A stretch of 64,000 bases of DNA from Planctomycetaceae bacterium (GCA_019636285.1 JAHBXV010000003.1:124001-188000), one strand, 5' to 3'. Shown: positions 1 through 64,000, numbered from the stretch's first letter. The notes: generated by a model from the letters alone, not told the origin. Translations and numbers: made by a program.

Positions 1-3000
1 AGGAACAGCCTTAAGCATGGACCGCCCGTCTCGAGCAAGAGTCGATAACTCGTCACCCAAGCGAACCGTCCATGTCTCCGTCAATTGTGGAGCGTTCACA
101 TTCTCGCTGATTCGATACAGGAAAAAGTCTTTCGTGCTTCGCGAATCATAGATCGCGGGCAATGGAACCGGTGATCGATTCCACTCCAGATGCGAGGCGT
201 CAATTGCCGGGGGCGTTCCCTCGGGCGCCAAACCGACCAATCCGGCGGTCACCGCGTACGAATCGTCGCCGACATTCAGCACCAGGCAAGGCACCGCGAG
301 CCGCGATTGATCCTGAAAGAACGTATGAACGAGCTTGGCGACCGATTTTTCCAGTTCGCTCTTCGGTTCATAAGGCGGATCGATCACAACTTCTGATGAA
401 CCGTTTACCGTTGGCAGGGCATCCGGTTTCGGCGTTCGCGACGATAGCGGCGAACGCTCGTCGAGGGCGAGATCTTGCTGCAGCCGAAGCGCCGCGACGA
501 CCGTTCCCCGCTGGTCCGCCACCTTCGCCGGATCCTCACCGGGATTCAGTCGTGTATTGACGACCGTCTGATAGAGCGGCTCGCCAGCGTTTAATTTCCG
601 CGGCAGATAGAGAACCTTGGTGACCATGTTGCCCGACAACGCCTGCTCGAGATCTTCCGTGGTGAGCGTCAGTGGAATTGGCGACTTCACGAGCGGGAAT
701 TCGAGAGGCTCTACCGGGACGTTCAGAATGAGGAACAGTCCGTTCTTCGCATCGCCCCCTAAACCTGACAGGTGCAAGACAATTTCACTCCCCCGAGTTG
801 TGTCGATCCTCACCGGCTCCGAAGGCATGCTCACAACCGTTCCCGGCCCTGTGAGCCATGTGATGGAACTGGATTGAAGGGGCTCGGAACGTTCCAGCAG
901 GAAACTCACCAGTTCACCGGACCGGCTCGATCCTTCCGCATTTCTTGCGGGGGGAAGCGCGCGTTGACCCCGCATCTTCGAGAGTGGCGGATCAGTCGCC
1001 ATTTCACCGCGCAACGCATGAACCTCCAGCGCGCCGAGTTTCGCGGCCTCAATCAAACCTGGCACATCCTGCCCACGGACCTGCAACGTAACAGGTTGAT
1101 TCGACACGGCTCGCCGACGGTCCTGCCAGAAGTCCACAAGGATGGCCTCCTCGACGATAATCGGCGTATGGTCGAAGCCCGCTTTGATCGGTCGTAGCGT
1201 CTGGCTCACCATGACGCGCTGACCAACTTTGAGTTGCTCGAGCGTGCTGTGAGGACTCGGCTGAAAAGTAACCCGGACGAGCCCGTTTTCATCCCGCAAG
1301 GAGACTTGAAACAGTCCCACATCTTCGTCGAACTGTTCGGAAGAGGCATGAACAGGCTTCGTCCCCGCTCCCAAAGCCCCTGTGTTTGTCCCTTCGGTTC
1401 CGCCGGCTTCCTCCCACTTTAGGCCGGGGTTAAGCAACTCATCGACGCGCCGTTTGACAACCTGATCGCGAAGTTTTTCCCGCGTTTCGAGCGATTGCTG
1501 CAAACTCTTGAGGCGTCGTGCAAACCCGGCAATTTCCGCCTGCTGCAGCCGCTGACGCGCCTCAAACGCCTTCTGGACGAGGTTCCGAAGCGCGTGCTGA
1601 TCTGCACGATCAACCTCACTCTTCCAGGGCGACCCTCGCAACTTCGCCGCCAAGTCCGAGACCTGACGCTCAAGGTCTTCATAGCGGGCACGAAGCTCAG
1701 CAGCGCTCTCAGAACGTGCCGATAGACTAGTTTTCACATCGCGGCTATCGATTGGCATTCCCATGTTTGATGGATCCGCCGGGTTCGCCGTTGTGGCCCC
1801 ATCCGTATCAAGACGGAGTAGAACCGCTTCAATCTCGGCCAGTCGGTCCGTAGCGCCGCGTACAAGAAGTGAGTTACGTCCTTCTTCGGGAACAATTGAA
1901 ATGTCATCCGCCCCATACAATTGCACCAGCAACTTCGCCGTTGCCGCCGCCTGGATGTTTTTCAGATGAAACATCTTCAGCACCATTTCGGCGCTGTCCG
2001 GGTCGCCGCGCTCGGCGAGATGCCGGGCCACCGCGCCTGCCTTGATCTCCTCGGCCGAGAACCATTTTCCCCAGTCGTTCTTGAAGACAAAATCCCCCTT
2101 CGTCGGAGAGTGAATCGAAATCATGCCATTGCCAACCACCGGCTGGGCGCCTTCACCAACCGGGAGCGTCAATTGGTCCCAGATCCCCAGTAGAGGGCTG
2201 TAAGCAAAGCAGATGTTCTGAAACATGACGGCGGCCGCGTCCTGTCCCACGACGGGAATAGGTTCCACTCCCTCGACCTTTGGCACCCGATGCACCGCCC
2301 AGCGTGGATGCCGATCCGAATAGGCAAAGATCCGCGAGTCATCATCCGCGATCGCGACAATCAACGAAAATCCAGCCGTATAGCGTTTTCCTGGAATCGC
2401 AGACTCCGGCAATCCCAGGCCTCCCACCGTCGGTGCCCCGCTGCCGAAACCGCCGCCACCAAATCCGCCGGATCCCCCGCCTCCTGGTTGACCTGCCGGT
2501 TGAGTCTCAGCGGCTTGTTTCGGGCGGTCAACATCCTGCTGTTCACTGGCAGCTTCTGGCTTCGCCTCCTGCGCACGATACTGACTGGCCGCGAGATCCA
2601 GAAAGTTGCGGTACTCAACAACCGACTTGAGCCCATTTGTTTCCGCGATGACCCGGCTGGCTTCCGGATCGAGGACGACATCGCAGGGAACACTGCTAAC
2701 TTTGTATCGCTCCACCCATTCGCGGTGTCTGTCGACATCGATCCTCACCGCGATGAATCCGTCGGACAAGCGACGGCTGATCTCGGGATCGGGAAAGACA
2801 CTGGCCTTCATGACTTGGCAGGGACCGGCCCAGACGGCATGGAAATGAAGCAGAACCGGCCGTCGCCATGTCAGCCCCTCCTTGAGGGCGACTTCTGGAT
2901 CATCCAGCCAAATTCTTGAATCGTTTTCCGATTTATCGATCTCTCCGCCTTCAACTTTGAGGGCTGGTTCGCCTGGCGCTTGAGCCTCGCCAAGGGGCTT

Positions 3001-3171
3001 TGCGAGATCATTTGCAAACGTCACGCTCGCAACATCGCCTGATGGCGCATTCATGGGACGCTCCGCCGATGGCGGTTCATCGCCGTGCGCGAAGCAAGTT
3101 AATTCTCCCACGTTCAGCAGAATCGCCGCCAGAAAAATGGCACAGTGCTGATCCAGTCGCTTGCCCATCAT
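1..3171 (-). CDS. Large exported thioredoxin-like protein, partial
   Basis: One open frame of 1057 codons runs from ATG at 3171 to the window edge without a stop, so the C-terminus is missing. The N-terminus has a hydrophobic stretch (about residues 10-27) that could be a signal peptide. A thioredoxin-like fold follows at about residues 88-190, with the active-site segment WAGPC at 114-118, so the first cysteine of the usual WCxxC is alanine. Next come a Gly-rich linker (about 222-250), a stretch near 395-455 resembling a secretin N-type (NolW-like) domain, and a coiled coil near 480-575. The rest is unrecognised. The start overlaps the kinase stop as ATGA, so it is the third gene of an ECF-kinase operon. 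A redox or scaffold role at the envelope is inference. Confidence 0.75.
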   Translation of the reverse strand, partial: MMGKRLDQHCAIFLAAILLNVGELTCFAHGDEPPSAERPMNAPSGDVASVTFANDLAKPLGEAQAPGEPALKVEGGEIDKSENDSRIWLDDPEVALKEGLTWRRPVLLHFHAVWAGPCQVMKASVFPDPEISRRLSDGFIAVRIDVDRHREWVERYKVSSVPCDVVLDPEASRVIAETNGLKSVVEYRNFLDLAASQYRAQEAKPEAASEQQDVDRPKQAAETQPAGQPGGGGSGGFGGGGFGSGAPTVGGLGLPESAIPGKRYTAGFSLIVAIADDDSRIFAYSDRHPRWAVHRVPKVEGVEPIPVVGQDAAAVMFQNICFAYSPLLGIWDQLTLPVGEGAQPVVGNGMISIHSPTKGDFVFKNDWGKWFSAEEIKAGAVARHLAERGDPDSAEMVLKMFHLKNIQAAATAKLLVQLYGADDISIVPEEGRNSLLVRGATDRLAEIEAVLLRLDTDGATTANPADPSNMGMPIDSRDVKTSLSARSESAAELRARYEDLERQVSDLAAKLRGSPWKSEVDRADQHALRNLVQKAFEARQRLQQAEIAGFARRLKSLQQSLETREKLRDQVVKRRVDELLNPGLKWEEAGGTEGTNTGALGAGTKPVHASSEQFDEDVGLFQVSLRDENGLVRVTFQPSPHSTLEQLKVGQRVMVSQTLRPIKAGFDHTPIIVEEAILVDFWQDRRRAVSNQPVTLQVRGQDVPGLIEAAKLGALEVHALRGEMATDPPLSKMRGQRALPPARNAEGSSRSGELVSFLLERSEPLQSSSITWLTGPGTVVSMPSEPVRIDTTRGSEIVLHLSGLGGDAKNGLFLILNVPVEPLEFPLVKSPIPLTLTTEDLEQALSGNMVTKVLYLPRKLNAGEPLYQTVVNTRLNPGEDPAKVADQRGTVVAALRLQQDLALDERSPLSSRTPKPDALPTVNGSSEVVIDPPYEPKSELEKSVAKLVHTFFQDQSRLAVPCLVLNVGDDSYAVTAGLVGLAPEGTPPAIDASHLEWNRSPVPLPAIYDSRSTKDFFLYRISENVNAPQLTETWTVRLGDELSTLARDGRSMLKAVP

Positions 3172-4682
3172 GGCCTGACTCCCTGTGAAGGAAGGGGTTC
3201 CTCGTCCCAAAGCTGTTCGATCCGCTTTGCATCGCGTGCCAAGTCGTCCGCGAAGGACTGAATTTCAGCGGCCGAGTGATTCCAATCGATGCTCGGACTG
3301 GATGGCGTCGATGTCTCGTCATTCCTGTCCGAGTTGCCGCGCGCCGATGGCTGATTGAGCGCTCGATCCGACGGATCGAGCGGCCGAGTTCGAGGGCCCA
3401 GAAAGGCGAAGGCAACTGCAGCGGCCAGCGGTACGGCAATCGCCAGCACGGCCGTCTTACGTTCTTGTAGCGCCCGCAACAACCCTTTGCCCGAGAACTT
3501 CGTGGCTGTCCGGCATGTTTCGGGCAACCGGCTCGACGTCGGGTGCTGCACATGCGCCAGACATTGTTCCAGTGTCGCCGCCAACTCGGCAGCGGACGAA
3601 AATCGGCGGCCGGGCGACTTCGCAAGCAGGTGCGAGATGACTTTTCCCAGCCAGTCGGGAAGTTCGGGATTGATCTCCCGAATCGGACGCGGCTCCGTAT
3701 CCGTAATGCGTCGCAGAACCGCGAGACTTGTCTCCGCGCGAAACGGCGGACGCCCGGCGGCCATCGCATACATCACGCTCCCCAGGCTGAAGAGATCGCT
3801 CCGTGCGTCGACGGCATCGCCCCGGGCCTGTTCGGGAGACATGTACTGCGGCGTCCCCGGATGAAAACCGGTATGGGTCAGGCTCGCGTCATCATTCGCC
3901 TGCGCCAGGCCGAAGTCCGTCAGCAGGGCGCGGTCCACTCCATCCTCCAGCAGGATGTTCGACGGCTTCACATCGCGATGGACCAACCCCTGCGCATGCG
4001 CGGCCGCCAATCCCGCAGCCGTCTGCATCGAAATTCGCAGGATTTCCTTCAGTCCCAATGGCCCCTCGCGGTCGATCCTTTGTTGCAGCGATTCCCCCGC
4101 CACATAGGGCATCACCAGGAACGGCGCCGGCCCGCCAGTCTCGACGTTGTGAATCGCGACGACATGTTCATGCACGACGGCCGCTGCCGCACGGGCTTCG
4201 CGAGCAAACCGTTGCCGTGCCGATCCGTTCCCCGCCAGATTCGGCGCCAGCACCTTGATCGCCACCGGTCGATTGAGTTCCGTGTCGAAAGCCTTGAAGA
4301 CAATCCCCATCCCCCCGGCCCCGATCACACGCTCGACATCGTAGCGGCCAATTCGTCCGAGCATTTCGGGATGCGAAGGCTCTAGAAGAACCTGCCGAAC
4401 CATGCTGTCGACCGAAGACGTGGGGAGCTTCCAGGTCTTCCACGTGCCGACGCGATCGAACATGGCTCTGGATTCGCCCGGAAAACCCGTCGCGGCAGCG
4501 GACAACGTCGCACGAGCACGTTCCCAATCAGCCGGTTCGGCGGCCAACACCTCCATCCGGGATCGGCAGCGTTCGCAGGTGTCGAGATGGTGAGCAATCT
4601 CAGCCGGAGCCTCTGCGTGATCGTCCTGTCGCAGCAGTTCAAAGAGCGGCTCGTCGGAGCAGGCAATGTCGCGCGGCCTCAT
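3168..4682 (-). CDS. Membrane-anchored Ser/Thr protein kinase with N-terminal anti-sigma-like zinc motif
   Basis: Hanks-type kinase of 504 residues. Residues 32-39 carry H-x3-C-x2-C, the ZAS zinc signature of anti-sigma factors. The kinase domain (about 110-385) has the glycine loop GAGGMG (121-126), VAIK with Lys143, HRDVKPSN, DFGLA and GTPQYMSPEQ, so all catalytic motifs are present. One membrane helix lies near 411-430, followed by a short acidic tail likely outside the cytoplasm. The start ATG overlaps the stop of the upstream ECF sigma gene, and the stop overlaps the start of the thioredoxin-like gene, so the three are probably translationally coupled. It plausibly senses a signal and controls the sigma factor by binding through the zinc motif, by phosphorylation, or both. 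ECF genes linked to kinases are well known in planctomycetes. Confidence 0.93.
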   Translation of the reverse strand: MRPRDIACSDEPLFELLRQDDHAEAPAEIAHHLDTCERCRSRMEVLAAEPADWERARATLSAAATGFPGESRAMFDRVGTWKTWKLPTSSVDSMVRQVLLEPSHPEMLGRIGRYDVERVIGAGGMGIVFKAFDTELNRPVAIKVLAPNLAGNGSARQRFAREARAAAAVVHEHVVAIHNVETGGPAPFLVMPYVAGESLQQRIDREGPLGLKEILRISMQTAAGLAAAHAQGLVHRDVKPSNILLEDGVDRALLTDFGLAQANDDASLTHTGFHPGTPQYMSPEQARGDAVDARSDLFSLGSVMYAMAAGRPPFRAETSLAVLRRITDTEPRPIREINPELPDWLGKVISHLLAKSPGRRFSSAAELAATLEQCLAHVQHPTSSRLPETCRTATKFSGKGLLRALQERKTAVLAIAVPLAAAVAFAFLGPRTRPLDPSDRALNQPSARGNSDRNDETSTPSSPSIDWNHSAAEIQSFADDLARDAKRIEQLWDEEPLPSQGVRP

Positions 4683-5281
4683 TCTGTCACCTCAAATTGC
4701 CGGACGACCTCTTTTAACCGGCTCATCACGCGACTGCGGGCGATGTAGACATTTCCCAGGCTGATCCCCAATCGATCTGCCGTTTCCTGAGCCGTCAGTC
4801 CTTCCAGATGCGTCAGATGAAAGGCCTCCCACGTAACCGCTTTGACCGAGTCTCGCACACGACTCGCAGCCCAGTGATAGACTTGCCACTCGAATTCCCG
4901 ATCGAACAATCGAGAGTTCACCCCATCGGGATCTGGCATCGCCGTCAGTTCCGCCAGCCCCACATCGCCCCCGTGCCCCACGCCACCTCGCGGCGCGCGG
5001 GTGAGCACATTGATGGCAATGTTCCGAGTAATGCCGAGCAGCCACGACCGGAACCGGCCCCGTTGTGCCTGATTCAGCCACTGTTCGACGGATCTCGCCA
5101 CCGCCGAAAACACTTCCTGAACAACATCTTCCGCGTCGGCCGCTTGCAGCCCCCGCTGTCTGGCGCACCGAAACACCAGGGGGCCGTAGACTTCCAGAAC
5201 CTCATCCCACGCCGCATGATCGGCCACATCCCGCAACCGCAGGATCAGGCTGAAACGCGTGTCGGGAGGACTCAGAGACAT
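4679..5281 (-). CDS. RNA polymerase sigma factor, ECF subfamily
   Basis: A 200-residue sigma-70-family protein of typical ECF length. Region 2 is visible near residues 25-90, with DAEDVVQEVFSAV for core binding and -10 recognition and SWLLGITRNIA. Region 4 is near 140-195, with the helix-turn-helix TAQETADRLGISLGNVYIAR. There is no region 3 or long C-terminal extension. It is the first gene of an operon with the kinase at 3168-4682, joined by an ATGA overlap. It is divergent from the macro-domain gene across about 140 bases. Targets are unknown; ECF factors often activate their own operon, but I could not identify a promoter with confidence. Confidence 0.95.
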   Translation of the reverse strand: MSLSPPDTRFSLILRLRDVADHAAWDEVLEVYGPLVFRCARQRGLQAADAEDVVQEVFSAVARSVEQWLNQAQRGRFRSWLLGITRNIAINVLTRAPRGGVGHGGDVGLAELTAMPDPDGVNSRLFDREFEWQVYHWAASRVRDSVKAVTWEAFHLTHLEGLTAQETADRLGISLGNVYIARSRVMSRLKEVVRQFEVTE

Positions 5282-5382
5282 CGAGAACTCGTTGCGCGAT
5301 TGGGCTCTTCGCTGATTAAGTCACAGGCAAATCGCCATTCTTGCACGAAATCCCGTAAATTGAACGAATCAACAACCAATTC

Positions 5383-5403
5383 GCCGCGAGGCAATGCCGA
5401 GCG
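5383..5403. repeat. Short intergenic repeat, copy 1
   Basis: The segment reads GCCGCGAGGCAATGCCGAGC plus G and lies about 20 bases before the macro-domain start. It closely matches segments at 5933-5959 and 55264-55290. All three are intergenic and just upstream of a plus-strand gene, which suggests a dispersed family. Confidence 0.5.
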
Positions 5404-5424
5404 ATTCCTGCACCGGCCAAACTC

Positions 5425-5925
5425 ATGCGCCTCACGATCGTCGACGGTGATTTGCTCGATCAGGATGTCGACGTCATCGTCAACGCCTGGAACCGCAACA
5501 TCATTCCCTGGTGGCTGTTGCTTCCGCAAGGAGTCTCCGGAGCCATCAAGCGTCGCGGCGGCTTAGAGCCGTTCCGCGAACTCGGCCGGATGGGCTCGAT
5601 TCTTCTCGGCAAGGCTGTTGAGACCTCGGCTGGAAAACTACCCTTCAAGGCGATCATCCATGTAGCCGGCATCAATCTCCTCTGGCGTTCGTCCGAACGC
5701 TCGATCCGCGATTCTGTCCGCAACGCTCTGGCACTCGCCACAAAGCGAGGCGACCATTCGATCGCGCTGCCACTGATCGGCGCTGGCTCAGGCGGCGGCA
5801 ACCCAGAACGCGTTCAGAACTTGATCGTGGACGAGCTCTCGCGGTGCGAGTTCGACGGCGAAGTTCGGGTCGTTCGCTATCGCCCAAAACGAACCGGCGC
5901 TACTCCTAATTCAACAGCACGGTAG
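5425..5925 (+). CDS. Macro-domain protein (ADP-ribose binding or hydrolysing)
   Basis: A 166-residue protein that is almost entirely one macro domain. It has the N-terminal strand with DVDVIVNAWN (the Asn of the ADP-ribose pocket), the loop GVSGAIKRRGG, IIHVAG, the helix SIRDSVRNALALA and the Gly-rich loop LPLIGAGSGGG. Family members bind ADP-ribose and many remove ADP-ribose or acetyl groups from substrates. The usual VNAAN is VNAWN, so activity should not be assumed. It is cytoplasmic, with no signal peptide, and is followed by a small membrane-protein gene in the same direction. Confidence 0.88.
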   Translation: MRLTIVDGDLLDQDVDVIVNAWNRNIIPWWLLLPQGVSGAIKRRGGLEPFRELGRMGSILLGKAVETSAGKLPFKAIIHVAGINLLWRSSERSIRDSVRNALALATKRGDHSIALPLIGAGSGGGNPERVQNLIVDELSRCEFDGEVRVVRYRPKRTGATPNSTAR

Positions 5926-5932
5926 ACTCCAT

Positions 5933-5959
5933 TAGCCGTGAGGCAACGCCGAGCGCTTC
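5933..5959. repeat. Short intergenic repeat, copy 2
   Basis: It begins TAGCCGTGAGGCAACGCCGA and continues GCGCTTC, eight bases after the macro-domain stop. Compare 5383-5403 and 55264-55290. The outer parts are weakly self-complementary, so a small hairpin is possible. Confidence 0.5.
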
Positions 5960-5995
5960 TTTCGTCACTCACTGACCGTCAATTGGAGTATCACG

Positions 5996-6322
5996 ATGCC
6001 TGGTAAGAATGCCCCCGACCAGAACGATGCCGCGAGTTTGATCGACAATCAGACGATCCAACAATTCGCCGATCGAAGCGACAAAAATGTGAATCGACTG
6101 ACCTTGTACTTCGCGCTCGGCGGCGCGGTCGCCGACATTGTTTCTCATACTCTGTCCGGGATCTTTGGAGGGAACTCCCAGTTTCCAATGCTCTGGGGGC
6201 TCTGGATTCCTCTTTGCTTCATCACCATTCCGCCAATCCACTATCTCTGCCGACGTGTTCAGGCGCTCGAAACTCGACTGACCGAACTGGAGCAGCGTTC
6301 CCTCAACAGGAACGCGGCCTGA
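5996..6322 (+). CDS. Small membrane protein of unknown function
   Basis: A 108-residue protein. Residues 1-33 are polar. Two hydrophobic segments follow, at about 36-55 (LYFALGGAVADIVSHTLSG) and 64-85 (MLWGLWIPLCFITIPPIHYL). The C-terminus is a short charged helix (VQALETRLTELEQR) that could form a coiled coil. GGAG lies about ten bases before the ATG. I recognise no family. It converges on the ceramidase-like gene, whose stop is 18 bases away. Confidence 0.7.
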   Translation: MPGKNAPDQNDAASLIDNQTIQQFADRSDKNVNRLTLYFALGGAVADIVSHTLSGIFGGNSQFPMLWGLWIPLCFITIPPIHYLCRRVQALETRLTELEQRSLNRNAA

Positions 6323-6340
6323 TTCGTAAATGGGCTCTGC

Positions 6341-7744
6341 TCAATCCAGCAGCTTCCGCATCGCGTCCATCAGCACCTGCTCCACCTCGGGCGAAACGCG
6401 CGACGCTCGCTCGCTGGTTTCATAACCGCCTTGTGAATAGGCGATTTCCGTCCCGATATAACCCGGTGCGTATTCGCCATACGCGGCCATCGCCACGAAG
6501 AGATCAGGCCGCATCGCCTGTGCCGCCAACTGGTATTCCACGAACAATTCCCCCGGCATGAAGAGCACGCGGGCATCGCCCAGCTTCAGACAGCCAACCA
6601 GAATTGGTTCCTCCGCCTGGCACCGGCGCAACCAGACGAGGTAACTGGCGGCGTGAAAGCGATCGCTGGGCTTCGCGTCGGAATTGTTAACGGTCTCCAG
6701 GAGCTGATCTTCTTTCAGATGATCGGCCAGCGGGAGCAGAACGGGAGTGGTCTCCCAATCGACATCGCTCGCCGAAACGGGAAATTTTCGTGCCGACTCC
6801 CACGCCCGCTCCATGCCGGTCGCCACGCGTTTCGCCAGCACCATTCGATTCTCGGGCGATCCGTCATTCCACTTTCCGGCGCCAATATTCCCCCCCGCGC
6901 CGTTGAAGTGGATGTGCGGAATCCCCGTCTCCGTTTGACGCAGGTTTCGCGCGAGACCGGGAAAGTCCGGATTCGCCAGCCCCGTGCGGTAATAGCTCTG
7001 CGGGTGGGTGGCGTAGTACGTGAGCACGGCGACCGGAGCGTGGGCGTTCCAGAACCCGATCATCCTCAACTGCGGATCGATCGTCCCGGCCGGAAAATCG
7101 CGAATTTTTCGATCTTTCGTCGCCGTGTAGCGTGTGTGGAGCACCATCCCATCCGGCCCGAGAATGCGTCGATTCGACGCGACATCATCCACGGTCCCGC
7201 TGCCGAGCCGGACATGGGTCACCGGCTGAGCCCGCCGGACGGCTTCCTTTAACGCCTCCGCAGCCCGCTGGACGACATCCCGCGCGAAGATGGCATCGAA
7301 TCCGGATGACTTCAGACCTTGAGCGGCCAACAGCTCATCGGCATCGAAATCGCAACGTGGGGCGTCATGCTGGTGCAGCGTATGAACCACGACGCGTGAT
7401 GGATCGGTCCCCGCCGCAGCCGCCAGCGCTTCGCGAAAGACGGTCTGTCCGCCGTTGCTGATCCCGATCCAGTCGATTGCGCACAGGACAATCGGCTGAG
7501 GAAGGCCTGTAATCACAATGCCCCGACAACTGAGCGGCACCTCAACCCCCTTCGTGGGATCGTAGGCCATGGGGCTGCCGATTGGTGGCGATGCATCGAC
7601 ATCGAAGGTTCCAACTCGCAACGGTTCCGCGCCACATGCCAATCGCGCGGCGAAAAAAACCAGCAGCAGATTTCCGATCAGGGTCAAGGCCCCACGACGA
7701 CCGGATGGCATGTTGATTCTTGTTCGCGTCGTCGACTCGCTCAT
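6341..7744 (-). CDS. Secreted neutral/alkaline ceramidase-like hydrolase
   Basis: Start placed at ATG 7744 (467 residues), preceded by AAAGGG; the open frame extends 47 codons further upstream but without a plausible start signal. The N-terminus has basic residues and a hydrophobic segment ending in ARLACGA, a likely signal peptide. The mature protein begins LRVGTFDVDASPPIG, and HTLHQHDAP matches the place of a metal-binding histidine motif in the neutral/alkaline non-lysosomal ceramidase N-terminal family, which is common in planctomycetes. Substrates of bacterial members are mostly unknown, so ceramide hydrolysis is not claimed. It is divergent from the isomerase-like gene at 7885. Confidence 0.75.
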   Translation of the reverse strand: MSESTTRTRINMPSGRRGALTLIGNLLLVFFAARLACGAEPLRVGTFDVDASPPIGSPMAYDPTKGVEVPLSCRGIVITGLPQPIVLCAIDWIGISNGGQTVFREALAAAAGTDPSRVVVHTLHQHDAPRCDFDADELLAAQGLKSSGFDAIFARDVVQRAAEALKEAVRRAQPVTHVRLGSGTVDDVASNRRILGPDGMVLHTRYTATKDRKIRDFPAGTIDPQLRMIGFWNAHAPVAVLTYYATHPQSYYRTGLANPDFPGLARNLRQTETGIPHIHFNGAGGNIGAGKWNDGSPENRMVLAKRVATGMERAWESARKFPVSASDVDWETTPVLLPLADHLKEDQLLETVNNSDAKPSDRFHAASYLVWLRRCQAEEPILVGCLKLGDARVLFMPGELFVEYQLAAQAMRPDLFVAMAAYGEYAPGYIGTEIAYSQGGYETSERASRVSPEVEQVLMDAMRKLLD

Positions 7745-7884
7745 GGGAACCCTTTCGAGAGGATCTTGCCGAACTCGAAGTCTGCCGAAGATTGGCTGAG
7801 GTGACAATGCCGATGTTTGCCGTCCTGGCTGGTACACTGGGGACGATTCGCTCGGGCGACTCCGTGAGAGAATGAAGGATGCCA

Positions 7885-8790
7885 ATGACCGACCTGAAGA
7901 TTGCGTTTTCGACGCTCGCCTGTCCGACGTGGCATTGGGCCGACGTCGTCAAACACGGGGCTGCATTCGGTTACCAGGGAGTGGAGATTCGCCAGTTGGG
8001 AGGCGAAACCAATCTGCTCGCCGTCACCGATCTTGAACCAGGTCAATGGCCCGCGCGAAGGCGCGAACTCGACGCTGCGGACTTCCAGGTGGCCGGACTC
8101 GCCGCCTCCATTCGCCTTGACTACGAGGATTCCGCCAAGCTCGAAGAACAATTCACGATCGGCTCGCAGTACGCGAAACTGGCGGCCGCGCTTGGGGCGA
8201 CCTTCATCCGTGTCTTCGGCGACATCCTGCCAGCCGAGGGGCTGCCGCGGCAGGCACGGCTGCGGCAAATCGCCGATGGCCTCAAACGCCTGGGCGATCT
8301 CGGCGAACCGCACGGAATCGACTTTCTCCTGGAAACGCACGGCGACTTCTCCGCTTCGCCTCCGTGCGTCGAACTCTTCGCGCTGGTCGATCATCCGCGC
8401 GTCGGCCTGGTCTGGGACACCCACCATCCCTGGCGATTCTTCAACGAGCCATTGGCCGAGACCTGGCAGGCTCTGAAAAAATGGGTCCGCCACACCCACT
8501 GGAAAGACTCCGTCCTGCTGCCGGAACGCCCCATGACCGAAGAGCAGCGGCAGGCTGCCATCGCTGCCGGCGCCCTCATGGCCGGGCATCGCCATGCGGA
8601 CTACGTTCTCTTCGGAGGTGGCGAATTCCCGGCGACCGAATGCCTGGATCTATTGCTCGAAGCCGGCTACGACGGCTGGCACTCCTTGGAATGGGAGAAG
8701 ATGTGGCATCCAGAGCTGGTCGATCCGGAAGTCGCGCTGCCCCTGTTCCCAGGCAAACTTCGCGATTGCCGGAAACTAACGGGGCGCTGA
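7885..8790 (+). CDS. Sugar-phosphate isomerase/epimerase-like TIM-barrel protein
   Basis: A 301-residue protein of the xylose isomerase-like TIM-barrel family (AP endonuclease 2 superfamily). Visible features are STLACPTWHW near the N-terminus, GYQGVEIRQL, IDFLLETHGDFS with the metal-binding Glu, VGLVWDTHHPW, and GWHSLEWEKMW at the C-terminal metal site. AAGGA at 7875-7879 fits the ATG at 7885 better than the one at 7879. It is probably a cytoplasmic carbohydrate isomerase or epimerase; the substrate cannot be read. Its last 15 bases overlap the end of the convergent gene at 8776. Confidence 0.88.
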   Translation: MTDLKIAFSTLACPTWHWADVVKHGAAFGYQGVEIRQLGGETNLLAVTDLEPGQWPARRRELDAADFQVAGLAASIRLDYEDSAKLEEQFTIGSQYAKLAAALGATFIRVFGDILPAEGLPRQARLRQIADGLKRLGDLGEPHGIDFLLETHGDFSASPPCVELFALVDHPRVGLVWDTHHPWRFFNEPLAETWQALKKWVRHTHWKDSVLLPERPMTEEQRQAAIAAGALMAGHRHADYVLFGGGEFPATECLDLLLEAGYDGWHSLEWEKMWHPELVDPEVALPLFPGKLRDCRKLTGR

Positions 8791-9582
8791 CCCGGCCTCG
8801 CCTGGAACGGCTTCGATCGTGCGATAACCGAGAATGGCATAATCGAATCGCGAACGATCGCCGCTCTCTTCGCGAAGCTGCTTCATGGCCTCCGGTAGCG
8901 CGGCGAACATCGCCTGTCGGACATCGAAACGAGCATCGCCGTAGCTGACGAGGAGCAGGACCAGGCTTTTCGTTTCGGGCTGGGACTTCAGAAACTTTCG
9001 GATCTGGCTGGCGAACCCGGCGGCCGTGTCAGCCCGGAATTCCGCGCTCCCTCCTTCCGCTTCGATGATGAAGACTCCATCATCGCGCAAATACAGCGTC
9101 CACAGGTCGCTGCGCTTCCGCAACTCGTCGAATGTCAGCAGATGTTCGATCACATCCCGGCTGTGACCGGCCGCGAGCCGCCGCACCTCGGCCGGAATGT
9201 TCGATCGATCCTGACTCTTGATCCCGGGCGTTCCCGTCCGCCACTGGGACAGGAGCTGCTCAACCGTCTCGGCCGGAATTCGGAAGAACTCGGAGACGAG
9301 TTGCCCCAGGCGATCTCTCTGAAGGCGTTCCTCCTTCAGATCGTTTCGCAGCACGGATGACTCGACTTCCACGCTCTGAAGTTCGAGCACCCGCTGTTGC
9401 AGCCATGCCACCTGCTCATGCACGGTGTTCTGCTGGCTTCGCCACGCCTCCTGCTGCGACAGCCACTGGTCCTGTTGCTGATCGGCGCGGATTCGGACTT
9501 CCAGGTACTGCGCGAAAAAAACGATCAGCAACAAGTCGAGCAGAGATGTCAGTTGAAACGCGATGCGGCGAGGCGCTGTCAT
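8776..9582 (-). CDS. ExbD/MotB-like single-helix membrane protein
   Basis: A 268-residue protein with an N-terminal membrane helix, residues about 8-27, containing an Asp in the segment TSLLDLLLIVFF. This matches the arrangement of the proton-relay Asp in ExbD, TolR and MotB. A long charged helical or coiled-coil region follows (about 30-110), then a mixed globular domain at about 150-268 with DDGVFIIEAEGGSAEF. The gene overlaps the MotA/ExbB-like gene as ATGA, the usual pairing for energised stator complexes. I see no OmpA-type peptidoglycan-binding motif, so the partner it drives is unknown. Confidence 0.7.
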   Translation of the reverse strand: MTAPRRIAFQLTSLLDLLLIVFFAQYLEVRIRADQQQDQWLSQQEAWRSQQNTVHEQVAWLQQRVLELQSVEVESSVLRNDLKEERLQRDRLGQLVSEFFRIPAETVEQLLSQWRTGTPGIKSQDRSNIPAEVRRLAAGHSRDVIEHLLTFDELRKRSDLWTLYLRDDGVFIIEAEGGSAEFRADTAAGFASQIRKFLKSQPETKSLVLLLVSYGDARFDVRQAMFAALPEAMKQLREESGDRSRFDYAILGYRTIEAVPGEAGSAPR

Positions 9583-10253
9583 GCCGGCACCTCCCGCTCG
9601 GTCATCGCCAGCTCGCGCTTGGCCCGCGCGATCGTCTCGCGGACCTGGCGACGGCTTTCCTGCAGCCTCAGAAAGCCCGCTTCCACGACGCTGTTCACGA
9701 ACATCAGCAGCATGGCTGCGATGAGACCGGCGAACGTCGACCAGATCGCCGTCCCGAAATACTGCACGATCGTCGAGATCGTCTGCGGCGTAGTCGACCC
9801 GCCATCGGCTTGCAGCGCGCCCCCGATCGAAAGGATTGTCCCCAGGATTCCGGCCATCGGGTACGCTTCAATCATCGTCCGGCAAATCGTGTACAAGGTG
9901 TCGAAGCGGTTGCCTCGCAAGTGGCGGCGACGTTCGTCCAGCACATTGAACCGTCCGACAAGAGTCGCTCGTTCGCTGTTCCCGGCGGGGGTTTGCAGCA
10001 CGTCCTGGATATCGGCCAGGAAGGCGTCGATTTGCTCGGTCAGGTCCGCCCCTCGCTCTAGAACGCTGCGATGCCGCAGACCCCGCGTGAAGTCATCGAG
10101 ATCCGAGGTCATTCTCCGCAGCTCTCGACGGGCGCAGAGCACCAGATAACAGAACGCCAGTAGATGCACGACGAAAATCACCGCGATGAGCGGCGTCATC
10201 AAGGAAGCCGCGAATTGGAGCCAGTCGGAGGAGAATTGCGGGAAGACGGGCAT
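9579..10253 (-). CDS. MotA/TolQ/ExbB proton channel-like membrane protein
   Basis: Start placed at ATG 10253 because AAAGG lies seven bases upstream; a longer frame opens at 10301 with no ribosome site. It has 224 residues: a membrane helix near residues 14-36, a long cytoplasmic region of about 100 residues, then two hydrophobic helices around EAYPMAGILGTILSIGGAL and FGTAIWSTFAGLIAAML, the pore-helix pattern of this family. The C-terminus is charged. It forms a pair with the downstream gene through an ATGA overlap. The likely role is a proton-driven stator that transmits force across the envelope. No TonB, Pal or flagellar gene is nearby. Confidence 0.78.
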   Translation of the reverse strand: MPVFPQFSSDWLQFAASLMTPLIAVIFVVHLLAFCYLVLCARRELRRMTSDLDDFTRGLRHRSVLERGADLTEQIDAFLADIQDVLQTPAGNSERATLVGRFNVLDERRRHLRGNRFDTLYTICRTMIEAYPMAGILGTILSIGGALQADGGSTTPQTISTIVQYFGTAIWSTFAGLIAAMLLMFVNSVVEAGFLRLQESRRQVRETIARAKRELAMTEREVPA

Positions 10254-10297
10254 CGGCAACCTTTGATCTTCTGGGTGTCGGAAGTGTAGCCGATTCT

Positions 10298-10441
10298 TCA
10301 TGTTTCGTGCAGAGGGCTTCGGCCATCAATCAAGCGAACCCATGAGGGACGACCGCGAAAGTCGAGCCCAATTGCCCGAAATATTGGCAGACGCTGCTTG
10401 GGCGGGGGGGCTTCCGCCACTTGCCGCCACTGTTCCGCCAT
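10298..10441 (-). CDS. Possible 47-residue protein upstream of the MotA/ExbB-like gene
   Basis: ATG at 10441 is preceded by GAAGGA with eight bases of spacing, and the frame stops 44 bases before the MotA/ExbB-like start on the same strand. The product begins MAEQWRQVAEAP and ends RSPLHET. It is soluble and basic, with no recognised motif. The good ribosome site and position support a real gene, but the short length means it could be chance. Confidence 0.4.
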   Translation of the reverse strand: MAEQWRQVAEAPPPKQRLPIFRAIGLDFRGRPSWVRLIDGRSPLHET

Positions 10442-10799
10442 CGCATTTTCCTTCGACAATTCTCGCATCCTCCTTATCGAATTACGGTTTACGAAAGTTG
10501 TTGGAAAATTGTCAGCAGTCAGGCACGCATCATGCATATGGAGATTTTTCAGAGTTTGACCCGGATGATTCCGGCGTTGTTTTCTTCGGTAACGCACTCA
10601 TACCTGCCTGTTGTCGCCCTTTTTCGACACCGCGTGTCCGGACAAGACATCTCCTGGAAAAGGATTTCGGAATCGAACTGAGCCCACCTGGTTGATGCCT
10701 CCCGTTTTGGCGTGCCGCAAAAGCGGTATGCCCCGCCTTGGGTCTGCCGCGCAACAAGCGTTTCTCACCTCGACCACCTTTTCTGTTTTCTGGAAATGA
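10442..10799. other. Intergenic region without a convincing gene
   Basis: This separates the minus-strand 47-residue ORF from the structured leader of the WD40 gene. Frames here look like non-coding DNA. Only an imperfect inverted repeat around 10701-10725, with complementary GTTTTGGCG-like and CGCAAAAGC-like arms, stands out. Promoters for both flanking genes should lie here, but none can be assigned. Confidence 0.4.
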
Positions 10800-10876
10800 C
10801 CCGTCCCAGCTTGGGAACGGGACCGATCTCTTCGTGTTTTCACGAAGGGGCTCGACCGACTGTGAGTCGGCTCGAG
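10800..10876 (+). promoter_or_regulatory. Three consecutive hairpins in the leader of the WD40 gene
   Basis: Hairpin 1 (10800-10821) pairs CCCGTCCCA with TGGGAACGGG with one bulge. Hairpin 2 (10830-10847) is a perfect seven-pair stem, CTTCGTG and CACGAAG, around TTTT. Hairpin 3 (10851-10876) pairs CTCGACCGACT with AGTCGGCTCGAG with one bulge and a GTG loop. They end 19 bases before the AAGGA ribosome site (10895-10899). There is no U-run after any stem except the short loop, so this looks more like a leader or repeat element than a simple terminator. Confidence 0.5.
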
Positions 10877-10907
10877 GCGCGACCGTTGCTTTTGAAGGAT
10901 CGTGTTG

Positions 10908-11993
10908 ATGATGAAGCTGCGTGGAAATCGAGCTGCGGAACTGCCGAGCATGGCGGCCCGCCGCGGAATTGGCAGCCTGGAATTCGTTCGTGAAGCCGGG
11001 ATGATCGCGGGCTTGGCCCTCGTACTCATTCAAGCCTATTCCGCCTGGTCGGATCACCAATTCACGGGCGCGCCGAACGCGGAGCAAGCTGCCGAGGCTG
11101 ACAACCACTCGCAGCCCATTTACCGGGTTTTTGCGACCCCGACCGAAGACTGCTGGGTGTTGCAGACGAATCTCAAAGCGATCCGTCGAAACACCGAATC
11201 CGGTAAAGAAGTCGAACGACTCGATTTCCCTGGTCTCGGCATGACCGCGCTATCGTTCGACCGCCAGGGAGAACGGGCGATCGCGATCTCCTTTCAACAG
11301 GAACTCCTCGTCTTCGGACGCGAGACCGTTGACTCTCTGGGCGCTTTCCCGCCCGAACAAGTGGTGCTCGACGTGGCGATGGCTCCCACGGGTGACTGGG
11401 CTTCCAGTCTGCATCTCAAGGGGCTGGTACGGATTCACTCGACGCGAGATTTGAAGACCGTGCGGCAGTTCAAAACCATCGCCCAGCCTGTCGTGCATGC
11501 CTTTTCACCGGACGGCGAGCGCCTCGCATTGGGTGGCGAGAATGGTGATGTCGGCCTGTTCCATCGGGACGGTCGGTTGATCTTCGCGGCAAGGGCAATG
11601 TCCTGCTCGCGAGTCGGTACCATCGCCTGGTCTCCAGATGGACGGCAACTGGCCTTCGGGGATGGAGAAGGGAGGGTCGAACTCTTCAACGCGACCACCG
11701 GAGTTCGATTAGCCTCTCGCCAGGCTGTCGACCTCATGGTACCAGCCATCGCGTTCTCGTCCGATGGAAAGCGACTCGCCGTCGGCAGCTTTGACAAGAA
11801 CATTCACATCCTCGACGCCGAAAATCTCGTCGAGGTCGACAGACTGGAAGGACACCGGTCACTCGTCCGCTGTCTCACCGTGCTTCCGTCGGGCGACCTG
11901 GTATCCGGCGGACTGGACGGAAAGACGATTCGCTGGCGGCGGGCCGAGTGGGCAGCCCCGGTCCGAGAAATTGTTCAAACGGTCTCCTTGTAA
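10908..11993 (+). CDS. Membrane-anchored WD40 beta-propeller protein
   Basis: Start placed at ATG 10908, eight bases after AAGGA; GTG 10902 and ATG 10911 are in frame. It has 361 residues, with a hydrophobic helix near residues 31-44 (GMIAGLALVLIQAY) that probably anchors it. The rest is a WD40-type propeller with repeated units such as FSPDGERLALGGENGDVGLF, WSPDGRQLAFGDGEGRVELF and FSSDGKRLAVGSFDKNIHIL. Such propellers are protein-interaction platforms and no enzymatic residue is evident. It is a single-gene unit with a structured leader and a strong terminator. Confidence 0.82.
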   Translation: MMKLRGNRAAELPSMAARRGIGSLEFVREAGMIAGLALVLIQAYSAWSDHQFTGAPNAEQAAEADNHSQPIYRVFATPTEDCWVLQTNLKAIRRNTESGKEVERLDFPGLGMTALSFDRQGERAIAISFQQELLVFGRETVDSLGAFPPEQVVLDVAMAPTGDWASSLHLKGLVRIHSTRDLKTVRQFKTIAQPVVHAFSPDGERLALGGENGDVGLFHRDGRLIFAARAMSCSRVGTIAWSPDGRQLAFGDGEGRVELFNATTGVRLASRQAVDLMVPAIAFSSDGKRLAVGSFDKNIHILDAENLVEVDRLEGHRSLVRCLTVLPSGDLVSGGLDGKTIRWRRAEWAAPVREIVQTVSL

Positions 11994-12036
11994 CTCTGCG
12001 AATTCAAAAAAAAAGCGGGAAGTTGCAACGACTTGA

Positions 12037-12085
12037 AAACAGGGGTTGGGCGCGGGCCGAGGCCGCGTCCAACCCCTGTTTATTT
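12037..12085. terminator. Rho-independent terminator, probably bidirectional
   Basis: A long stem pairs AAACAGGGGTTGG-GCGCGG (12037-12056) with CCGCG-TCCAACCCCTGTTT (12063-12081), followed by a T-rich TATTT on the plus strand. It lies about 40 bases after the WD40 stop. Confidence 0.85.
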
Positions 12086-12524
12086 GAACAGAATCGCCTG
12101 CATGCAGACACGGTCGTCGCCGGGATGTTCCCAGCCGTGTTCGAAGATTGGACCACACAACCGTCACAACACGGCGAAAAACGTCAAAATCTGTCCCGGA
12201 CGGCCGGACAACTCCGCATTTCACGCCGCGATAAAGTTCCCGGAATCCAACGGTCGCAACTGTCCCCCAAAAAGTTGTTCGGCCGAACTTGCCGATTCGC
12301 CGATGAACCGTTTCGAGCGGTTCCACGTCCCGTTCCGTCGATGACGCTGCGACCGGTTCCGCTCTGGAAATTCCGAGGGAGCGCCGTAAGTTTTGATTGC
12401 CGAAGGCTTGGCAACGTCCTTAAACTTTTTGAATGGACGAGAGCATGCGCCCCGATCCGCTTGAGCGGTTTCCGGGGTCAGAATGTCTGGTTCCCGTCGC
12501 TCCTCGACCCAACGAAGGTGCTTC
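12086..12524. other. Long leader region upstream of the Gly-rich protein gene
   Basis: About 440 bases with no convincing coding frame. It should contain the promoter and 5' untranslated region of the gene at 12525. AAGG lies just upstream of that ATG, inside the sequence CGAAGGTGCTTC. I see no riboswitch that I can name. Confidence 0.4.
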
Positions 12525-13427
12525 ATGCGCAAGAGCGGTTTGAAATTCCTACCGATGGCAGCCGCCCTGTGCGGTCTTGTCGCTCTGGCACTGGTGACGG
12601 AATCTTCCGTCGACGCGGCCAAAAAGAACGAACGGAAGGGAATTATTACCCGGCCGTCATTCGATCCCGCGGCGGAACGCGTGGAGTTGATGGACGCGGT
12701 CGACGCGGGTCAACTCTCGGCTAAGATGATCCCACGCAACGCCCAAGGCGGAAACGTGCTGATCGAGAACCTGACCGATGAACCGCTGACGGTTCAACTG
12801 CCCGACTCCGTGGTTGCCGTTTCCGTGCATGCCCAGTTTGGTGGGGGTGCCGGCGGTCTGGGTGGCGGGGGTGCCGGCGGATTTGGCGGTGGTGGTCTAG
12901 GCGGTGGCGGCGGCGGACAACAGGCTGCGGGCGGTGGCTTCGGCGGCGGTGGCGGAGGAATCGGCGGCGGCGGTATTGGCGGCGGCGGTATTGGCGGCAT
13001 GGGTGGCGGTGGGGGATTCTTCTCGATTCCCCCCCAAAGCATCGTCTCGGTTCCGCTGAACACGGTCTGCCTGGAACACGGAAAGCCCGAGCCGTCGCAG
13101 AAGAGCGACTACAAACTGATTCGAGTGGAACAGTTCAGCGACAACCCGTTGCTTCCCGAACTGCTGGCGATGGTCGGGACAGGCCGTGTCGACAAGCAGG
13201 CCGCACAGGCCGCGGCGTGGCACCTCACCGACAAGATGAGCTGGGAGCAACTTGCCGCGAAGACTCAGTATCGCGTTGGCGGAGCAGGACACACGCCCTA
13301 CTTCCATCCGAATCAGCTGCTCGGCGCGCAGCAGCTCATCGCGGCTTCGCAAACGCAAGCTGCCGAACGAGGAAACGCGGAACCGGAACAGCCAAAGATT
13401 CCCAGCCGGGTGTCGACGACCCGTTAG
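12525..13427 (+). CDS. Secreted Gly-rich protein of unknown function
   Basis: Start placed at ATG 12525, after AAGG; the frame opens at 12483 but without a ribosome site. It has 300 residues. Residues 1-32 form a classical signal peptide (basic start, hydrophobic core MAAALCGLVALALV). A globular part with ENLTDEPLTVQLPDSVVAVSV follows, then a Gly-rich block of about 65 residues (105-168) made of GGGx units. The C-terminal half has NTVCLEHGKPEPS and KAAAQAAAWHLTDKMSW-like sequence. I recognise no catalytic motif; similar proteins are common in planctomycetes but unassigned. It is probably exported, and the Gly block may be a flexible linker. Confidence 0.8.
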   Translation: MRKSGLKFLPMAAALCGLVALALVTESSVDAAKKNERKGIITRPSFDPAAERVELMDAVDAGQLSAKMIPRNAQGGNVLIENLTDEPLTVQLPDSVVAVSVHAQFGGGAGGLGGGGAGGFGGGGLGGGGGGQQAAGGGFGGGGGGIGGGGIGGGGIGGMGGGGGFFSIPPQSIVSVPLNTVCLEHGKPEPSQKSDYKLIRVEQFSDNPLLPELLAMVGTGRVDKQAAQAAAWHLTDKMSWEQLAAKTQYRVGGAGHTPYFHPNQLLGAQQLIAASQTQAAERGNAEPEQPKIPSRVSTTR

Positions 13428-13462
13428 TCACGCGTGACGACGAAATTCTTGCCGGAATACTC

Positions 13463-13507
13463 AAGGGGCGTGCCGCGTTGTTAAACTCGGCACGCCCCTT
13501 CGCTTTT
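13463..13507 (+). terminator. Rho-independent terminator
   Basis: A perfect 13-pair stem joins AAGGGGCGTGCCG (13463-13475) to CGGCACGCCCCTT (13488-13500) and is followed by CGCTTTT, 35 bases after the Gly-rich protein stop. The right arm sequence TCGGCACGCCCC recurs at 13532-13543 inside a second weaker hairpin. Confidence 0.85.
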
Positions 13508-13592
13508 GGGAACGGGTTGAAGAGACGAGTCGGCACGCCCCCGGCAGCGGCCGACTCTCACGAGATCGACTCCCGCCGATCGAGAATTCGCC

Positions 13593-14036
13593 GTGACGAC
13601 TTCTCCAGCACCAGTTGACGCTGCTCCTCATGAGAATTCGCGACTGGCGACCATGGGGGCTGTTCTCCTGCTGTTGGCGGGAATGTCGTTGCAGCATCGG
13701 GATGATGGGCGCGTTGGCGTCCCGGGCTTTGTTCCGCCGCTCCCGCATTCTTGTGCTCTCAAGCACCGTTTTGGCATCGATTGCCCTCTCTGCGGGCTCA
13801 CCCGGAGCGTGATTGACACACTGCATGGACTTCCCGTTGCCGCCTTCGGCCGCCATCCGGCGGGGCCGTTGCTGGTCATGGGAAGCCTGTGGTGGCTCAT
13901 CGCGGGAATTCCCGCGCTTGGCGTCTCTCAATTCGCGCGGGTTCGGATCTCCCTGTGGATCCTGGCAGCCGCCCTTCTGCTCGGGCTCGCGAACTGGACT
14001 CCCAGGGTCATTCAACAGTTGCTCTCTCTGACATGA
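13593..14036 (+). CDS. DUF2752 family membrane protein
   Basis: A 147-residue protein starting at GTG 13593. It has the family hallmark CPLCGLTRS (C-P-x-C-G-x-T-R) near residue 64, set between hydrophobic segments at about 20-32, 92-108 and 120-137. The function of DUF2752 is not established; the Cys pair and conserved Thr-Arg face the membrane surface in a small integral membrane protein. It precedes the sulfatase cluster in the same direction, about 90 bases away, but a functional link is not shown. The start codon is uncertain because no clear ribosome site is visible. Confidence 0.82.
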   Translation: MTTSPAPVDAAPHENSRLATMGAVLLLLAGMSLQHRDDGRVGVPGFVPPLPHSCALKHRFGIDCPLCGLTRSVIDTLHGLPVAAFGRHPAGPLLVMGSLWWLIAGIPALGVSQFARVRISLWILAAALLLGLANWTPRVIQQLLSLT

Positions 14037-14124
14037 CATCCAGAGATACCGCTTGATCGGGCTTGCAATCGCGCTGCCCAGAACAAACGATGCGGACATT
14101 CCAGCTCATGGCGGGAGGATGGGA

Positions 14125-15504
14125 ATGATTTCCGCGCGCTCGTTCTTCGTCGGTATGGCCTCGCTGCTGGCCCTGCATTCGCAAATCGCGGAAGCCGGCC
14201 AGCGCCCGAATATCGTCGTCATTCTCGCCGACGATCTCGGGATCGGAGAGGTATCGGCTTATCGCGACGGCGAGGCCCGGACTCCCAACATCGACCGGTT
14301 GGCTCGCGAGGGGATGCTCTTCACGTCGGTCCGTGCCAATTGCACCGTCTGCTCGCCATCGCGCGCGGCGCTGCTCACTGGAAAATATGCCGACCGCGTT
14401 GGTGTTCCCGGCGTCATTCGGACGCACCCCGAGAATTCCTGGGGGTACTTCGATCCGGGGACGCGAACACTCGCGGATCTGCTCGGCGAAGGAGGATACC
14501 GAACGGCGATCATCGGCAAGTGGCACCTTGGCCTGGAGTCTCCCAACACTCCAAACGAGCGCGGGTTCCAACACTTCCACGGCTTTCTGGGCGACATGAT
14601 GGATAGCTACACGTCGCACCTGCGCCACGGCAACAATTATCTGCGGCTCAATCACGAGACCGTTACTCCCGAAGGCCACGCGACCGAACTCTTTGCCGAT
14701 TGGGCGATCGATTTTGTCAGGGACTCGACCAAGATTCCTCAGCAGCCCTTCTTCCTCTACCTGGCATTCAATGCCCCCCACTTTCCCATCGAGCCGCCGG
14801 AATCGTCGTTGAGTCGAATTCGCGAACGTCTTCCGGAACTGCCGGAACCCCGCGCGCGAAGTGTCGCCTTCGTTGAGCACCTCGACGACGCCGTTGGTCG
14901 GCTCCTTAATGAGCTTGATCGTCTTGGTCTATCCGAAAAAACGCTCGTGGCGTTCTCGTCGGATAACGGCGGCTCATTGCCGCATCATCAGAACAACGAT
15001 CCGTTCCGGGATGGCAAACAAAGCCATTACGACGGAGGTCTGCGGGTTCCGTTCCTCATACGCTGGCCGGGTGTTGTTCCAGCCGGTTCGCGATCCGACG
15101 CTCGCGCCCTGCTGTTTGATCTGTTCCCAACGGCGCTCGAAACTGCCGGGTGCCCGGTTCCCGAGGACATCGACGCTCGCAGCCTCAGGCCCGCATTCCA
15201 CGGCGAACCTTTGGCACCTGATCGCGAACTCTATTTCGTCCGACGTGAAGGCGGGCCGGCCTATTCGGGGCTGAGCTATCACGCGCTGATTCGCGGCCCC
15301 TGGAAACTGATGCGCAACGATCCCTTCAGTACCTGGGAACTTTACAACCTGGACGACGATCCCCAGGAAAGGAACGATCTGGCAGCCGCGCGCAAGGATC
15401 TGGTACGGCAACTCTCGGCACGGCTGGCCATTCACATTCAACGCGGCGGCGCGGTACCGTGGCAGCCTCCCGAATCCTCTCACAACATTGAGCGACGCCC
15501 ATGA
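14125..15504 (+). CDS. Secreted sulfatase, Cys-type (formylglycine)
   Basis: Start at ATG 14125, six bases after GGAGG; 459 residues. A short signal peptide (MASLLALHSQIAEAG region) leads to RPNIVVILADDLGIGE, the metal-binding Asp pair of the sulfatase family. The active-site segment CSPSRAALLTG has the C-x-P-S-R core needed for conversion of Cys to formylglycine. GKWHLG and FSSDNGG complete the site. It removes sulfate esters from an unknown substrate, probably a sulfated polysaccharide, in the periplasm or outside. It is the first of three sulfatase genes, with an ATGA overlap to the second. No formylglycine-generating enzyme gene is in the window. Confidence 0.92.
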   Translation: MISARSFFVGMASLLALHSQIAEAGQRPNIVVILADDLGIGEVSAYRDGEARTPNIDRLAREGMLFTSVRANCTVCSPSRAALLTGKYADRVGVPGVIRTHPENSWGYFDPGTRTLADLLGEGGYRTAIIGKWHLGLESPNTPNERGFQHFHGFLGDMMDSYTSHLRHGNNYLRLNHETVTPEGHATELFADWAIDFVRDSTKIPQQPFFLYLAFNAPHFPIEPPESSLSRIRERLPELPEPRARSVAFVEHLDDAVGRLLNELDRLGLSEKTLVAFSSDNGGSLPHHQNNDPFRDGKQSHYDGGLRVPFLIRWPGVVPAGSRSDARALLFDLFPTALETAGCPVPEDIDARSLRPAFHGEPLAPDRELYFVRREGGPAYSGLSYHALIRGPWKLMRNDPFSTWELYNLDDDPQERNDLAAARKDLVRQLSARLAIHIQRGGAVPWQPPESSHNIERRP

Positions 15505-16871
15505 TCCGTGATTCCCGACTGCTTTGGGCATTTCTAGTCGGCATCGCGCTCGCTCCGGCGCTTCCTTGCCGAGCCGACTCTCCACCGAACATTGTCTTCC
15601 TGCTTTCCGATGACCAGGCATGGACCGACTACGGGTTCATGGGGCATCCTGTCATCCGCACCCCAAACCTCGATCGGCTCGCCGAGCGGAGCGCCGTCTT
15701 CCCGCGAGGCTATGTCCCCACGGCGCTTTGCCGACCATCCCTGGCGACTCTCGTCACCGGCTTGTACGCGCATCAGCATAAAGTGACTGGCAATGATCCT
15801 TCCCACAAACTCGCTCCTCCGGATTCACCAGCCTACGCGCAACTTCGCGAGCGATTGATCGCGCATCTGGACGGACGCCCCACGGTTCCTCGGCTCCTCA
15901 CCGATGCCGGGTATCACACGTTTCAAGCCGGCAAGTGGTGGGAAGGCTCCTACAAACGCGGCGGATTCACCGACGGGATGACGCGGGGATTCCCGGAACC
16001 CGGCGGACGCCACGGCGATGACGGTCTGACGATCGGCCGCCAGGGGATGAAGCCCGTGTTCGACTTCATTGATGAAGCCATCGCGGCCCAAAAGCCCTTC
16101 TTCGTCTGGTACGCGCCCTTTCTCCCCCATTCGCCCCACAATCCTCCCGAGCGACTCTTGAAACGGTATCGCGAATTGAACGAGTCGCTGCCCATCGCCA
16201 AGTACCAGGCCATGTGCGAATGGTACGACGAAACCTGCGGCAGCCTGATCGACTTCGTCGATCAGCGCGGCCTGACCGACAACACGATCTTTATTTCGAT
16301 CTGCGACAATGGCTGGATCCAGGATCCCGATAGCCCCGAATACGCACCGGCATCGAAGCAATCGCCGAACGAGGGGGGCGTTCGCCAGCCGATCATCATC
16401 GGTTGGCCGGGAAAGGTGAAACCGGGACGCTACGACACTCTCGTCAGCAGTATCGACCTGGCGCCAACGATGCTGGGCGCCGCGGAAATCGCGAAGCCGG
16501 CCGAGATGCCGGGCATCAATCTCTTGCCTCACATCACCGAAGGCGTGCCGATCGAGCGCGACACGATCTTCGGCGAGGGATTCGCGCACGACGTCGCCGA
16601 CATCGACAACCCGGAGAAATCGCTGCTCTACCGCTGGGTTATTCGTGGAAACTGGAAACTGCTCCTCACCTATGACGGCGAAGTGGGGCGTTACGCGAAG
16701 TCGCACCCTCGCACCGAACGGCGACCGCAATTGTTCGATCTGGCCAACGACCCTCACGAGAAGCGCAATCTGGCCGCGGAACATCCCGAACTCGTGGCGG
16801 AACTGGCGGAGAAAATCGCCAACTGGTGGCCCGTGACGGAGCGCCAGTATCTGACCAAATGGCAAGATTGA
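15501..16871 (+). CDS. Secreted sulfatase with altered C-x-P-S-L motif
   Basis: A 456-residue protein with a signal peptide (LLWAFLVGIALAPALPCRA). Metal ligands are in PPNIVFLLSDDQAW. The modification motif reads LCRPSLATLVTG, so Cys is present but the Arg normally four residues later is Leu. GKWWEG and CDNGW follow. The ATG overlaps the first sulfatase stop (ATGA), so they are co-translated. The altered motif occurs in a recognisable subset of planctomycete sulfatases as far as I recall; whether Cys is converted efficiently cannot be told from sequence. The substrate is unknown. Confidence 0.9.
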   Translation: MIRDSRLLWAFLVGIALAPALPCRADSPPNIVFLLSDDQAWTDYGFMGHPVIRTPNLDRLAERSAVFPRGYVPTALCRPSLATLVTGLYAHQHKVTGNDPSHKLAPPDSPAYAQLRERLIAHLDGRPTVPRLLTDAGYHTFQAGKWWEGSYKRGGFTDGMTRGFPEPGGRHGDDGLTIGRQGMKPVFDFIDEAIAAQKPFFVWYAPFLPHSPHNPPERLLKRYRELNESLPIAKYQAMCEWYDETCGSLIDFVDQRGLTDNTIFISICDNGWIQDPDSPEYAPASKQSPNEGGVRQPIIIGWPGKVKPGRYDTLVSSIDLAPTMLGAAEIAKPAEMPGINLLPHITEGVPIERDTIFGEGFAHDVADIDNPEKSLLYRWVIRGNWKLLLTYDGEVGRYAKSHPRTERRPQLFDLANDPHEKRNLAAEHPELVAELAEKIANWWPVTERQYLTKWQD

Positions 16872-16919
16872 CCGGGCCAAAACTCGGTCTTACTCAGAGT
16901 CACTTCGAGGATCACCGCC

Positions 16920-18437
16920 ATGACATGTCGTCGAATGCTGCGACTGCTTCTGCTGGGCTGCCTGTTTCCGCTCACGGTGTCGGCGGCAGATCGACCGAAT
17001 GTTCTGTTCCTGATCTCGGACGATCTCAACAATTTTCTCGGTTGCTACGGTGACCCTCTCGCGAAGACGCCGAACCTCGACAAGTTGGCCGCGCGCGGCG
17101 TCCGATTCGATCGGGCCTATTGCGCCTTCCCGCTGTGTGGTCCCAGCCGTAACTCCATGTTGACCGGGCTTTATCCCAACAGTACCGGAATTGTCGCGAA
17201 CGCCCAGATTTTTCGACAGACCATTCCTCGGCAGGTCAGCATGCCGCAGGCGTTCCGCCAGTCGGGCTATTTCGCCGCCCGCATCGGCAAGCTCTACCAC
17301 TACAACGTCCCGAATTCGATCGGCACGAACGGACACGATGACCCCGCTTCGTGGGAACTCGAACTGAACCCCGCGGGAGTCGATCGACTCGAAGAGCATC
17401 CCGCGATCTTCTCGCTGACTCCTGGACAGTTTGGTGGAACGCTCAGTTGGTATGCCTCCCCGAAGTCGGACGAGCATCACACGGACGCCATGATGGCCGC
17501 CGACGCCGAATGGGTGCTCGAACGCTGCGCGAAGCCCAACAGCCGGCCCTTCTTTCTCGCGGTGGGATTTTTTCGCCCGCACACGCCCTATGTCGCGCCC
17601 AAGATCCCCTATTTCGACTGGTACCCGGTCGACCAGATGCCCGTGATTGGCAACATCGCCCAGGATCAGGCCGATATCCCGCCTCCGGGATTGGGGAGCT
17701 ACAAGAGAGAGCAGGATAAGCTCACCGACGAACTCCGCCGCGAATGTCGACAGGCGTACTACGCCAGCATCAGCTTCATGGACGCGCAAGTGGGGCGGGT
17801 GGTCGACGCTCTCGATCGCCTGGGATTGTCAGACAAGACGATCATCGTGTTCACCAGCGACCACGGCTACCACATGGGAGAACACGGGCTCTGGCAGAAG
17901 ATGAGCCTCTTCGAAGAGAGTGCCCGAGTTCCGCTATTGGTTGTCGCGCCCGGTACAACGAACCCAGGGACATCGCTCTCGGAACCCGTTTCACAAGTCG
18001 ATCTATTTCCCACACTCGCAGCGCTCTGTGGAGTGAGACCGCCAGAGAACCTGCAAGGACAGAACCTCGCGGCAATGCTCGCGAACCCCGAGGCGAAAGG
18101 CCGCGGCTGGGCACTTACCCAGGTGACACGCACCGGCGGCCGAAGACGTGCGGTCACAGCAGGCGAACCCGCCAATCGGCGATACTTCGGCTACAGCCTG
18201 CGCACGCCGCGTTGGCGGTATACCGAATGGGATGAGGGAGAGCAGGGCCGCGAACTGTACGATCACGACGCCGACCCGGCTGAGCTGACAAACCTCGCGG
18301 AGCAATCCGACATGCAGGACACCGTTCGAGATTTGTCGAACCAGCTGGCGGAAGCCGTCAAAACCACCTTGCCGCCGTCAGGTACTCTGCCAGAAGTTCA
18401 GCCCGGCCTCTGGGCGCCGTTACTCGTCGATCCCTGA
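16920..18437 (+). CDS. Secreted iduronate-2-sulfatase-like sulfatase
   Basis: A 505-residue protein with signal peptide (LLLLGCLFPLTVSAA). It has RPNVLFLISDDLNNFLGCYG, the active-site segment CGPSRNSMLTG (C-x-P-S-R intact), GKLYHY in place of the more usual GKWH, and FTSDHGYHMGEHGLWQK. These latter features match the iduronate-2-sulfatase-like branch that is abundant in planctomycetes. It probably desulfates a uronate-containing or other algal polymer; the exact substrate is inference. It is the third tandem sulfatase, 48 bases after the second, and ends at a terminator-like hairpin shared with the convergent gene. Confidence 0.9.
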   Translation: MTCRRMLRLLLLGCLFPLTVSAADRPNVLFLISDDLNNFLGCYGDPLAKTPNLDKLAARGVRFDRAYCAFPLCGPSRNSMLTGLYPNSTGIVANAQIFRQTIPRQVSMPQAFRQSGYFAARIGKLYHYNVPNSIGTNGHDDPASWELELNPAGVDRLEEHPAIFSLTPGQFGGTLSWYASPKSDEHHTDAMMAADAEWVLERCAKPNSRPFFLAVGFFRPHTPYVAPKIPYFDWYPVDQMPVIGNIAQDQADIPPPGLGSYKREQDKLTDELRRECRQAYYASISFMDAQVGRVVDALDRLGLSDKTIIVFTSDHGYHMGEHGLWQKMSLFEESARVPLLVVAPGTTNPGTSLSEPVSQVDLFPTLAALCGVRPPENLQGQNLAAMLANPEAKGRGWALTQVTRTGGRRRAVTAGEPANRRYFGYSLRTPRWRYTEWDEGEQGRELYDHDADPAELTNLAEQSDMQDTVRDLSNQLAEAVKTTLPPSGTLPEVQPGLWAPLLVDP

Positions 18438-18487
18438 TTGCGGTCTGCTGATTCCTGACGGCTGACTCCTGATCCCCGACCGCGATC
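18436..18487. terminator. Stem between convergent genes, possible bidirectional terminator
   Basis: GATTGCGGTC (18436-18445) pairs with GACCGCGATC (18478-18487) with one G-T pair. The loop of about 32 bases carries two near copies of CTGATTCCTGA/CTGACTCCTGA. It starts at the stop of the sulfatase and ends in the last codon of the opposite gene. No T-run is present, so termination is tentative. Confidence 0.4.
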
Positions 18488-19761
18488 TACGGAATCGCAA
18501 AGAACAAACCCGTGACCGTTGCAGCCTGCACGGCGGCCGCCTTGGCATTCCAGGGGATCTGGTACGTCAGCTTCGGCGTCACTTCGCCCGGGCGATAGTA
18601 GCCCAGCGCGGAGCGTTCCACCCAAGGCGGATCGAGCGCCATCTGGTAGGGCATCGTCACCAACCGACCACCGAATCGCGCCGCCGAAACGAACGGCTGC
18701 ACGACGAACGGATAGGTGTGCCCGTATCGCTCGGCGACGATATCTTCGAAGTAAGTCGTATAGTAAGTCTGGTTAGGCGCTTCCCATTGGAGAACCGTCG
18801 GAACGAATTCTCGTTCGATATAGGTCTCCTGGAACACGTCGATCTTATCGCCATCGGAGTCGACGACCTGGCCCGCCTTCATCGAGGCGTACACGCGGAT
18901 GTCGGTATCGTTCATCCGGGTGCTTTGCGGGACGATCTCATCAATCCGGCGGATATCAAGCGTCAGTTTGTTCGCCGGACGCGGCATGGGAGTTGCGTCC
19001 TCTTGCAGATAAGCGACACGCGGCTGCTGCTGGCCAACCGGTCCCAGCGGAGCGGAACTCAAATCGGCCGTTCGAGGCGGAGCAGCAACAGGCGGCTCGT
19101 CCGTGACGTCGGAAGGGACGGGCACTTCTTTGAGCGGCACTTCGTCCGCAACGACGGCTTCATCGATGGGTTCGACGGGCAGGATCCACGCGGGTTCCGC
19201 GGGAACGAGTTCCACGGGAGCCAAACCAAATGATTGAGCCGACTCTTTGACCGGAACCGGAATGGGCAGCGCCTCTGGCTTCTCCGCGGAGCTGTCCGCA
19301 GCGAAGATCGTCTCTTCGGACGGACGGGCTTCCGCGACCGGAACCGATTTTGAGGTAGAACGCGCCCACTCTGGCGTGCCGTGTGCGAGTTCGGGCGCGG
19401 CAGTGTCTTCGCTACCGAGAGAAATCTTTCCCGCCTCACGGGCTTCGACGGCATCCGTCCCCACAGCCGAGATTGAGACGGCAACCGGCGGTTTGGCAAC
19501 CGATTCCGACGGGCTGGAAGCTTGAACTGGCTCCGTCGAGGAGACCGCAGGCGTCCCATAGACATCTTTGAGACGTTGCCAGCGATCCTGGGCGGATCGC
19601 ATCTTGAGAGGATATGGCGTTCCGACGGCTTGCGGGCGGGCCTCTTCAACCGGCTGGGCCGCCCCCGAAATCTCGTCAGCCAGACAGGTTGCCGGGCCGA
19701 GCGACGCGGCGAGCAACCCCGCGCATGCCCCCGGCTGCTTAAACCATGTCCGAAGGAGCAT
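18487..19761 (-). CDS. Secreted Pro/Ala-rich protein of unknown function
   Basis: Start placed at ATG 19761 (424 residues), giving a signal peptide with [19 protein letters not shown]; the frame opens 15 codons earlier. Residues about 30-260 are rich in Pro, Ala, Glu and Val and probably disordered. The C-terminal 170 residues look folded and Tyr-rich ([32 protein letters not shown]) and may be a conserved envelope domain. The start lies within the last 23 bases of guaB in another frame, so translation may be coupled to guaB. I do not recognise a named family. Confidence 0.7.
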
Positions 19762-21223
19762 GCTCCATCGAGTAGTTGGGGGCTTCTTCCGTGATCGCGA
19801 TGTCATGTGGGTGATTCTCCCGGACCGTAGCCGGACTCACTTGAATGAATCGTGCCTGGGTTCTGAGGTCGTCGATCGTCCGTACGCCGCAGTAACCCAT
19901 CCCCGCCCGTAGTCCGCCAGTCAGTTGATACATCAGATTCGTGAGAGCGCCACGGTAAGGAACTCGTCCTTCGACACCCTCTGGCACCAGTTTTGATCCA
20001 CCTTTGCCGTCGTCGGTCTTCGCCTGCCGGTATCGCTCGCTGCTGCCATGCACCATCGCTCCGAGCGAACCCATCCCCCGATATCGCTTGAAGGTTCGTC
20101 CCTGGTACAGCACGACCTCGCCCGGGCTTTCCGCCAGGCCCGCCAGTAGCCCCCCCAGCATCACGACATGAGCACCGGCCGCGAGTGCTTTGGTGATGTC
20201 GCCGCTGTATCGAATTCCCCCGTCAGCGATAATCGTCGCCGATGTCCCCGCAGTCCCCTTCACGGCATTTGAGATGGCCGTCAGTTGGGGAACCCCCACG
20301 CCGGCCACAATGCGTGTCGTGCAGATCGATCCCGGGCCAATTCCGACCTTGACGGCGTCCGCGCCGGCCTCGGCAAGTGCCCGTGCCCCCTCTTCCGTGG
20401 CCACGTTTCCAGCAATCACGTCGATCGACCATCGCTGTTTGATGGTCCGGACAGTCTCGACAACGTTCAGCGAGTGGCCGTGCGCGCTGTCGACGCACAA
20501 GACGTCAACTCCGTTGGCAATCAGGGCTTCCGCTCGCTCGAAGTCCTTCACGCCAACCGCCGCGCCAACTCGCAACCTCCCCCGGGAATCTTTCGACGCC
20601 CGCGGAAACCGCAGGTTCTTGTCGATGTCCTTGATCGTGATCAACCCCTTCAGTTGATATTGTTCGTCAACCAGGAGAAGCTTCTCGACCTTATTTTCCA
20701 GGAGGATTCGTTGAGCTTTCTCTAAAGTCGTATCTTCAGGAGCGGTGACCAGATTCTCCTTGGTCATGACTTCCGAAATCGGCGTGTCTTTCGACGCCAG
20801 GAATCGCAGGTCGCGACGGGTCAGAATCCCCATCAGTCGGCCGCCGCGCGTCACCGGAACACCGCCAATATTGCGCTGCTCCATGATCTCCCAGGCTTGG
20901 GCCGCGGTCGCGTCTGGAGGCAGCGTGACCGGATCAACGATCACGCCATGCTCGCTCCGTTTCACCCGTTCCACGTGCAGGGACTGGACTTCGATCGGCA
21001 TGTTCTTGTGAATGATGCCAATGCCACCCTCCTGCGCCATGGCAATGGCCATGTCACTCTCGGTGACTGTATCCATCGGGCTGGAGAGAATAGGAAGGTT
21101 GAGGCGAATGGTCTGCGTTAACCGCGTCGACACATCGCATTCCGACGGCATCAACTCGCTGTAACCCGGTTCCAGCAGGACGTCGTCGAAAGTAACTCCT
21201 TTGTAGGCAATGCGATGTTGCAT
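19739..21223 (-). CDS. guaB: IMP dehydrogenase
   Basis: A 494-residue enzyme catalysing NAD-dependent oxidation of IMP to XMP, the committed step of GMP synthesis, in the cytoplasm. It begins with [17 protein letters not shown]. Two CBS domains occupy about residues 95-205 (for example [21 protein letters not shown]). The catalytic loop is [18 protein letters not shown] with the active Cys near 305, followed by DGGIRYSGD and the flap region MGSLGAM. Length is normal. The start overlaps the rsmA stop as TAATG, so the two genes are co-transcribed. Confidence 0.97.
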
Positions 21224-22206
21224 TATTCGTTCTCCTGTCCGTCAGTTCCGGCCGGCTCGTGCGATCCGACTTGAGCAAGATCGTCGTGAATTCGATTCGC
21301 CAGGGCGACTAATTGTACGGGCGAGAGCTCTTCGGCCCGTGTGTTCTCGCCAAAGCCCAGGTCGCGATAGAGCGTTGTCAACCACTCTCCACCTAGTTGT
21401 CGTCCATACATGTTCTTTAATGTGCCACGCAGCAGCTTCCGGCGATGGCTGAACAGGTCGCGCACCATGTGGTGGAAGAAGGTACGGTCCTTGATGAGTG
21501 CCCGGCGCTCAGGGGCCGGATCGATTCGCAGCACGACCGAATCGACCGTCGGCGGCGGCCAGAACACACTGGGCGGAAGTTTTTTCAAAACCTGAATGTT
21601 GCACTGAGATTGCAGCCAGACGGTGAGTGCCGAGTATTCCGAAGTGCCCGGCTTCGCCATCAGCCGTTCACCCAGTTCCCACTGCAACGTGACCACCATC
21701 CGGGCCCATGGCAATTCCGTGGCCACCAGATTCGAGATGACGTTCGTCCCCACCTTGTAGGGAAGATTGGCGACCAGTTTGAACGCCGGGATTGTCGGCT
21801 CGATGTTCGTCGACAGGTTCTCCGCGGTCTGTTCTCGCAGGGCCATGTCGACGGCCTCAAGAACCTCTGGAGCCAGTTGATTCTTGTTCTTCAGGGCATC
21901 CTGGTTCAGCAGGCGAACATTGTTCCACGCCGCGATCTGTTCGCGGGCAAACGCGTACATGTTCTGGTCGTATTCGACAGAGACGACGCGACCGGCCCGG
22001 GCGGCCAGGAACAGCGTCAAACCGCCAGTTCCGGTTCCCACTTCCAGGACGACGTCGGACGGAACCAAGTCCGCCGCATTAACGATCGACTCCAGAATGT
22101 TGAGGTCGATCAGAAAGTTCTGGCCCAAGTCACCGCGCGGGAACAAGCCGTGCTGTCGGAACAGCCCCATCAGATGCGACCGCGTCTGCCGGAGAACCTG
22201 TTTCAT
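21223..22206 (-). CDS. rsmA: 16S rRNA dimethyladenosine transferase (RsmA/KsgA)
   Basis: A 327-residue SAM-dependent methyltransferase that dimethylates two adjacent adenosines in helix 45 of 16S rRNA. Visible motifs are LGQNFLID at the N-terminus, [15 protein letters not shown] (SAM binding), VSVEYD, and catalytic motif IV as NLPYKV where NLPYN is usual. [18 protein letters not shown] in the C-terminal part is characteristic. It is about 50 residues longer than the E. coli enzyme, through an insertion near residues 115-135 and a tail. Co-transcribed with guaB. Confidence 0.94.
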
Positions 22207-22395
22207 GCCGCGTTGTCAGCCACTCCCGTCCGGGAACCGCGGGGAGACGGAACCGATGGGGTTCCGCGGTCGCCAGCCTGTTTCCATCAGACGGCATTGA
22301 TCCATTTCGGGAGGGGCCGCGATCCCCTCTTAGATCCGTTGAAGGAGTCACTGTACCACGGAAACGGGCGAGCGAAAAGGATTGAATCCCGGTTG

Positions 22396-23013
22396 TCAGT
22401 ATCCGCCACGGTCGCCGAGCAGGCGGGCGACATATTTCCCGAGGATATCCGTCTCGACATTGACCCGATCTCCTGGCTTCAGCCCCCCGAGGATCGTTTC
22501 GCGCAAGGTATGGGGAATCAGTGCCACGTCGAACATGGTGTCAGCCGCGCTCACGACTGTCAGACTGACCCCCGCTACCGCGACAGACCCTTTCGGCACC
22601 AGGAACCGGGCCAGTTCCGCCGGCAGGGAAAAGGCGATCCGGGTCCAGTCACCCTCCGTCGTGACCGAATCCACGACCGCCGTCCCATCGACATGGCCTT
22701 GGACGATATGCCCCCCAAACCGACCGTTGGCGGGCAGCGATCGTTCCAGGTTCACGCGGTCACCCGGTTGAAGGAGCCCCAGCGTCGTCTTCGAGAGCGT
22801 TTCAGTTCCCGCCTGAAATTCGGCCGAAGAATCTGACAGCGCCACGACGGTCAGACAGCAGCCATTGATCGCGACACTGTCGCCCAATTGCAGCCTTTCG
22901 GGCGACGACGTGGCACCCCAGCCTTCCGGAACGGTGATTTCCAGACGAACGCCGACGACCTCGGGCTCAATGCTTCGAACGTTTCCCATAGCCTCGACGA
23001 GACCCGTGAACAT
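22396..23013 (-). CDS. ribE: Riboflavin synthase, alpha subunit
   Basis: Start placed at ATG 23013, after AGGAAATCGC; the frame extends nine codons upstream. It has 205 residues, the normal length. It starts MFTGLVEAMG, as in most riboflavin synthases, and has two lumazine-binding repeats: the first with GDSVAINGCCLTVV and GGHIVQGHVDG, the second with GSVAVAGVSLTVV and IPHTLRET. It catalyses dismutation of two 6,7-dimethyl-8-ribityllumazine molecules to riboflavin. Other rib genes are not in the window and no FMN riboswitch is visible upstream. Confidence 0.95.
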   Translation of the reverse strand: MFTGLVEAMGNVRSIEPEVVGVRLEITVPEGWGATSSPERLQLGDSVAINGCCLTVVALSDSSAEFQAGTETLSKTTLGLLQPGDRVNLERSLPANGRFGGHIVQGHVDGTAVVDSVTTEGDWTRIAFSLPAELARFLVPKGSVAVAGVSLTVVSAADTMFDVALIPHTLRETILGGLKPGDRVNVETDILGKYVARLLGDRGGY

Positions 23014-23065
23014 GCGATTTCCTGCCGTTGGCCGGGCCAAAGAGCGATCCGCGAAAGATCTTTCA

Positions 23066-24061
23066 TCACGTCGCCCCGTCGGCGATCACGCGATTGCGAC
23101 CCGCGACTTTGGCACGGTACATCCGCGAGTCGGCATCGTGCAACCACTCGGCGGCGGTTTGCCCCTCGCGAAACTCGGCGACCCCCAGGCTCGCCGTCAT
23201 CCGTCCGCCATTCGATCCTTCTAGCAGGTTGATGATTGTCCGCAGCGACTCGGCGACCAGGCTTCCACCCGCGAGCGGCGTGTTTTCCAGCAGAACGACA
23301 AACTCGTCGCCGCCGCGACGGTAGGTCCGGTCAATCCGCCGAAGCCGACGCTGAATTGCCGTGGCGACATCCAGGAGCATCTGATCGCCGTGGGCATGCC
23401 CGTGTCGATCGTTGATTGGCTTGAAGTGATCGAGATCGATGGCAATCAACGTGCAGGGCTGGCGATTGCGCCGCACTCGCTCGATGGCCAATTCCAGATC
23501 GAGGTCGAGTTGCCGCTTGTTAAAGACTCCGGTGAGGGGATCACGAACGACCAGTCCAAGGACTTTGGAGCGAGTGATCGCGTTCTCGCGCAGAATCACT
23601 TCGAGGATCAAGGCAAAAACGACCAGCGCGAGGAGAAGCTGCGAACCGTTCGCAAGAGACGATTGCATCCCGACGATGAGCGTCGTCATCAGAATCGCTG
23701 ACAGCAGCCAGATCCATCGCGACGCGGCGGGGACCGTGAGAGCCAGCCCGAGGGTCGCCGGAAACAACCAGACCGCTCCGTCGAGCCCCCAGACGGCCGT
23801 GGCGCCTGCAGCCGTCCCCAGCATCAGGAATCCGGTGACGAAGGGCGGAACAGGAGCACATTCCCAATCCGCGAGCAGGAGATTTGCCAGGAATGCCAGC
23901 GTCAGCAGCGAGGCGAACCCGCATGTCAGCCACGCCTGCTCATAAGCGGCCGAGATCGCCAGGATCGCCAGGAAGGGACTCGCCCCAACCCCCAGCAGTT
24001 TGGTCGTCCGACGTCCCGACCGAAACAGCCAGTCCGCGAGAGTTGGGGGAGGGGGGAACAA
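23066..24061 (-). CDS. Membrane-bound diguanylate cyclase (GGDEF)
   Basis: A 331-residue protein starting at TTG 24061, the only start codon between an upstream in-frame TGA and the conserved part; GAGG lies eight bases before it. Five or six membrane helices fill residues about 22-160. The GGDEF domain (about 168-331) has DPLTGVFNKRQLD, the metal site IDLDHFKPIND and the signature RRGGDEF. An RxxD inhibitory site, RRID, lies five residues before GGDEF, so product inhibition by cyclic-di-GMP is expected. It probably converts GTP to cyclic-di-GMP in response to a membrane signal. It follows the histidine kinase gene on the same strand. Confidence 0.9.
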   Translation of the reverse strand: MFPPPPTLADWLFRSGRRTTKLLGVGASPFLAILAISAAYEQAWLTCGFASLLTLAFLANLLLADWECAPVPPFVTGFLMLGTAAGATAVWGLDGAVWLFPATLGLALTVPAASRWIWLLSAILMTTLIVGMQSSLANGSQLLLALVVFALILEVILRENAITRSKVLGLVVRDPLTGVFNKRQLDLDLELAIERVRRNRQPCTLIAIDLDHFKPINDRHGHAHGDQMLLDVATAIQRRLRRIDRTYRRGGDEFVVLLENTPLAGGSLVAESLRTIINLLEGSNGGRMTASLGVAEFREGQTAAEWLHDADSRMYRAKVAGRNRVIADGAT

Positions 24062-24249
24062 TGTGGCGGCCTCGGGCCCAGGGCTCGGTCAGTTCCTGGC
24101 GCCAGGCAGATCGCCCCGAGCCACTCACCGCGCGGGGGATCCGGCGGGAGAACAGATCATAGCCCGTTCGTCGAAATCATGGATACTGGCCGCGACCCAA
24201 CGGGAAGCGTTTCTAAACCATCACCCATAAACCCTCAACCATCGACCAA

Positions 24250-26514
24250 CTATAGGACCGGCGGTGCGGGGTGTCGCGAACTCGTCAAGGCACGCATGCA
24301 GGCAGTCACCAGTCGCTCGCGGTTGACCGGCTTGCTGAGATAGACGTCGCATCCCGCTTCAAGACACGCGGCCGCATCCCCTTCCATGGCGTGCGCGGTC
24401 AAGGCGATGATCGGTTTGTCGAAGCCGCGTGCCCGCAGGATTCGGCACAAGTCGAAGCCGTCCAGGTCCGGCATCTCCATGTCGGTCAGCATCAGGTCGA
24501 ACGGAATGTCCGTGAGCAGACGGGCATCGATTCGCCCGTCGTCGCACAGACAACGCAGCGCCTCCCGCCCGTTGGAAGCCGTCTTAACGTCCACCCCGAG
24601 TCGCCGCAGCATCAGCGCCACCAGGCGCTGGAGCGAGGGACTGTCCTCGACCAGCAGGATTCTCGTGCCGCGAAGCAGTTGCTCCGCCTCCACATGGCAA
24701 AACGCCTTTGCTGGCGGGGCGCCGTCGTCGTCAATGGCTGGCCCGGGAAAACCCTCGACCGGTTCGGGACATCGCTCGACGGCTATGGTGAGCGTGAAAG
24801 TCGAGCCGCGTCCCGGTTGGCTTTCGACGACAATATCGCCGCCCAGCTTTTCGGCCAACCACTTGGAGATCCACAAGCCGAGGCCGGTCCCCGCGAGTCG
24901 CCGCGAGGCATTTCCATCTTGTTGAACGTACGGCCGGAAGAGCGACTGTCGAACCTCGTCCGTCATGCCAATGCCGGTGTCGCACACACGAATTTCCAGG
25001 TTGGAATTCAAGTCGTCGAGGACATGTTCCTCGGCCATGACCAGAACGCCCCCCGTATCGGTGAACTTGATCGCATTCCCCACGAGATTCAGCAGGATCT
25101 GCTTGAATCGGAGAGGATCGGTCAACACGCGGGACGAGAGATCCGAACCGACTTTCAGTTCCAGACGCAGCCCCTTCTCCGAGGCACGTACCGCCAGGAG
25201 CGCCTGGACCTCGTCGAGAATTTTTCGGGGTCGGCAAGACAGGATTTCCAGGTTCAGCCGGCCCGCTTCGATCTTGGACAGATCAAGGAGGTCGTTCACC
25301 AGGTTCAGCAGATACTGCCCATTCTGTCGGATCGTCTCGACATGCCGAATCGTCGGGGGGGCGGCCTTGGCATCCGATAATTCATCGCGCAGCAGGTCGG
25401 CATAACCGAGAATCGCGGCCATCGGCGTACGAATCTCGTGGCTGGTCCTGGCCAGGAATTCGCTCTTGAGCCGCGAGGCCTGTTCCGCGTCCGTGCGCGA
25501 CCGTTCCAACTGTCCGGCACGACTCGCGAGTTCCGCGTGCTGTTCTTCCAGCAGATCGGCCTGCTCCAGGAGTTGCTCGGTCAACTCGATGCGACTGGTG
25601 ACATCGAACCCTAACGCAACAAGCTGGCGGGCCTCGCTCGACGAGGGTGTGACGGCGACGATGGTGATTTCGAACCAGCGAGTATCCCCGCGGGGCGATT
25701 GAATGGGGGTATCGCGCCGCAGGGGATCCCCGCGCTGAACGGCCTCCAGCAGTAGACGCCGCTCTTCGGGAGGAAGTGTCGGGAAACAGACCGCCATGAT
25801 CGATTTTCCGATCAGATTGGCGACGTTGACTTCCAGGAGATCGGCCCACGATGTTTCGACTGCCTGGATATGTCCCACTGCGTTGGCCAGCAGGATCAGT
25901 GCGTTCTGCCGGACTGCCAGCCGCAACGATTGAGCCCGCGCGAGCGCTGTCTCGGCTGATTCTCGTGCTGCTTCGAGTTCTCGATTCCGGCTTTGGATCA
26001 ACTCACAGGCTCGCTGGATTTGACGCAAGGGGGGCTCGACGAGAACAACAGCCGCCAAGACAAGGACCGCGACAATAAACCCCACTAAAAGCGAATGGAT
26101 GATTCCCGCTTCCCGTCGAATGACTGCCGAGCGATCCGCGAGGATGTCCGAGAGTTTCCGCAATGTGGCGATGTGACGATTGGCGGCCGACTCAACATTT
26201 TGAGTGGCTCTGCGCTCGGTCGCCGTGTGAGCTGCCTGACTGGGAAGCTCGGCCAGGTTGCGAATTGCCGTGGCGAGGCGGGATCGGGCCGAATCACACG
26301 ATTCGATCGTATTCCCGATCAAAGATGCGGTATCGCCAGCCTCGTCCAGAGTGTTGAGGAGTTGTGGCTTGAGACGACCTTGGAAACGTCCCTCCAGAGA
26401 TTTCCGAATCTCGGTCGATCGCTCCTGGTGGCCCGCTTTCCGAGCACGACTGAGAATGTAGCAGTCGGTGACCATGCCTCGCGTGGTCACCGACCTCACG
26501 CAAGACGAAATCAA
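24250..26514 (-). CDS. Hybrid sensor histidine kinase (N-terminus frameshifted)
   Basis: The frame opens at TTG 26514 with 754 codons, but this is probably not the true start. Domains in order: a helical sensor region (about 20-140), a membrane helix (141-160), a PAS-like domain (about 200-310), a HisKA dimerisation domain with His in SHEIRTPM, a HATPase with NAIKFTDTGGVLV, DTGIGM and GTGLGLWISK, and a C-terminal receiver domain with LMLTDMEMPDLDGFDL (phospho-acceptor Asp) and LSKPVN. The first membrane helix expected before the sensor region is in a different frame at 26514-26647. So the gene is either disrupted or carries a sequence error. It lies upstream of the diguanylate cyclase on the same strand. 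Confidence 0.85.
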   Translation of the reverse strand: MISSCVRSVTTRGMVTDCYILSRARKAGHQERSTEIRKSLEGRFQGRLKPQLLNTLDEAGDTASLIGNTIESCDSARSRLATAIRNLAELPSQAAHTATERRATQNVESAANRHIATLRKLSDILADRSAVIRREAGIIHSLLVGFIVAVLVLAAVVLVEPPLRQIQRACELIQSRNRELEAARESAETALARAQSLRLAVRQNALILLANAVGHIQAVETSWADLLEVNVANLIGKSIMAVCFPTLPPEERRLLLEAVQRGDPLRRDTPIQSPRGDTRWFEITIVAVTPSSSEARQLVALGFDVTSRIELTEQLLEQADLLEEQHAELASRAGQLERSRTDAEQASRLKSEFLARTSHEIRTPMAAILGYADLLRDELSDAKAAPPTIRHVETIRQNGQYLLNLVNDLLDLSKIEAGRLNLEILSCRPRKILDEVQALLAVRASEKGLRLELKVGSDLSSRVLTDPLRFKQILLNLVGNAIKFTDTGGVLVMAEEHVLDDLNSNLEIRVCDTGIGMTDEVRQSLFRPYVQQDGNASRRLAGTGLGLWISKWLAEKLGGDIVVESQPGRGSTFTLTIAVERCPEPVEGFPGPAIDDDGAPPAKAFCHVEAEQLLRGTRILLVEDSPSLQRLVALMLRRLGVDVKTASNGREALRCLCDDGRIDARLLTDIPFDLMLTDMEMPDLDGFDLCRILRARGFDKPIIALTAHAMEGDAAACLEAGCDVYLSKPVNRERLVTACMRALTSSRHPAPPVL

Positions 26515-26647
26515 TCGCGATTGCGTTGCGCCCGGCCTCTTCCGTCAGGTCATGGAGACGTCCCATCCCCATCACGGCAAGTATGCCGATGAGCAGCAGA
26601 GCGCCAAAGGACGCACGTCGGCAACGTTTCAGAAGATCGTCGAGCAC
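26294..26647 (-). pseudogene. Displaced N-terminal segment of the hybrid histidine kinase
   Basis: From GTG 26647, with AGGA about nine bases upstream, the first 50 codons read as a plausible kinase N-terminus: basic residues, a membrane helix (ASFGALLLIGILAVMGMG) and a periplasmic start (AGRNAIAIDFVLREV). After about 26490 this frame loses protein character, while the +1 frame becomes the kinase sensor domain (RGMVTDCYILSRARKAG). One extra base near 26480-26510 would explain it. The kinase frame is closed upstream by a TGA, which excludes an earlier start in that frame. Confidence 0.65.
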
Positions 26648-26766
26648 CGGCGATATTCCTGCAAGCGTGCCCCGGGAAAGTGGATGTGTTTCCGGGAGTT
26701 AGTAGCATCAGTACAGGAATTCGACCTGAACACTGCGGGACTCAACAAAGAACCCGTGGGCAGTGT

Positions 26767-26794
26767 AAAAAGATGATTAAAAAGAGATCATCTT
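26767..26794 (-). terminator. Terminator after the Gfo/Idh/MocA gene
   Basis: On the minus strand AAGATGAT (26794-26787) pairs with ATCATCTT (26777-26770), with a nine-base loop, and the second arm runs into five T. It separates the oxidoreductase gene from the histidine kinase. Confidence 0.7.
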
Positions 26795-26896
26795 GTCAGA
26801 TTTTATGACCAATTGGACATAAGTGCGCTCGTGGATCTACCTGCTTTCGCGGGAAATCTTGCCGTCCCAATTACATGCTTTGGAAGTCCCTACAGA

Positions 26897-28003
26897 TCAA
26901 TCTCTGAGTGGAATGAGCGCACCACCGTTTCGTGCCGACGCAAGACACGCATCCAAAACCTGTTGCGTCTTGAGGGCGATCTCCCCCCAACTGGGATCGA
27001 TCCGGCCGTCCAGCACGAGCTGCGAAAAAGTGCGAATCATCTGGACTTCCTGCGAGTCCGAACGTCCGTTGGAATACTCATCCAGTTCGACGGAGGTCGA
27101 ACGGTCGACCATGTCGAAATCGCACCCGGTTTGCACCGACCGCGGCTGGCTCACCCTGTAGCCCACGCGAGCCCCATAGAATGGCAGCACGAAGTCGCTC
27201 ACCAGCAGCGATCCGGCCGTCCCGCTCAAATGAGCCCACTGTTGAATTTCGGTTTGGAACGAGCAGTAGAAACCGGCCGAGACGCCATTCTTGAACTGCA
27301 ATTCGGCTGAGAACTCCATTGGAACGGTCGACGGACTGTCGGGAGAGCCGGCGGCATCGATCAGCGTGCCGCGGACCGAGACCGGCATTTCATAGTTCAT
27401 CACCCACAGCGTCAGCCGCACGTTGTACCAGCCAAGATCTCCCAGGCAGCCGTAGGGCTCGAGTTCGCCGTGCATGCGGATGTTCCCTTTCAGGAACTCT
27501 TCCGGCGCCTGGAAACTGAATTGCGACGTGATGCGACGCAGCTGGCCAATTGTCTCCGGCTCGCACAACGTTTGCCGCAACGCGTCGAGCCGGCGGCTGT
27601 GCATGAACATCACGCCGTCCATGAACTGCACGTTCGACCGCTTGCAGGCGGCGAGCATCTCGCGAACGTCATCGGCAGTCACGCCGACCGGCTTCTCGAC
27701 AAGCACATGCTTGCCCGCTTCCGCCGCCCGGATCACCCACGGCTTTCGCAGGCCCGTGGGAAGCGGAATGTAAATCGCGTCGACGTCGGGATGCGAAATC
27801 AGCTCTTCGTACGAGCCCACTGCGGCGACCCCGCCGGGAACGGGATCGGACTGACTACACGACCGAATGAATTCCTCGGCCCGTTCCGTCGATCGGCTGG
27901 CGACCGCGGTAATTCGCGAATTTCCGGCGACTCGCATAGCCCGCCAGTTTTTGCGGGCGATGTTGGCGGTTCCCAGAATCCCCCAGCGGCAATGCGATGT
28001 CAT
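26897..28003 (-). CDS. Gfo/Idh/MocA family oxidoreductase
   Basis: A 368-residue NAD(P)-dependent oxidoreductase. The Rossmann domain starts RWGILGTANIARKN (G-x-G-x-x-A type), followed by VDAIYIPLPTGLR and the EKP motif in HVLVEKPVG with the catalytic Lys. The C-terminal domain has GCLGDLGWYNVRLTLWV, typical of this family's substrate domain. Substrates are usually sugars, inositols or related polyols; the actual one is unknown. It is followed by a terminator and lies 88 bases downstream of the PfaD gene on the same strand, so the two may be co-transcribed. Confidence 0.92.
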   Translation of the reverse strand: MTSHCRWGILGTANIARKNWRAMRVAGNSRITAVASRSTERAEEFIRSCSQSDPVPGGVAAVGSYEELISHPDVDAIYIPLPTGLRKPWVIRAAEAGKHVLVEKPVGVTADDVREMLAACKRSNVQFMDGVMFMHSRRLDALRQTLCEPETIGQLRRITSQFSFQAPEEFLKGNIRMHGELEPYGCLGDLGWYNVRLTLWVMNYEMPVSVRGTLIDAAGSPDSPSTVPMEFSAELQFKNGVSAGFYCSFQTEIQQWAHLSGTAGSLLVSDFVLPFYGARVGYRVSQPRSVQTGCDFDMVDRSTSVELDEYSNGRSDSQEVQMIRTFSQLVLDGRIDPSWGEIALKTQQVLDACLASARNGGALIPLRD

Positions 28004-28091
28004 CGTGACGGCTCCTCGGTCAGCGGCAATCCGGATAGCGGGTTGCCCGACAGAGTAGCCGTCGACGGACGTTTTTTCGACTGCCTTCCGA

Positions 28092-29714
28092 TCAAGCGAA
28101 GTGGGGGGCCAGTTGAGCGTCGGTCAAAGGACTGGTCGTTCCCAGCGTTGTCGGCAGGTCATCGGCAAGCAGCGACAGCATCTGGTACCGTCGACCGTAT
28201 GCCGCACCATACATCAGGTTACGGGCGACGACGGCAACCTTCCGTTCTTCGGCCTTTTCCAGGAAGGTTCCCTTGGTCCACTCGTTGAAGGCCCCCATCG
28301 CTGGACCGCACCAGATCTGGTAGTCCAGCCGTCGCGCCGGATCACCCGAAGTGGCCCAACGAGACGCCTGGCCGAGATACCAGCGGAAAACCAACGCCAT
28401 GCGGTGCTTCGGGTCGCGGTTGGCCTTTTCAAGCTGCTTGGGATCGCGCTCCTGGAAAAACGAGACCGTCTGCGCCCAAACATCATCGAGCGACCGCTGG
28501 AAGACAGTCTTTTCGAGAGAAACTCGTTCCTTTTCCGGAATCGCTTCGATCGATTCGCACGTGCGGTACAACTCGTAGAGTTTGCTGGCCCGCATCGCGA
28601 ACATCGTGCCTCGCTTAAGCACCTGCACCTTCACGCCCATTTCAAACATGTCGGCGGCAGGACACATGATGCAGTCAGCCTGTCCCGCTTCCGCGAGCAT
28701 CTGCCGAACCACGGGGCTGGTTCCCGATTCGACGCAAGCCTGCTGGATTGAACCGGTCATCACATAGGCAGCCCCCAGCGAGAACGCCCCCAGCACACCC
28801 ATGGGGGTCGCCACCCCGCCCGCGGCCCCAACGCGTGGCGCCCGTGCAAACTGGTATTTGGCCTGAATGCGGTCGCGCAGGCTGAGCATGGTCGGCAGCA
28901 ACGTGACCAGCGGTCGATTGTCGGTATGACCGCCCGAGTCGGCCTCAACGGTGACGTCTTCGGCCATGGGAATCAGCTCGGTGAGCTTGGCCTGTTCCGG
29001 AGTCAAATCCCCTTCAGCAACCAGCTGGCTGACGAAGCGTTCGGGCGGCGGTGCGAAGAACTTCTCCGCGACTTCGACGCGCGACACCTTCGCCATCACG
29101 CGGTTCGGCGTGACCACGCTGCCATCGGCGGCGCGGTGAATTCCAGCCGTGCGATACCGGACGATTTCATAGGTCAGGTCGAGAAACGCCGAGGCTTCCG
29201 CCAGGTGAATGCCGCGAGCAAGGTACAGATCGGTCACGGCCCGCTCGCGCCCCGGCTCCGCGGGGCTGTGAATGTAATTGAATCCGTAGGGCCGATCACC
29301 CAGTTGCCGCTGGATGGCATCAATGGCCTGTTCGACGCGGGGAAGCGGTACGCCAGCCGCGCCGAAGATCCCCAACATCCCCGCCTTCGACATTTCGACG
29401 ACGATTTCGACCGAAGCAATCCCCGTCGCCATCCCGCCGGAAACATAGGCGTACCGAAGTCCATGAATGTCGCGGAAGTGACGGTCGCCCAGTTGGCCGG
29501 GGGTACACGCAGGAACCCAGCCAGAGATGGCAAGCCCCGATTCATCGGGATGTCCGCCGATTCCCAGGCCCGTCTTCCCTTTGCTTTGAACGACAACAAG
29601 CGGAGCCGCCAGTTCGCCCAGGAGTCGCCGGGATGATTCCGGATCATTCAACCAGGCCACGTCGGAAGCGGACCAGCGACCTTGGCCGGCGGCGGGGGGG
29701 GCGGATGTCTTCAC
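28092..29714 (-). CDS. PfaD-family enoyl reductase (2-nitropropane dioxygenase-like)
   Basis: A 540-residue protein from GTG 29714, with AAGGA upstream. It matches the PfaD/PksE family: KTGLGIGGHPDESGLAISG near the N-terminus, RYAYVSGGMATGIASVEIV, a flavin-binding TIM barrel with AGGVATPMGVLGAFSLGAAYVMTGSIQQAC, and the C-terminal extension with FRWYLGQASRWATSGD and WCGPAMGAFNEW. PfaD proteins are FMN-dependent trans-acting enoyl reductases for polyunsaturated fatty-acid and polyketide synthases. No synthase, acyl carrier or acyltransferase gene is nearby, so this copy is an orphan within the window. Its divergent neighbour accB suggests a link to lipid synthesis, which is inference. Confidence 0.9.
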   Translation of the reverse strand: MKTSAPPAAGQGRWSASDVAWLNDPESSRRLLGELAAPLVVVQSKGKTGLGIGGHPDESGLAISGWVPACTPGQLGDRHFRDIHGLRYAYVSGGMATGIASVEIVVEMSKAGMLGIFGAAGVPLPRVEQAIDAIQRQLGDRPYGFNYIHSPAEPGRERAVTDLYLARGIHLAEASAFLDLTYEIVRYRTAGIHRAADGSVVTPNRVMAKVSRVEVAEKFFAPPPERFVSQLVAEGDLTPEQAKLTELIPMAEDVTVEADSGGHTDNRPLVTLLPTMLSLRDRIQAKYQFARAPRVGAAGGVATPMGVLGAFSLGAAYVMTGSIQQACVESGTSPVVRQMLAEAGQADCIMCPAADMFEMGVKVQVLKRGTMFAMRASKLYELYRTCESIEAIPEKERVSLEKTVFQRSLDDVWAQTVSFFQERDPKQLEKANRDPKHRMALVFRWYLGQASRWATSGDPARRLDYQIWCGPAMGAFNEWTKGTFLEKAEERKVAVVARNLMYGAAYGRRYQMLSLLADDLPTTLGTTSPLTDAQLAPHFA

Positions 29715-30425
29715 GGAGTCGAATTCCTTGACACTTCAAGAACTTACGCAATTTTCCGGCTCATGAACCGGTTAACAATCCCACATTGGGGCGTCGTGCC
29801 TGTGACTTAACTTACTTCATTCAGCGCCTGCAAGCTGCCCGGCAGGTCGGGCGAATGGGTTAAATGATCTTCCAAGTGAGCCCGATGCAAGTTGGCTGGG
29901 CTTGGGAGGTCCAGTAGGGAGACTTGACGTCGCCCGCGCGCCATGACTACCATCCCGAACCAAACTTCTGATTGGGGCTTGATTTGTGACATTATTCGTT
30001 AGTTTGGGAGGACTGTCGGACGCTCGTCAATCCGCCAATTGGATTCTCAGCCCCGATTGCGCCGGGTAGCACGTTTCCTCGGCATTTTCGACAGAGACGG
30101 CCAGTGAAGGCCCTGCCGGGGAACAATCGTGGGACTTGAGGGCGACAACTCCCTTCATCGCGATCAGAATCGAAACGAATTTAAGGATGGCTGGAACTTG
30201 GCAATGTTCAATTCCACTGTCGTAGGGTTGAATGAGTCGACAATTTCGCGTCATCTGTGTCGCAGGTGGGCGGCGACCTTTCGAACGACATCGCTGACTG
30301 GGGTTGGCCACGGCTCGTGAATCGTCGGGAAAATTGAATCACGGCTGGATATCGAAGCAAAGATCATCCACCGATTTTGAACTCATTGCGTGAAGGATCT
30401 GGCTCCGGGAGCCAGTCGAGGCGAG
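29715..30425. other. Long divergent intergenic region between pfaD-like and accB genes
   Basis: About 700 bases with no convincing gene on either strand. It should contain the divergent promoters for the PfaD gene and the accB operon. I see no tRNA fold or named riboswitch. Short inverted repeats are present, the clearest being the hairpin at 30399-30415. Confidence 0.5.
30399..30415 (+). promoter_or_regulatory. Hairpin directly before the accB ribosome site
   Basis: CTGGCTC-CGG-GAGCCAG is a perfect seven-pair stem with a three-base loop. It ends two bases before GAGG at 30418-30421, which would serve the ATG at 30426. If translation starts at GTG 30390 the hairpin is coding; if at 30426 it could affect ribosome access. 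Confidence 0.4.
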
Positions 30426-30989
30426 ATGCAAAAGAAAACCAAACGGGTCTCCAGCGGCCAGGTGAGTGCCGAAAACCAGACGGGTGATGGCATGGGTGAG
30501 GGTGTTCCGGCGGGTGAATCGTTCGATCTCGCGAAGCTCCAGCAGCTTTTCGAGTTGATGGAAAAGCACGATCTCACCGATGTGCAACTGCGCAACGGCG
30601 AGACGCAGTGGCGGCTGCGACGCGGCACGCAGCCGGTCTATGCGGCCCCCATGGTCGCGGCACCGATGCCTGCCGCCGCGCCGCTGGCCCCTGCGGCCAC
30701 GGCTCCGGCCGCTCCATCGGCACCGTCCGTGCCAGCGAACGAAGATGCGGGCGGACTGGTCATCAAAAGCCCGACCGTGGGGACGTTCTATGCCGCTCCC
30801 ACCCCGGACGATCCGTCGTTCGTGCAGGTCGGCACCAAAGTGAACAAGAAGACGGTCGTCTGCCTGATCGAGGCAATGAAGGTCTTCAACCAGATTGAAG
30901 CGGAAGTCGATGGGACGATCAGCGCGGTGCTGGTCAAGAACGGAGATCCGGTCGAATTCGGCCAGCCTTTGTTCCGCGTCTCTCCGTAG
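30426..30989 (+). CDS. accB: Biotin carboxyl carrier protein of acetyl-CoA carboxylase
   Basis: Start taken as ATG 30426 (187 residues); GTG 30390 and ATG 30492 are in-frame alternatives, and homologous sequence begins only near [16 protein letters not shown]. An Ala/Pro-rich linker (about 75-110) precedes the biotinyl domain, which has [15 protein letters not shown] and the biotin attachment site [10 protein letters not shown], with the Lys modified. It carries the carboxyl group from AccC to the carboxyltransferase in the first step of fatty-acid synthesis. It precedes accC, separated by 294 bases. Confidence 0.94.
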
Positions 30990-31283
30990 AGGTGCCTTCA
31001 GGATTTCTGTCGGGCGAGCCCATCGGGCAGGAAAACCCCGCGGGCGGCCGTCTGGACGATCTCCTGAACATCAACGGGTTTTCGCGGTGTTGAGACGGCC
31101 GGCAAACTGCTTGCCATGTCGGTCAATGGGCCGCGATCGGGTAGGGATGCTTGCATGCTCCCGTGGGGCCGCTGCTGACGGAGGAGGCGCCGCGGGCTGG
31201 CTCCGGGGCAACGTCGGTATCCCGGTTGATCGACCGGCGGACGATCCAAGGCAAAGAACGAGAACCTCAAGAGTTCGGATCTT
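30990..31283. other. Spacer between accB and accC
   Basis: An unusually long gap for an accBC pair. No coding frame looks real. No strong terminator is visible, so accC may be read through from accB or may have its own promoter here. Confidence 0.35.
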
Positions 31284-32630
31284 ATGTTTCAACGCATTCT
31301 GGTGGCCAATCGCGGCGAGATCGCGCTGCGGATTTTCCGGGCCTGCCGCGAGCTGGGAATTGAGACCGTCGGGGTCTGCAGCGAGGCGGACCGCGGCGCG
31401 GACTATTTGAAGCTGGCAAACGAAGCCTATTGCATTGGCCCGGCCCAGGCCGCCAACAGCTATCTGCTCATCAAGAACATCATCGCCGCTGCCGAAATCG
31501 GCAACGTTCAGGCGATTCACCCCGGCTACGGCTTCCTCGCCGAGAACGAGCACTTCGCTGAAGTCTGCCGCAGTTGCAACATCGAGTTTATCGGCCCGTC
31601 GGTTGAGGCCATGTCAAAACTCGGCGACAAGGTGACCGCGAAGGAAATCGCTCGCGAGGCGAAGGTCAGCACGGTCCCCGGCAGCGACGGGCTTGTCGCC
31701 AGCGAAGAACATGCCCTGCGAATCGCCAATGAGATCGGCTATCCGGTCCTCATCAAGGCGACGGCCGGCGGTGGCGGCAAGGGGATGCGTGTTGCCCGCA
31801 ACGACATTTCCCTCAAGACCGGCTTCAAGCAGGCCGCCATCGAAGCTGACAAGGCGTTTGGCAATCCCGGCGTTTACATCGAAAAATACATCGAAAATCC
31901 TCGCCACGTCGAAGTGCAGATCATCGCCGACATGCATGGTGAAGTGGTTCACCTCTGGGAACGGGACTGCTCGACTCAGCGGCGACACCAGAAGCTGATC
32001 GAGGAGTCGCCCGCCCCGAATCTGCCGCTGTCCGTCCGCGAAGACATCTGCAAGTCGGCCGTCCGTCTGGTGAAGACGGCGAACTACCACAACGCCGGGA
32101 CGGTGGAGTTCATCGTCGACAAGAACAACCAGTTCTACTTCATCGAGGTCAATGCCCGAATTCAGGTCGAGCACCCGGTGACCGAAATGGTGACCGGCAC
32201 CGACCTGATTCAGCAGCAGATTCGCGTCGCTTCCGGAGAGCCGCTCCCCTGGAAGCAGCGGAATATTCCCTGCAACGGCGCCGCGATCGAAGTGCGCATC
32301 AACGCGGAAGACCCGGATAACGACTTCCGTGGCTGTCCGGGCCGCATTACGAAGCTGCGAATTCCCGGCGGAAACGGCGTGCGATTCGACTCTCACGTCC
32401 ACGAAGGCTACATGATTCCCCCCTATTACGATTCGATGATCGGCAAGCTCATCGTCCACAAACCGACTCGCGAGGAGGCTATTGCCTGTCTGCGGCGCTG
32501 TCTCGACGAGTTCGTTCTGGAAGGCGTGAAGACCTCGATTCCTTTGCTGAAGCGAATCGTCAATAATTCGGCCTTCGTGGACGGTCGCATGGACACCACG
32601 TTCGTCGAACAGCACTTGTTGAACAGGTAA
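31284..32630 (+). CDS. accC: Biotin carboxylase subunit of acetyl-CoA carboxylase
   Basis: A 448-residue ATP-grasp enzyme of normal length. It begins [17 protein letters not shown] and has [10 protein letters not shown], the ATP loop [13 protein letters not shown], the segment [16 protein letters not shown] and [16 protein letters not shown] (usually FIEMNTRIQVEH). It carboxylates the biotin of AccB using bicarbonate and ATP. The phosphofructokinase gene starts five bases after its stop, so they are probably one transcript, an uncommon pairing. Confidence 0.97.
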
Positions 32631-32635
32631 ATCTC

Positions 32636-33670
32636 ATGAAGGTTGGCATCCTGACGGGGGGCGGCGATTGCCCCGGTTTGAATCCCGTGATCCGCGGCGT
32701 CGTCCGATCGATCCAGAACGCGGGTGGCGAGGTCGTCGGCCTCCTCGAAGGCTGGCGCGGAGCCATCAAGGGCCTGACGACACCCCTGACCATCGAAAAT
32801 ACGGACGAAATCCTCGGCAAGGGAGGGACGATTCTCGGATCGTCTCGAACCAACCCCTACAAGCGCCCGGAAGACGTTCAGGAACTGCTCAAGACCTATG
32901 AACGGCTCGGCCTCAATGCGTTGGTTGCGATCGGCGGCGACGACACGCTGGGTGTCGCCAGCAAGCTCTACGCCGACTACAAGCTGAACACGGTCGGTTG
33001 CCCCAAAACGATCGACAACGATCTGAGCTGCACCGACGTGACATTTGGGTTCGATACGGCCATCAACATCTGCCTGGATGCTATCGAACGCCTCCGCACG
33101 ACCGTCGAGTCGCATCGCCGGATCGCAGTCGTCGAGACAATGGGCCGCCACGCGGGCTGGATCGCCCTCGAAGCTGGCATGGCTGCCGGTGCCGACTACA
33201 TTCTGCTGCCGGAGTACCCGGCCGACGTCGAAAAGATGTGCAAGGTTCTCGCCGACCGTCGCGCCGCTGGCAAGAAGTACGGCATCGTGGTCGTCAGCGA
33301 AGGGGCCAAGGTCACGCCGGACGAAGGGTACGTGACGCAGAACGCGAAGGTCGACGACTTCGGCCACGTTTCACTTGGCGGAGTCGGAAATCTCGTTGCC
33401 GAAATCATCGAAAAGAAGCTTGGCGTCGAGACACGTTGCGTCGTGCTGGGACATATCCAGCGCGGCGGATCGCCCACCGCGTTCGATCGTATTCTGGGGA
33501 CGCGTCTCGGCATCAACGCTGGCCGCCTTGTCCTGCAAGGCAAGTTCGGGCGCATGGTCGCCTTGCAGGGCACCTCCATCGTGGACGTCGCCCTCGCTGA
33601 TGCGGTCGGTAAATCCAAGGTCGTCGACGACGACTTCTATCGCGACGCGGCCGAATTCTTCGAAGCGTAA
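32636..33670 (+). CDS. 6-phosphofructokinase, probably pyrophosphate-dependent
   Basis: A 344-residue phosphofructokinase. It has [44 protein letters not shown] and [15 protein letters not shown]. At the two residues that separate phosphoryl donors (Gly104 and Gly124 in E. coli PfkA) it has Asp (GGDD) and Lys (PKTIDND), the combination found in PPi-dependent enzymes. So it probably interconverts fructose 6-phosphate and fructose 1,6-bisphosphate reversibly with pyrophosphate, in the cytoplasm. It follows accC by five bases and ends at a strong terminator. Confidence 0.92.
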
Positions 33671-33702
33671 TCGCGTTACGCGACTCAATCCGACGATTTC
33701 CC

Positions 33703-33737
33703 CGGGCGGCCCGTCAAACGGCCGCCCGTTTTCGTTT
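33703..33737 (+). terminator. Rho-independent terminator after phosphofructokinase
   Basis: CGGGCGGCC (33703-33711) pairs perfectly with GGCCGCCCG (33720-33728) around an eight-base loop, followed by TTTTCGTTT. It lies 32 bases after the stop. Confidence 0.88.
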
Positions 33738-33769
33738 GGGGTCACCAAATTGCCGGATCGCGAACTCCG

Positions 33770-34489
33770 TCACGTGATGTCAGACTTCTTTGCCGGAGCG
33801 ATCGTGTAGCGATTGAGGACCGCCCGTCGGACTTGGCGGCATTGCTCGATCCCCCACCGTAACTGCAGCGAAGCCGAATCCTGCAGGAACGTAAACGCCA
33901 CGATCGTCAGGACGAGGCCGGCCACAAAAAGACCGCGGTTCAGACTTCGAGCCGACTCGATCGACGAGACGACCAGCAGCCACCACGGGCGATGATGCTG
34001 CGCCCTCTGTGTGACGGGAGGCCTTAACAGGTCGGCGATTGTCACTGCGGCATCGACTAGCACGGTTTCGTCGCGGGACCGGCCAGTGGCAAAATCAGCC
34101 CGAGCCCAGCGAGCGGCGAACTCCGGGTCGTCGCGCAGCGCATCCCGAATCTGGGCCAGCTTCACACAGCGCTCGTCAAGGAGCCGCATTTCCTCGCGCA
34201 GCCCATCTGCCCGATTCCGCAGCTCTCCCATTTCGGTCAGCCGACTGGCCAGCGCCGCAACGGCGAACATACCGAAGGCGACTGTCAACGTGATCCAGAA
34301 TGCCAGGGAGACGGCCAGGGACGGTTGATTTGAATCGGCGACCGCTTCCGAATTTGAATGGGGATTGGGACAAGGCTGCTCGACGGACGGCTGCCGTGGT
34401 CGCCACCCCGGAAGCGGGAACCAGCGACGCGACGGTTCGACGGTCTGCCGAAAAGCCGACAAAGCGCGTCTCCCTGCGAAACATCTCAC
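33770..34489 (-). CDS. Membrane coiled-coil protein, weakly DivIC/FtsB-like
   Basis: A 239-residue frame; the first 50 residues are basic and low in complexity, and the true start may be further in. A membrane helix at about 59-80 is followed at once by a coiled coil (EMGELRNRADGLREEMRLLD) and then ALRDDPEFAARWARADFATG. That order, helix then coiled coil then a D-P-E-F-x-A-R-x-A-R segment, is the pattern of FtsB/DivIC septum proteins. A second membrane helix lies at about 185-203. The resemblance is a reading by eye, and the extra C-terminal half is not typical. It lies downstream of enolase beyond a terminator. Confidence 0.6.
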   Translation of the reverse strand: MRCFAGRRALSAFRQTVEPSRRWFPLPGWRPRQPSVEQPCPNPHSNSEAVADSNQPSLAVSLAFWITLTVAFGMFAVAALASRLTEMGELRNRADGLREEMRLLDERCVKLAQIRDALRDDPEFAARWARADFATGRSRDETVLVDAAVTIADLLRPPVTQRAQHHRPWWLLVVSSIESARSLNRGLFVAGLVLTIVAFTFLQDSASLQLRWGIEQCRQVRRAVLNRYTIAPAKKSDIT

Positions 34490-34606
34490 GAAAAATCAGC
34501 GAGAACAGTGCACGACGACGTCCACGGAGTCGCCTTATTCGGCAGATCGGCAGAATTCGCGGGGCTGCTCCATAGGAATGGTGATTCCGCGGGTTGCAGC
34601 GGCTGC

Positions 34607-34656
34607 GAAAAGCCGACGCCCTTCGCAAGCTGCCCAAAACAGCCGGCGAAGGGCGT
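34607..34656 (-). terminator. Rho-independent terminator after enolase
   Basis: On the minus strand ACGCCCTTCGC (34656-34646) pairs perfectly with GCGAAGGGCGT (34626-34616), and the second arm is followed by CGGCTTTT. It lies about 29 bases after the enolase stop. Confidence 0.82.
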
Positions 34657-34684
34657 GATCTTTATCGCGTCAGCATCCAGCGGA

Positions 34685-36046
<1,362 letters not shown>

Positions 36047-36212
36047 TCAGAAACGGCGTTGTACCAGACCGAATGCTGCGGTTCCATCAGCGGGAATGAA
36101 TTCCAAGCCAGGTTTCAGCGGCTGCGATGAGATCGGGCTGCCGAGTTGGCCGATCGGTTCGGGGTGGCTATCATCCCGCCAGCGTCAAAAAGGTGTCCGA
36201 GACCGTCTGAAT

Positions 36213-36228
36213 ATGAACCTGCGTTCAT
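36213..36228. promoter_or_regulatory. Perfect dyad upstream of mqnD
   Basis: ATGAAC-CTGC-GTTCAT, six-base arms with a four-base spacer, lies 46 bases before the mqnD start in the eno/mqnD divergent region. The core GAAC-N4-GTTC equals the LexA box core of Bacillus and mycobacteria, but no SOS link is otherwise indicated. It may be an operator for another regulator or a chance palindrome. The rest of the region (35963-36273) shows no gene. Confidence 0.35.
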
Positions 36229-36273
36229 GTTCTCGGTCCCGAGGTCGAGTAATTCGCGAAGGTTGGGTTTCTC

Positions 36274-37131
36274 ATGAGCACGGCGACAGCGTCTGAACAG
36301 ATTTTGATTCGTGTCGGTCACAGCCCGGATCCGGACGACGCGTTCATGTTCCATGCCCTTGCGAACGACAAGATTCCGACTGGCAAGTATTGCTTCACGC
36401 ATGAACTCCAGGACATCCAGACTCTCAACGAACGGGCTCTGCGCGGCGAACTGGAATTGACCGCCGTCAGTCTGCATGGTTTCGCGTACATGACCGACAA
36501 GTACGCCCTGTGCGCCTGCGGCTGCAGCATGGGCGACGATTACGGGCCCATGGTTGTCACCCGCGAACCGATGGGAATGGGCGACCTCGCAGGCAAGCGA
36601 ATCGCCATTCCGGGCAAGCTCACGACTGCGTACCTCGCCCTCCAACTCGCCATCGGCCAGAACTTTACACCCATTCTTTACGCATTCGATGACATCCTGC
36701 GGGCCGTTCGCGAGAAGGAAGTCGATGCGGGACTGATCATTCACGAAGGCCAGCTCACCTACCAGCAGGACGGCCTGCACCTGGTTGTTGACCTCGGGAA
36801 ATGGTGGCTCAAGGAGACCGGACTGCCATTGCCGCTGGGCGGCAACGCCATTCGCCGCGACCTGGGTCAGCCAGCGATGACCGAAGTGACGGCTCTCCTG
36901 AAGCAAAGCATCGAGTACGGCCTTGAACACCGGGCCGAAGCCCTCGCGCACGCTCTGCAATACGGCCGCGACCTCGATCAGGGTCAGGCCGACAAGTTCG
37001 TGGGGATGTACGTCAACGACTGGACGATCGATTTCGGCGAACGCGGCCGCAAGGCGGTCCGCACGCTACTCGACCGGGCCTACGAAGCGAAGATCATTCC
37101 CCATCGGGTCGACCTGGAATTCATCGGCTAG
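36274..37131 (+). CDS. mqnD: 1,4-dihydroxy-6-naphthoate synthase (futalosine pathway)
   Basis: A 285-residue protein of the MqnA/MqnD periplasmic-binding-protein fold, with the MqnD-type start VGHSPDPDDAFMFHALA, then LTAVSLHGFAYMTDKYAL and IIHEGQLTYQQDGLHLVVDLG, which match MqnD rather than MqnA. It cleaves cyclic de-hypoxanthinyl futalosine to 1,4-dihydroxy-6-naphthoate, so menaquinone is made by the futalosine route. This fits complex I at 46629-54790, which can feed electrons to menaquinone. No other mqn gene is in the window. Start chosen at ATG 36274. Confidence 0.9.
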   Translation: MSTATASEQILIRVGHSPDPDDAFMFHALANDKIPTGKYCFTHELQDIQTLNERALRGELELTAVSLHGFAYMTDKYALCACGCSMGDDYGPMVVTREPMGMGDLAGKRIAIPGKLTTAYLALQLAIGQNFTPILYAFDDILRAVREKEVDAGLIIHEGQLTYQQDGLHLVVDLGKWWLKETGLPLPLGGNAIRRDLGQPAMTEVTALLKQSIEYGLEHRAEALAHALQYGRDLDQGQADKFVGMYVNDWTIDFGERGRKAVRTLLDRAYEAKIIPHRVDLEFIG

Positions 37132-37222
37132 CATCGAAGACGGATTGCTCTTGCCGCAATCGCTGGACGTCTGCTATAGGCGTCTGAAGTGCAGGATTGG
37201 CAAGAGTTTCTGAAAGATTGCC

Positions 37223-37777
37223 ATGGATGGCCGTCCCGTCGTGCTTGCCGTCGGGCTCCTTATTCTTAATGGGCTTGGGTGCGCGACTGCGCCGCGAACG
37301 GCGGCGACGGCCGCCAACCCGGTCTTCGTGCGCGCGAATAACCCCGACGCCGTCTGGGAACGGGCGGTGGATGTGCTGCACGCCAACTACTTCGAAATCG
37401 CCCAGGAAAACCGGCTCGATGGACGCATCGAGACCGCCTACAAAACCGGGGCGGGCGTACTTGAGCCGTGGCATCACGATTCGGTTGGCTGGGAAAACCG
37501 AATGGAAAGCACGCTGCAATCGATCCGCCGCAAGGCCTACATTGGCATCACCCCGGCGGACGGAGGCTACTTTGTCTCGGTCGAGGTCTTCAAAGAACTG
37601 GAAGACGTGCAGCAGGCCGCGAATTCGGCCGGCAGCGCAACTTTCCTGGACAATTCGCCCCTCCAGCGCAACCTGACGACTGTCGTCGGGCAGGCGTCCC
37701 CGTCCGGCTGGATTCCAAAAGGACGCGACCCGGCGCTCGAATCACTCCTTCTGAGCGAGCTGATTTCGGGCCGGTGA
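37223..37777 (+). CDS. Putative lipoprotein of unknown function
   Basis: A 184-residue protein with a hydrophobic N-terminus ending in LILNGLGCAT. Cys20 would be the lipid-attachment site, although the residues before it do not fit the standard lipobox perfectly. The rest has one folded domain of about 120 residues (NPDAVWERAVDVLHANYFEIAQEN, GYFVSVEVFKELEDVQQ). I recognise no named family. It follows mqnD by 91 bases in the same direction and converges on the uracil-DNA glycosylase gene nine bases away. Confidence 0.7.
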   Translation: MDGRPVVLAVGLLILNGLGCATAPRTAATAANPVFVRANNPDAVWERAVDVLHANYFEIAQENRLDGRIETAYKTGAGVLEPWHHDSVGWENRMESTLQSIRRKAYIGITPADGGYFVSVEVFKELEDVQQAANSAGSATFLDNSPLQRNLTTVVGQASPSGWIPKGRDPALESLLLSELISGR

Positions 37778-37786
37778 TCACAGTTC

Positions 37787-38707
37787 CTAGAGCTTGATCC
37801 CCTGGTCCTGAAACAGAAATTTCATGTCGCTCCAGACGTCCTTCTTGGCGGCAGGGTTTCGGAGGAGGTACGAGGGATGATAGGTGCACAGCACCTTCGC
37901 CCGGCCGTACTGGAAGAATTGCCCACGGAGCTTGCCGATCGGCATTGTCGTTCCCAGGAGATTCTGGGCCGCGCAACTTCCCCAGCAGACGATGTACTCG
38001 GGATTCACGATTGCAATCTGTCCGTCGAGATACTCGCGGCAGTGACCTGCTTCCTCGGGGGACGGCAGCCGATTTCCGGGCGGGCGACAGCGCAGGACGT
38101 TGCAAATGTAAATATCTTCACGCTGAAGGTGGCAAGCCTTGATGATGTCGTTGAGCAACTGCCCCGCCCGCCCGACGAACGGTTCGCCCTGTTTGTCCTC
38201 GTCAGCACCTGGCGCTTCACCCACGAACAGGATCTTTGCTTCGGGATTGCCGACACCGAAAACCGTCTGCGTCCGAGTGCGTGCCAGTTCGTCGCAACGA
38301 ACGCATTTCGCGACTTTCTGTTGCAGCACCTGGAGTTGTGCAACGCGTTCAGGCTTTGGCAGATCGAGCGCCTGAAAGGGGACAGGTTCCGGCAATGTCG
38401 GAGCCGGCTTGGCGACACGTGGCATGGGGACAGGCTCAACTGGGAGGAGGGTACCGCGCGGTGGCCGCGATTCTGTCGCGACTTCAGCGACCGGTTCCGG
38501 CCGTGCGGGCGTGACGACGGTCGCGGGAATCGAGACCGTCGCGCGGACCAGATGCGTCACGCCGGCGGCGCGCAACGATTCCAGGTGCTGTCGCAGGGCT
38601 CGCGAGGACTGCACGCTGTCGTCCTGGATCACGGTGACGAATTCTCGACGGAAAGCGGAACGCGTGTTGCGGGGGCGATTCGGCGAGAATCGTCCCCGAA
38701 GGCTCAT
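37787..38707 (-). CDS. Uracil-DNA glycosylase, family 4 (iron-sulfur type)
   Basis: Start placed at ATG 38707 (306 residues); the open frame runs much further upstream but over the divergent ftr gene. Residues 1-105 are Pro/Arg-rich, probably a flexible extension. The UDG domain (about 120-306) has [50 protein letters not shown], a Cys in [10 protein letters not shown], and HPSYLLRNP. The four cysteines fit the family 4 4Fe-4S cluster, and GEAPG-DEDxxGxPF is the active-site loop. It removes uracil from DNA for base-excision repair. The exact start is uncertain. Confidence 0.9.
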
Positions 38708-38723
38708 TCGACCCGGATCGTAC

Positions 38724-38740
38724 GTGAAGAGGCGCTTCAC
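38724..38740. promoter_or_regulatory. Inverted repeat in the udg/ftr divergent region
   Basis: GTGAAG-AGGCG-CTTCAC is a perfect six-base dyad with a five-base spacer, between the divergent starts at 38707 and 38850. It could be an operator or chance. Confidence 0.25.
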
Positions 38741-38849
38741 TGCACGTCTGCCGTCGAAGCTCCGGACTTCGGGCAACTCGCTGTCGCCGCAAGTCCGCTT
38801 GCGATAACGTACTGAACCCGAGACGGAGGGGACTCGAAAGGCTTCGGTT

Positions 38850-39788
38850 GTGGATGCGAACGCGCGAAACTGGTTCATGCTGGGAACGGTGAAGGTCGAG
38901 GATACGTTCGCCGAAGCGTTTCCCATGACTGCCGCGCGACTCATCATCACGGCGGAAACGCCCCGCTGGGCACAGACCGCGGCGATCGTCATGACGGGAA
39001 ACGCCACCAGCGTGATCGCCTGCGACGTCGAAGCCGCGGTTGAACGGACGGTTTCCCCGGAAATCACTCCGGACGGCCGCCCCGGTGTGGCCGTGCTGGC
39101 ATTTGGTTTCAGCCGCGAGAAGTTGCAGTCGGCGCTCGTCAGCCGCGTCGGGCAGTGCGTGCTCACCAGTCCCACGACGGCTTGCTACAACGGTTTGCCG
39201 GCGATCCCTGCGGACAAGTCGATCTCCATCGGCGGTCAGGTCCGCTTTTTTGGCGACGGCTTTCAGGGCTCGAAGCTGGTCGACGGGAACCGCTATTGGC
39301 GCGTGCCGACCATGGACGGGGAGTTTATCTGCGAGGATCGCTTCGGAACGACGAAGGGGGTCGCGGGGGGAAACCTTTTGATCGGTGGTCGCGACCAGGC
39401 ATCGGCCTTGCAAGCGGCCGAGCAGGCCGTGATTGCCGTGCGGCATGTGCCCGACGTCATCCTGCCATTTCCGGGCGGAATCGTCCGCAGCGGCAGCAAG
39501 GTCGGCTCGCGTTACAAGGCGCTGAAGGCAAGCACGAACGAGGCCTATTGTCCCACGCTCCGAGGTCGCGTGGCGACAAGTTTGACGCCCGAGACCGAGT
39601 GCATGTACGAATTGGTGATCGACGGCCTGACGTTTGAGGCGGTCGCGGATGCGATGCGGATCGCCATTCGGATCGCGGCGGAGGCACCCGGCGTGACCAT
39701 GATCACGGCCGGGAATTACGGCGGCAAACTGGGGCCGCATCACCTGCATCTGAAAGACTTGTTGCCAGGGGTTCAGGAAACAGCATGA
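38850..39788 (+). CDS. ftr: Formylmethanofuran:tetrahydromethanopterin formyltransferase
   Basis: A 312-residue protein from GTG 38850 (GAAAGG eight bases upstream); ATG 38880 is an alternative. It matches Ftr/FhcD throughout: [75 protein letters not shown] and CPTLRGRV. In bacteria it works with the Fhc complex in tetrahydromethanopterin-linked formaldehyde oxidation, a pathway known in planctomycetes. No other gene of the pathway is in the window. The following membrane-protein gene overlaps by ATGA. Confidence 0.95.
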
Positions 39789-41752
39789 CGAGGGATGCGT
39801 CACTGTCGGTTGTCGGAATCGAGGAACGCGCGGCGGGCTCGCGGAGTCTGACGTCGATCATCATCGCGCTCTCCATCGGGATTCACGCGTGCCTGATCCT
39901 GACGGCTAGTCCGCTGCAATCAGCGAATGATCGATCGCGGTGGTGTACGGTCTGGTCGCTCGTCAATCGCCGTGTCTTCCACATCGACGAAATTCGGCAG
40001 GTCAAGTCGTGGGACAGCATCGACATTCTGTTCGACGGCGAGCACTTCTATTCGACGAAACCTCCGCTTCTCGCCACCGTAGCCGCCGGAATTGTCGAGG
40101 GCATCGAACGCACCACCGGCTGGACGCTCTCCGCGAACACGGCCATCGTCTGCTCCCTGACACTGTTGGTGCTCAACCTCGTTCCCTTCGGCGTGGGGCT
40201 GGTTGTTCTAGCGAGACTGGTTCGTCGGTTCAGTCCGCACGAGCCGACGGCAGCATTCCTTGTCACGGTGCTGGGTTTCGGCACGTTATGCACACCGTTT
40301 CTGATGACGCTCAACAATCACACGGTCGCGATGACCGGGTTGTTGTTCTCGCTGGCGGCTCTACTTCGAATTCTGAACGACGACGATTGCCCCGGCTGGG
40401 TCTATGCCGTTTGCGGCTTCATGGCCGCCTGGACGGTCTGCAATGAACTTCCCGCCGCCGCCTACGGCCTGGCCAGCTTTCTCCTGTGCGCCCGAAAGTC
40501 GCTGTCGCGAACGCTGGCCTGGTATGTTCCCGCCGCGATCGTCCCGCTGGCGGCCTATTTCGTAACGATGTGGCTGGCGACGGGTTCGCTGGTTCCCGCG
40601 TATGCGTCGTTCGGAACGTCCAAGTACGAATTCACGATCGATGGCGTTCCCAGCTACTGGTCGAATCCGCAAGGGGTTGATCGAAATCTCGATTCACCAT
40701 TTTTCTATATCCTTCATTGCACGTTTGGCCACCACGGCATCTGGTCGCTCACCCCCGTCTGGCTCTTGAGCTTCGTCGGTTGGTTCGGTGCCAGGCGAGT
40801 GGAAAACCGGGCCCTGCGGATGGGACTCTGGCTGGGGTTAGCGTGTAGCGTGCTGGTCCTCGGCTTCTATTGGACGCGGACAGAGAATTACAACTATGGC
40901 GGAGTTTCGTGCGGGCTGCGCTGGGCACTTTGGCTCATTCCGTTCTGGCTGATCGCGGCCCTGCCGGTCGTCGATACCTGGTGGACGTGTTGTCGCGGCG
41001 GGAGGGCCACGCTGCTGGCTCTCTTGCTGGCGTCGCTACCCGCCGCATGGCTGCCGATTCCCAATCCGTGGCAACAACCCTGGCTGTTCCGCGCCCTGGA
41101 GGCCGGTGGCTGGATCGACTATCGCAACGTCCCGCCCGCGTTGCCGCATGATGTCTGGACGCTCTTCCCAACCATCCCCGACGGCGATGACCAGACACCC
41201 GGTCCGATCGTCGAATGGTCCCACGCGACGGCCTTGGGGGCAGAGCGTTTGACCTTGCAGCGACGCGGGACCGTCCAGATTGACGGTAAGACTTGGCAGG
41301 TCATCCGCGGCCGCCGTTATGAACCGGGCCGAGCCGAGCCGGTGTTTTCGGCGGACTGGGCCATCCTGGCGGATCGCTGGAATGCCGGTCGTCCTCCAGG
41401 CGAGACGTTGCGCTGGATCGACGCAGACACGCCACGTGAGCAGAAGCTGGCCGACCTGGCCTTCCTGCGCGGGTTACCCCTCTTGCAGCGCTATCATCCG
41501 GGCTTCATCCGCTACGTGAAGACACCGCTACAGGACGATGCGTACCGCTGCCAGCGTGCCGCCGCCCAGGTCTACTTCGACCCTGGCGACGGCAAGAAAC
41601 GGTATCGGGTCGACGCGTGGTTCAGCGACGACGTCCCTTTTGGAACCGTGCAATGGGATCTCCAGGTCGTGAACGCGTCGGATAACACCCCGATCCGACT
41701 GGAGCGCTGGACACTCTCTCGGATTGATCCCGCTCCCGCTCCCGCCGAATGA
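39785..41752 (+). CDS. Large polytopic membrane protein, possible GT-C type glycosyltransferase
   Basis: A 655-residue protein. Residues about 22-440 contain roughly ten hydrophobic helices (for example LTSIIIALSIGIHACLIL and WALWLIPFWLIAALPVV); the C-terminal 200 residues are soluble. An early extra-membrane loop contains HIDEIRQVKSWDSIDILFDG and STKPPL, acidic residues placed as in GT-C enzymes (the STKPPL segment resembles the ArnT-like family), but the resemblance is loose. The start overlaps the ftr stop (ATGA), so translation is coupled, although no metabolic link is evident. Confidence 0.65.
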   Translation: MTRDASLSVVGIEERAAGSRSLTSIIIALSIGIHACLILTASPLQSANDRSRWCTVWSLVNRRVFHIDEIRQVKSWDSIDILFDGEHFYSTKPPLLATVAAGIVEGIERTTGWTLSANTAIVCSLTLLVLNLVPFGVGLVVLARLVRRFSPHEPTAAFLVTVLGFGTLCTPFLMTLNNHTVAMTGLLFSLAALLRILNDDDCPGWVYAVCGFMAAWTVCNELPAAAYGLASFLLCARKSLSRTLAWYVPAAIVPLAAYFVTMWLATGSLVPAYASFGTSKYEFTIDGVPSYWSNPQGVDRNLDSPFFYILHCTFGHHGIWSLTPVWLLSFVGWFGARRVENRALRMGLWLGLACSVLVLGFYWTRTENYNYGGVSCGLRWALWLIPFWLIAALPVVDTWWTCCRGGRATLLALLLASLPAAWLPIPNPWQQPWLFRALEAGGWIDYRNVPPALPHDVWTLFPTIPDGDDQTPGPIVEWSHATALGAERLTLQRRGTVQIDGKTWQVIRGRRYEPGRAEPVFSADWAILADRWNAGRPPGETLRWIDADTPREQKLADLAFLRGLPLLQRYHPGFIRYVKTPLQDDAYRCQRAAAQVYFDPGDGKKRYRVDAWFSDDVPFGTVQWDLQVVNASDNTPIRLERWTLSRIDPAPAPAE

Positions 41753-41855
41753 CCGCGATTGGATCGCTCCAGACTTGCCACGAGTCCTCCGGTTGATTGT
41801 GCTGGATGGACTCTGGGTGCTTTAAGTCTTGAGCGGCTATGTGCGGGAGTGGGCC

Positions 41856-43334
41856 ATGCGGTGGATCATGGGAATGCTCGTCGTCCCGTGGGCGAGCCTG
41901 TCGGCGGCTGAGCCGTTCACCTTCACGCTGCAATCGCAGCAGCCGATTGAGGAATCGCGACCAAACACTCCCGGCGAGTTTCGCATCGTTCATCAAGCAG
42001 TGGAGTGGGATCCGGCCAAGACGGCCGTCATTGTCTGCGATGTCTGGGATTTGCACCACAGCCTGAATGCGGTGCGTCGGCTGGAAGAGTTCTGCCCACG
42101 GCTGAACGCCTTTCTCAATGCGGCCCGAGACCACGGCGCTGTCATCATTCATGCCCCCAGCGACTGCATGGCGGCGTATGAAGCGCATCCCGCACGTCAG
42201 CGGGCGATCGCTTCACCACAGGCAGCCGATCTACCGCCGCTCGCCCCGTTCTGGTGCTCGCAGATTCCTGCCGAGGAACAAGCCGACTATCCGATCGACC
42301 AATCCGACGGCGGTGACGACGACGACCCAACCAAGCATGCCGAGTGGGCCAAGAAACTGGCAGCGATGGGCCGCGTGGTGGGAACTCCTTGGCTGAAACA
42401 ATCGCCCCTCATCGACATCGACGCCGACCAGGACTACATCAGCGATCGCGGCGAGGAAATCTGGAACGTCCTGCGGGAGCGCGGCATCGAGCAGGTCGTT
42501 CTCACCGGGGTCCACGTCAACATGTGCGTGCTGGGACGGCCGTTTGGGCTCCGGCAGATGGTGCGTCACGGGATGCCGGTTGTTCTCGTGCGCGACCTGA
42601 CTGACGCGATGTACAACCCGGCTTGCTGGCCCTACGTCGATCACTTCACCGGGACCGACCTGGTCATCGGACACATCGAGCGGTACGTCTGCCCGACGAT
42701 CACCAGCGACCAGTTGCTGGGAGGCGAGCCATTCCGTTCGAAATATGATCCCCGGCAACCCGGTGCCATGCTGGACACACTCTCGGCACAACGAGCAACG
42801 GCAGAGACGTATCGGAAACATTGGACCACCGCCACAGCGCCGCTGGTCCTGAAAGAAGCGACCGGCGGAGTCGTCCGGTCCGCCGACGGTCCTGTCTGGC
42901 TGCGGACCACCGTGCGTCTCCCTCGCGAGGCAAGCGCCGATTCGGGCCTCATCGTCCGCTATGGCAGTCGCGATCAAGGGGAAGCAAAGCCGCGCATCTG
43001 GTGGAATGGCACCGAAGTTTCGCCGCCAGAAGGCGAGGGGGACGGAAATCGACAGATCCCCGCCTCCGCCCTGTTGCCGGATGACATCAACCTGCTGGTC
43101 ATCCGGTTGGACGGTGTTCCGGGCGCGACCAAGGCGCATCGTGACGCCGAATTGGTGGATCTCCTATCCGGGGACCGGACGTGGAGACTGGACGGTCGCT
43201 GGCAGTTTCGCCTCGGGGATGGCGACGGCTGGTCCAACATGCCGCTCCCCGCGAAGTTTGGAGCCGGTTCGGACATCCTGCACGACCTCACAGCCAAGTC
43301 AGGCGCGGTGAAGAAGACGCGACCGGATCGGTAG
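41856..43334 (+). CDS. Secreted isochorismatase-family hydrolase with C-terminal domain
   Basis: Start placed at ATG 41856, six bases after GGGAG; the frame opens at 41829. It has 492 residues with a signal peptide (MLVVPWASLSAAEP). The cysteine-hydrolase domain (about 40-290) has the catalytic Asp in TAVIVCDVWDLHH and the nucleophile Cys in GVHVNMCVLGRPFGLRQM. The C-terminal 180 residues look like a beta-sandwich, possibly carbohydrate-binding (PVWLRTTVRLPREA). The family hydrolyses amides and related bonds; the substrate is unknown. The signal peptide and added domain suggest work outside the cytoplasm. Confidence 0.82.
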   Translation: MRWIMGMLVVPWASLSAAEPFTFTLQSQQPIEESRPNTPGEFRIVHQAVEWDPAKTAVIVCDVWDLHHSLNAVRRLEEFCPRLNAFLNAARDHGAVIIHAPSDCMAAYEAHPARQRAIASPQAADLPPLAPFWCSQIPAEEQADYPIDQSDGGDDDDPTKHAEWAKKLAAMGRVVGTPWLKQSPLIDIDADQDYISDRGEEIWNVLRERGIEQVVLTGVHVNMCVLGRPFGLRQMVRHGMPVVLVRDLTDAMYNPACWPYVDHFTGTDLVIGHIERYVCPTITSDQLLGGEPFRSKYDPRQPGAMLDTLSAQRATAETYRKHWTTATAPLVLKEATGGVVRSADGPVWLRTTVRLPREASADSGLIVRYGSRDQGEAKPRIWWNGTEVSPPEGEGDGNRQIPASALLPDDINLLVIRLDGVPGATKAHRDAELVDLLSGDRTWRLDGRWQFRLGDGDGWSNMPLPAKFGAGSDILHDLTAKSGAVKKTRPDR

Positions 43335-43649
43335 GCCAAATTAGATCATGCTGACTTGTTTGCGCACGCCATTCGCTGAGAAAAGTCATCGCGAAGTCCC
43401 TGAACGGACTGGATGTTTGAGTTGTAACGATTGGGCAAAAACTCCCATGGCACAGGAAAATGTTGCAGTTTGACATCGCCTGAAACGTGCCCTAGCTTCC
43501 AATTGACCGCGTGGTTCCGGGCGGGTCTTCCAAGGCCCCCAGGCCGCCACAGGGATTCAGTGGCCGGTCGTTCCGCCATTTTGGCTCCGAGGGGGGAGCC
43601 AGAGTGTGCCTTGCGGACGTCGGGTGACTGAATGTTGCAGGGGGGTAGA
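43335..43649. other. Intergenic region before the S41 peptidase gene
   Basis: About 315 bases, no convincing gene. A hairpin TGGCTCC/GGAGCCA around GAGGGG lies at 43582-43601, about 50 bases before the peptidase start; it has no T-run. The region should contain the promoter of the peptidase gene. Confidence 0.4.
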
Positions 43650-45290
43650 ATGCTGTTTTCGGGACTTCGCGTGCGGCGCCGGATGGCCGCATGTTTCGCG
43701 ATCCTGGTGTTTTTCGGCACGATCGGATCGATCGGAGCGCGAGAACTCTCGATCCAGACCGAGCAGGAAGCTCTGCAGCAGGGTGCCGGCTTTGAACGCT
43801 CGCGCCAATGGCTGGAAGCGATTGAGACCTACGATCTGGCCGTCGAAAAATGGCCGGAAAACGCAGCTCTCCAGTACGGCCTGCGACGCGCCAAGGTCCA
43901 CTTTTCCATTGACCGTCGTTACAGCGACCGGTCGTTCCTGGAAAACATGTTGCCGCTTCCGGAAAGCGAAGCCCTCTCGTACCTGGACGATCTGCTCGAA
44001 CGGATCCGCCAGCATTACGTGGAACCGATCAGCATGACGTCGGTCGCCGCGCACGGCACCGAAAGTCTGTACCTGGCCTTGAACAACGATCGGTTTCTTG
44101 AGCGGAACCTGCCCCGTGTCGACCGCTCGCGAGTCGCCAATCTGCGTGAAGCACTGAAGTCGCAGTATTGGAATCGCCGCGTCTCGGGTGAGCAGGGGGC
44201 TCGTCAACTGGTTCAGGAAGTCTGTCGCCTCGCTGCTCGGGAAGCGTCCTTGCAACCCGGGGCTGTGGTCATGGAATTCGTCTTCGGCGGCTGTAATGCC
44301 CTCGACGATTACAGCGGGTATCTGACCGCGGGAAAGCTGACGGACCTTTACGGCAATATCGACGGTGAGTTCGTGGGTATCGGCATCGAGATGAAGGCCG
44401 AACAGGGACGCGGGCTCCGGCTCGTGGATGTGCTGGCCGACAGCCCTGCCGACGAGGGAGGACTGAAACCCGGCGAGTATATCGTGGCCGTGGAACGGCA
44501 GGACTGCCGCAAGATGAACACCGAAGAAGCAGCCGCCCTGCTTCAGGGCAAGCCGGGCAGTTTCGCGCGGTTGACCATTGAAAACGCCGCAACGAGCCAG
44601 ACGCGAGAAGTCTCGCTTCATCGCCGGGCCGTGAAAGTGAAGAGCATTCCGCTGGCGACGATCGTCGATCCCGTGTCCGGAATTGGCTACATCCGCATGA
44701 CGGGCTTTCAGAAGACGACAGCCGTCGAACTCGATGCCGCCCTACTGCAACTCCAGCGGGATGGCATGCAGGCCCTGATCTGGGATCTTCGCGGCAACCC
44801 CGGCGGCTTGTTGACCGCGGCCGTGGAAGTGCTCGACCGATTCATCGATGACGGCGTCCTGGTTTCGACCAAGGGCCGGACCAGCGACCAGAACTGGACG
44901 TATACGGCAAAGTCGTCGGTCGCCTGGCGAGGCCCCATGGTGCTGCTCGTCGATTCCGACAGCGCCAGTGCCAGCGAAATTGTCGCGGGATGCTTGAAAG
45001 ATCATGCCCGTGCCGAGATCGTGGGTCGGAAGACTTACGGCAAATGGTCGGTCCAGAGCATTCTTCCCGGACGTGCCGAAACGGGATTGCGAATCACCAC
45101 GGCCAAGTTTTACTCCCCCAGCGGACGAACGTACGGCAAGATTGGCATCGAACCCGATATCCAGGTGCCCGATCCCGCCGAGGAGCACGTGGCGGCCTTC
45201 CGAGGCAGACGGGTCGACCTCGAAAACGATCGCGATCTCGACATGGCGATCCAGCGGGGTCGCCAGAAACTGGCACAGGCCCGTCGATGA
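43650..45290 (+). CDS. C-terminal processing peptidase (S41) with PDZ domain
   Basis: Start placed at ATG 43650 after a GGGGGG ribosome site; ATG 43632 is in frame. It has 546 residues. A signal anchor with ACFAILVFFGTIGSIGA is followed by a TPR-like helical stretch (about 28-80). A PDZ domain lies near 240-325 (GEFVGIGIEMKAE, DEGGLKPGEYIVAVE). The S41 catalytic domain has IGYIRMTGFQKTT, LIWDLRGNPGGLL, the nucleophile Ser in DSDSASASEIVAG and the general-base Lys in GRKTYGKWSVQ. It is an envelope protease that trims or degrades exported proteins. The following gene overlaps by ATGA. Confidence 0.92.
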   Translation: MLFSGLRVRRRMAACFAILVFFGTIGSIGARELSIQTEQEALQQGAGFERSRQWLEAIETYDLAVEKWPENAALQYGLRRAKVHFSIDRRYSDRSFLENMLPLPESEALSYLDDLLERIRQHYVEPISMTSVAAHGTESLYLALNNDRFLERNLPRVDRSRVANLREALKSQYWNRRVSGEQGARQLVQEVCRLAAREASLQPGAVVMEFVFGGCNALDDYSGYLTAGKLTDLYGNIDGEFVGIGIEMKAEQGRGLRLVDVLADSPADEGGLKPGEYIVAVERQDCRKMNTEEAAALLQGKPGSFARLTIENAATSQTREVSLHRRAVKVKSIPLATIVDPVSGIGYIRMTGFQKTTAVELDAALLQLQRDGMQALIWDLRGNPGGLLTAAVEVLDRFIDDGVLVSTKGRTSDQNWTYTAKSSVAWRGPMVLLVDSDSASASEIVAGCLKDHARAEIVGRKTYGKWSVQSILPGRAETGLRITTAKFYSPSGRTYGKIGIEPDIQVPDPAEEHVAAFRGRRVDLENDRDLDMAIQRGRQKLAQARR

Positions 45291-46174
45291 CAGGTTCCGT
45301 CCCCGAATGGCTGCAGACGATTGTCGGACGGCGACCGGAATTTCGCTGGTCCTACTCGCCTGAAGCCCCGTTGGTGGACTTCGCTCTCGCCCGGGAAACC
45401 GGTGACGTACTCATTGCCGATCAAGCGGGGGGACTGACCCGGCTTGATCGGCAAGGTCGTTTAACGGCCATCATTCGCACGAATCGCGATTTCCAGGCCA
45501 TCGCGTTCAGCGATACCGGCGAAGACGGCGTCGCCCTGTTCGCCGAGGACCAGATTGGATGGTTTGACCGCCAGTTGCAGTTTCGCTGGACGAAGTCGCT
45601 CTCGGATGAGCCGATGGCCCTCGCGATGACGCCCTACGGCCAGCACGCGGCGGTCGCGCTGGCGAGCGGCGAAACCCTCATTTTCGCGGCGGACCAGAAG
45701 CGGGTGTCTCGCTTCGTCGCGCGGCGACCGCTCAAACATCTGTGTTTTCTGGACGACGCGCCGGAACTGCTGGTCGCGGCCGAGTATGGCCTCCTGGCCA
45801 AGTACAGCTTCGACGGCAACCCGGCCTGGATGGAGACGCTGTGGTCGACCGTCGGCGGCATGGCGGTGACGGGCGACGGAAAGTCGATCTTTCTGGCTGG
45901 CTTCAACCTGGGGCTCCAGGTGTTTGATGGCGAAGGCCAGTCGCGGGGCGTGTTCGCGATGGAAGGAACGAACGGGCAGGTTTCCTGCAGCGTTGAACCC
46001 CATTCGGTCCTCGCCACCACATTGGAGGGGGGACTGATCTGCCTGGCTGCAAACGGTAATGTCCGCTGGTCGGCGACCATTTCAGAACCGATTCAACGCG
46101 CGGTTGTTTCTCCGTTGGGCGACTATGTCCTTGTTGGTCTCGCCTCGGGCCAGATCGTTCGTCTTGACCAATAA
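45287..46174 (+). CDS. WD40/PQQ-like beta-propeller protein
   Basis: A 295-residue protein starting at ATG 45287, which overlaps the peptidase stop. It has six or seven repeats of about 40 residues with a G-x-x-x-x-x-D pattern: RETGDVLIADQAGGLTRLD, FSDTGEDGVALFAEDQIGWFD, ALASGETLIFAADQ, VTGDGKSIFLAGFNLGLQVFD and LGDYVLVGLASGQIVRLD. There is no signal peptide or enzyme motif. It is probably a cytoplasmic interaction propeller. The coupling to an envelope protease is unexplained and may reflect only co-expression. Confidence 0.78.
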   Translation: MTGSVPEWLQTIVGRRPEFRWSYSPEAPLVDFALARETGDVLIADQAGGLTRLDRQGRLTAIIRTNRDFQAIAFSDTGEDGVALFAEDQIGWFDRQLQFRWTKSLSDEPMALAMTPYGQHAAVALASGETLIFAADQKRVSRFVARRPLKHLCFLDDAPELLVAAEYGLLAKYSFDGNPAWMETLWSTVGGMAVTGDGKSIFLAGFNLGLQVFDGEGQSRGVFAMEGTNGQVSCSVEPHSVLATTLEGGLICLAANGNVRWSATISEPIQRAVVSPLGDYVLVGLASGQIVRLDQ

Positions 46175-46628
46175 AACTTGAGCGGGATTCCGAGGCAATC
46201 GGATGTGCCGGCGGACCTCTTCCATCGTCTCAGCACACTTCACGCGTTGCCGAACCCGCCGATTGCCACCGTGTCTTCTCCTATGGCAGTCGGAACCCGA
46301 TGTTGGATTGAGGGTTCCGCCGTGCGGCTGCGCTTGAATCGCCGCCAGCGGTCTGCCATAGTCCGGCGACGCCACGGACGGAGACTTTGCCGAGTACGGA
46401 GATTTTCCGTCACTCTGGGAGTCATCGCTCCGGGCTGGAAAGTGGCCGTTCTGGCGGAACTCTGATCCTGGAAAGGAGTTCCGGAGACAATTCAGCGGGC
46501 GCGGAGGCTACCCGGCGGATGAGTCTCACCCGGCTCGGCCATCGCGGACAGGATGTGTGCGATTGGCAAAGCCGCCCATCAAGGGATGGACGGGTCTGGC
46601 CCCAGGGATTGGCGTGAAGGGGCGCCTG
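46175..46628. other. Intergenic region and leader of the nuo operon
   Basis: About 450 bases. No coding frame is convincing up to GTG 46557, which is in frame with nuoH. A perfect inverted repeat GGAACTC (46456-46462) and GAGTTCC (46476-46482) lies about 150 bases before the chosen nuoH start, next to AAAGGAG. The nuo promoter should be here. Confidence 0.4.
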
Positions 46629-47900
46629 GTGTCATTGTCGACGGTGCTGGCGGCACAAACCCTCTATGACGTGTTCAAGGAACTGCCCGTTCCATTCTGG
46701 GGACCACTTGGGTCTCTGGGAGCGTTCTTCGCGGCGGCGGGACTGCACGCAGCGCTTCTGATCGCCCTGTTTGGCATCCTGCCCCTGTTCTACATCTGGC
46801 TGGAACGGAAAGTCTCGGCCCGAATTCAGGATCGCCTGGGGCCGACACGCGTCGGCGGACGCTTCGGCTGGCTGCAGACGCTGGCAGACGGCATCAAACT
46901 GATCCAGAAAGAGGATCTGGCTCCCGATGTCGCCGATCGCTGGCTGTTTGGAATCGCCCCCTTCCTGGCGGTCGCGGCTTCCTTTACGGCTTTGGTGGCG
47001 ATTCCGTTTGCCGACGGCTGGGTCGCCGCCCAATCGAACTGCGGGCTGTTCCTGGTTCTGGCCATCCTGTCGCTGGAAGTGATCGGGATCATTCTGGCCG
47101 GTTATTCGAGCGGCTCGAAGTGGGCTCTCTTTGGTGCGATGCGGGAAGCCGCCCAGATGGTGAGCTACGAAATTCCGCTCGCCCTGTCGGCGCTCATTCC
47201 GGTCGTCGTCGTCGGGTCGCTCGATTTCGCGGACTTGGTGGCCGCGCAACAGGGGCCGTTCTGGAACTGGCTGTTCTTCCGCGATCCCTTTACCTGCCTG
47301 TCGTTCTTCATCTTCTTTACGGCGGCGACGGCCAGCGTGAAGCGGGCACCGTTCGACCTGGCCGAAGCCGAGAGCGAACTCGTCGCCGGGTTTCATACCG
47401 AATACAGCGGGCTCCGCTGGTCGTTCTTCTTCCTCGCTGAATACGCGAGCATGTTCACGGTTTCCGCGCTGGCGGTGCTGCTTTACTTCGGAGGTTGGTC
47501 AACAGGATTGAATCTGGAGCCAATATCTGTCGCTGGGACCGGCTTCACGGTCGAGGGCTATCTGCTGAATCTCATCGGCTGCGTTGTCTTCATCGTTAAG
47601 GCGTGTGTGCTGGTGACTGTACAAATGTGGGTGCGCTGGACGCTGCCGAGACTCCGCATCGATCAGGTGATGACGACGTGCCTGAAATATCTCGTGCCGA
47701 TTTCGTGCGTGCTGCTGTTCGCCGCCGCCTTGTGGCCACTGATGCTGCTGAAGGTTCTCAACCGGACACAGCTCTTTCCCCGTTCAACGGTCGCCGCAGT
47801 GATCCCCAACGAGGTATTGACGCCCGAGCCCAAGCTGAACGTGATTACGATCGACCCGCGGCAACTGGCGCCGACCCCCGAAAGCGAGGGTCCGCAGTGA
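46629..47900 (+). CDS. nuoH: NADH-quinone oxidoreductase subunit H
   Basis: Start placed at GTG 46629, six bases after AAGGGG; the frame opens at GTG 46557. It has 423 residues and about eight or nine membrane helices. Family sequence: WLERKVSARIQDRLGPTRVGG, LQTLADGIKLIQKED, MREAAQMVSYEIPLALS, and the conserved quinone-tunnel loop KRAPFDLAEAESELVAGFHTEYSG. NuoH joins the peripheral arm to the membrane arm of complex I and helps form the quinone site. The C-terminus has a Pro-rich tail of about 40 residues beyond the family core. It overlaps nuoJ as GTGA, with no nuoI between. Confidence 0.95.
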   Translation: MSLSTVLAAQTLYDVFKELPVPFWGPLGSLGAFFAAAGLHAALLIALFGILPLFYIWLERKVSARIQDRLGPTRVGGRFGWLQTLADGIKLIQKEDLAPDVADRWLFGIAPFLAVAASFTALVAIPFADGWVAAQSNCGLFLVLAILSLEVIGIILAGYSSGSKWALFGAMREAAQMVSYEIPLALSALIPVVVVGSLDFADLVAAQQGPFWNWLFFRDPFTCLSFFIFFTAATASVKRAPFDLAEAESELVAGFHTEYSGLRWSFFFLAEYASMFTVSALAVLLYFGGWSTGLNLEPISVAGTGFTVEGYLLNLIGCVVFIVKACVLVTVQMWVRWTLPRLRIDQVMTTCLKYLVPISCVLLFAAALWPLMLLKVLNRTQLFPRSTVAAVIPNEVLTPEPKLNVITIDPRQLAPTPESEGPQ

Positions 47901-48673
47901 CAATCACACAAATTCTCTTCGGCGTCTTCGCGGGACTGGCGTGCGTTTCGGCCATCGCGGTCGTTCTGGTCGACAACGTCGTCCGGATGGCCTTCTGGCT
48001 CGTCATGGCACTCGGCGCGATGGCGGGGCTGTTCCTCCTGTTACACGCCGATTTCCTGGCCGCGTCGCAACTCCTCATTTACGCCGGTGGAACGGTGGTG
48101 ATTCTGATCTTCGGCGTCATGCTCACCGCCACTGGTCCGTTTGCTTCACTCAAATCATCAGCCGGGCAAACCGTCCCCGGACTGAGTGTCTCGGGTCTTC
48201 TGATCGCGATGCTGGTCTCAACCATTGCAGCGGTCCCGTGGACCGGCCTGGGAAAAGCCGTGGGACGGTCGCCCGCCTCGCTCGACCAGGGAGTCATGCG
48301 CCAGGGCGACCTTGCCGCAGCGATGGCCGACTCGGACGAAACCCGCGAAGCCGTCATGGCTGTCACCGATAACTGGCAGAACCGGGTCGAGGTCGGCCGC
48401 AGCACGGCTCCGTTGGGCCTGGCACTGATGGGACTGCGACCTGATCGCGACCTGATCGCCGGGAATAAACCGTCGACCCTGTCGCCCGGCTACCTGCTGC
48501 CGTTTGAAATCATTTCGATCCACCTGCTCGTTGTGCTGGTCGCGGCGGGCTATCTCGCACGGGCCAAGCGTCCTCGAGCGACGGAAGAAGTCCATATTGT
48601 GACGGCGGGCAGTTCGGTGACTCCGAAAGAACATCGCATCGACGCTGCCACGAGTGAATCGGCAGACGGTTAA
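47897..48673 (+). CDS. nuoJ: NADH-quinone oxidoreductase subunit J
   Basis: A 258-residue protein starting at GTG 47897, overlapping the nuoH stop. Helices 1-4 include VRMAFWLVMALGAMAGLFLLLHADFLAASQLLIYAGGTVVILIFGVML, the NuoJ core with its pi-bulge helix. A polar insertion of about 60 residues (near 110-175) separates this from the last helix (FEIISIHLLVVLVAAGYLA). Typical NuoJ is about 170-190 residues, so this one is long. It forms part of the proton-pumping membrane arm. Confidence 0.93.
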   Translation: MTITQILFGVFAGLACVSAIAVVLVDNVVRMAFWLVMALGAMAGLFLLLHADFLAASQLLIYAGGTVVILIFGVMLTATGPFASLKSSAGQTVPGLSVSGLLIAMLVSTIAAVPWTGLGKAVGRSPASLDQGVMRQGDLAAAMADSDETREAVMAVTDNWQNRVEVGRSTAPLGLALMGLRPDRDLIAGNKPSTLSPGYLLPFEIISIHLLVVLVAAGYLARAKRPRATEEVHIVTAGSSVTPKEHRIDAATSESADG

Positions 48674-48692
48674 AGCAAACGCGGGAACGACT

Positions 48693-49004
48693 ATGGACGG
48701 AGTTGGACTGGAAGCCTACCTGATCGTCGGTGCCATTCTGTTTGGCTGCGGATTCGCGTGTCTGTTGGTCAAACGCAATGCCATCGCCATCCTGATGGGC
48801 GTCGAACTGCTCCTCAACGGAGCGAACCTGAACTTCCTGGCCTTCGCGCGGTTCACGTCGCTGGGGCTGGATGGACAGGTGATTGGCCTGTTCGTGATCG
48901 TTCTCGCGGCCGCGGAGGCGGCGGTCGCATTAGCAATTGCCCTGAACTTCTACAACAACCATTTGTCCATCGATGTTGACTCAGCGAAAGAGCTGAAGGA
49001 CTGA
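48693..49004 (+). CDS. nuoK: NADH-quinone oxidoreductase subunit K
   Basis: A 103-residue protein starting at ATG 48693, preceded by GCGGGAACG. It has three membrane helices: AYLIVGAILFGCGFACLL, NAIAILMGVELLLNGANLNFLAF with the conserved Glu of the E-channel, and VIGLFVIVLAAAEAAVALAIAL with the second conserved Glu. Length and sequence are typical. Confidence 0.94.
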   Translation: MDGVGLEAYLIVGAILFGCGFACLLVKRNAIAILMGVELLLNGANLNFLAFARFTSLGLDGQVIGLFVIVLAAAEAAVALAIALNFYNNHLSIDVDSAKELKD

Positions 49005-49010
49005 TTGAAA

Positions 49011-49074
49011 CTCGTTTCCAGGCACTGCTTGGGAACGATCTGGAACCGACGCTCCGAGGCAGAGGCTGGGAGCG
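49011..49074. repeat. Two-hairpin intergenic repeat between nuoK and nuoL
   Basis: The first arm pair CTCGTTTCCAGGCA / TGCTTGGGAACG (49011-49037) and the second CGCTCCGAGGC / GGCTGGGAGCG (49050-49074) form two imperfect hairpins. The 11-mer GCTTGGGAACG (49027-49037) recurs at 10809-10819 in the hairpin before the WD40 gene, suggesting a dispersed palindromic family. Confidence 0.55.
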
Positions 49075-49111
49075 AGATGAATCTGGGAACACCCCCCGAA
49101 CTGATTGACCG

Positions 49112-51460
49112 ATGCCCGAGACTGCGGAAACCTCCCACCTGATTGTCCGGAATCTGCTGACGGCGGCATGGCTGCTGCCGCTCGCGGCCTTCATCGCGCA
49201 GGTCTATGCGGTCGAGTGCTGGTCGAATCGCCTCAGCCGTGCTTCGGGTCTCCTTGGCTGTGCGGCAATTGGCGGCAGTCTTGTCTTGTCTCTGCTCGCG
49301 GTGGCATTTTTTCCGTCTGGCTCAGGCTCTGCCCATACTGCTGATGATGGAAGCAATCACGCTGCCGTCGATGCCGAGCACGAAGCGCATCCTTCTGCGA
49401 CGCCCGCAGCGCTCGCCGGTCGTTATTACACGCTCGCCAGATTTGGCGATTCGCGGCTGGAGTTGGGCTGGTATGTCGATTCGCTGACGCTGGTGTTGTT
49501 CGTCGTGATCGGTCTGATCGCCAGTTGCGTTCACGTCTTTTCCCTTGGCTATCTCGATGACGAGCGAACCGAAGACTATCGCGATGAACATGCCCATGCG
49601 GGGGATGAGCAGCCCGTGTCGCGAGCGGGGCGTTTCCATCTCTTCTTCGCCTATCTGTCGCTGTTCTGCTTCTCGATGTTTGGCCTCGTGCTGGCCGGGA
49701 ACCTGCTACAAGTTTTTGCCTTCTGGGAGCTGGTCGGGTTTTGCAGCTATCTGCTGATCGGCTTCTATCGGGAGCGACCGTCCGCCGTTCGCGCGGCCAA
49801 CAAAGCTATCCTCGTGAATCGTGTCGGCGACTTCGGTTTCCTGATTGGCCTGGCCGTGCTCTGGACTTCCGTGGGGACGCTGCAATTCGCTACGGAGGTC
49901 GATTCCAAGGGAGTCACCGCATCGGGACTGTTTGAACAGGTCCGTGGCGATGGGCAGTTGGAACTCTCCGACGATTCGAAATCCGTCGTGTTGCAACGTC
50001 ATTTGGAAGCCGGCGACGAACCGGCTCCTACCCGGCCAACGATCGCCTATACCCTGTTCGTACTGGCGGGGTTGGGGATCGTAGCCGGCAGTATCGGAAA
50101 AAGCGCGCAGTTCCCCCTCCAGACGTGGCTCCCGGATGCCATGGAAGGACCGACGCCGGTTTCCGCCCTGGTCCACTCGGCGACGATGGTTGCCGCAGGT
50201 GTTTACCTGGTCGCGCGCTGCTATCCGCTGCTCGCGCCCGAGGTTCTGCTCGTCGTGGCTTATGTGGGTGCGGCAACGTTGTTCATAGGCGCGACCATCG
50301 CACTCACGGCCACGGAACTTAAGCAAGTCCTGGCATTTTCGACGATCAGCCAGCTTGGCTACATGATGCTGGCGCTTGGCGTCGGTGGCTGGGGCGCGGG
50401 CGTCTTTCATCTCTCCACGCACGCCTTCTTCAAATCGCTGCTGTTTCTATCAGCCGGTAGCGTGATTCTGGCCTGCCACCACGAACAGCGCCTCGATCGC
50501 CTGGGTGGATTGCGGCATCGGCTCCCCTGGACAGCAGCCGCGATGCTGATCGGAACGCTCGCCGTCACGGGAGTCGGCATTCCCAATCCGTGGGCGCCCG
50601 GCTATTCGCTGGCGCTGTCTGGCTTTCATTCCAAGGACATGGTGCTGGCCTCGGCACTCGCATTCGTCCGACTCAATCCGCTCCATTCCCTGTTGTACCT
50701 GGTCCCTCTGGCCGGAGCGGGTATCACCGCTGTCTACATGTTTCGCCTGTGGCTGAAAGTCTTCGTGGGCCGCCCAGCCGACCAGCATGTGTTCGAGCAT
50801 GCCAAGGAGTCGCCTCCGGTCGTGCTGATTCCGCTGGCCGTCCTGGCATTTTTCTCAGTCTTCTCGGCCGTGGGCGGGGAATCGAGCTGGCTCTATCGCG
50901 GACTGGTCACCAGCGAACCCGCGTTCGTCGCCGCATCGTCAACAAGTTCAGCGATCTGGCCCATCACGCATCCGGGCCATGAAGAGATTCATGCGGCGCA
51001 TGGAGCGGCGGGCCTGATGGTCTGGCTCGTCGCGATGGCCGGCGCGGGAATCGCAATCTGGATTTTCGGCTACCAGCCGTTCTCGGCGGACGAACTGCGC
51101 GCCACGTTCCCCCGACTGCGCCAGTTTCTGCTCGACCGCTGGCGGTTCGATGCGCTGTACGACCTGGCGGTTGTGCAGCCGGTCTTGCGGATCTCTCGAC
51201 AGGCGATTGCCATCGACCGCACCGTCATCGATCCCTTGCTGCATGGGGCCAGTCGTTTGCTGGTTCAACTAGCCGGTTGGGGAAGACGGATTGATGAACT
51301 GCTGGTGGATGGAGCGGTTGTGGGAATCGGTGCCTGGACGTGGCGATCGGGTGAGCGATTGCGAAGGCTGCAATCGGGCCAGTTACGACAATATGTCTTG
51401 TGGTTGGGACTTTCGGTGGTGGTGTTGTTTGGCGTGGTGACCTGGATGCGACCGGGATAA
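49112..51460 (+). CDS. nuoL: NADH-quinone oxidoreductase subunit L
   Basis: A 782-residue antiporter-like subunit, longer than the usual 610-660. Key segments are FAFWELVGFCSYLLIGFY (conserved Glu), LPDAMEGPTPVSALVHSATMVAAGVYL, the Lys-bearing helix in TATELKQVLAFSTISQLGYMML, and HAFFKSLLFLSAGSVI. A His- and Glu-rich loop lies near residues 75-105, and the C-terminal region includes the lateral helix. It pumps protons in complex I. It is separated from nuoK by a repeat element. Confidence 0.95.
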   Translation: MPETAETSHLIVRNLLTAAWLLPLAAFIAQVYAVECWSNRLSRASGLLGCAAIGGSLVLSLLAVAFFPSGSGSAHTADDGSNHAAVDAEHEAHPSATPAALAGRYYTLARFGDSRLELGWYVDSLTLVLFVVIGLIASCVHVFSLGYLDDERTEDYRDEHAHAGDEQPVSRAGRFHLFFAYLSLFCFSMFGLVLAGNLLQVFAFWELVGFCSYLLIGFYRERPSAVRAANKAILVNRVGDFGFLIGLAVLWTSVGTLQFATEVDSKGVTASGLFEQVRGDGQLELSDDSKSVVLQRHLEAGDEPAPTRPTIAYTLFVLAGLGIVAGSIGKSAQFPLQTWLPDAMEGPTPVSALVHSATMVAAGVYLVARCYPLLAPEVLLVVAYVGAATLFIGATIALTATELKQVLAFSTISQLGYMMLALGVGGWGAGVFHLSTHAFFKSLLFLSAGSVILACHHEQRLDRLGGLRHRLPWTAAAMLIGTLAVTGVGIPNPWAPGYSLALSGFHSKDMVLASALAFVRLNPLHSLLYLVPLAGAGITAVYMFRLWLKVFVGRPADQHVFEHAKESPPVVLIPLAVLAFFSVFSAVGGESSWLYRGLVTSEPAFVAASSTSSAIWPITHPGHEEIHAAHGAAGLMVWLVAMAGAGIAIWIFGYQPFSADELRATFPRLRQFLLDRWRFDALYDLAVVQPVLRISRQAIAIDRTVIDPLLHGASRLLVQLAGWGRRIDELLVDGAVVGIGAWTWRSGERLRRLQSGQLRQYVLWLGLSVVVLFGVVTWMRPG

Positions 51461-51517
51461 AGCGGTCGCGACAAGAACCTGAAGACGTCAAAACAACCCG
51501 CGAACTGTGTGAATAAA

Positions 51518-53113
51518 ATGCAGAATTTCGACTTGCTTCTGCTCACGGCAATCATCTTCCTTCCCGCCACGTGGGCGGTGCCGCTGTTGTTCTTCCCCAA
51601 GTCCGCCGTGGAGGCGATGCGGTGGTGGACGCTCGCGGGAACAGCCATCACCTTCGGCTTGACGCTGGTTCTCTGGGGGAAGGTGGATTTCTCGTCGCCC
51701 GATATGCAACTGGTCGTGGCGGTTCCCTGGATCGAGCCCTGGAACATCGCGTATCGACTGGGAGTGGATGGCATCAGCCTGCCGCTCATCGTTCTGACCA
51801 GCGGCGTCTGTTTGTTGTCCATGCTCGCCTCGTGGAGCGTCGACAAGCAGGTGAAGGGCTACCTGATTCTCTTCCTTCTCCTGGAAACGGGAATCCTGGG
51901 TGTCTTCCTGGCGCTCGATTTCTTCCTGTTCTTCATCTTCTGGGAAGTCATGCTGCTTCCCATGTATTTCCTCATCGGCGTGTGGGGCGGCCCACGGCGG
52001 GAATACGCAGCCATCAAGTTCTTTCTCTACACATTCGTCGGCAGCGTGCTCATGCTCGTCGCCATGCTGATGCTGTACTTCGAAGGGGGATACACATTCG
52101 ACCTCATGCGACTGGCGGCCATCGGCGAGGGACGCATCGACGGATTGCAGTTCTCGCGGTCATTCCAGATCGTCACGTTCTGGCTGCTGGCCATTGGTTT
52201 CGCGATCAAGCTACCAGTCGCGCCGCTGCATACTTGGTTGCCCGACGCGCACGTCGAGGCCCCCACCCCCATTAGCATGATTCTGGCCGGCGTCCTCCTC
52301 AAACTCGGCGGCTATGGTTTTTTGCGAATCGCCCTGCCGATTTGCCCGTACGGGACACAGGCGGCCGCCTGGGCACTGGTCGGATTCGGCGTCTTCAGCA
52401 TTCTGTATGGAGGGCTGGCAGCGCTGGCTCAGACCGATTTCAAACGACTGGTGGCCTATAGCTCTGTCAGTCACATGGGTTTCGTACTGATCGGCCTCGG
52501 TTGCTGGAAGATTAGCGAGCAGACCGGAATGGGCGTGGGCCTCAAACATTGGGAGATGGGACTGCACGCGGCCCTCTTTCAGATGATCGCACACGGCATC
52601 ACGTCGACCGGCATGTTCTTCATGGTGGGCGTCCTCTACGACCGGGTTCACCATCGCGACCTCAATCGCTTTGGGGGGATTGCCAATCGCATGCCCGAGT
52701 ACGCGGGTCTGGCGGCGGTGCTGTTCTTCGCCGGACTCGGTCTTCCCGCGCTCTGCGGATTCATTGGCGAAGTCTTCGCGATTCTGGCTGTCTGGAATTA
52801 CTCACCGCTGGCAGCCGTGCTATCGGCCCTGGGGATGATTCTCGCCGCGGCCTATGTCCTCTGGACCGTGCAGCGCGTCTATCTGGGCAGCGAATACCAC
52901 GGGCCTCTGGCCGAGAATCTCACCGCGCTGCTCCCCCGCGAGCGTTTCGTCGCGTATGTTCTGTCGATTCTCGCGATCGTGTTCGGCGTGTTGCCGAATT
53001 TGCTCTTGAGTCGCATGCAGCCACCTTTGCACCAATTGGTCATCCGCATGGATGAAGCCTATCGCGGGTTGCACCAGGTGCTCGCTTCAATCGGTCAGGC
53101 GGGCGGGGGGTAG
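51518..53113 (+). CDS. nuoM: NADH-quinone oxidoreductase subunit M
   Basis: Start taken as ATG 51518 (GTG 51509 is in frame); 531 residues, normal length. It has FWEVMLLPMYFLIGVWGG with the conserved Glu, LPVAPLHTWLPDAHVEAPTPISMILAGVLLKLGGYG, DFKRLVAYSSVSHMGFVLIG and HGITSTGMFFMVGVLYDR. It is a proton-pumping antiporter-like subunit with about 14 helices. Confidence 0.95.
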   Translation: MQNFDLLLLTAIIFLPATWAVPLLFFPKSAVEAMRWWTLAGTAITFGLTLVLWGKVDFSSPDMQLVVAVPWIEPWNIAYRLGVDGISLPLIVLTSGVCLLSMLASWSVDKQVKGYLILFLLLETGILGVFLALDFFLFFIFWEVMLLPMYFLIGVWGGPRREYAAIKFFLYTFVGSVLMLVAMLMLYFEGGYTFDLMRLAAIGEGRIDGLQFSRSFQIVTFWLLAIGFAIKLPVAPLHTWLPDAHVEAPTPISMILAGVLLKLGGYGFLRIALPICPYGTQAAAWALVGFGVFSILYGGLAALAQTDFKRLVAYSSVSHMGFVLIGLGCWKISEQTGMGVGLKHWEMGLHAALFQMIAHGITSTGMFFMVGVLYDRVHHRDLNRFGGIANRMPEYAGLAAVLFFAGLGLPALCGFIGEVFAILAVWNYSPLAAVLSALGMILAAAYVLWTVQRVYLGSEYHGPLAENLTALLPRERFVAYVLSILAIVFGVLPNLLLSRMQPPLHQLVIRMDEAYRGLHQVLASIGQAGGG

Positions 53114-53176
53114 CCCCACTCGCATCACGATAGTTAGGCCACGACTTACCTCGCCGATTCGCCAGGTTTTCTCGAA

Positions 53177-54790
53177 ATGACGTTTGCCGAACTCGTCGCG
53201 CAATGGCTCCAGCAGGGGCTCAAATCACCCCTGGGGCCTTTCGCCCCGGAACTGGTGATTTCAGCGGCCATTGTCGGCGCGCTCCTGGTCCGTCTGGGCG
53301 GGTTCGACCGTGCGATTCCGGCCTGGTTTGTCGCTCTTGGCGGCTCGCTTTTGGCGTTGCTCCTGGCCGTGACGGGACTGGACGATGTCCCGCGAACCCT
53401 GGCCGTGGACGATCAGTTGCTGTTCACGGGCTTGTTGCGGCTCGATCCGTGGGCGGCGTTTTTCCGCGTCTATGTGCTGCTCTTCACGGCCCTGATTGTC
53501 GGACTGATCGTCCTGACGCGATTGGTCGACCATGAAGACAATCCCGATCTCTTCGCGATGCTGCTTGGCGCAACACTCGGCATGCTGCTGATGTGCTCCG
53601 CCAATCACGTGCTGATGCTCTTTCTCGGAATCGAAATGGCAAGCATTCCCAGCTATGCGATGACGGGGTTCTTCAAAGGGCGGCGTCAATCGGGCGAGGC
53701 CGCCTTGAAGTTCGCCGTCTACGGAGCCGCGGCCGCTGGAATCCTACTGTATGGGCTCAGTCTCGTCTGTGGGATCTTGGGAACGGCGGACCTGCAGGAG
53801 TTCTCGCCGAAGCTCGCCCTCATCTTTGGCGATGCCGCGCTGGGTGATCGCGTCGCCGAGACGCGTGGTCTCGCGCTCGGGCTGATTCTGATTCTCGCCG
53901 GATTCGGCTTCAAACTCTCGCTGGTGCCGTTTCACTTCTGGTGCCCGGATGCCTTCGAAGGCGCGGCCGCAGAGATCGCCGCGTATCTGTCGGTCGCGTC
54001 GAAGGGAGCAGCGTTCGCCGCTCTTGTCCGCTTTCTGGCGGCGATCTTCGATCCGACGATTCCCGCGATGGCCTCCATGGGATACGGAGCGGGAATTGTT
54101 CTCGGCGGCGTCGCCATCCTCACGGCGACCCTGGGAAATCTTGCCGCCTATCCTCAGACAAATCTCAAGCGACTGTTCGCGTATTCAACCATCGCGCATG
54201 CCGGTTACCTGCTGATGGGGGTCGCCGCGTGGCTCGTGCTACTCTCGTCATCGCTCGTTCGACAGGACGGTACGCCGGCCGCGCAGCGGGCGCTGGAAGG
54301 ACTCGTCTATTACCTGGTCGCCTATCTGTTCATGAACCTGGTCGTCTTCGCGGCCACGGCAATGATCCGCAATCAGATTTTCAGCGAAGACCTGCGCCGC
54401 TGGTCCGGCCTCGGAGCGTCCGCTCCGCTGCTCACCGGGTGTCTCGCGGTGGGACTGTTCAGCCTGATCGGTGTTCCTCCGTTCGGAGGGTTCATCGGCA
54501 AGCTGTTCGTCTTCAGTTCGCTCGTTGACGCCTCCAGCCTGCACGGCATCTTCTGGATCGTTCTGGCTGCCGGAGCGATCAACACGGTCTTCAGTCTGTT
54601 CTATTACGTCAAGATTCTGCGGGTCATGGTGCTCAGCCCGCGATCCGCGGAAACGGCCGGCGAACTGAACGTGGAGTGGGCCGACAACAGTTATCTTCTG
54701 ATGATTACGATTCCGATTGTCGTTCTGGGGCTCGCCGTTCCTCTCGTTCTCCCGATCTGCCAGTGGGCGGCCGGCCCCTGGAGCCTTTAA
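53177..54790 (+). CDS. nuoN: NADH-quinone oxidoreductase subunit N
   Basis: A 537-residue antiporter-like subunit. Signature segments are LFLGIEMASIPSYAMTGFFKG, LSLVPFHFWCPDAFEGAAAEIAAYLSVASKGAAF, TNLKRLFAYSTIAHAGYLLMG and PPFGGFIGKLFVF. It ends the nuoHJKLMN block. Genes for the peripheral arm (NuoA-G and I) are not in the window. No terminator follows, and the next gene starts 23 bases later, so read-through is likely. Confidence 0.95.
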   Translation: MTFAELVAQWLQQGLKSPLGPFAPELVISAAIVGALLVRLGGFDRAIPAWFVALGGSLLALLLAVTGLDDVPRTLAVDDQLLFTGLLRLDPWAAFFRVYVLLFTALIVGLIVLTRLVDHEDNPDLFAMLLGATLGMLLMCSANHVLMLFLGIEMASIPSYAMTGFFKGRRQSGEAALKFAVYGAAAAGILLYGLSLVCGILGTADLQEFSPKLALIFGDAALGDRVAETRGLALGLILILAGFGFKLSLVPFHFWCPDAFEGAAAEIAAYLSVASKGAAFAALVRFLAAIFDPTIPAMASMGYGAGIVLGGVAILTATLGNLAAYPQTNLKRLFAYSTIAHAGYLLMGVAAWLVLLSSSLVRQDGTPAAQRALEGLVYYLVAYLFMNLVVFAATAMIRNQIFSEDLRRWSGLGASAPLLTGCLAVGLFSLIGVPPFGGFIGKLFVFSSLVDASSLHGIFWIVLAAGAINTVFSLFYYVKILRVMVLSPRSAETAGELNVEWADNSYLLMITIPIVVLGLAVPLVLPICQWAAGPWSL

Positions 54791-54813
54791 CAATCATCGA
54801 GAGGATTCCGCGA

Positions 54814-55266
54814 GTGGCAGGCGACGCCATCGATCAACATCTTTCCCATCAGGCCCGCGAGCGACTGCGCGAGGTTCTGAGTTCGCTGGGGGGAAGCCTG
54901 CTTCAATACTCCCGCCACTGCTCGCCGTGGGTTCCCCATCACGCGGAACCGACGCTCGCCGCCCTGATGAAACTCGTTGAACGGCAGAGTGACTCCGTTC
55001 GCGAATTGGCGGAAAGTCTCGGAATGAACGTAGTCGATTTCGCCGCGCGTTCGTCGGACGACTTCACCGACATGCATTATGTTTCGCTTGACTTCCTCAT
55101 CGAGCGAATTCTCGCCGATCAAAGCCGCCGCGTGGCACGTCTGAAGGCTGATGTCGTTGATCTCGAAATCGGCCTGCCGCCTCTCGCCCGGCAAGTCCTT
55201 GACCGCGAAATCGCCATCCTGGACGAATTACGATCGCTCAAGCACCAACTCGACAATCCGCCTTAG
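54814..55266 (+). CDS. Helical protein of unknown function
   Basis: A 150-residue protein starting at GTG 54814, with CGAGAGG ten bases upstream. It is predicted all-helical, soluble and acidic, with GGSLLQYSRHCSPWVP, MKLVERQSDSVRELAESLG and FLIERILADQSRRVARLKADV. The layout resembles a helical bundle, but I can name no family and no metal-binding motif is clear. It follows nuoN closely and may share its transcript. The stop TAG is the first triplet of a short repeat. Confidence 0.65.
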   Translation: MAGDAIDQHLSHQARERLREVLSSLGGSLLQYSRHCSPWVPHHAEPTLAALMKLVERQSDSVRELAESLGMNVVDFAARSSDDFTDMHYVSLDFLIERILADQSRRVARLKADVVDLEIGLPPLARQVLDREIAILDELRSLKHQLDNPP

Positions 55267-55290
55267 CCGCGACGCAACGCGGAGCGTTCT
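55264..55290. repeat. Short intergenic repeat, copy 3
   Basis: It begins TAGCCGCGACGCAACGCGGA and continues GCGTTCT, starting at the stop codon of the upstream gene and ending 27 bases before tatD. Two base changes from copy 2 are compensating in position (GAGGC/GCCGA versus GACGC/GCGGA), which would fit a hairpin. Confidence 0.5.
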
Positions 55291-55317
55291 CCCCTTTTGT
55301 AGCGTCAGAGTCTCGAC

Positions 55318-56094
55318 ATGCCCTGGATCGATACCCACTGTCACCTCGATGAAGAAAGCCTGGCGGTCGAACTGCCGGCCGTGCTGGAGCGCGCCCGAAC
55401 GGCCGAGGTCTGTGCAATCATCACGATCGGGACAACGCTTGAGGGAAGCCGCCGGGCAATCGCGCTGGCGGAAGCGCATCCGGCAATTCATGCGGCCGTC
55501 GGCATTCACCCCAATTACGCGCAGGACGCGAAGCCCGATGACTGGGCCGAGATCGAGCAACTGGCCAAGTTGCCACATGTCGTCGCGGTCGGCGAAACGG
55601 GCCTGGACCGCTATTGGGACTACTGCCCGCTCGAAACCCAGCGCGATTACTTCGACCGGCATTTGAAACTGTCTCGAGATCTCGGCAAACCGTTCATCAT
55701 ACACTGCCGCGAAGCCGAGTCAGAAGTGCTGGAGCATCTTAACAAGGCCTCGCTGGAAGCCCCTCTCAACGGAGTCATGCACTCATTCGCGGGCAATACC
55801 CAGACCGCGGCGCGGTGCCTGGAACTGGGCATGTTCCTCTCTTTCTCGGGCATGCTCACCTTTCGCCGGAACGATGAACTTCGCCAGATCGCGATCGATG
55901 CCCCTGCCGATCGTCTTTTTGTCGAGACCGACGCACCCTACCTCGCCCCGGCACCCCATCGCGGCAAACGGAACGAACCCGCGTTCGTTCGGCATACGGG
56001 TGAATTCCTGGCTGCCGCTCGCGGAATCTCGGCCGACGAACTGGCTGCCATCACGACGGCGAACGCCCGCCGATTCTTCCGCCTCCCTGGCTGA
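55318..56094 (+). CDS. TatD family metal-dependent DNase
   Basis: A 258-residue TIM-barrel hydrolase of typical length. It begins WIDTHCHLDEES (H-x-H metal ligands), then AAVGIHPNY, AVGETGLDRYWD (Glu ligand), PFIIHCREAESE, NGVMHSFAGNTQTA and VETDAPYLAPAPHRGKRNEP (Asp ligand). Members are Mg-dependent nucleases with 3'-5' exonuclease or AP-endonuclease activity linked to DNA repair. Start at ATG 55318; it stands between two genes of unknown role. Confidence 0.93.
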   Translation: MPWIDTHCHLDEESLAVELPAVLERARTAEVCAIITIGTTLEGSRRAIALAEAHPAIHAAVGIHPNYAQDAKPDDWAEIEQLAKLPHVVAVGETGLDRYWDYCPLETQRDYFDRHLKLSRDLGKPFIIHCREAESEVLEHLNKASLEAPLNGVMHSFAGNTQTAARCLELGMFLSFSGMLTFRRNDELRQIAIDAPADRLFVETDAPYLAPAPHRGKRNEPAFVRHTGEFLAAARGISADELAAITTANARRFFRLPG

Positions 56095-56153
56095 CTATTC
56101 CAGGTGCTTCCCGGGGCGTACTCTGGAGGGGCGACAACGGTGAAAGGGCTGGC

Positions 56154-56531
56154 ATGGCAGTTGACGGAGCGGCACGAACATGGCGGGAATGGCTGCGACA
56201 CGCCTTCGCAGTCGCGCCGCAAGGTTCCTGCTCGCCCACCGAGGACGAACGCGCCGTCGTCGCGGCGGTCTGCCAGTTCGTTCATCGCCGGGGGATGGTT
56301 GCTCCCGCAATTCTGATGGCTCAGTCTTCGGCACCGCTCGGCGGAGTTGGCGCGCAATCGCTGATCTTTCTGCAGCCCATGCTCGAAGTCGTCTTTGACC
56401 GGCGGTCCCTGGAACTGTGGGCCTCGTTTCTGGCACGTCCGGGAGCAATCGAGTATTTTTGCCGTACTCTCGAGGCGTTGCCCGAGATCGCCACCGAAAC
56501 ATCGCCACCATCCGCAGGGAATCGTGGATGA
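56154..56531 (+). CDS. Small helical protein preceding the GlmL-like gene
   Basis: A 125-residue protein, ATG 56154 after AAAGGG. It is predicted mostly helical, with ERAVVAAVCQFVHRRGMVAPAIL, LIFLQPMLEVVF and a C-terminal helix PGAIEYFCRTLEALPEI. There is no signal peptide. The stop overlaps the ATG of the GlmL-like gene, indicating translational coupling and probably a shared function. I do not recognise a named domain. Confidence 0.7.
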   Translation: MAVDGAARTWREWLRHAFAVAPQGSCSPTEDERAVVAAVCQFVHRRGMVAPAILMAQSSAPLGGVGAQSLIFLQPMLEVVFDRRSLELWASFLARPGAIEYFCRTLEALPEIATETSPPSAGNRG

Positions 56532-58369
56532 ACCATGGGCCGTCAAACGAACAGCGGGAACCAGCCTGGCGAGCCAATCCGGACTCGCTGGAAGTGATTC
56601 TCGCCACTGATTGCGGCAGCACGACGACCAAGGCGATTCTGATCGAGAAGATCGATGGCGTTTATCGCCAGACCTATCGCGGCGAAGCCCCGACAACCGT
56701 CGAAGAACCCCTCGCCGACGTCACAGCCGGAGTCATCAACGCGGCGACGGAGGTGGGAGAACTGGCGGGTCGCCGGCTTGTGGACGACCAAGGTTTGTTG
56801 GTGCGTCCGGCGCGCGGTAAAGATGGCTGCGACGTCTACATTTCAACGTCGAGCGCCGGCGGCGGATTGCAGATGCTGGTCGCGGGCGTCGTCCGCTCCA
56901 TGAGCGCCGCAAGTGCCGAGCGCGCCGCCCTGGGAGCCGGGGCGATCGTCATGGAAACGATCTCCTCGAACGACAAACGCCCCCCCTACAAAACCATTCA
57001 GCGCATTCGCGACCTGCGGCCAGATATGATCCTGCTCTCGGGCGGGACCGATGGCGGCACCACCCGGCACGTCGTGCAGCTTGCGGAACTGATCGCGCCG
57101 GCACGACCGCAGCCGCGATTTGGCGGCCAGTATCGCATGCCGGTAATCTACGCGGGCAATCAGTCCGCGCGTCCGCTGGTGGAAGAGACCCTGCGCGAGG
57201 CATGCGAACTCTCGTTTGTCGAAAACGTGCGGCCGGTGCTGGAACGGGAAAATCTCACCCCCGCTCGGGATCGGATCCATGACCTGTTTCTCGAACACGT
57301 CATGGCCCACGCGCCCGGCTACGACAAGCTCATCGCGTGGGCCGATGCCCCCATCATGCCCACGCCTGGCGCGGTGGGAGACATTTTGCAGCAGATTGCC
57401 AAACGCGACGGCCTGAACGCCGTCGGCGTCGATATTGGCGGTGCCACCACCGACGTTTTCAGCGTCTTCCACGGCGTCTTCAACCGGACGGTTTCCGCCA
57501 ACCTCGGGATGAGCTACTCAATCGCGAACGTCTGTGCCGAAGCCGGTCTTGAGAACATTCTGCGCTGGGTGCATCACCCCTGTCGCGAGGGGGAGTTGCG
57601 AAACCGGGTGAAGAACAAGATGATTCGCCCCACGACCATTCCGCAAACGCTCGAAGCGCTGATCTTCGAGCAAGCCGTGGCACGCGAGGCCCTGCGGCTA
57701 TCGTACTTGCAGCATCGCGAGTTCGCCGTCGACCTGCGCGGCGTCCAGCAACAACGAACAATCGGCGACCTGTTCCAGCAGAACGCGGGGCCACGATCAA
57801 TTGTCGATAACCTGCAACTCGATCTGCTCGTCGCATCCGGCGGCGTCCTGTCGCACGCGCCGCGCGCCGTCCAGACGGCCGCGATGCTGATCGACGCCTT
57901 CGAGCCGGAGGGAATCACGCAACTTGCCAAGGACAGCATCTTCATGATGCCGCACCTGGGCGTGCTCGCGCAGATCCACCCCCGCGCGGCTCTGGAGGTC
58001 TTTGAGCGCGACTGCCTGATTCCACTGGGAACCTGCGTGGCTCCGCGCGGAAACGCGCGTCCGGGCGACGTCTGCTTCCGCTATCGAATCTCCGGCGGTG
58101 GATTTTCGACAGCAGGCGAGCTGCACGTCGGCGACTGGAAGCTGCTGCCGCTCGCGCCCGGAGATACGGCACGAATCGAAGTCGAACCTCATCGCCGCTG
58201 CGACATGGGTGCGGGCCCCGGTCGCTCCATCTCGGCCACCATTCACGGGGGAATCGTGGGAGTGATTCTCGACGGCCGGGGAAGACCATTGCGATTGCCA
58301 ACCGAACGACACGACTGTCAGAAACAAATGGATCGCTGGCAGAAAGAACTGAATCTGTATGCGGAGTAA
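56528..58369 (+). CDS. GlmL/MutL-like ASKHA-fold ATPase (glutamate mutase chaperone family)
   Basis: Start at ATG 56528, overlapping the previous stop; 613 residues. It is an actin-like (ASKHA) ATPase: phosphate loop 1 is ATDCGSTTTKAILIE (near 25-39), phosphate loop 2 is GVDIGGATTDVFSV, and the adenosine loop is LLVASGGVLSHAP. STSSAGGGLQMLVAG and MPTPGAVGDILQQI are typical of the family. Named members help reactivate adenosylcobalamin-dependent glutamate mutase. No mutase subunit (GlmE/GlmS) is in the window. Instead the gene heads a run of membrane-protein genes, so its client here is probably different; that is inference. Confidence 0.88.
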   Translation: MNHGPSNEQREPAWRANPDSLEVILATDCGSTTTKAILIEKIDGVYRQTYRGEAPTTVEEPLADVTAGVINAATEVGELAGRRLVDDQGLLVRPARGKDGCDVYISTSSAGGGLQMLVAGVVRSMSAASAERAALGAGAIVMETISSNDKRPPYKTIQRIRDLRPDMILLSGGTDGGTTRHVVQLAELIAPARPQPRFGGQYRMPVIYAGNQSARPLVEETLREACELSFVENVRPVLERENLTPARDRIHDLFLEHVMAHAPGYDKLIAWADAPIMPTPGAVGDILQQIAKRDGLNAVGVDIGGATTDVFSVFHGVFNRTVSANLGMSYSIANVCAEAGLENILRWVHHPCREGELRNRVKNKMIRPTTIPQTLEALIFEQAVAREALRLSYLQHREFAVDLRGVQQQRTIGDLFQQNAGPRSIVDNLQLDLLVASGGVLSHAPRAVQTAAMLIDAFEPEGITQLAKDSIFMMPHLGVLAQIHPRAALEVFERDCLIPLGTCVAPRGNARPGDVCFRYRISGGGFSTAGELHVGDWKLLPLAPGDTARIEVEPHRRCDMGAGPGRSISATIHGGIVGVILDGRGRPLRLPTERHDCQKQMDRWQKELNLYAE

Positions 58370-58441
58370 CACTCCCACTTGATCTCAATCGGCCTTCACC
58401 AACTACCGACCACCTCTGAATCCGGGAAAGCCACTCACCCG

Positions 58442-59560
58442 ATGCCGCAGGCTTATAGTCCAGGATTGCTGGTTTCTCCGGGACGGACGGTCCGCCGTCG
58501 TCGCATCCTGCCGATCACGGGAGAGGTTCTGGTCGCGCCCGGAGACCATGTCACCGCGCGCCAAGTGGTCGCACGGACGTCAATGCCCGGCGATGTCGAG
58601 CCCGTGAATCTGTCCCGAGTCCTGGGAATTCCTCCGCGCGACCTTCCCCAGCGACTGATGCGGCAGGTGGGTGACGCAGTCCATCCCGGAGACGTCGTCG
58701 CGCATTCACCGGGGCTATTCGGTCTCTTTCCGAAAGACTATCTGGCTGAAATTTCCGGCACGATCGAAGCCGTTTCGCGGGTGACGGGACAGCTCCTCTT
58801 GCGGCGGGAACCGCGTTCCGTCGACGTGCTGGCTTATTTGACCGGAACGATTGCCGAAGTCATTCCAAACGAAGGCGTGGTGGTCGAAACCAGCGCCGCC
58901 GTCGTGCAGGGGATTTTCGGGATTGGCGGCGAAGGATGCGGCTCTTTGCGCATTGTCACTCCGACGTCCCGCGACGATCTGACTGCTGACTGTCTGACCG
59001 AGGAACTCGCGGGGTGCATCGCCGTCGGCGGTCGCAGGATCACGCGAGAAGCGGTTGACCGCGCGCGTGAACTCGGGTTAATCGCCCTGGTCGCCGGGGG
59101 AATCGACGACCACGATCTTCGTGAAATCCTGGGTTACGACCTTGGCGTCGCGATCACGGGGTCGGAAGCGCTGGGGCTGACAATCATCGTCACCGAAGGG
59201 TTCGGTGAAATCGGCATGGCCGAACGCAGCTTTCGGCTGCTGAAGAGTTTCGACGGTCGCGAAGCCAGCGTGAACGGTGCGACCCAGATCCGGGCCGGCG
59301 TGGTGCGCCCCGAAATCGTCATCCCGCTGACACAACGCGAGTTCACCGAAACCGAACTGGAAGAGCCCGTTTTGCGAAACGGGGCCGCCGTACGCGTGAT
59401 CCGAGAACCGTGGTTCGGAGAGTTGGGACAGGTGACCGAATTGCCCCACGAGCCGCGCTTGCTGGCTTCCGGCTCCCTAGCCCGCGTGGCGGGAGTTAAG
59501 TTGCAGTCGGGCGAGATGGCCGTCGTGCCGCGGGCAAATCTCGAACTGATTCAGGGGTAA
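58442..59560 (+). CDS. Barrel-sandwich / KOW-like protein in the GlmL-like operon
   Basis: A 372-residue soluble protein; start taken as ATG 58442, with the frame open from TTG 58379. The N-terminal part (about 8-150) has repeated short strands with LPITGEVLVAPGDHVTA and GDAVHPGDVVAHS, the look of a barrel-sandwich (biotinyl-like or RnfC-like) fold, but no lipoyl or biotin Lys motif. The middle (about 165-300) has EELAGCIAVGGRRITREAVDRA and IVTEGFGEIGMAE, alpha/beta in character. The C-terminal 50 residues begin GAAVRVIREPWFGELGQV, resembling a KOW motif. The function is unknown; it is probably a cytoplasmic partner of the ATPase. Confidence 0.72.
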   Translation: MPQAYSPGLLVSPGRTVRRRRILPITGEVLVAPGDHVTARQVVARTSMPGDVEPVNLSRVLGIPPRDLPQRLMRQVGDAVHPGDVVAHSPGLFGLFPKDYLAEISGTIEAVSRVTGQLLLRREPRSVDVLAYLTGTIAEVIPNEGVVVETSAAVVQGIFGIGGEGCGSLRIVTPTSRDDLTADCLTEELAGCIAVGGRRITREAVDRARELGLIALVAGGIDDHDLREILGYDLGVAITGSEALGLTIIVTEGFGEIGMAERSFRLLKSFDGREASVNGATQIRAGVVRPEIVIPLTQREFTETELEEPVLRNGAAVRVIREPWFGELGQVTELPHEPRLLASGSLARVAGVKLQSGEMAVVPRANLELIQG

Positions 59561-59563
59561 CCG

Positions 59564-60832
59564 GTGCGCGAACCTGTAACCAGGCATGATCGTTCGAATC
59601 ACCACCGCCAGCGCGGCCTCGGCTCGGTCGCGCTCATTGCCATCTGGTGTGGTCTGTTTGCCGCATCCCTGCCGGCCATGGCCGCCGTGAAACCCCCGGC
59701 CGACATTCAAGTCACCGATCTCCCGAATGATGCGGGGAAGGCCCTCACGGTCGAATGGACCTTATCGCCCGATGACCGGGAAACGGCTTCACCGCGTCTG
59801 GTTACCGGCTATCGCGTCGAGCGGGCAACCGTTGGCGACGGTAAGGCAGCGCTCGAATTCACTCTCATGTCCGATGGAATCGCCTATGGCGAAACCCGGT
59901 TCGTCGACAAGTCCGGTAAGCCGAACGAGAAGTACCTCTACCGCGTGATCGCTATTTCTGCCGATGGTGCCGATTCGGTCCCCGTCACCGCGAGCGAGCC
60001 CGCATCGCCTGTCATGAACTGGTTCGACTGGCGCCGCGGCTGGTTTCTCGCCATTACCGCCGTCGTGTGCGGTTTGATTCTTCTCTGCACGGTGCTTGCC
60101 CGGACGGGTAAGCCGTTTTATGTCCGCCCCATCGCGGGGTTACAAGCCATCGAGGAAGCCGTCGGACGCAGTACCGAGATGGGCCGCCCCATTCTCTTCG
60201 TGCCGGGCATCGTCGACATGAATGAAATCGAAACGGTCGCTGGACTGACGATCATGTCCCGTGTCGCGGAAACGGCTGCCGAATACGACACCCCCATGGA
60301 AGTTCCCACCTCTCGCTCGCTTGTCATGGCCGCGGCGCGCGAGGCGAGCGCGGCGGCAGCCATCGCCGCCGGCCGGCCGGACTGGCACGATCCCGAACGC
60401 ATCCACTACGTCACCGACGAGCAATTCGGCTATGTCGCGTCGGTCTGCGGTTGGATGCAGCGGGAAGAGCCCGCCGCCTGTTTTTATCTCGGGAAATTCT
60501 ATGCCGAGTCGCTGTTGCTCGCCGAGACCGGCAACGCGGTCGGGGCCATTCAGGTCGGCGGAACGGCAGAGGCGTCGCAGTTGCCGTTCTTCGTCGCCGC
60601 CTGCGATTACACCCTCATCGGCGAAGAGCTGTTCGCGGCCTCTGCCTACCTGTCCGGCGAGCCCGAACAGTTGGGGACGCTGAAAGGACAAGACTTCGGC
60701 AAGCTCCTGGCAGCCGTGCTGCTCGTCCTGGGCTGCGTGCTCGCGACGATCTCCGTGGTTGATCCCGGCGGCGCGGCGTCTCAGGCAGAGGCTTACTTGA
60801 AGATGTTCATTCTTGGCAAGGGAGAGGAATGA
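59564..60832 (+). CDS. Signal-peptide, FN3-like, two-helix membrane protein (DUF6754-like)
   Basis: A 422-residue protein from GTG 59564, with AGGGGT six bases upstream. It has a signal peptide or anchor (LIAIWCGLFAASLPAMAA), a fibronectin III-like domain at about 45-145 (ADIQVTDLPNDAGKALTVEW), a membrane helix (about 163-185), then a long cytoplasmic alpha/beta domain (about 190-395) with GRPILFVPGIVDMNEIETVAG and PTSRSLVMAAAREA. A final helix lies near 385-405. From memory the cytoplasmic domain matches DUF6754, of unknown function; I cannot verify this. It sits four bases after the KOW-like gene and overlaps the next by ATGA. Confidence 0.72.
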   Translation: MREPVTRHDRSNHHRQRGLGSVALIAIWCGLFAASLPAMAAVKPPADIQVTDLPNDAGKALTVEWTLSPDDRETASPRLVTGYRVERATVGDGKAALEFTLMSDGIAYGETRFVDKSGKPNEKYLYRVIAISADGADSVPVTASEPASPVMNWFDWRRGWFLAITAVVCGLILLCTVLARTGKPFYVRPIAGLQAIEEAVGRSTEMGRPILFVPGIVDMNEIETVAGLTIMSRVAETAAEYDTPMEVPTSRSLVMAAAREASAAAAIAAGRPDWHDPERIHYVTDEQFGYVASVCGWMQREEPAACFYLGKFYAESLLLAETGNAVGAIQVGGTAEASQLPFFVAACDYTLIGEELFAASAYLSGEPEQLGTLKGQDFGKLLAAVLLVLGCVLATISVVDPGGAASQAEAYLKMFILGKGEE

Positions 60833-61524
60833 TGCAGCGGATCATTCCCATGCTGCTGACGTCGATTGTCGGCGTGATCGCCATCGCTTCCTATTTCGTC
60901 CCGGTCGCGCAGCCGTTTCAGGACCGCGTCGAGGAATGGTTCCTCATCGTCGCGGCGATTGCCATGGTTCTCGGGGCGGCAAGCCTGTTGCTGCACCATC
61001 TGAAGGCGATTTCGAATCAGGAGGCCGGATGGGGATATTCGGCCGTGACCGTCGCCGCGCTGGTCATCACGACGACCGTGGGACTGTTGAAGCTGGGCGC
61101 GCCGCCAGACCTCAAACATCCTGAACTGGCCTGGTCGGGCAGCTATCTGGCGGAAGGGGGCGGGGCTTGGTGGATCTACACCTACGTCATGAGCCCCATC
61201 GTCGCGACCATGTTTTCACTGCTGGCTTTTTACGTGGCCTCGGCTGCCTTTCGCGCGTTTCGTGCCCGCAATTTCGAAGCGATGCTGCTACTGGGAACAG
61301 CGCTCATTGTTCTCCTCGGACGAACATCCGACGGCACCTGGCTGACCTCGGGAGTACCCGCTGACTACCCGCTCGCGACCATACCCGGCCTCAACGTCCT
61401 CATCATGTCGGTTTTCAACACGGCCGGTCAGCGAGCCATCATGATCGGCATTGCCTTGGGAGTCGCGGCGACTTCGCTGCGAATTCTGCTGGGGCTCGAC
61501 CGTTCTTACCTGGGCGGAGATTAG
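60829..61524 (+). CDS. Six-helix membrane protein in the GlmL-like operon
   Basis: A 231-residue protein; ATG 60829 overlaps the previous stop, and ATG 60832 fits the GGAGAGG ribosome site slightly better. It has about six membrane helices, including IIPMLLTSIVGVIAIASYF, WFLIVAAIAMVLGAASLLL and MFSLLAFYVASAAFRAF. A short loop reads LGRTSDGTWLTSGVPADYP, and the C-terminal helix pair includes IMIGIALGVAATSLRILLGLD. I recognise no transporter signature. Order and coupling point to a subunit of a complex with its neighbours. Confidence 0.75.
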   Translation: MMQRIIPMLLTSIVGVIAIASYFVPVAQPFQDRVEEWFLIVAAIAMVLGAASLLLHHLKAISNQEAGWGYSAVTVAALVITTTVGLLKLGAPPDLKHPELAWSGSYLAEGGGAWWIYTYVMSPIVATMFSLLAFYVASAAFRAFRARNFEAMLLLGTALIVLLGRTSDGTWLTSGVPADYPLATIPGLNVLIMSVFNTAGQRAIMIGIALGVAATSLRILLGLDRSYLGGD

Positions 61525-61582
61525 CTGACTGACGACTGGCGGACATCGACTGGTTCACTCGGCCACCGGATTACGGATTGAG

Positions 61583-62458
61583 ATGACAACACTGACCGCG
61601 ATCCTCGCATCGCTGCAACGACTGGACCGTCGCTGGATCTTCCTGGCGATGCTGATCGCCGTGTTGATACCGGTGCTGACGCGCGTCACCTATCCCGAGA
61701 CGCCGACGGCGATGACGTCCGCCGTTTTCAACAAGATTGAATCGCTGCCGAGTGGTTCGCGCGTCCTGCTACCGCTCGACTACGACCCGGGTTCGGAAGC
61801 GGAACTCGGCCCCATGGCCAAGGCCGTCATCCGCCATTGCGCTCTGAAACGCCACAAGATGTACTTTCTGACGCTGTGGCCGACGGGGCTCCCCCTGCTG
61901 GAACGCAATCTTCGTCAGATCGTGGAAGGCGAGTTCAAAGAGGTGGGCCTCAAGTACGGTGTTGACTATGTGAATCTCGGTTATGTCCCCGGTGAAGCGG
62001 TCGCGGTGAAATTGCTGGCGACGGACTTTCGCAAGGCCCGCGGCCAGGACAACACCGGAACCTCTCTCGACCGCCTGCCGATGATGCAGCAGGTGCGCAG
62101 CGCGCAGGATATGGATCTCATCATGGCGATTTCGGCTGGTTATCCAGGTGTCAAGGAATGGGTGCTGTTCGCCGCGATTCCCAATCGAATCCCGCTGGGC
62201 ATGGGGGTGACGGGAGTGACGGCTCCGCAAATGTACCCTTACTACCCGAATCAGGTCGTGGGCCTCATCACGGCAATCAAGGGGGCTGCTGAATATGAGA
62301 CGGCTCTGGCAGCGGCCTATCCCGACGAGATGAGCCGTCTCGATGCGAGCGGCATTCAGCGGATGGGGCCGCAACTGTGGGCCCATCGGCTGATGATCGT
62401 ACTGATCGTAATCGGCAATATTCTTCAACTGACGCGCGGTCGCGGAGGTCGAAAATGA
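61583..62458 (+). CDS. Membrane-tethered alpha/beta protein in the GlmL-like operon
   Basis: A 291-residue protein from ATG 61583. A membrane helix at about 18-35 (WIFLAMLIAVLIPVLTRV) is followed by a soluble domain of about 225 residues and a C-terminal helix (LMIVLIVIGNILQLT). The domain has SGSRVLLPLDYDPGSEAELG, FLTLWPTGLPLLERNL and YGVDYVNLGYVPGEAVAVKLLA, suggesting a Rossmann-like fold with a conserved DYDP segment. I cannot name the family. It overlaps the next gene by ATGA. The 58 bases before it are the only sizeable gap in this part of the operon. Confidence 0.72.
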   Translation: MTTLTAILASLQRLDRRWIFLAMLIAVLIPVLTRVTYPETPTAMTSAVFNKIESLPSGSRVLLPLDYDPGSEAELGPMAKAVIRHCALKRHKMYFLTLWPTGLPLLERNLRQIVEGEFKEVGLKYGVDYVNLGYVPGEAVAVKLLATDFRKARGQDNTGTSLDRLPMMQQVRSAQDMDLIMAISAGYPGVKEWVLFAAIPNRIPLGMGVTGVTAPQMYPYYPNQVVGLITAIKGAAEYETALAAAYPDEMSRLDASGIQRMGPQLWAHRLMIVLIVIGNILQLTRGRGGRK

Positions 62459-63321
62459 GCCGCGAATCTCAAATCGGCGTGGCGATCGTCCTCTTGCTGT
62501 TGTCCGGCCTGCTCTTACGCGCCGCGCTGGCGGATCAACCGTGGGGCGTGGTGACCGTCCTGCCCGTCGAGAACGACCCCGCGGAAGCCGTTCGCGAAGT
62601 CTCGCCCGAGACGCCAGGCGTGCAAGTCAGCGTGGCCAGAACGACGGGGCTGTGGCTGGCCGCCTTCTTTACGCTGGCCTGCTATAGCTACCTGTATAAA
62701 GACAATCCCGCCTATAAGCTGACCGAGTCAATCATCGTCGGTGTCTCGGCGGGATATTGGCTGACGGCCAGTTTCTGGGACGTCATTGTTGGCAAGGCGT
62801 TGGCGAGACTGATGCCCGAGCAGATGCGAGCGTGGGCGCTCCCCAATCTCGATCCGGCCGACCCCGACTTCTTGACACTGGTCCCCCTCACTCTGGGCGC
62901 GCTCTTGTTCGCAAGGCTGATTCCGGGAGGGGCCTGGCTGGCACGGTGGCCGCTCGCCCTCATTGTCGGGACGACGGCGGGCCTTAAGCTGGTCCTTTAC
63001 CTCGACGGCGACTTCGTCAGCCAGATTCGCAATACCATCCTGCCGCTGGTCGTCTTCAACGACAACGCCTTCGATCTGGATGGTTCGGCGCGCAACATCC
63101 TGCTCGTGACAAGCGTGCTGTGCTGTTTGACCTACTTCTATTTCTCGGTCGAGCATCGGGGCGCGGTGGGACGAGTCTCACGGTGCGGCATCTGGGTCTT
63201 GATGATTACCTTCGGCTCGTCATTCGCCTTCACCGTCATGGGCCGCATCACCCTGCTGACCATGCGGCTGGAATTTCTATTTCGCGACTGGCTCGGGCTG
63301 CTGCCGCCGAATGTTTCCTGA
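62455..63321 (+). CDS. Polytopic membrane protein, last of the GlmL-like operon
   Basis: A 288-residue protein starting at ATG 62455 inside the stop of the previous gene. The N-terminal hydrophobic segment (IVLLLLSGLLLRAALA) may be a signal anchor. About six more helices follow, with the segment SYLYKDNPAYKLTESIIVGVSAGYW near residue 80, then LTLGALLFARLIPGG, FVSQIRNTILPLVVFND and ITFGSSFAFTVMGRITLL. The Y-K-D-N-P-x-Y-K-x-x-E stretch between helices looks like a conserved feature. The role is unknown. Confidence 0.74.
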   Translation: MSRESQIGVAIVLLLLSGLLLRAALADQPWGVVTVLPVENDPAEAVREVSPETPGVQVSVARTTGLWLAAFFTLACYSYLYKDNPAYKLTESIIVGVSAGYWLTASFWDVIVGKALARLMPEQMRAWALPNLDPADPDFLTLVPLTLGALLFARLIPGGAWLARWPLALIVGTTAGLKLVLYLDGDFVSQIRNTILPLVVFNDNAFDLDGSARNILLVTSVLCCLTYFYFSVEHRGAVGRVSRCGIWVLMITFGSSFAFTVMGRITLLTMRLEFLFRDWLGLLPPNVS

Positions 63322-63360
63322 TGACGAACCTGCGAATACCCGCCGGTCGTGGAGTGCATG

Positions 63361-64000
63361 ATGTCGGATCTCAAAGACCGCGTGGCCATCGTCACCGGCG
63401 GTAATCAAGGGATTGGCTACGCGATCGCCGAGTCGCTGGCACGGGCGGGTTGCCGTGTCGCCATTGGTGCCCGCAATGTTGAGAAACTCAATAACGCCGC
63501 GGCACGATTGAATCAGTCAGGAGGGACGATTCTGGCCGCCCACCTCGATGTTGCCGATGAGTCCTCGGTCGAGGACTTCTTCGCAAAGGTGGATCGCGAG
63601 TGGGGAGCGGTCGACATTCTCGTCAACAACGCCGGCGCGTTTGACGGCGGACCGGTCGAAGACCTGACTCTCGAAGCCTGGGATCGCGTCATCGGTGCCT
63701 GCCTGACGGGCACCTTCTTGTGCAGTCGGGCCGCCTTCCGACGTATGAAGCGCCAAGGTCGCGGGCGAATCCTGAATATCGGCTCGATCTCCGCGCAACG
63801 CCCCCGCCTGGGGAGTGCTCCCTACACGGCGGCCAAGTTCGGAGTCTGGGGACTGACGCAGGCCCTCGCATTGGAAGGCCGCGAGCACGGCATCGTGTGC
63901 AGTTGCCTGCATCCCGGTAACGTGCTCGTCGAACGCCGCATGGAATCTTCCAAACCCTCGGACGATGAGCCCATGATGGCGACTGAGTCCATCGCCAAGG
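63361..64000 (+). CDS. Short-chain dehydrogenase/reductase, partial
   Basis: The frame is open to the window end (213 codons seen). Start taken as ATG 63361, six bases after GGAG; ATG 63358 is adjacent and in frame. It has the classical SDR pattern: cofactor loop VTGGNQGIGYAIAE, LDVADESS, VNNAGAFDGG, the catalytic Ser in LNIGSISAQ, and YTAAKFGVWGLTQALA (Tyr-x3-Lys). HPGNVLVERR follows the active site. It is a cytoplasmic NAD(P)-dependent oxidoreductase with unknown substrate. It follows the GlmL-like operon by 40 bases, and membership is uncertain. Confidence 0.93.
   Translation, partial: MSDLKDRVAIVTGGNQGIGYAIAESLARAGCRVAIGARNVEKLNNAAARLNQSGGTILAAHLDVADESSVEDFFAKVDREWGAVDILVNNAGAFDGGPVEDLTLEAWDRVIGACLTGTFLCSRAAFRRMKRQGRGRILNIGSISAQRPRLGSAPYTAAKFGVWGLTQALALEGREHGIVCSCLHPGNVLVERRMESSKPSDDEPMMATESIAK

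Follow-up and report, generated by a model that had tools for sequence, protein, structure and literature searches.

MutL-type ATPases related to the one described here have a single known role, as helpers of vitamin-B12 enzymes, and GlmL acts as a chaperone for glutamate mutase. What, then, might such an ATPase do in a genome that carries no glutamate mutase, at a locus where it is encoded together with four membrane proteins? The question arises from a 64,000-nt stretch of DNA from a Planctomycetaceae bacterium (GCA_019636285.1, JAHBXV010000003.1:124001-188000), referred to below as the window, to which all positions are relative. The locus spans 56154-63321 on the + strand, and all of its seven reading frames, here called p1 to p7, were found; a preliminary description had counted six coding steps. 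The three ATGA overlaps reported there are present, joining p1 to p2 (56528), p4 to p5 (60829) and p6 to p7 (62455). The other junctions are gaps of 72 bases between p2 and p3 (which begins with an ATG start), 3 bases between p3 and p4, and 58 bases between p5 and p6. Pfam families were matched above their cut-offs by p2 (MutL, PF13941) and p4 (DUF6754, PF20539), and by none of p1, p3, p5, p6 and p7. The features of the locus are as follows.

56154..56531, + strand: p1, a predicted cytosolic helical protein of 125 aa with a conserved P51-A52...L56...P61 stretch in the p1 alignment
56528..58369, + strand: p2, a MutL-family ASKHA ATPase of 613 aa (PF13941, 419.7 bits against a cut-off of 27)
56606..56632, + strand: phosphate-1 motif of p2, TDCGSTTTK, nearly invariant in the p2 alignment
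57431..57454, + strand: phosphate-2 motif of p2, DIGGATTD, invariant in the p2 alignment
58016..58366, + strand: C-terminal extension of p2, residues 497-613, conserved in the p2 alignment; the MutL profile stops at residue 496
58442..59560, + strand: p3, a predicted cytosolic adaptor of 372 aa with barrel-sandwich, alpha/beta and KOW-like parts, from Pfam matches of its members
59564..60832, + strand: p4, a DUF6754 protein with signal peptide, FN3 domain, transmembrane helix, cytosolic alpha/beta domain and second transmembrane helix (PF20539, 380 bits against 27; model pLDDT 89)
59675..60022, + strand: predicted periplasmic FN3 domain of p4 (VIA-align Z 13.6, rmsd 2.3, 103 aligned)
60101..60703, + strand: predicted cytosolic alpha/beta (DUF6754) domain of p4, which holds all invariant p4 residues (alignment, model and topology)
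60829..61524, + strand: p5, a six-helix membrane protein with both ends predicted to be cytosolic; R142 and R145 are conserved on the cytosolic face
61583..62458, + strand: p6, a predicted periplasmic Rossmann-like domain with a transmembrane helix at each end (model pLDDT 94.6, pTM 0.89; predicted topology)
62455..63321, + strand: p7, a polytopic protein with 7 predicted transmembrane helices (6 in many relatives) and conserved E91, W161/R164, R264 and R271

The tatD gene lies directly upstream of p1 (55318-56094), a small protein without a name or Pfam family is encoded at 54676-55266, and genes for membrane subunits of complex I (nuo) occupy 46557-54790, just upstream of the locus. A second genome (G216, locus L034) has the same upstream arrangement of complex I genes, small protein and tatD. 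Respiratory complex I was considered as a partner and rejected: nuo genes stand upstream in these two cases and are absent from most other inspected loci.

The ATPase itself is clearly a member of the MutL family by its PF13941 score, and both ASKHA phosphate motifs are kept in the sampled p2 sequences. The name GlmL, used in the preliminary description, does not fit. Against the curated GlmL equivalog (NCBIfam NF040745) p2 scores 209.9 bits, below the cut-off of 475, and against the Or-4 profile it scores 181.6 bits (cut-off 600). Mutase-linked GlmL frames are shorter than p2, and mutase-linked MutL proteins score 28-145 bits with the p2 profile, whereas most cluster members reach roughly 900-1150. 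In a tree in which the long rows are poorly placed, the cluster MutL proteins are separated from mutase-linked GlmL by a very long branch (SH-aLRT 100), and a single clade for the cluster proteins was not rejected (p-AU 0.29). A search of the PDB returned no sequence relative of p2. Judged by sequence, p2 belongs to the MutL family and falls outside GlmL proper. A third kind of MutL, with no adjoining p3, was also seen, as long open frames of ~825-900 aa that score 455-498 bits to the p2 profile (L178:3310-5817; L180:1943-4651; L169:5275-7749).

The partners of p2 can be sought in its distribution. Across 294 sampled Planctomycetota genomes, MutL was found over cut-off in 80, DUF6754 in 76 and both in 70; MutL thus accompanies DUF6754 in 70 of 76 genomes and occurs in 10 of the 218 that lack it (Fisher p ~4e-49, uncorrected for relatedness). 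The 6 DUF6754 genomes without MutL over cut-off are mostly drafts, and 5 of the 80 MutL genomes carry neither DUF6754 nor the glutamate mutase E chain (PF06368, glmE). That chain was detected in 5 of the 294 genomes; each of the five has MutL, which adjoins glmE or glmS, and all five lack DUF6754. Beyond this phylum, 30 of 30 DUF6754 genomes from other lineages encode MutL. It had been allowed that the ATPase might always co-occur with glutamate mutase genes elsewhere in the genome; this is not the case, as DUF6754 genomes never carry glmE over cut-off (0/76 in Planctomycetota, 0/30 in other lineages). In the window genome (99.8% complete) a single MutL was found but neither glmE (PF06368) nor methylmalonyl-CoA mutase, and hence no AdoCbl mutase partner from the two families tested. 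The early claim of a MutL-like ATPase without glutamate mutase is borne out.

These counts bear directly on the explanation closest to GlmL, in which p2 would reload or repair a cofactor of p4-p7 or of some other enzyme, as has been proposed for AdoCbl mutases. Such a role would suit the membership of p2 in the MutL family and the position of mutase-linked MutL next to glmE or glmS in the same phylum. However, neither glmE nor methylmalonyl-CoA mutase is present in the window genome or in 15 of the 30 other-lineage genomes that carry the system, no B12-binding domain was found by Pfam in p3-p7, and no cobalamin riboswitch was found in the window or at seven further loci. We consider cofactor repair decidedly unlikely.

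Does the set hold together beyond this genome? PF20539 is present in all but one of the sampled genomes of the window's own family, and 40 loci drawn from 40 of the 76 planctomycete genomes that carry it have, for the most part, identical sets of neighbours. A scan of GTDB genomes yielded at least 569 relatives, of which the best 80 loci were examined. These come from Planctomycetota (including anammox genera), Nitrospirota, Methylomirabilota, Latescibacterota, Gemmatimonadota, Sumerlaeota (BRC1), WOR-3/Stahlbacteria, Poribacteria, Zixibacteria, Edwardsbacteria and others. The complete p1-p7 order was found in the first six of these phyla, anammox Planctomycetota included, and the p4-p5-p6-p7 order in nearly all phyla among the best 80 loci. 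Over all loci the expected next gene follows in 89-99% of cases: p2 after p1 in 58/65 (p4 in another 6/65), p3 after p2 in 65/68, p4 after p3 in 78/79 (a figure conditional on the loci having been fetched through p4), p5 after p4 in 117/122, p6 after p5 in 111/114 and p7 after p6 in 104/108. Protein identity between loci is ~30-60% for most of the proteins and lower for p1. This gene order is far beyond chance and, since it is kept across phyla and genomes, represents an old, maintained feature and no local accident. The suggestion of a conserved set with membrane proteins has held up, the same order recurring in several phyla, and the contrary prospect, that neighbours would differ in every related genome, has not materialized, as they are alike across phyla. 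In a Nitrospirota family centred on a Nitrospira lenta genome, DUF6754 occurs in 108 of 118 genomes, nearly always once.

Two further observations concern distribution and order. One complete genome of the window's family (G152) has neither MutL nor DUF6754, offering a case of natural loss for comparison, and a variant cluster with very long p7-like proteins is ordered p5-p6-p7-p2-p3 (L170:5126-7060; L171:8273-10030).

The proteins flanking p2 in the cytosol are p1, for which the PDB holds no relative, and p3. Among 28 members of p3, Biotin_lipoyl is matched in 19 and RnfC_N in 18, both at the barrel-sandwich start, and KOW in 4 at the KOW-like end; mean column identity is 54%. At the place of biotin or lipoyl attachment the consensus reads VVARTxLPG, with no conserved lysine, and the Biotin_lipoyl match spans only part of the profile. 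A PDB sequence search with p3 gave weak matches.

The preliminary description of p4 as an FN3-like protein with two helices was right in its main features, namely an FN3 domain outside, two helices and a cytosolic alpha/beta domain between them, to which a signal peptide must be added. All invariant columns of p4 fall within residues 188-377, and its fully invariant polar residues all lie in the predicted cytosolic part; the FN3 domain is absent in some p4 paralogues. Structure searches with p4 returned two match lists filled by FN3, and its PDB sequence matches are to FN3 only. The cytosolic domain has no clear sequence relative among solved structures.

The protein p6 had been called a tethered alpha/beta protein. 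It is indeed predicted to be held by a membrane helix, but there is one at each end and the domain is periplasmic. Its best fold match, MT0777 (Z 10.3, rmsd 3.4, 141 aligned), and a further match to TON_0340 (Z 9.2, rmsd 3.4, 157 aligned) may reflect a common fold only, since the Z values are middling. Kinship with GLUCM-like_C (DUF4392) and TON_0340 gained no support from profile comparison (probability 0.1%), several of the compared rows being fragments. A common origin of the alpha/beta domains of p4 and p6, which look alike in strand-helix order, was dropped (profile comparison 2%, trimmed domains 0.6%). The models allow the FN3 and p6 folds to be predicted with confidence.

Both p5 and p7 carry conserved polar residues (R142 and R145; N84, E91, W161, R164 and S231, respectively), many of which map to predicted cytosolic loops when placed by hydropathy and the positive-inside rule. 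PDB searches gave no sequence relative for p7 and chance-level matches only for p5 and p6. One locus encodes a natural p5-p6 fusion of 459 aa (L083:5610-6989), either real or an assembly error, which is compatible with the predicted topologies of the two proteins.

Genes next to the cluster offer other candidate partners. SBP_bac_5 or OppD/F genes adjoin it in Latescibacterota, Gemmatimonadota, Sumerlaeota, Anammoxibacter and some Planctomycetota, which might suggest that the seven proteins are an accessory of an Opp/Dpp-type ABC importer. In the 30 other-lineage genomes, 3 of the ~65 SBP_bac_5 genes are immediate neighbours of the cluster, compared with a rough chance estimate of 0.3. On the other hand, 13 of these 30 genomes, most Nitrospira among them, have the system and no SBP_bac_5 at all; for this reason an Opp importer is ruled out as a general partner, and we give the accessory role only the slimmest probability. 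Two other neighbours were observed. At ~20 Nitrospirota loci (e.g. L091:12792-14036) p7 is followed, on the same strand, by a Memo-domain protein (PF01875) that has an additional N-terminal part, and large CarboxypepD_reg-like proteins, possible outer-membrane receptors, occur up to three genes after p7 at six loci (L084:12391-15498, L123 and others).

Actin-like proteins such as PilM, GspL and FtsA place envelope complexes, and p2 could do the same, as a scaffold with little ATP turnover. Its ASKHA family and its envelope-spanning partners with FN3 are compatible with this. The nucleotide motifs are conserved in the sampled p2 sequences, though, Pfam shows no similarity of p2 to PilM or FtsA, and genes for pili, secretion or division do not recur beside the cluster. 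A scaffold is highly unlikely in our estimation.

The copy numbers and splits of the cluster are more informative about how its parts relate. Several lineages carry two or three p4-p7 modules in tandem, and the ratio of DUF6754 to MutL copies reaches 6:1 in a WOR-3 genome (G313) and 4:1 in two other genomes (G316 and G321). The first and second DUF6754 copies form separate old lineages common to the genomes of several groups, whereas the WOR-3 and L056 copies look like later duplications; some modules have therefore coexisted for a long time, presumably because their tasks differ. Where p2 stands apart from p4-p7, p1-p2-p3 are usually together (L152, L155, L166, L167, L189). The p1-p3 block is not inviolable, because p3 sits with p4 and p2 lies elsewhere at L033 and L035; in some genomes p2 is with p1 only, or alone. 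Diverged p2'-p3' pairs with no p4-p7 or DUF6754 beside them were also found (L168:6391-9332; L181:2001-5017; ~700 and ~200 bits). Could these pairs be the same engine at work on a different client? Partial correlations of protein distances across 46 complete loci, suggestive only because such distances follow the species tree, link p2-p3 (0.40), p1-p3 (0.34) and p3-p4 (0.26) as well as p5-p6 (0.50), p6-p7 (0.44) and p5-p7 (0.27).

One explanation for a set of this kind is a motor, in which p2 and p3 would belong to the complex in fixed stoichiometry, with every turnover of ATP powering one transport stroke through p4, p5 and p7, much as in a primary active transporter. The operon organization with gene overlaps across many phyla, the p3-p4 distance link and the conserved polar cytosolic face of p5 and p7 are all in keeping with it. 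Such a stoichiometry is hard to square with a single p2 alongside as many as six p4 copies, which are often unlinked, and we know of no ASKHA ATPase that works as a transport motor. We regard the motor as unlikely. A shared service unit fits better with the 1:6 copy ratio, with engines that are not linked to p4-p7 and with the p2'-p3' pairs.

We therefore prefer, while giving it somewhat less than an even chance, the explanation that the seven genes form one cell-envelope system in which a shared, ATP-driven remodeller (p1-p3) acts on p4-p7 modules. The conserved order, co-occurrence, domain content and intact ASKHA motifs are observed; complex formation, the docking site and the coupling to ATP we infer. 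In this scheme, p1, the ATPase p2 and the barrel-sandwich adaptor p3 would constitute a cytosolic remodelling unit that docks through p3 on p4, at the cytosolic alpha/beta domain where the invariant residues of p4 lie. ATP binding and hydrolysis by p2 might switch or reset this domain and, with it, the p4-p5-p6-p7 module, and p5 and p7 could relay the change to the periplasmic side, where the FN3 domain of p4 and the Rossmann-like p6 domain are placed. The p4-p7 module would be the exchangeable working part, present in as many as six diverged copies per genome that most likely differ in ligand or partner, and p1-p3 would be a service unit common to several of them. What the module does is the weakest step: our guess is that it most likely binds and passes, or senses, a small solute at the inner membrane. 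The original proposal, that the ATPase drives assembly, gating or reactivation of a membrane partner, remains conjecture; the data favour a remodeller that acts in trans and is shared by several modules.

Seen more broadly, the locus may represent a new class of envelope machine, in which a MutL-type ASKHA ATPase would be the shared actuator of exchangeable DUF6754-p5-p6-p7 modules in about ten phyla, core to Nitrospira and anammox bacteria; we judge this proposition to be evenly balanced. Our literature search, with most subscription papers outside its scope, found DUF6754 named in no paper and no description of the set. For a system so conserved and widespread, carried by most nitrite-oxidising Nitrospira (nearly every genome of the sampled family) and commonly by anammox bacteria, we could find no described function. 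If our proposal is correct, the MutL family would have a function beyond B12 enzymes, nitrogen-cycle organisms would have an explanation for a block of unknown genes, and genetically tractable planctomycetes would offer a testable target.

Several known systems resemble parts of this one. The N-terminus of p3 is similar to the RnfC_N and NQRA_N barrel-sandwich of RnfC and NqrA (best members 2.4e-5 and 0.0039, respectively), whereas p3 also carries a KOW-like end and p4-p7 match no Rnf or Nqr Pfam family, so that no Rnf/Nqr membrane subunits were detected by Pfam in the cluster. TON_0340, of the GLUCM-like_C family, and MT0777 have a Rossmann-like fold in common with p6, which shows no profile similarity to GLUCM-like_C. 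A clear member of DUF6754 (PF20539), p4 belongs to a family without a described function. Finally, p2 shares its ASKHA core with the GlmL/MutL helpers of glutamate mutase and ornithine aminomutase (PF13941, NF040745, NF040744), but differs from them in lacking a mutase partner, in carrying a C-terminal extension and in standing on a far branch of the family.
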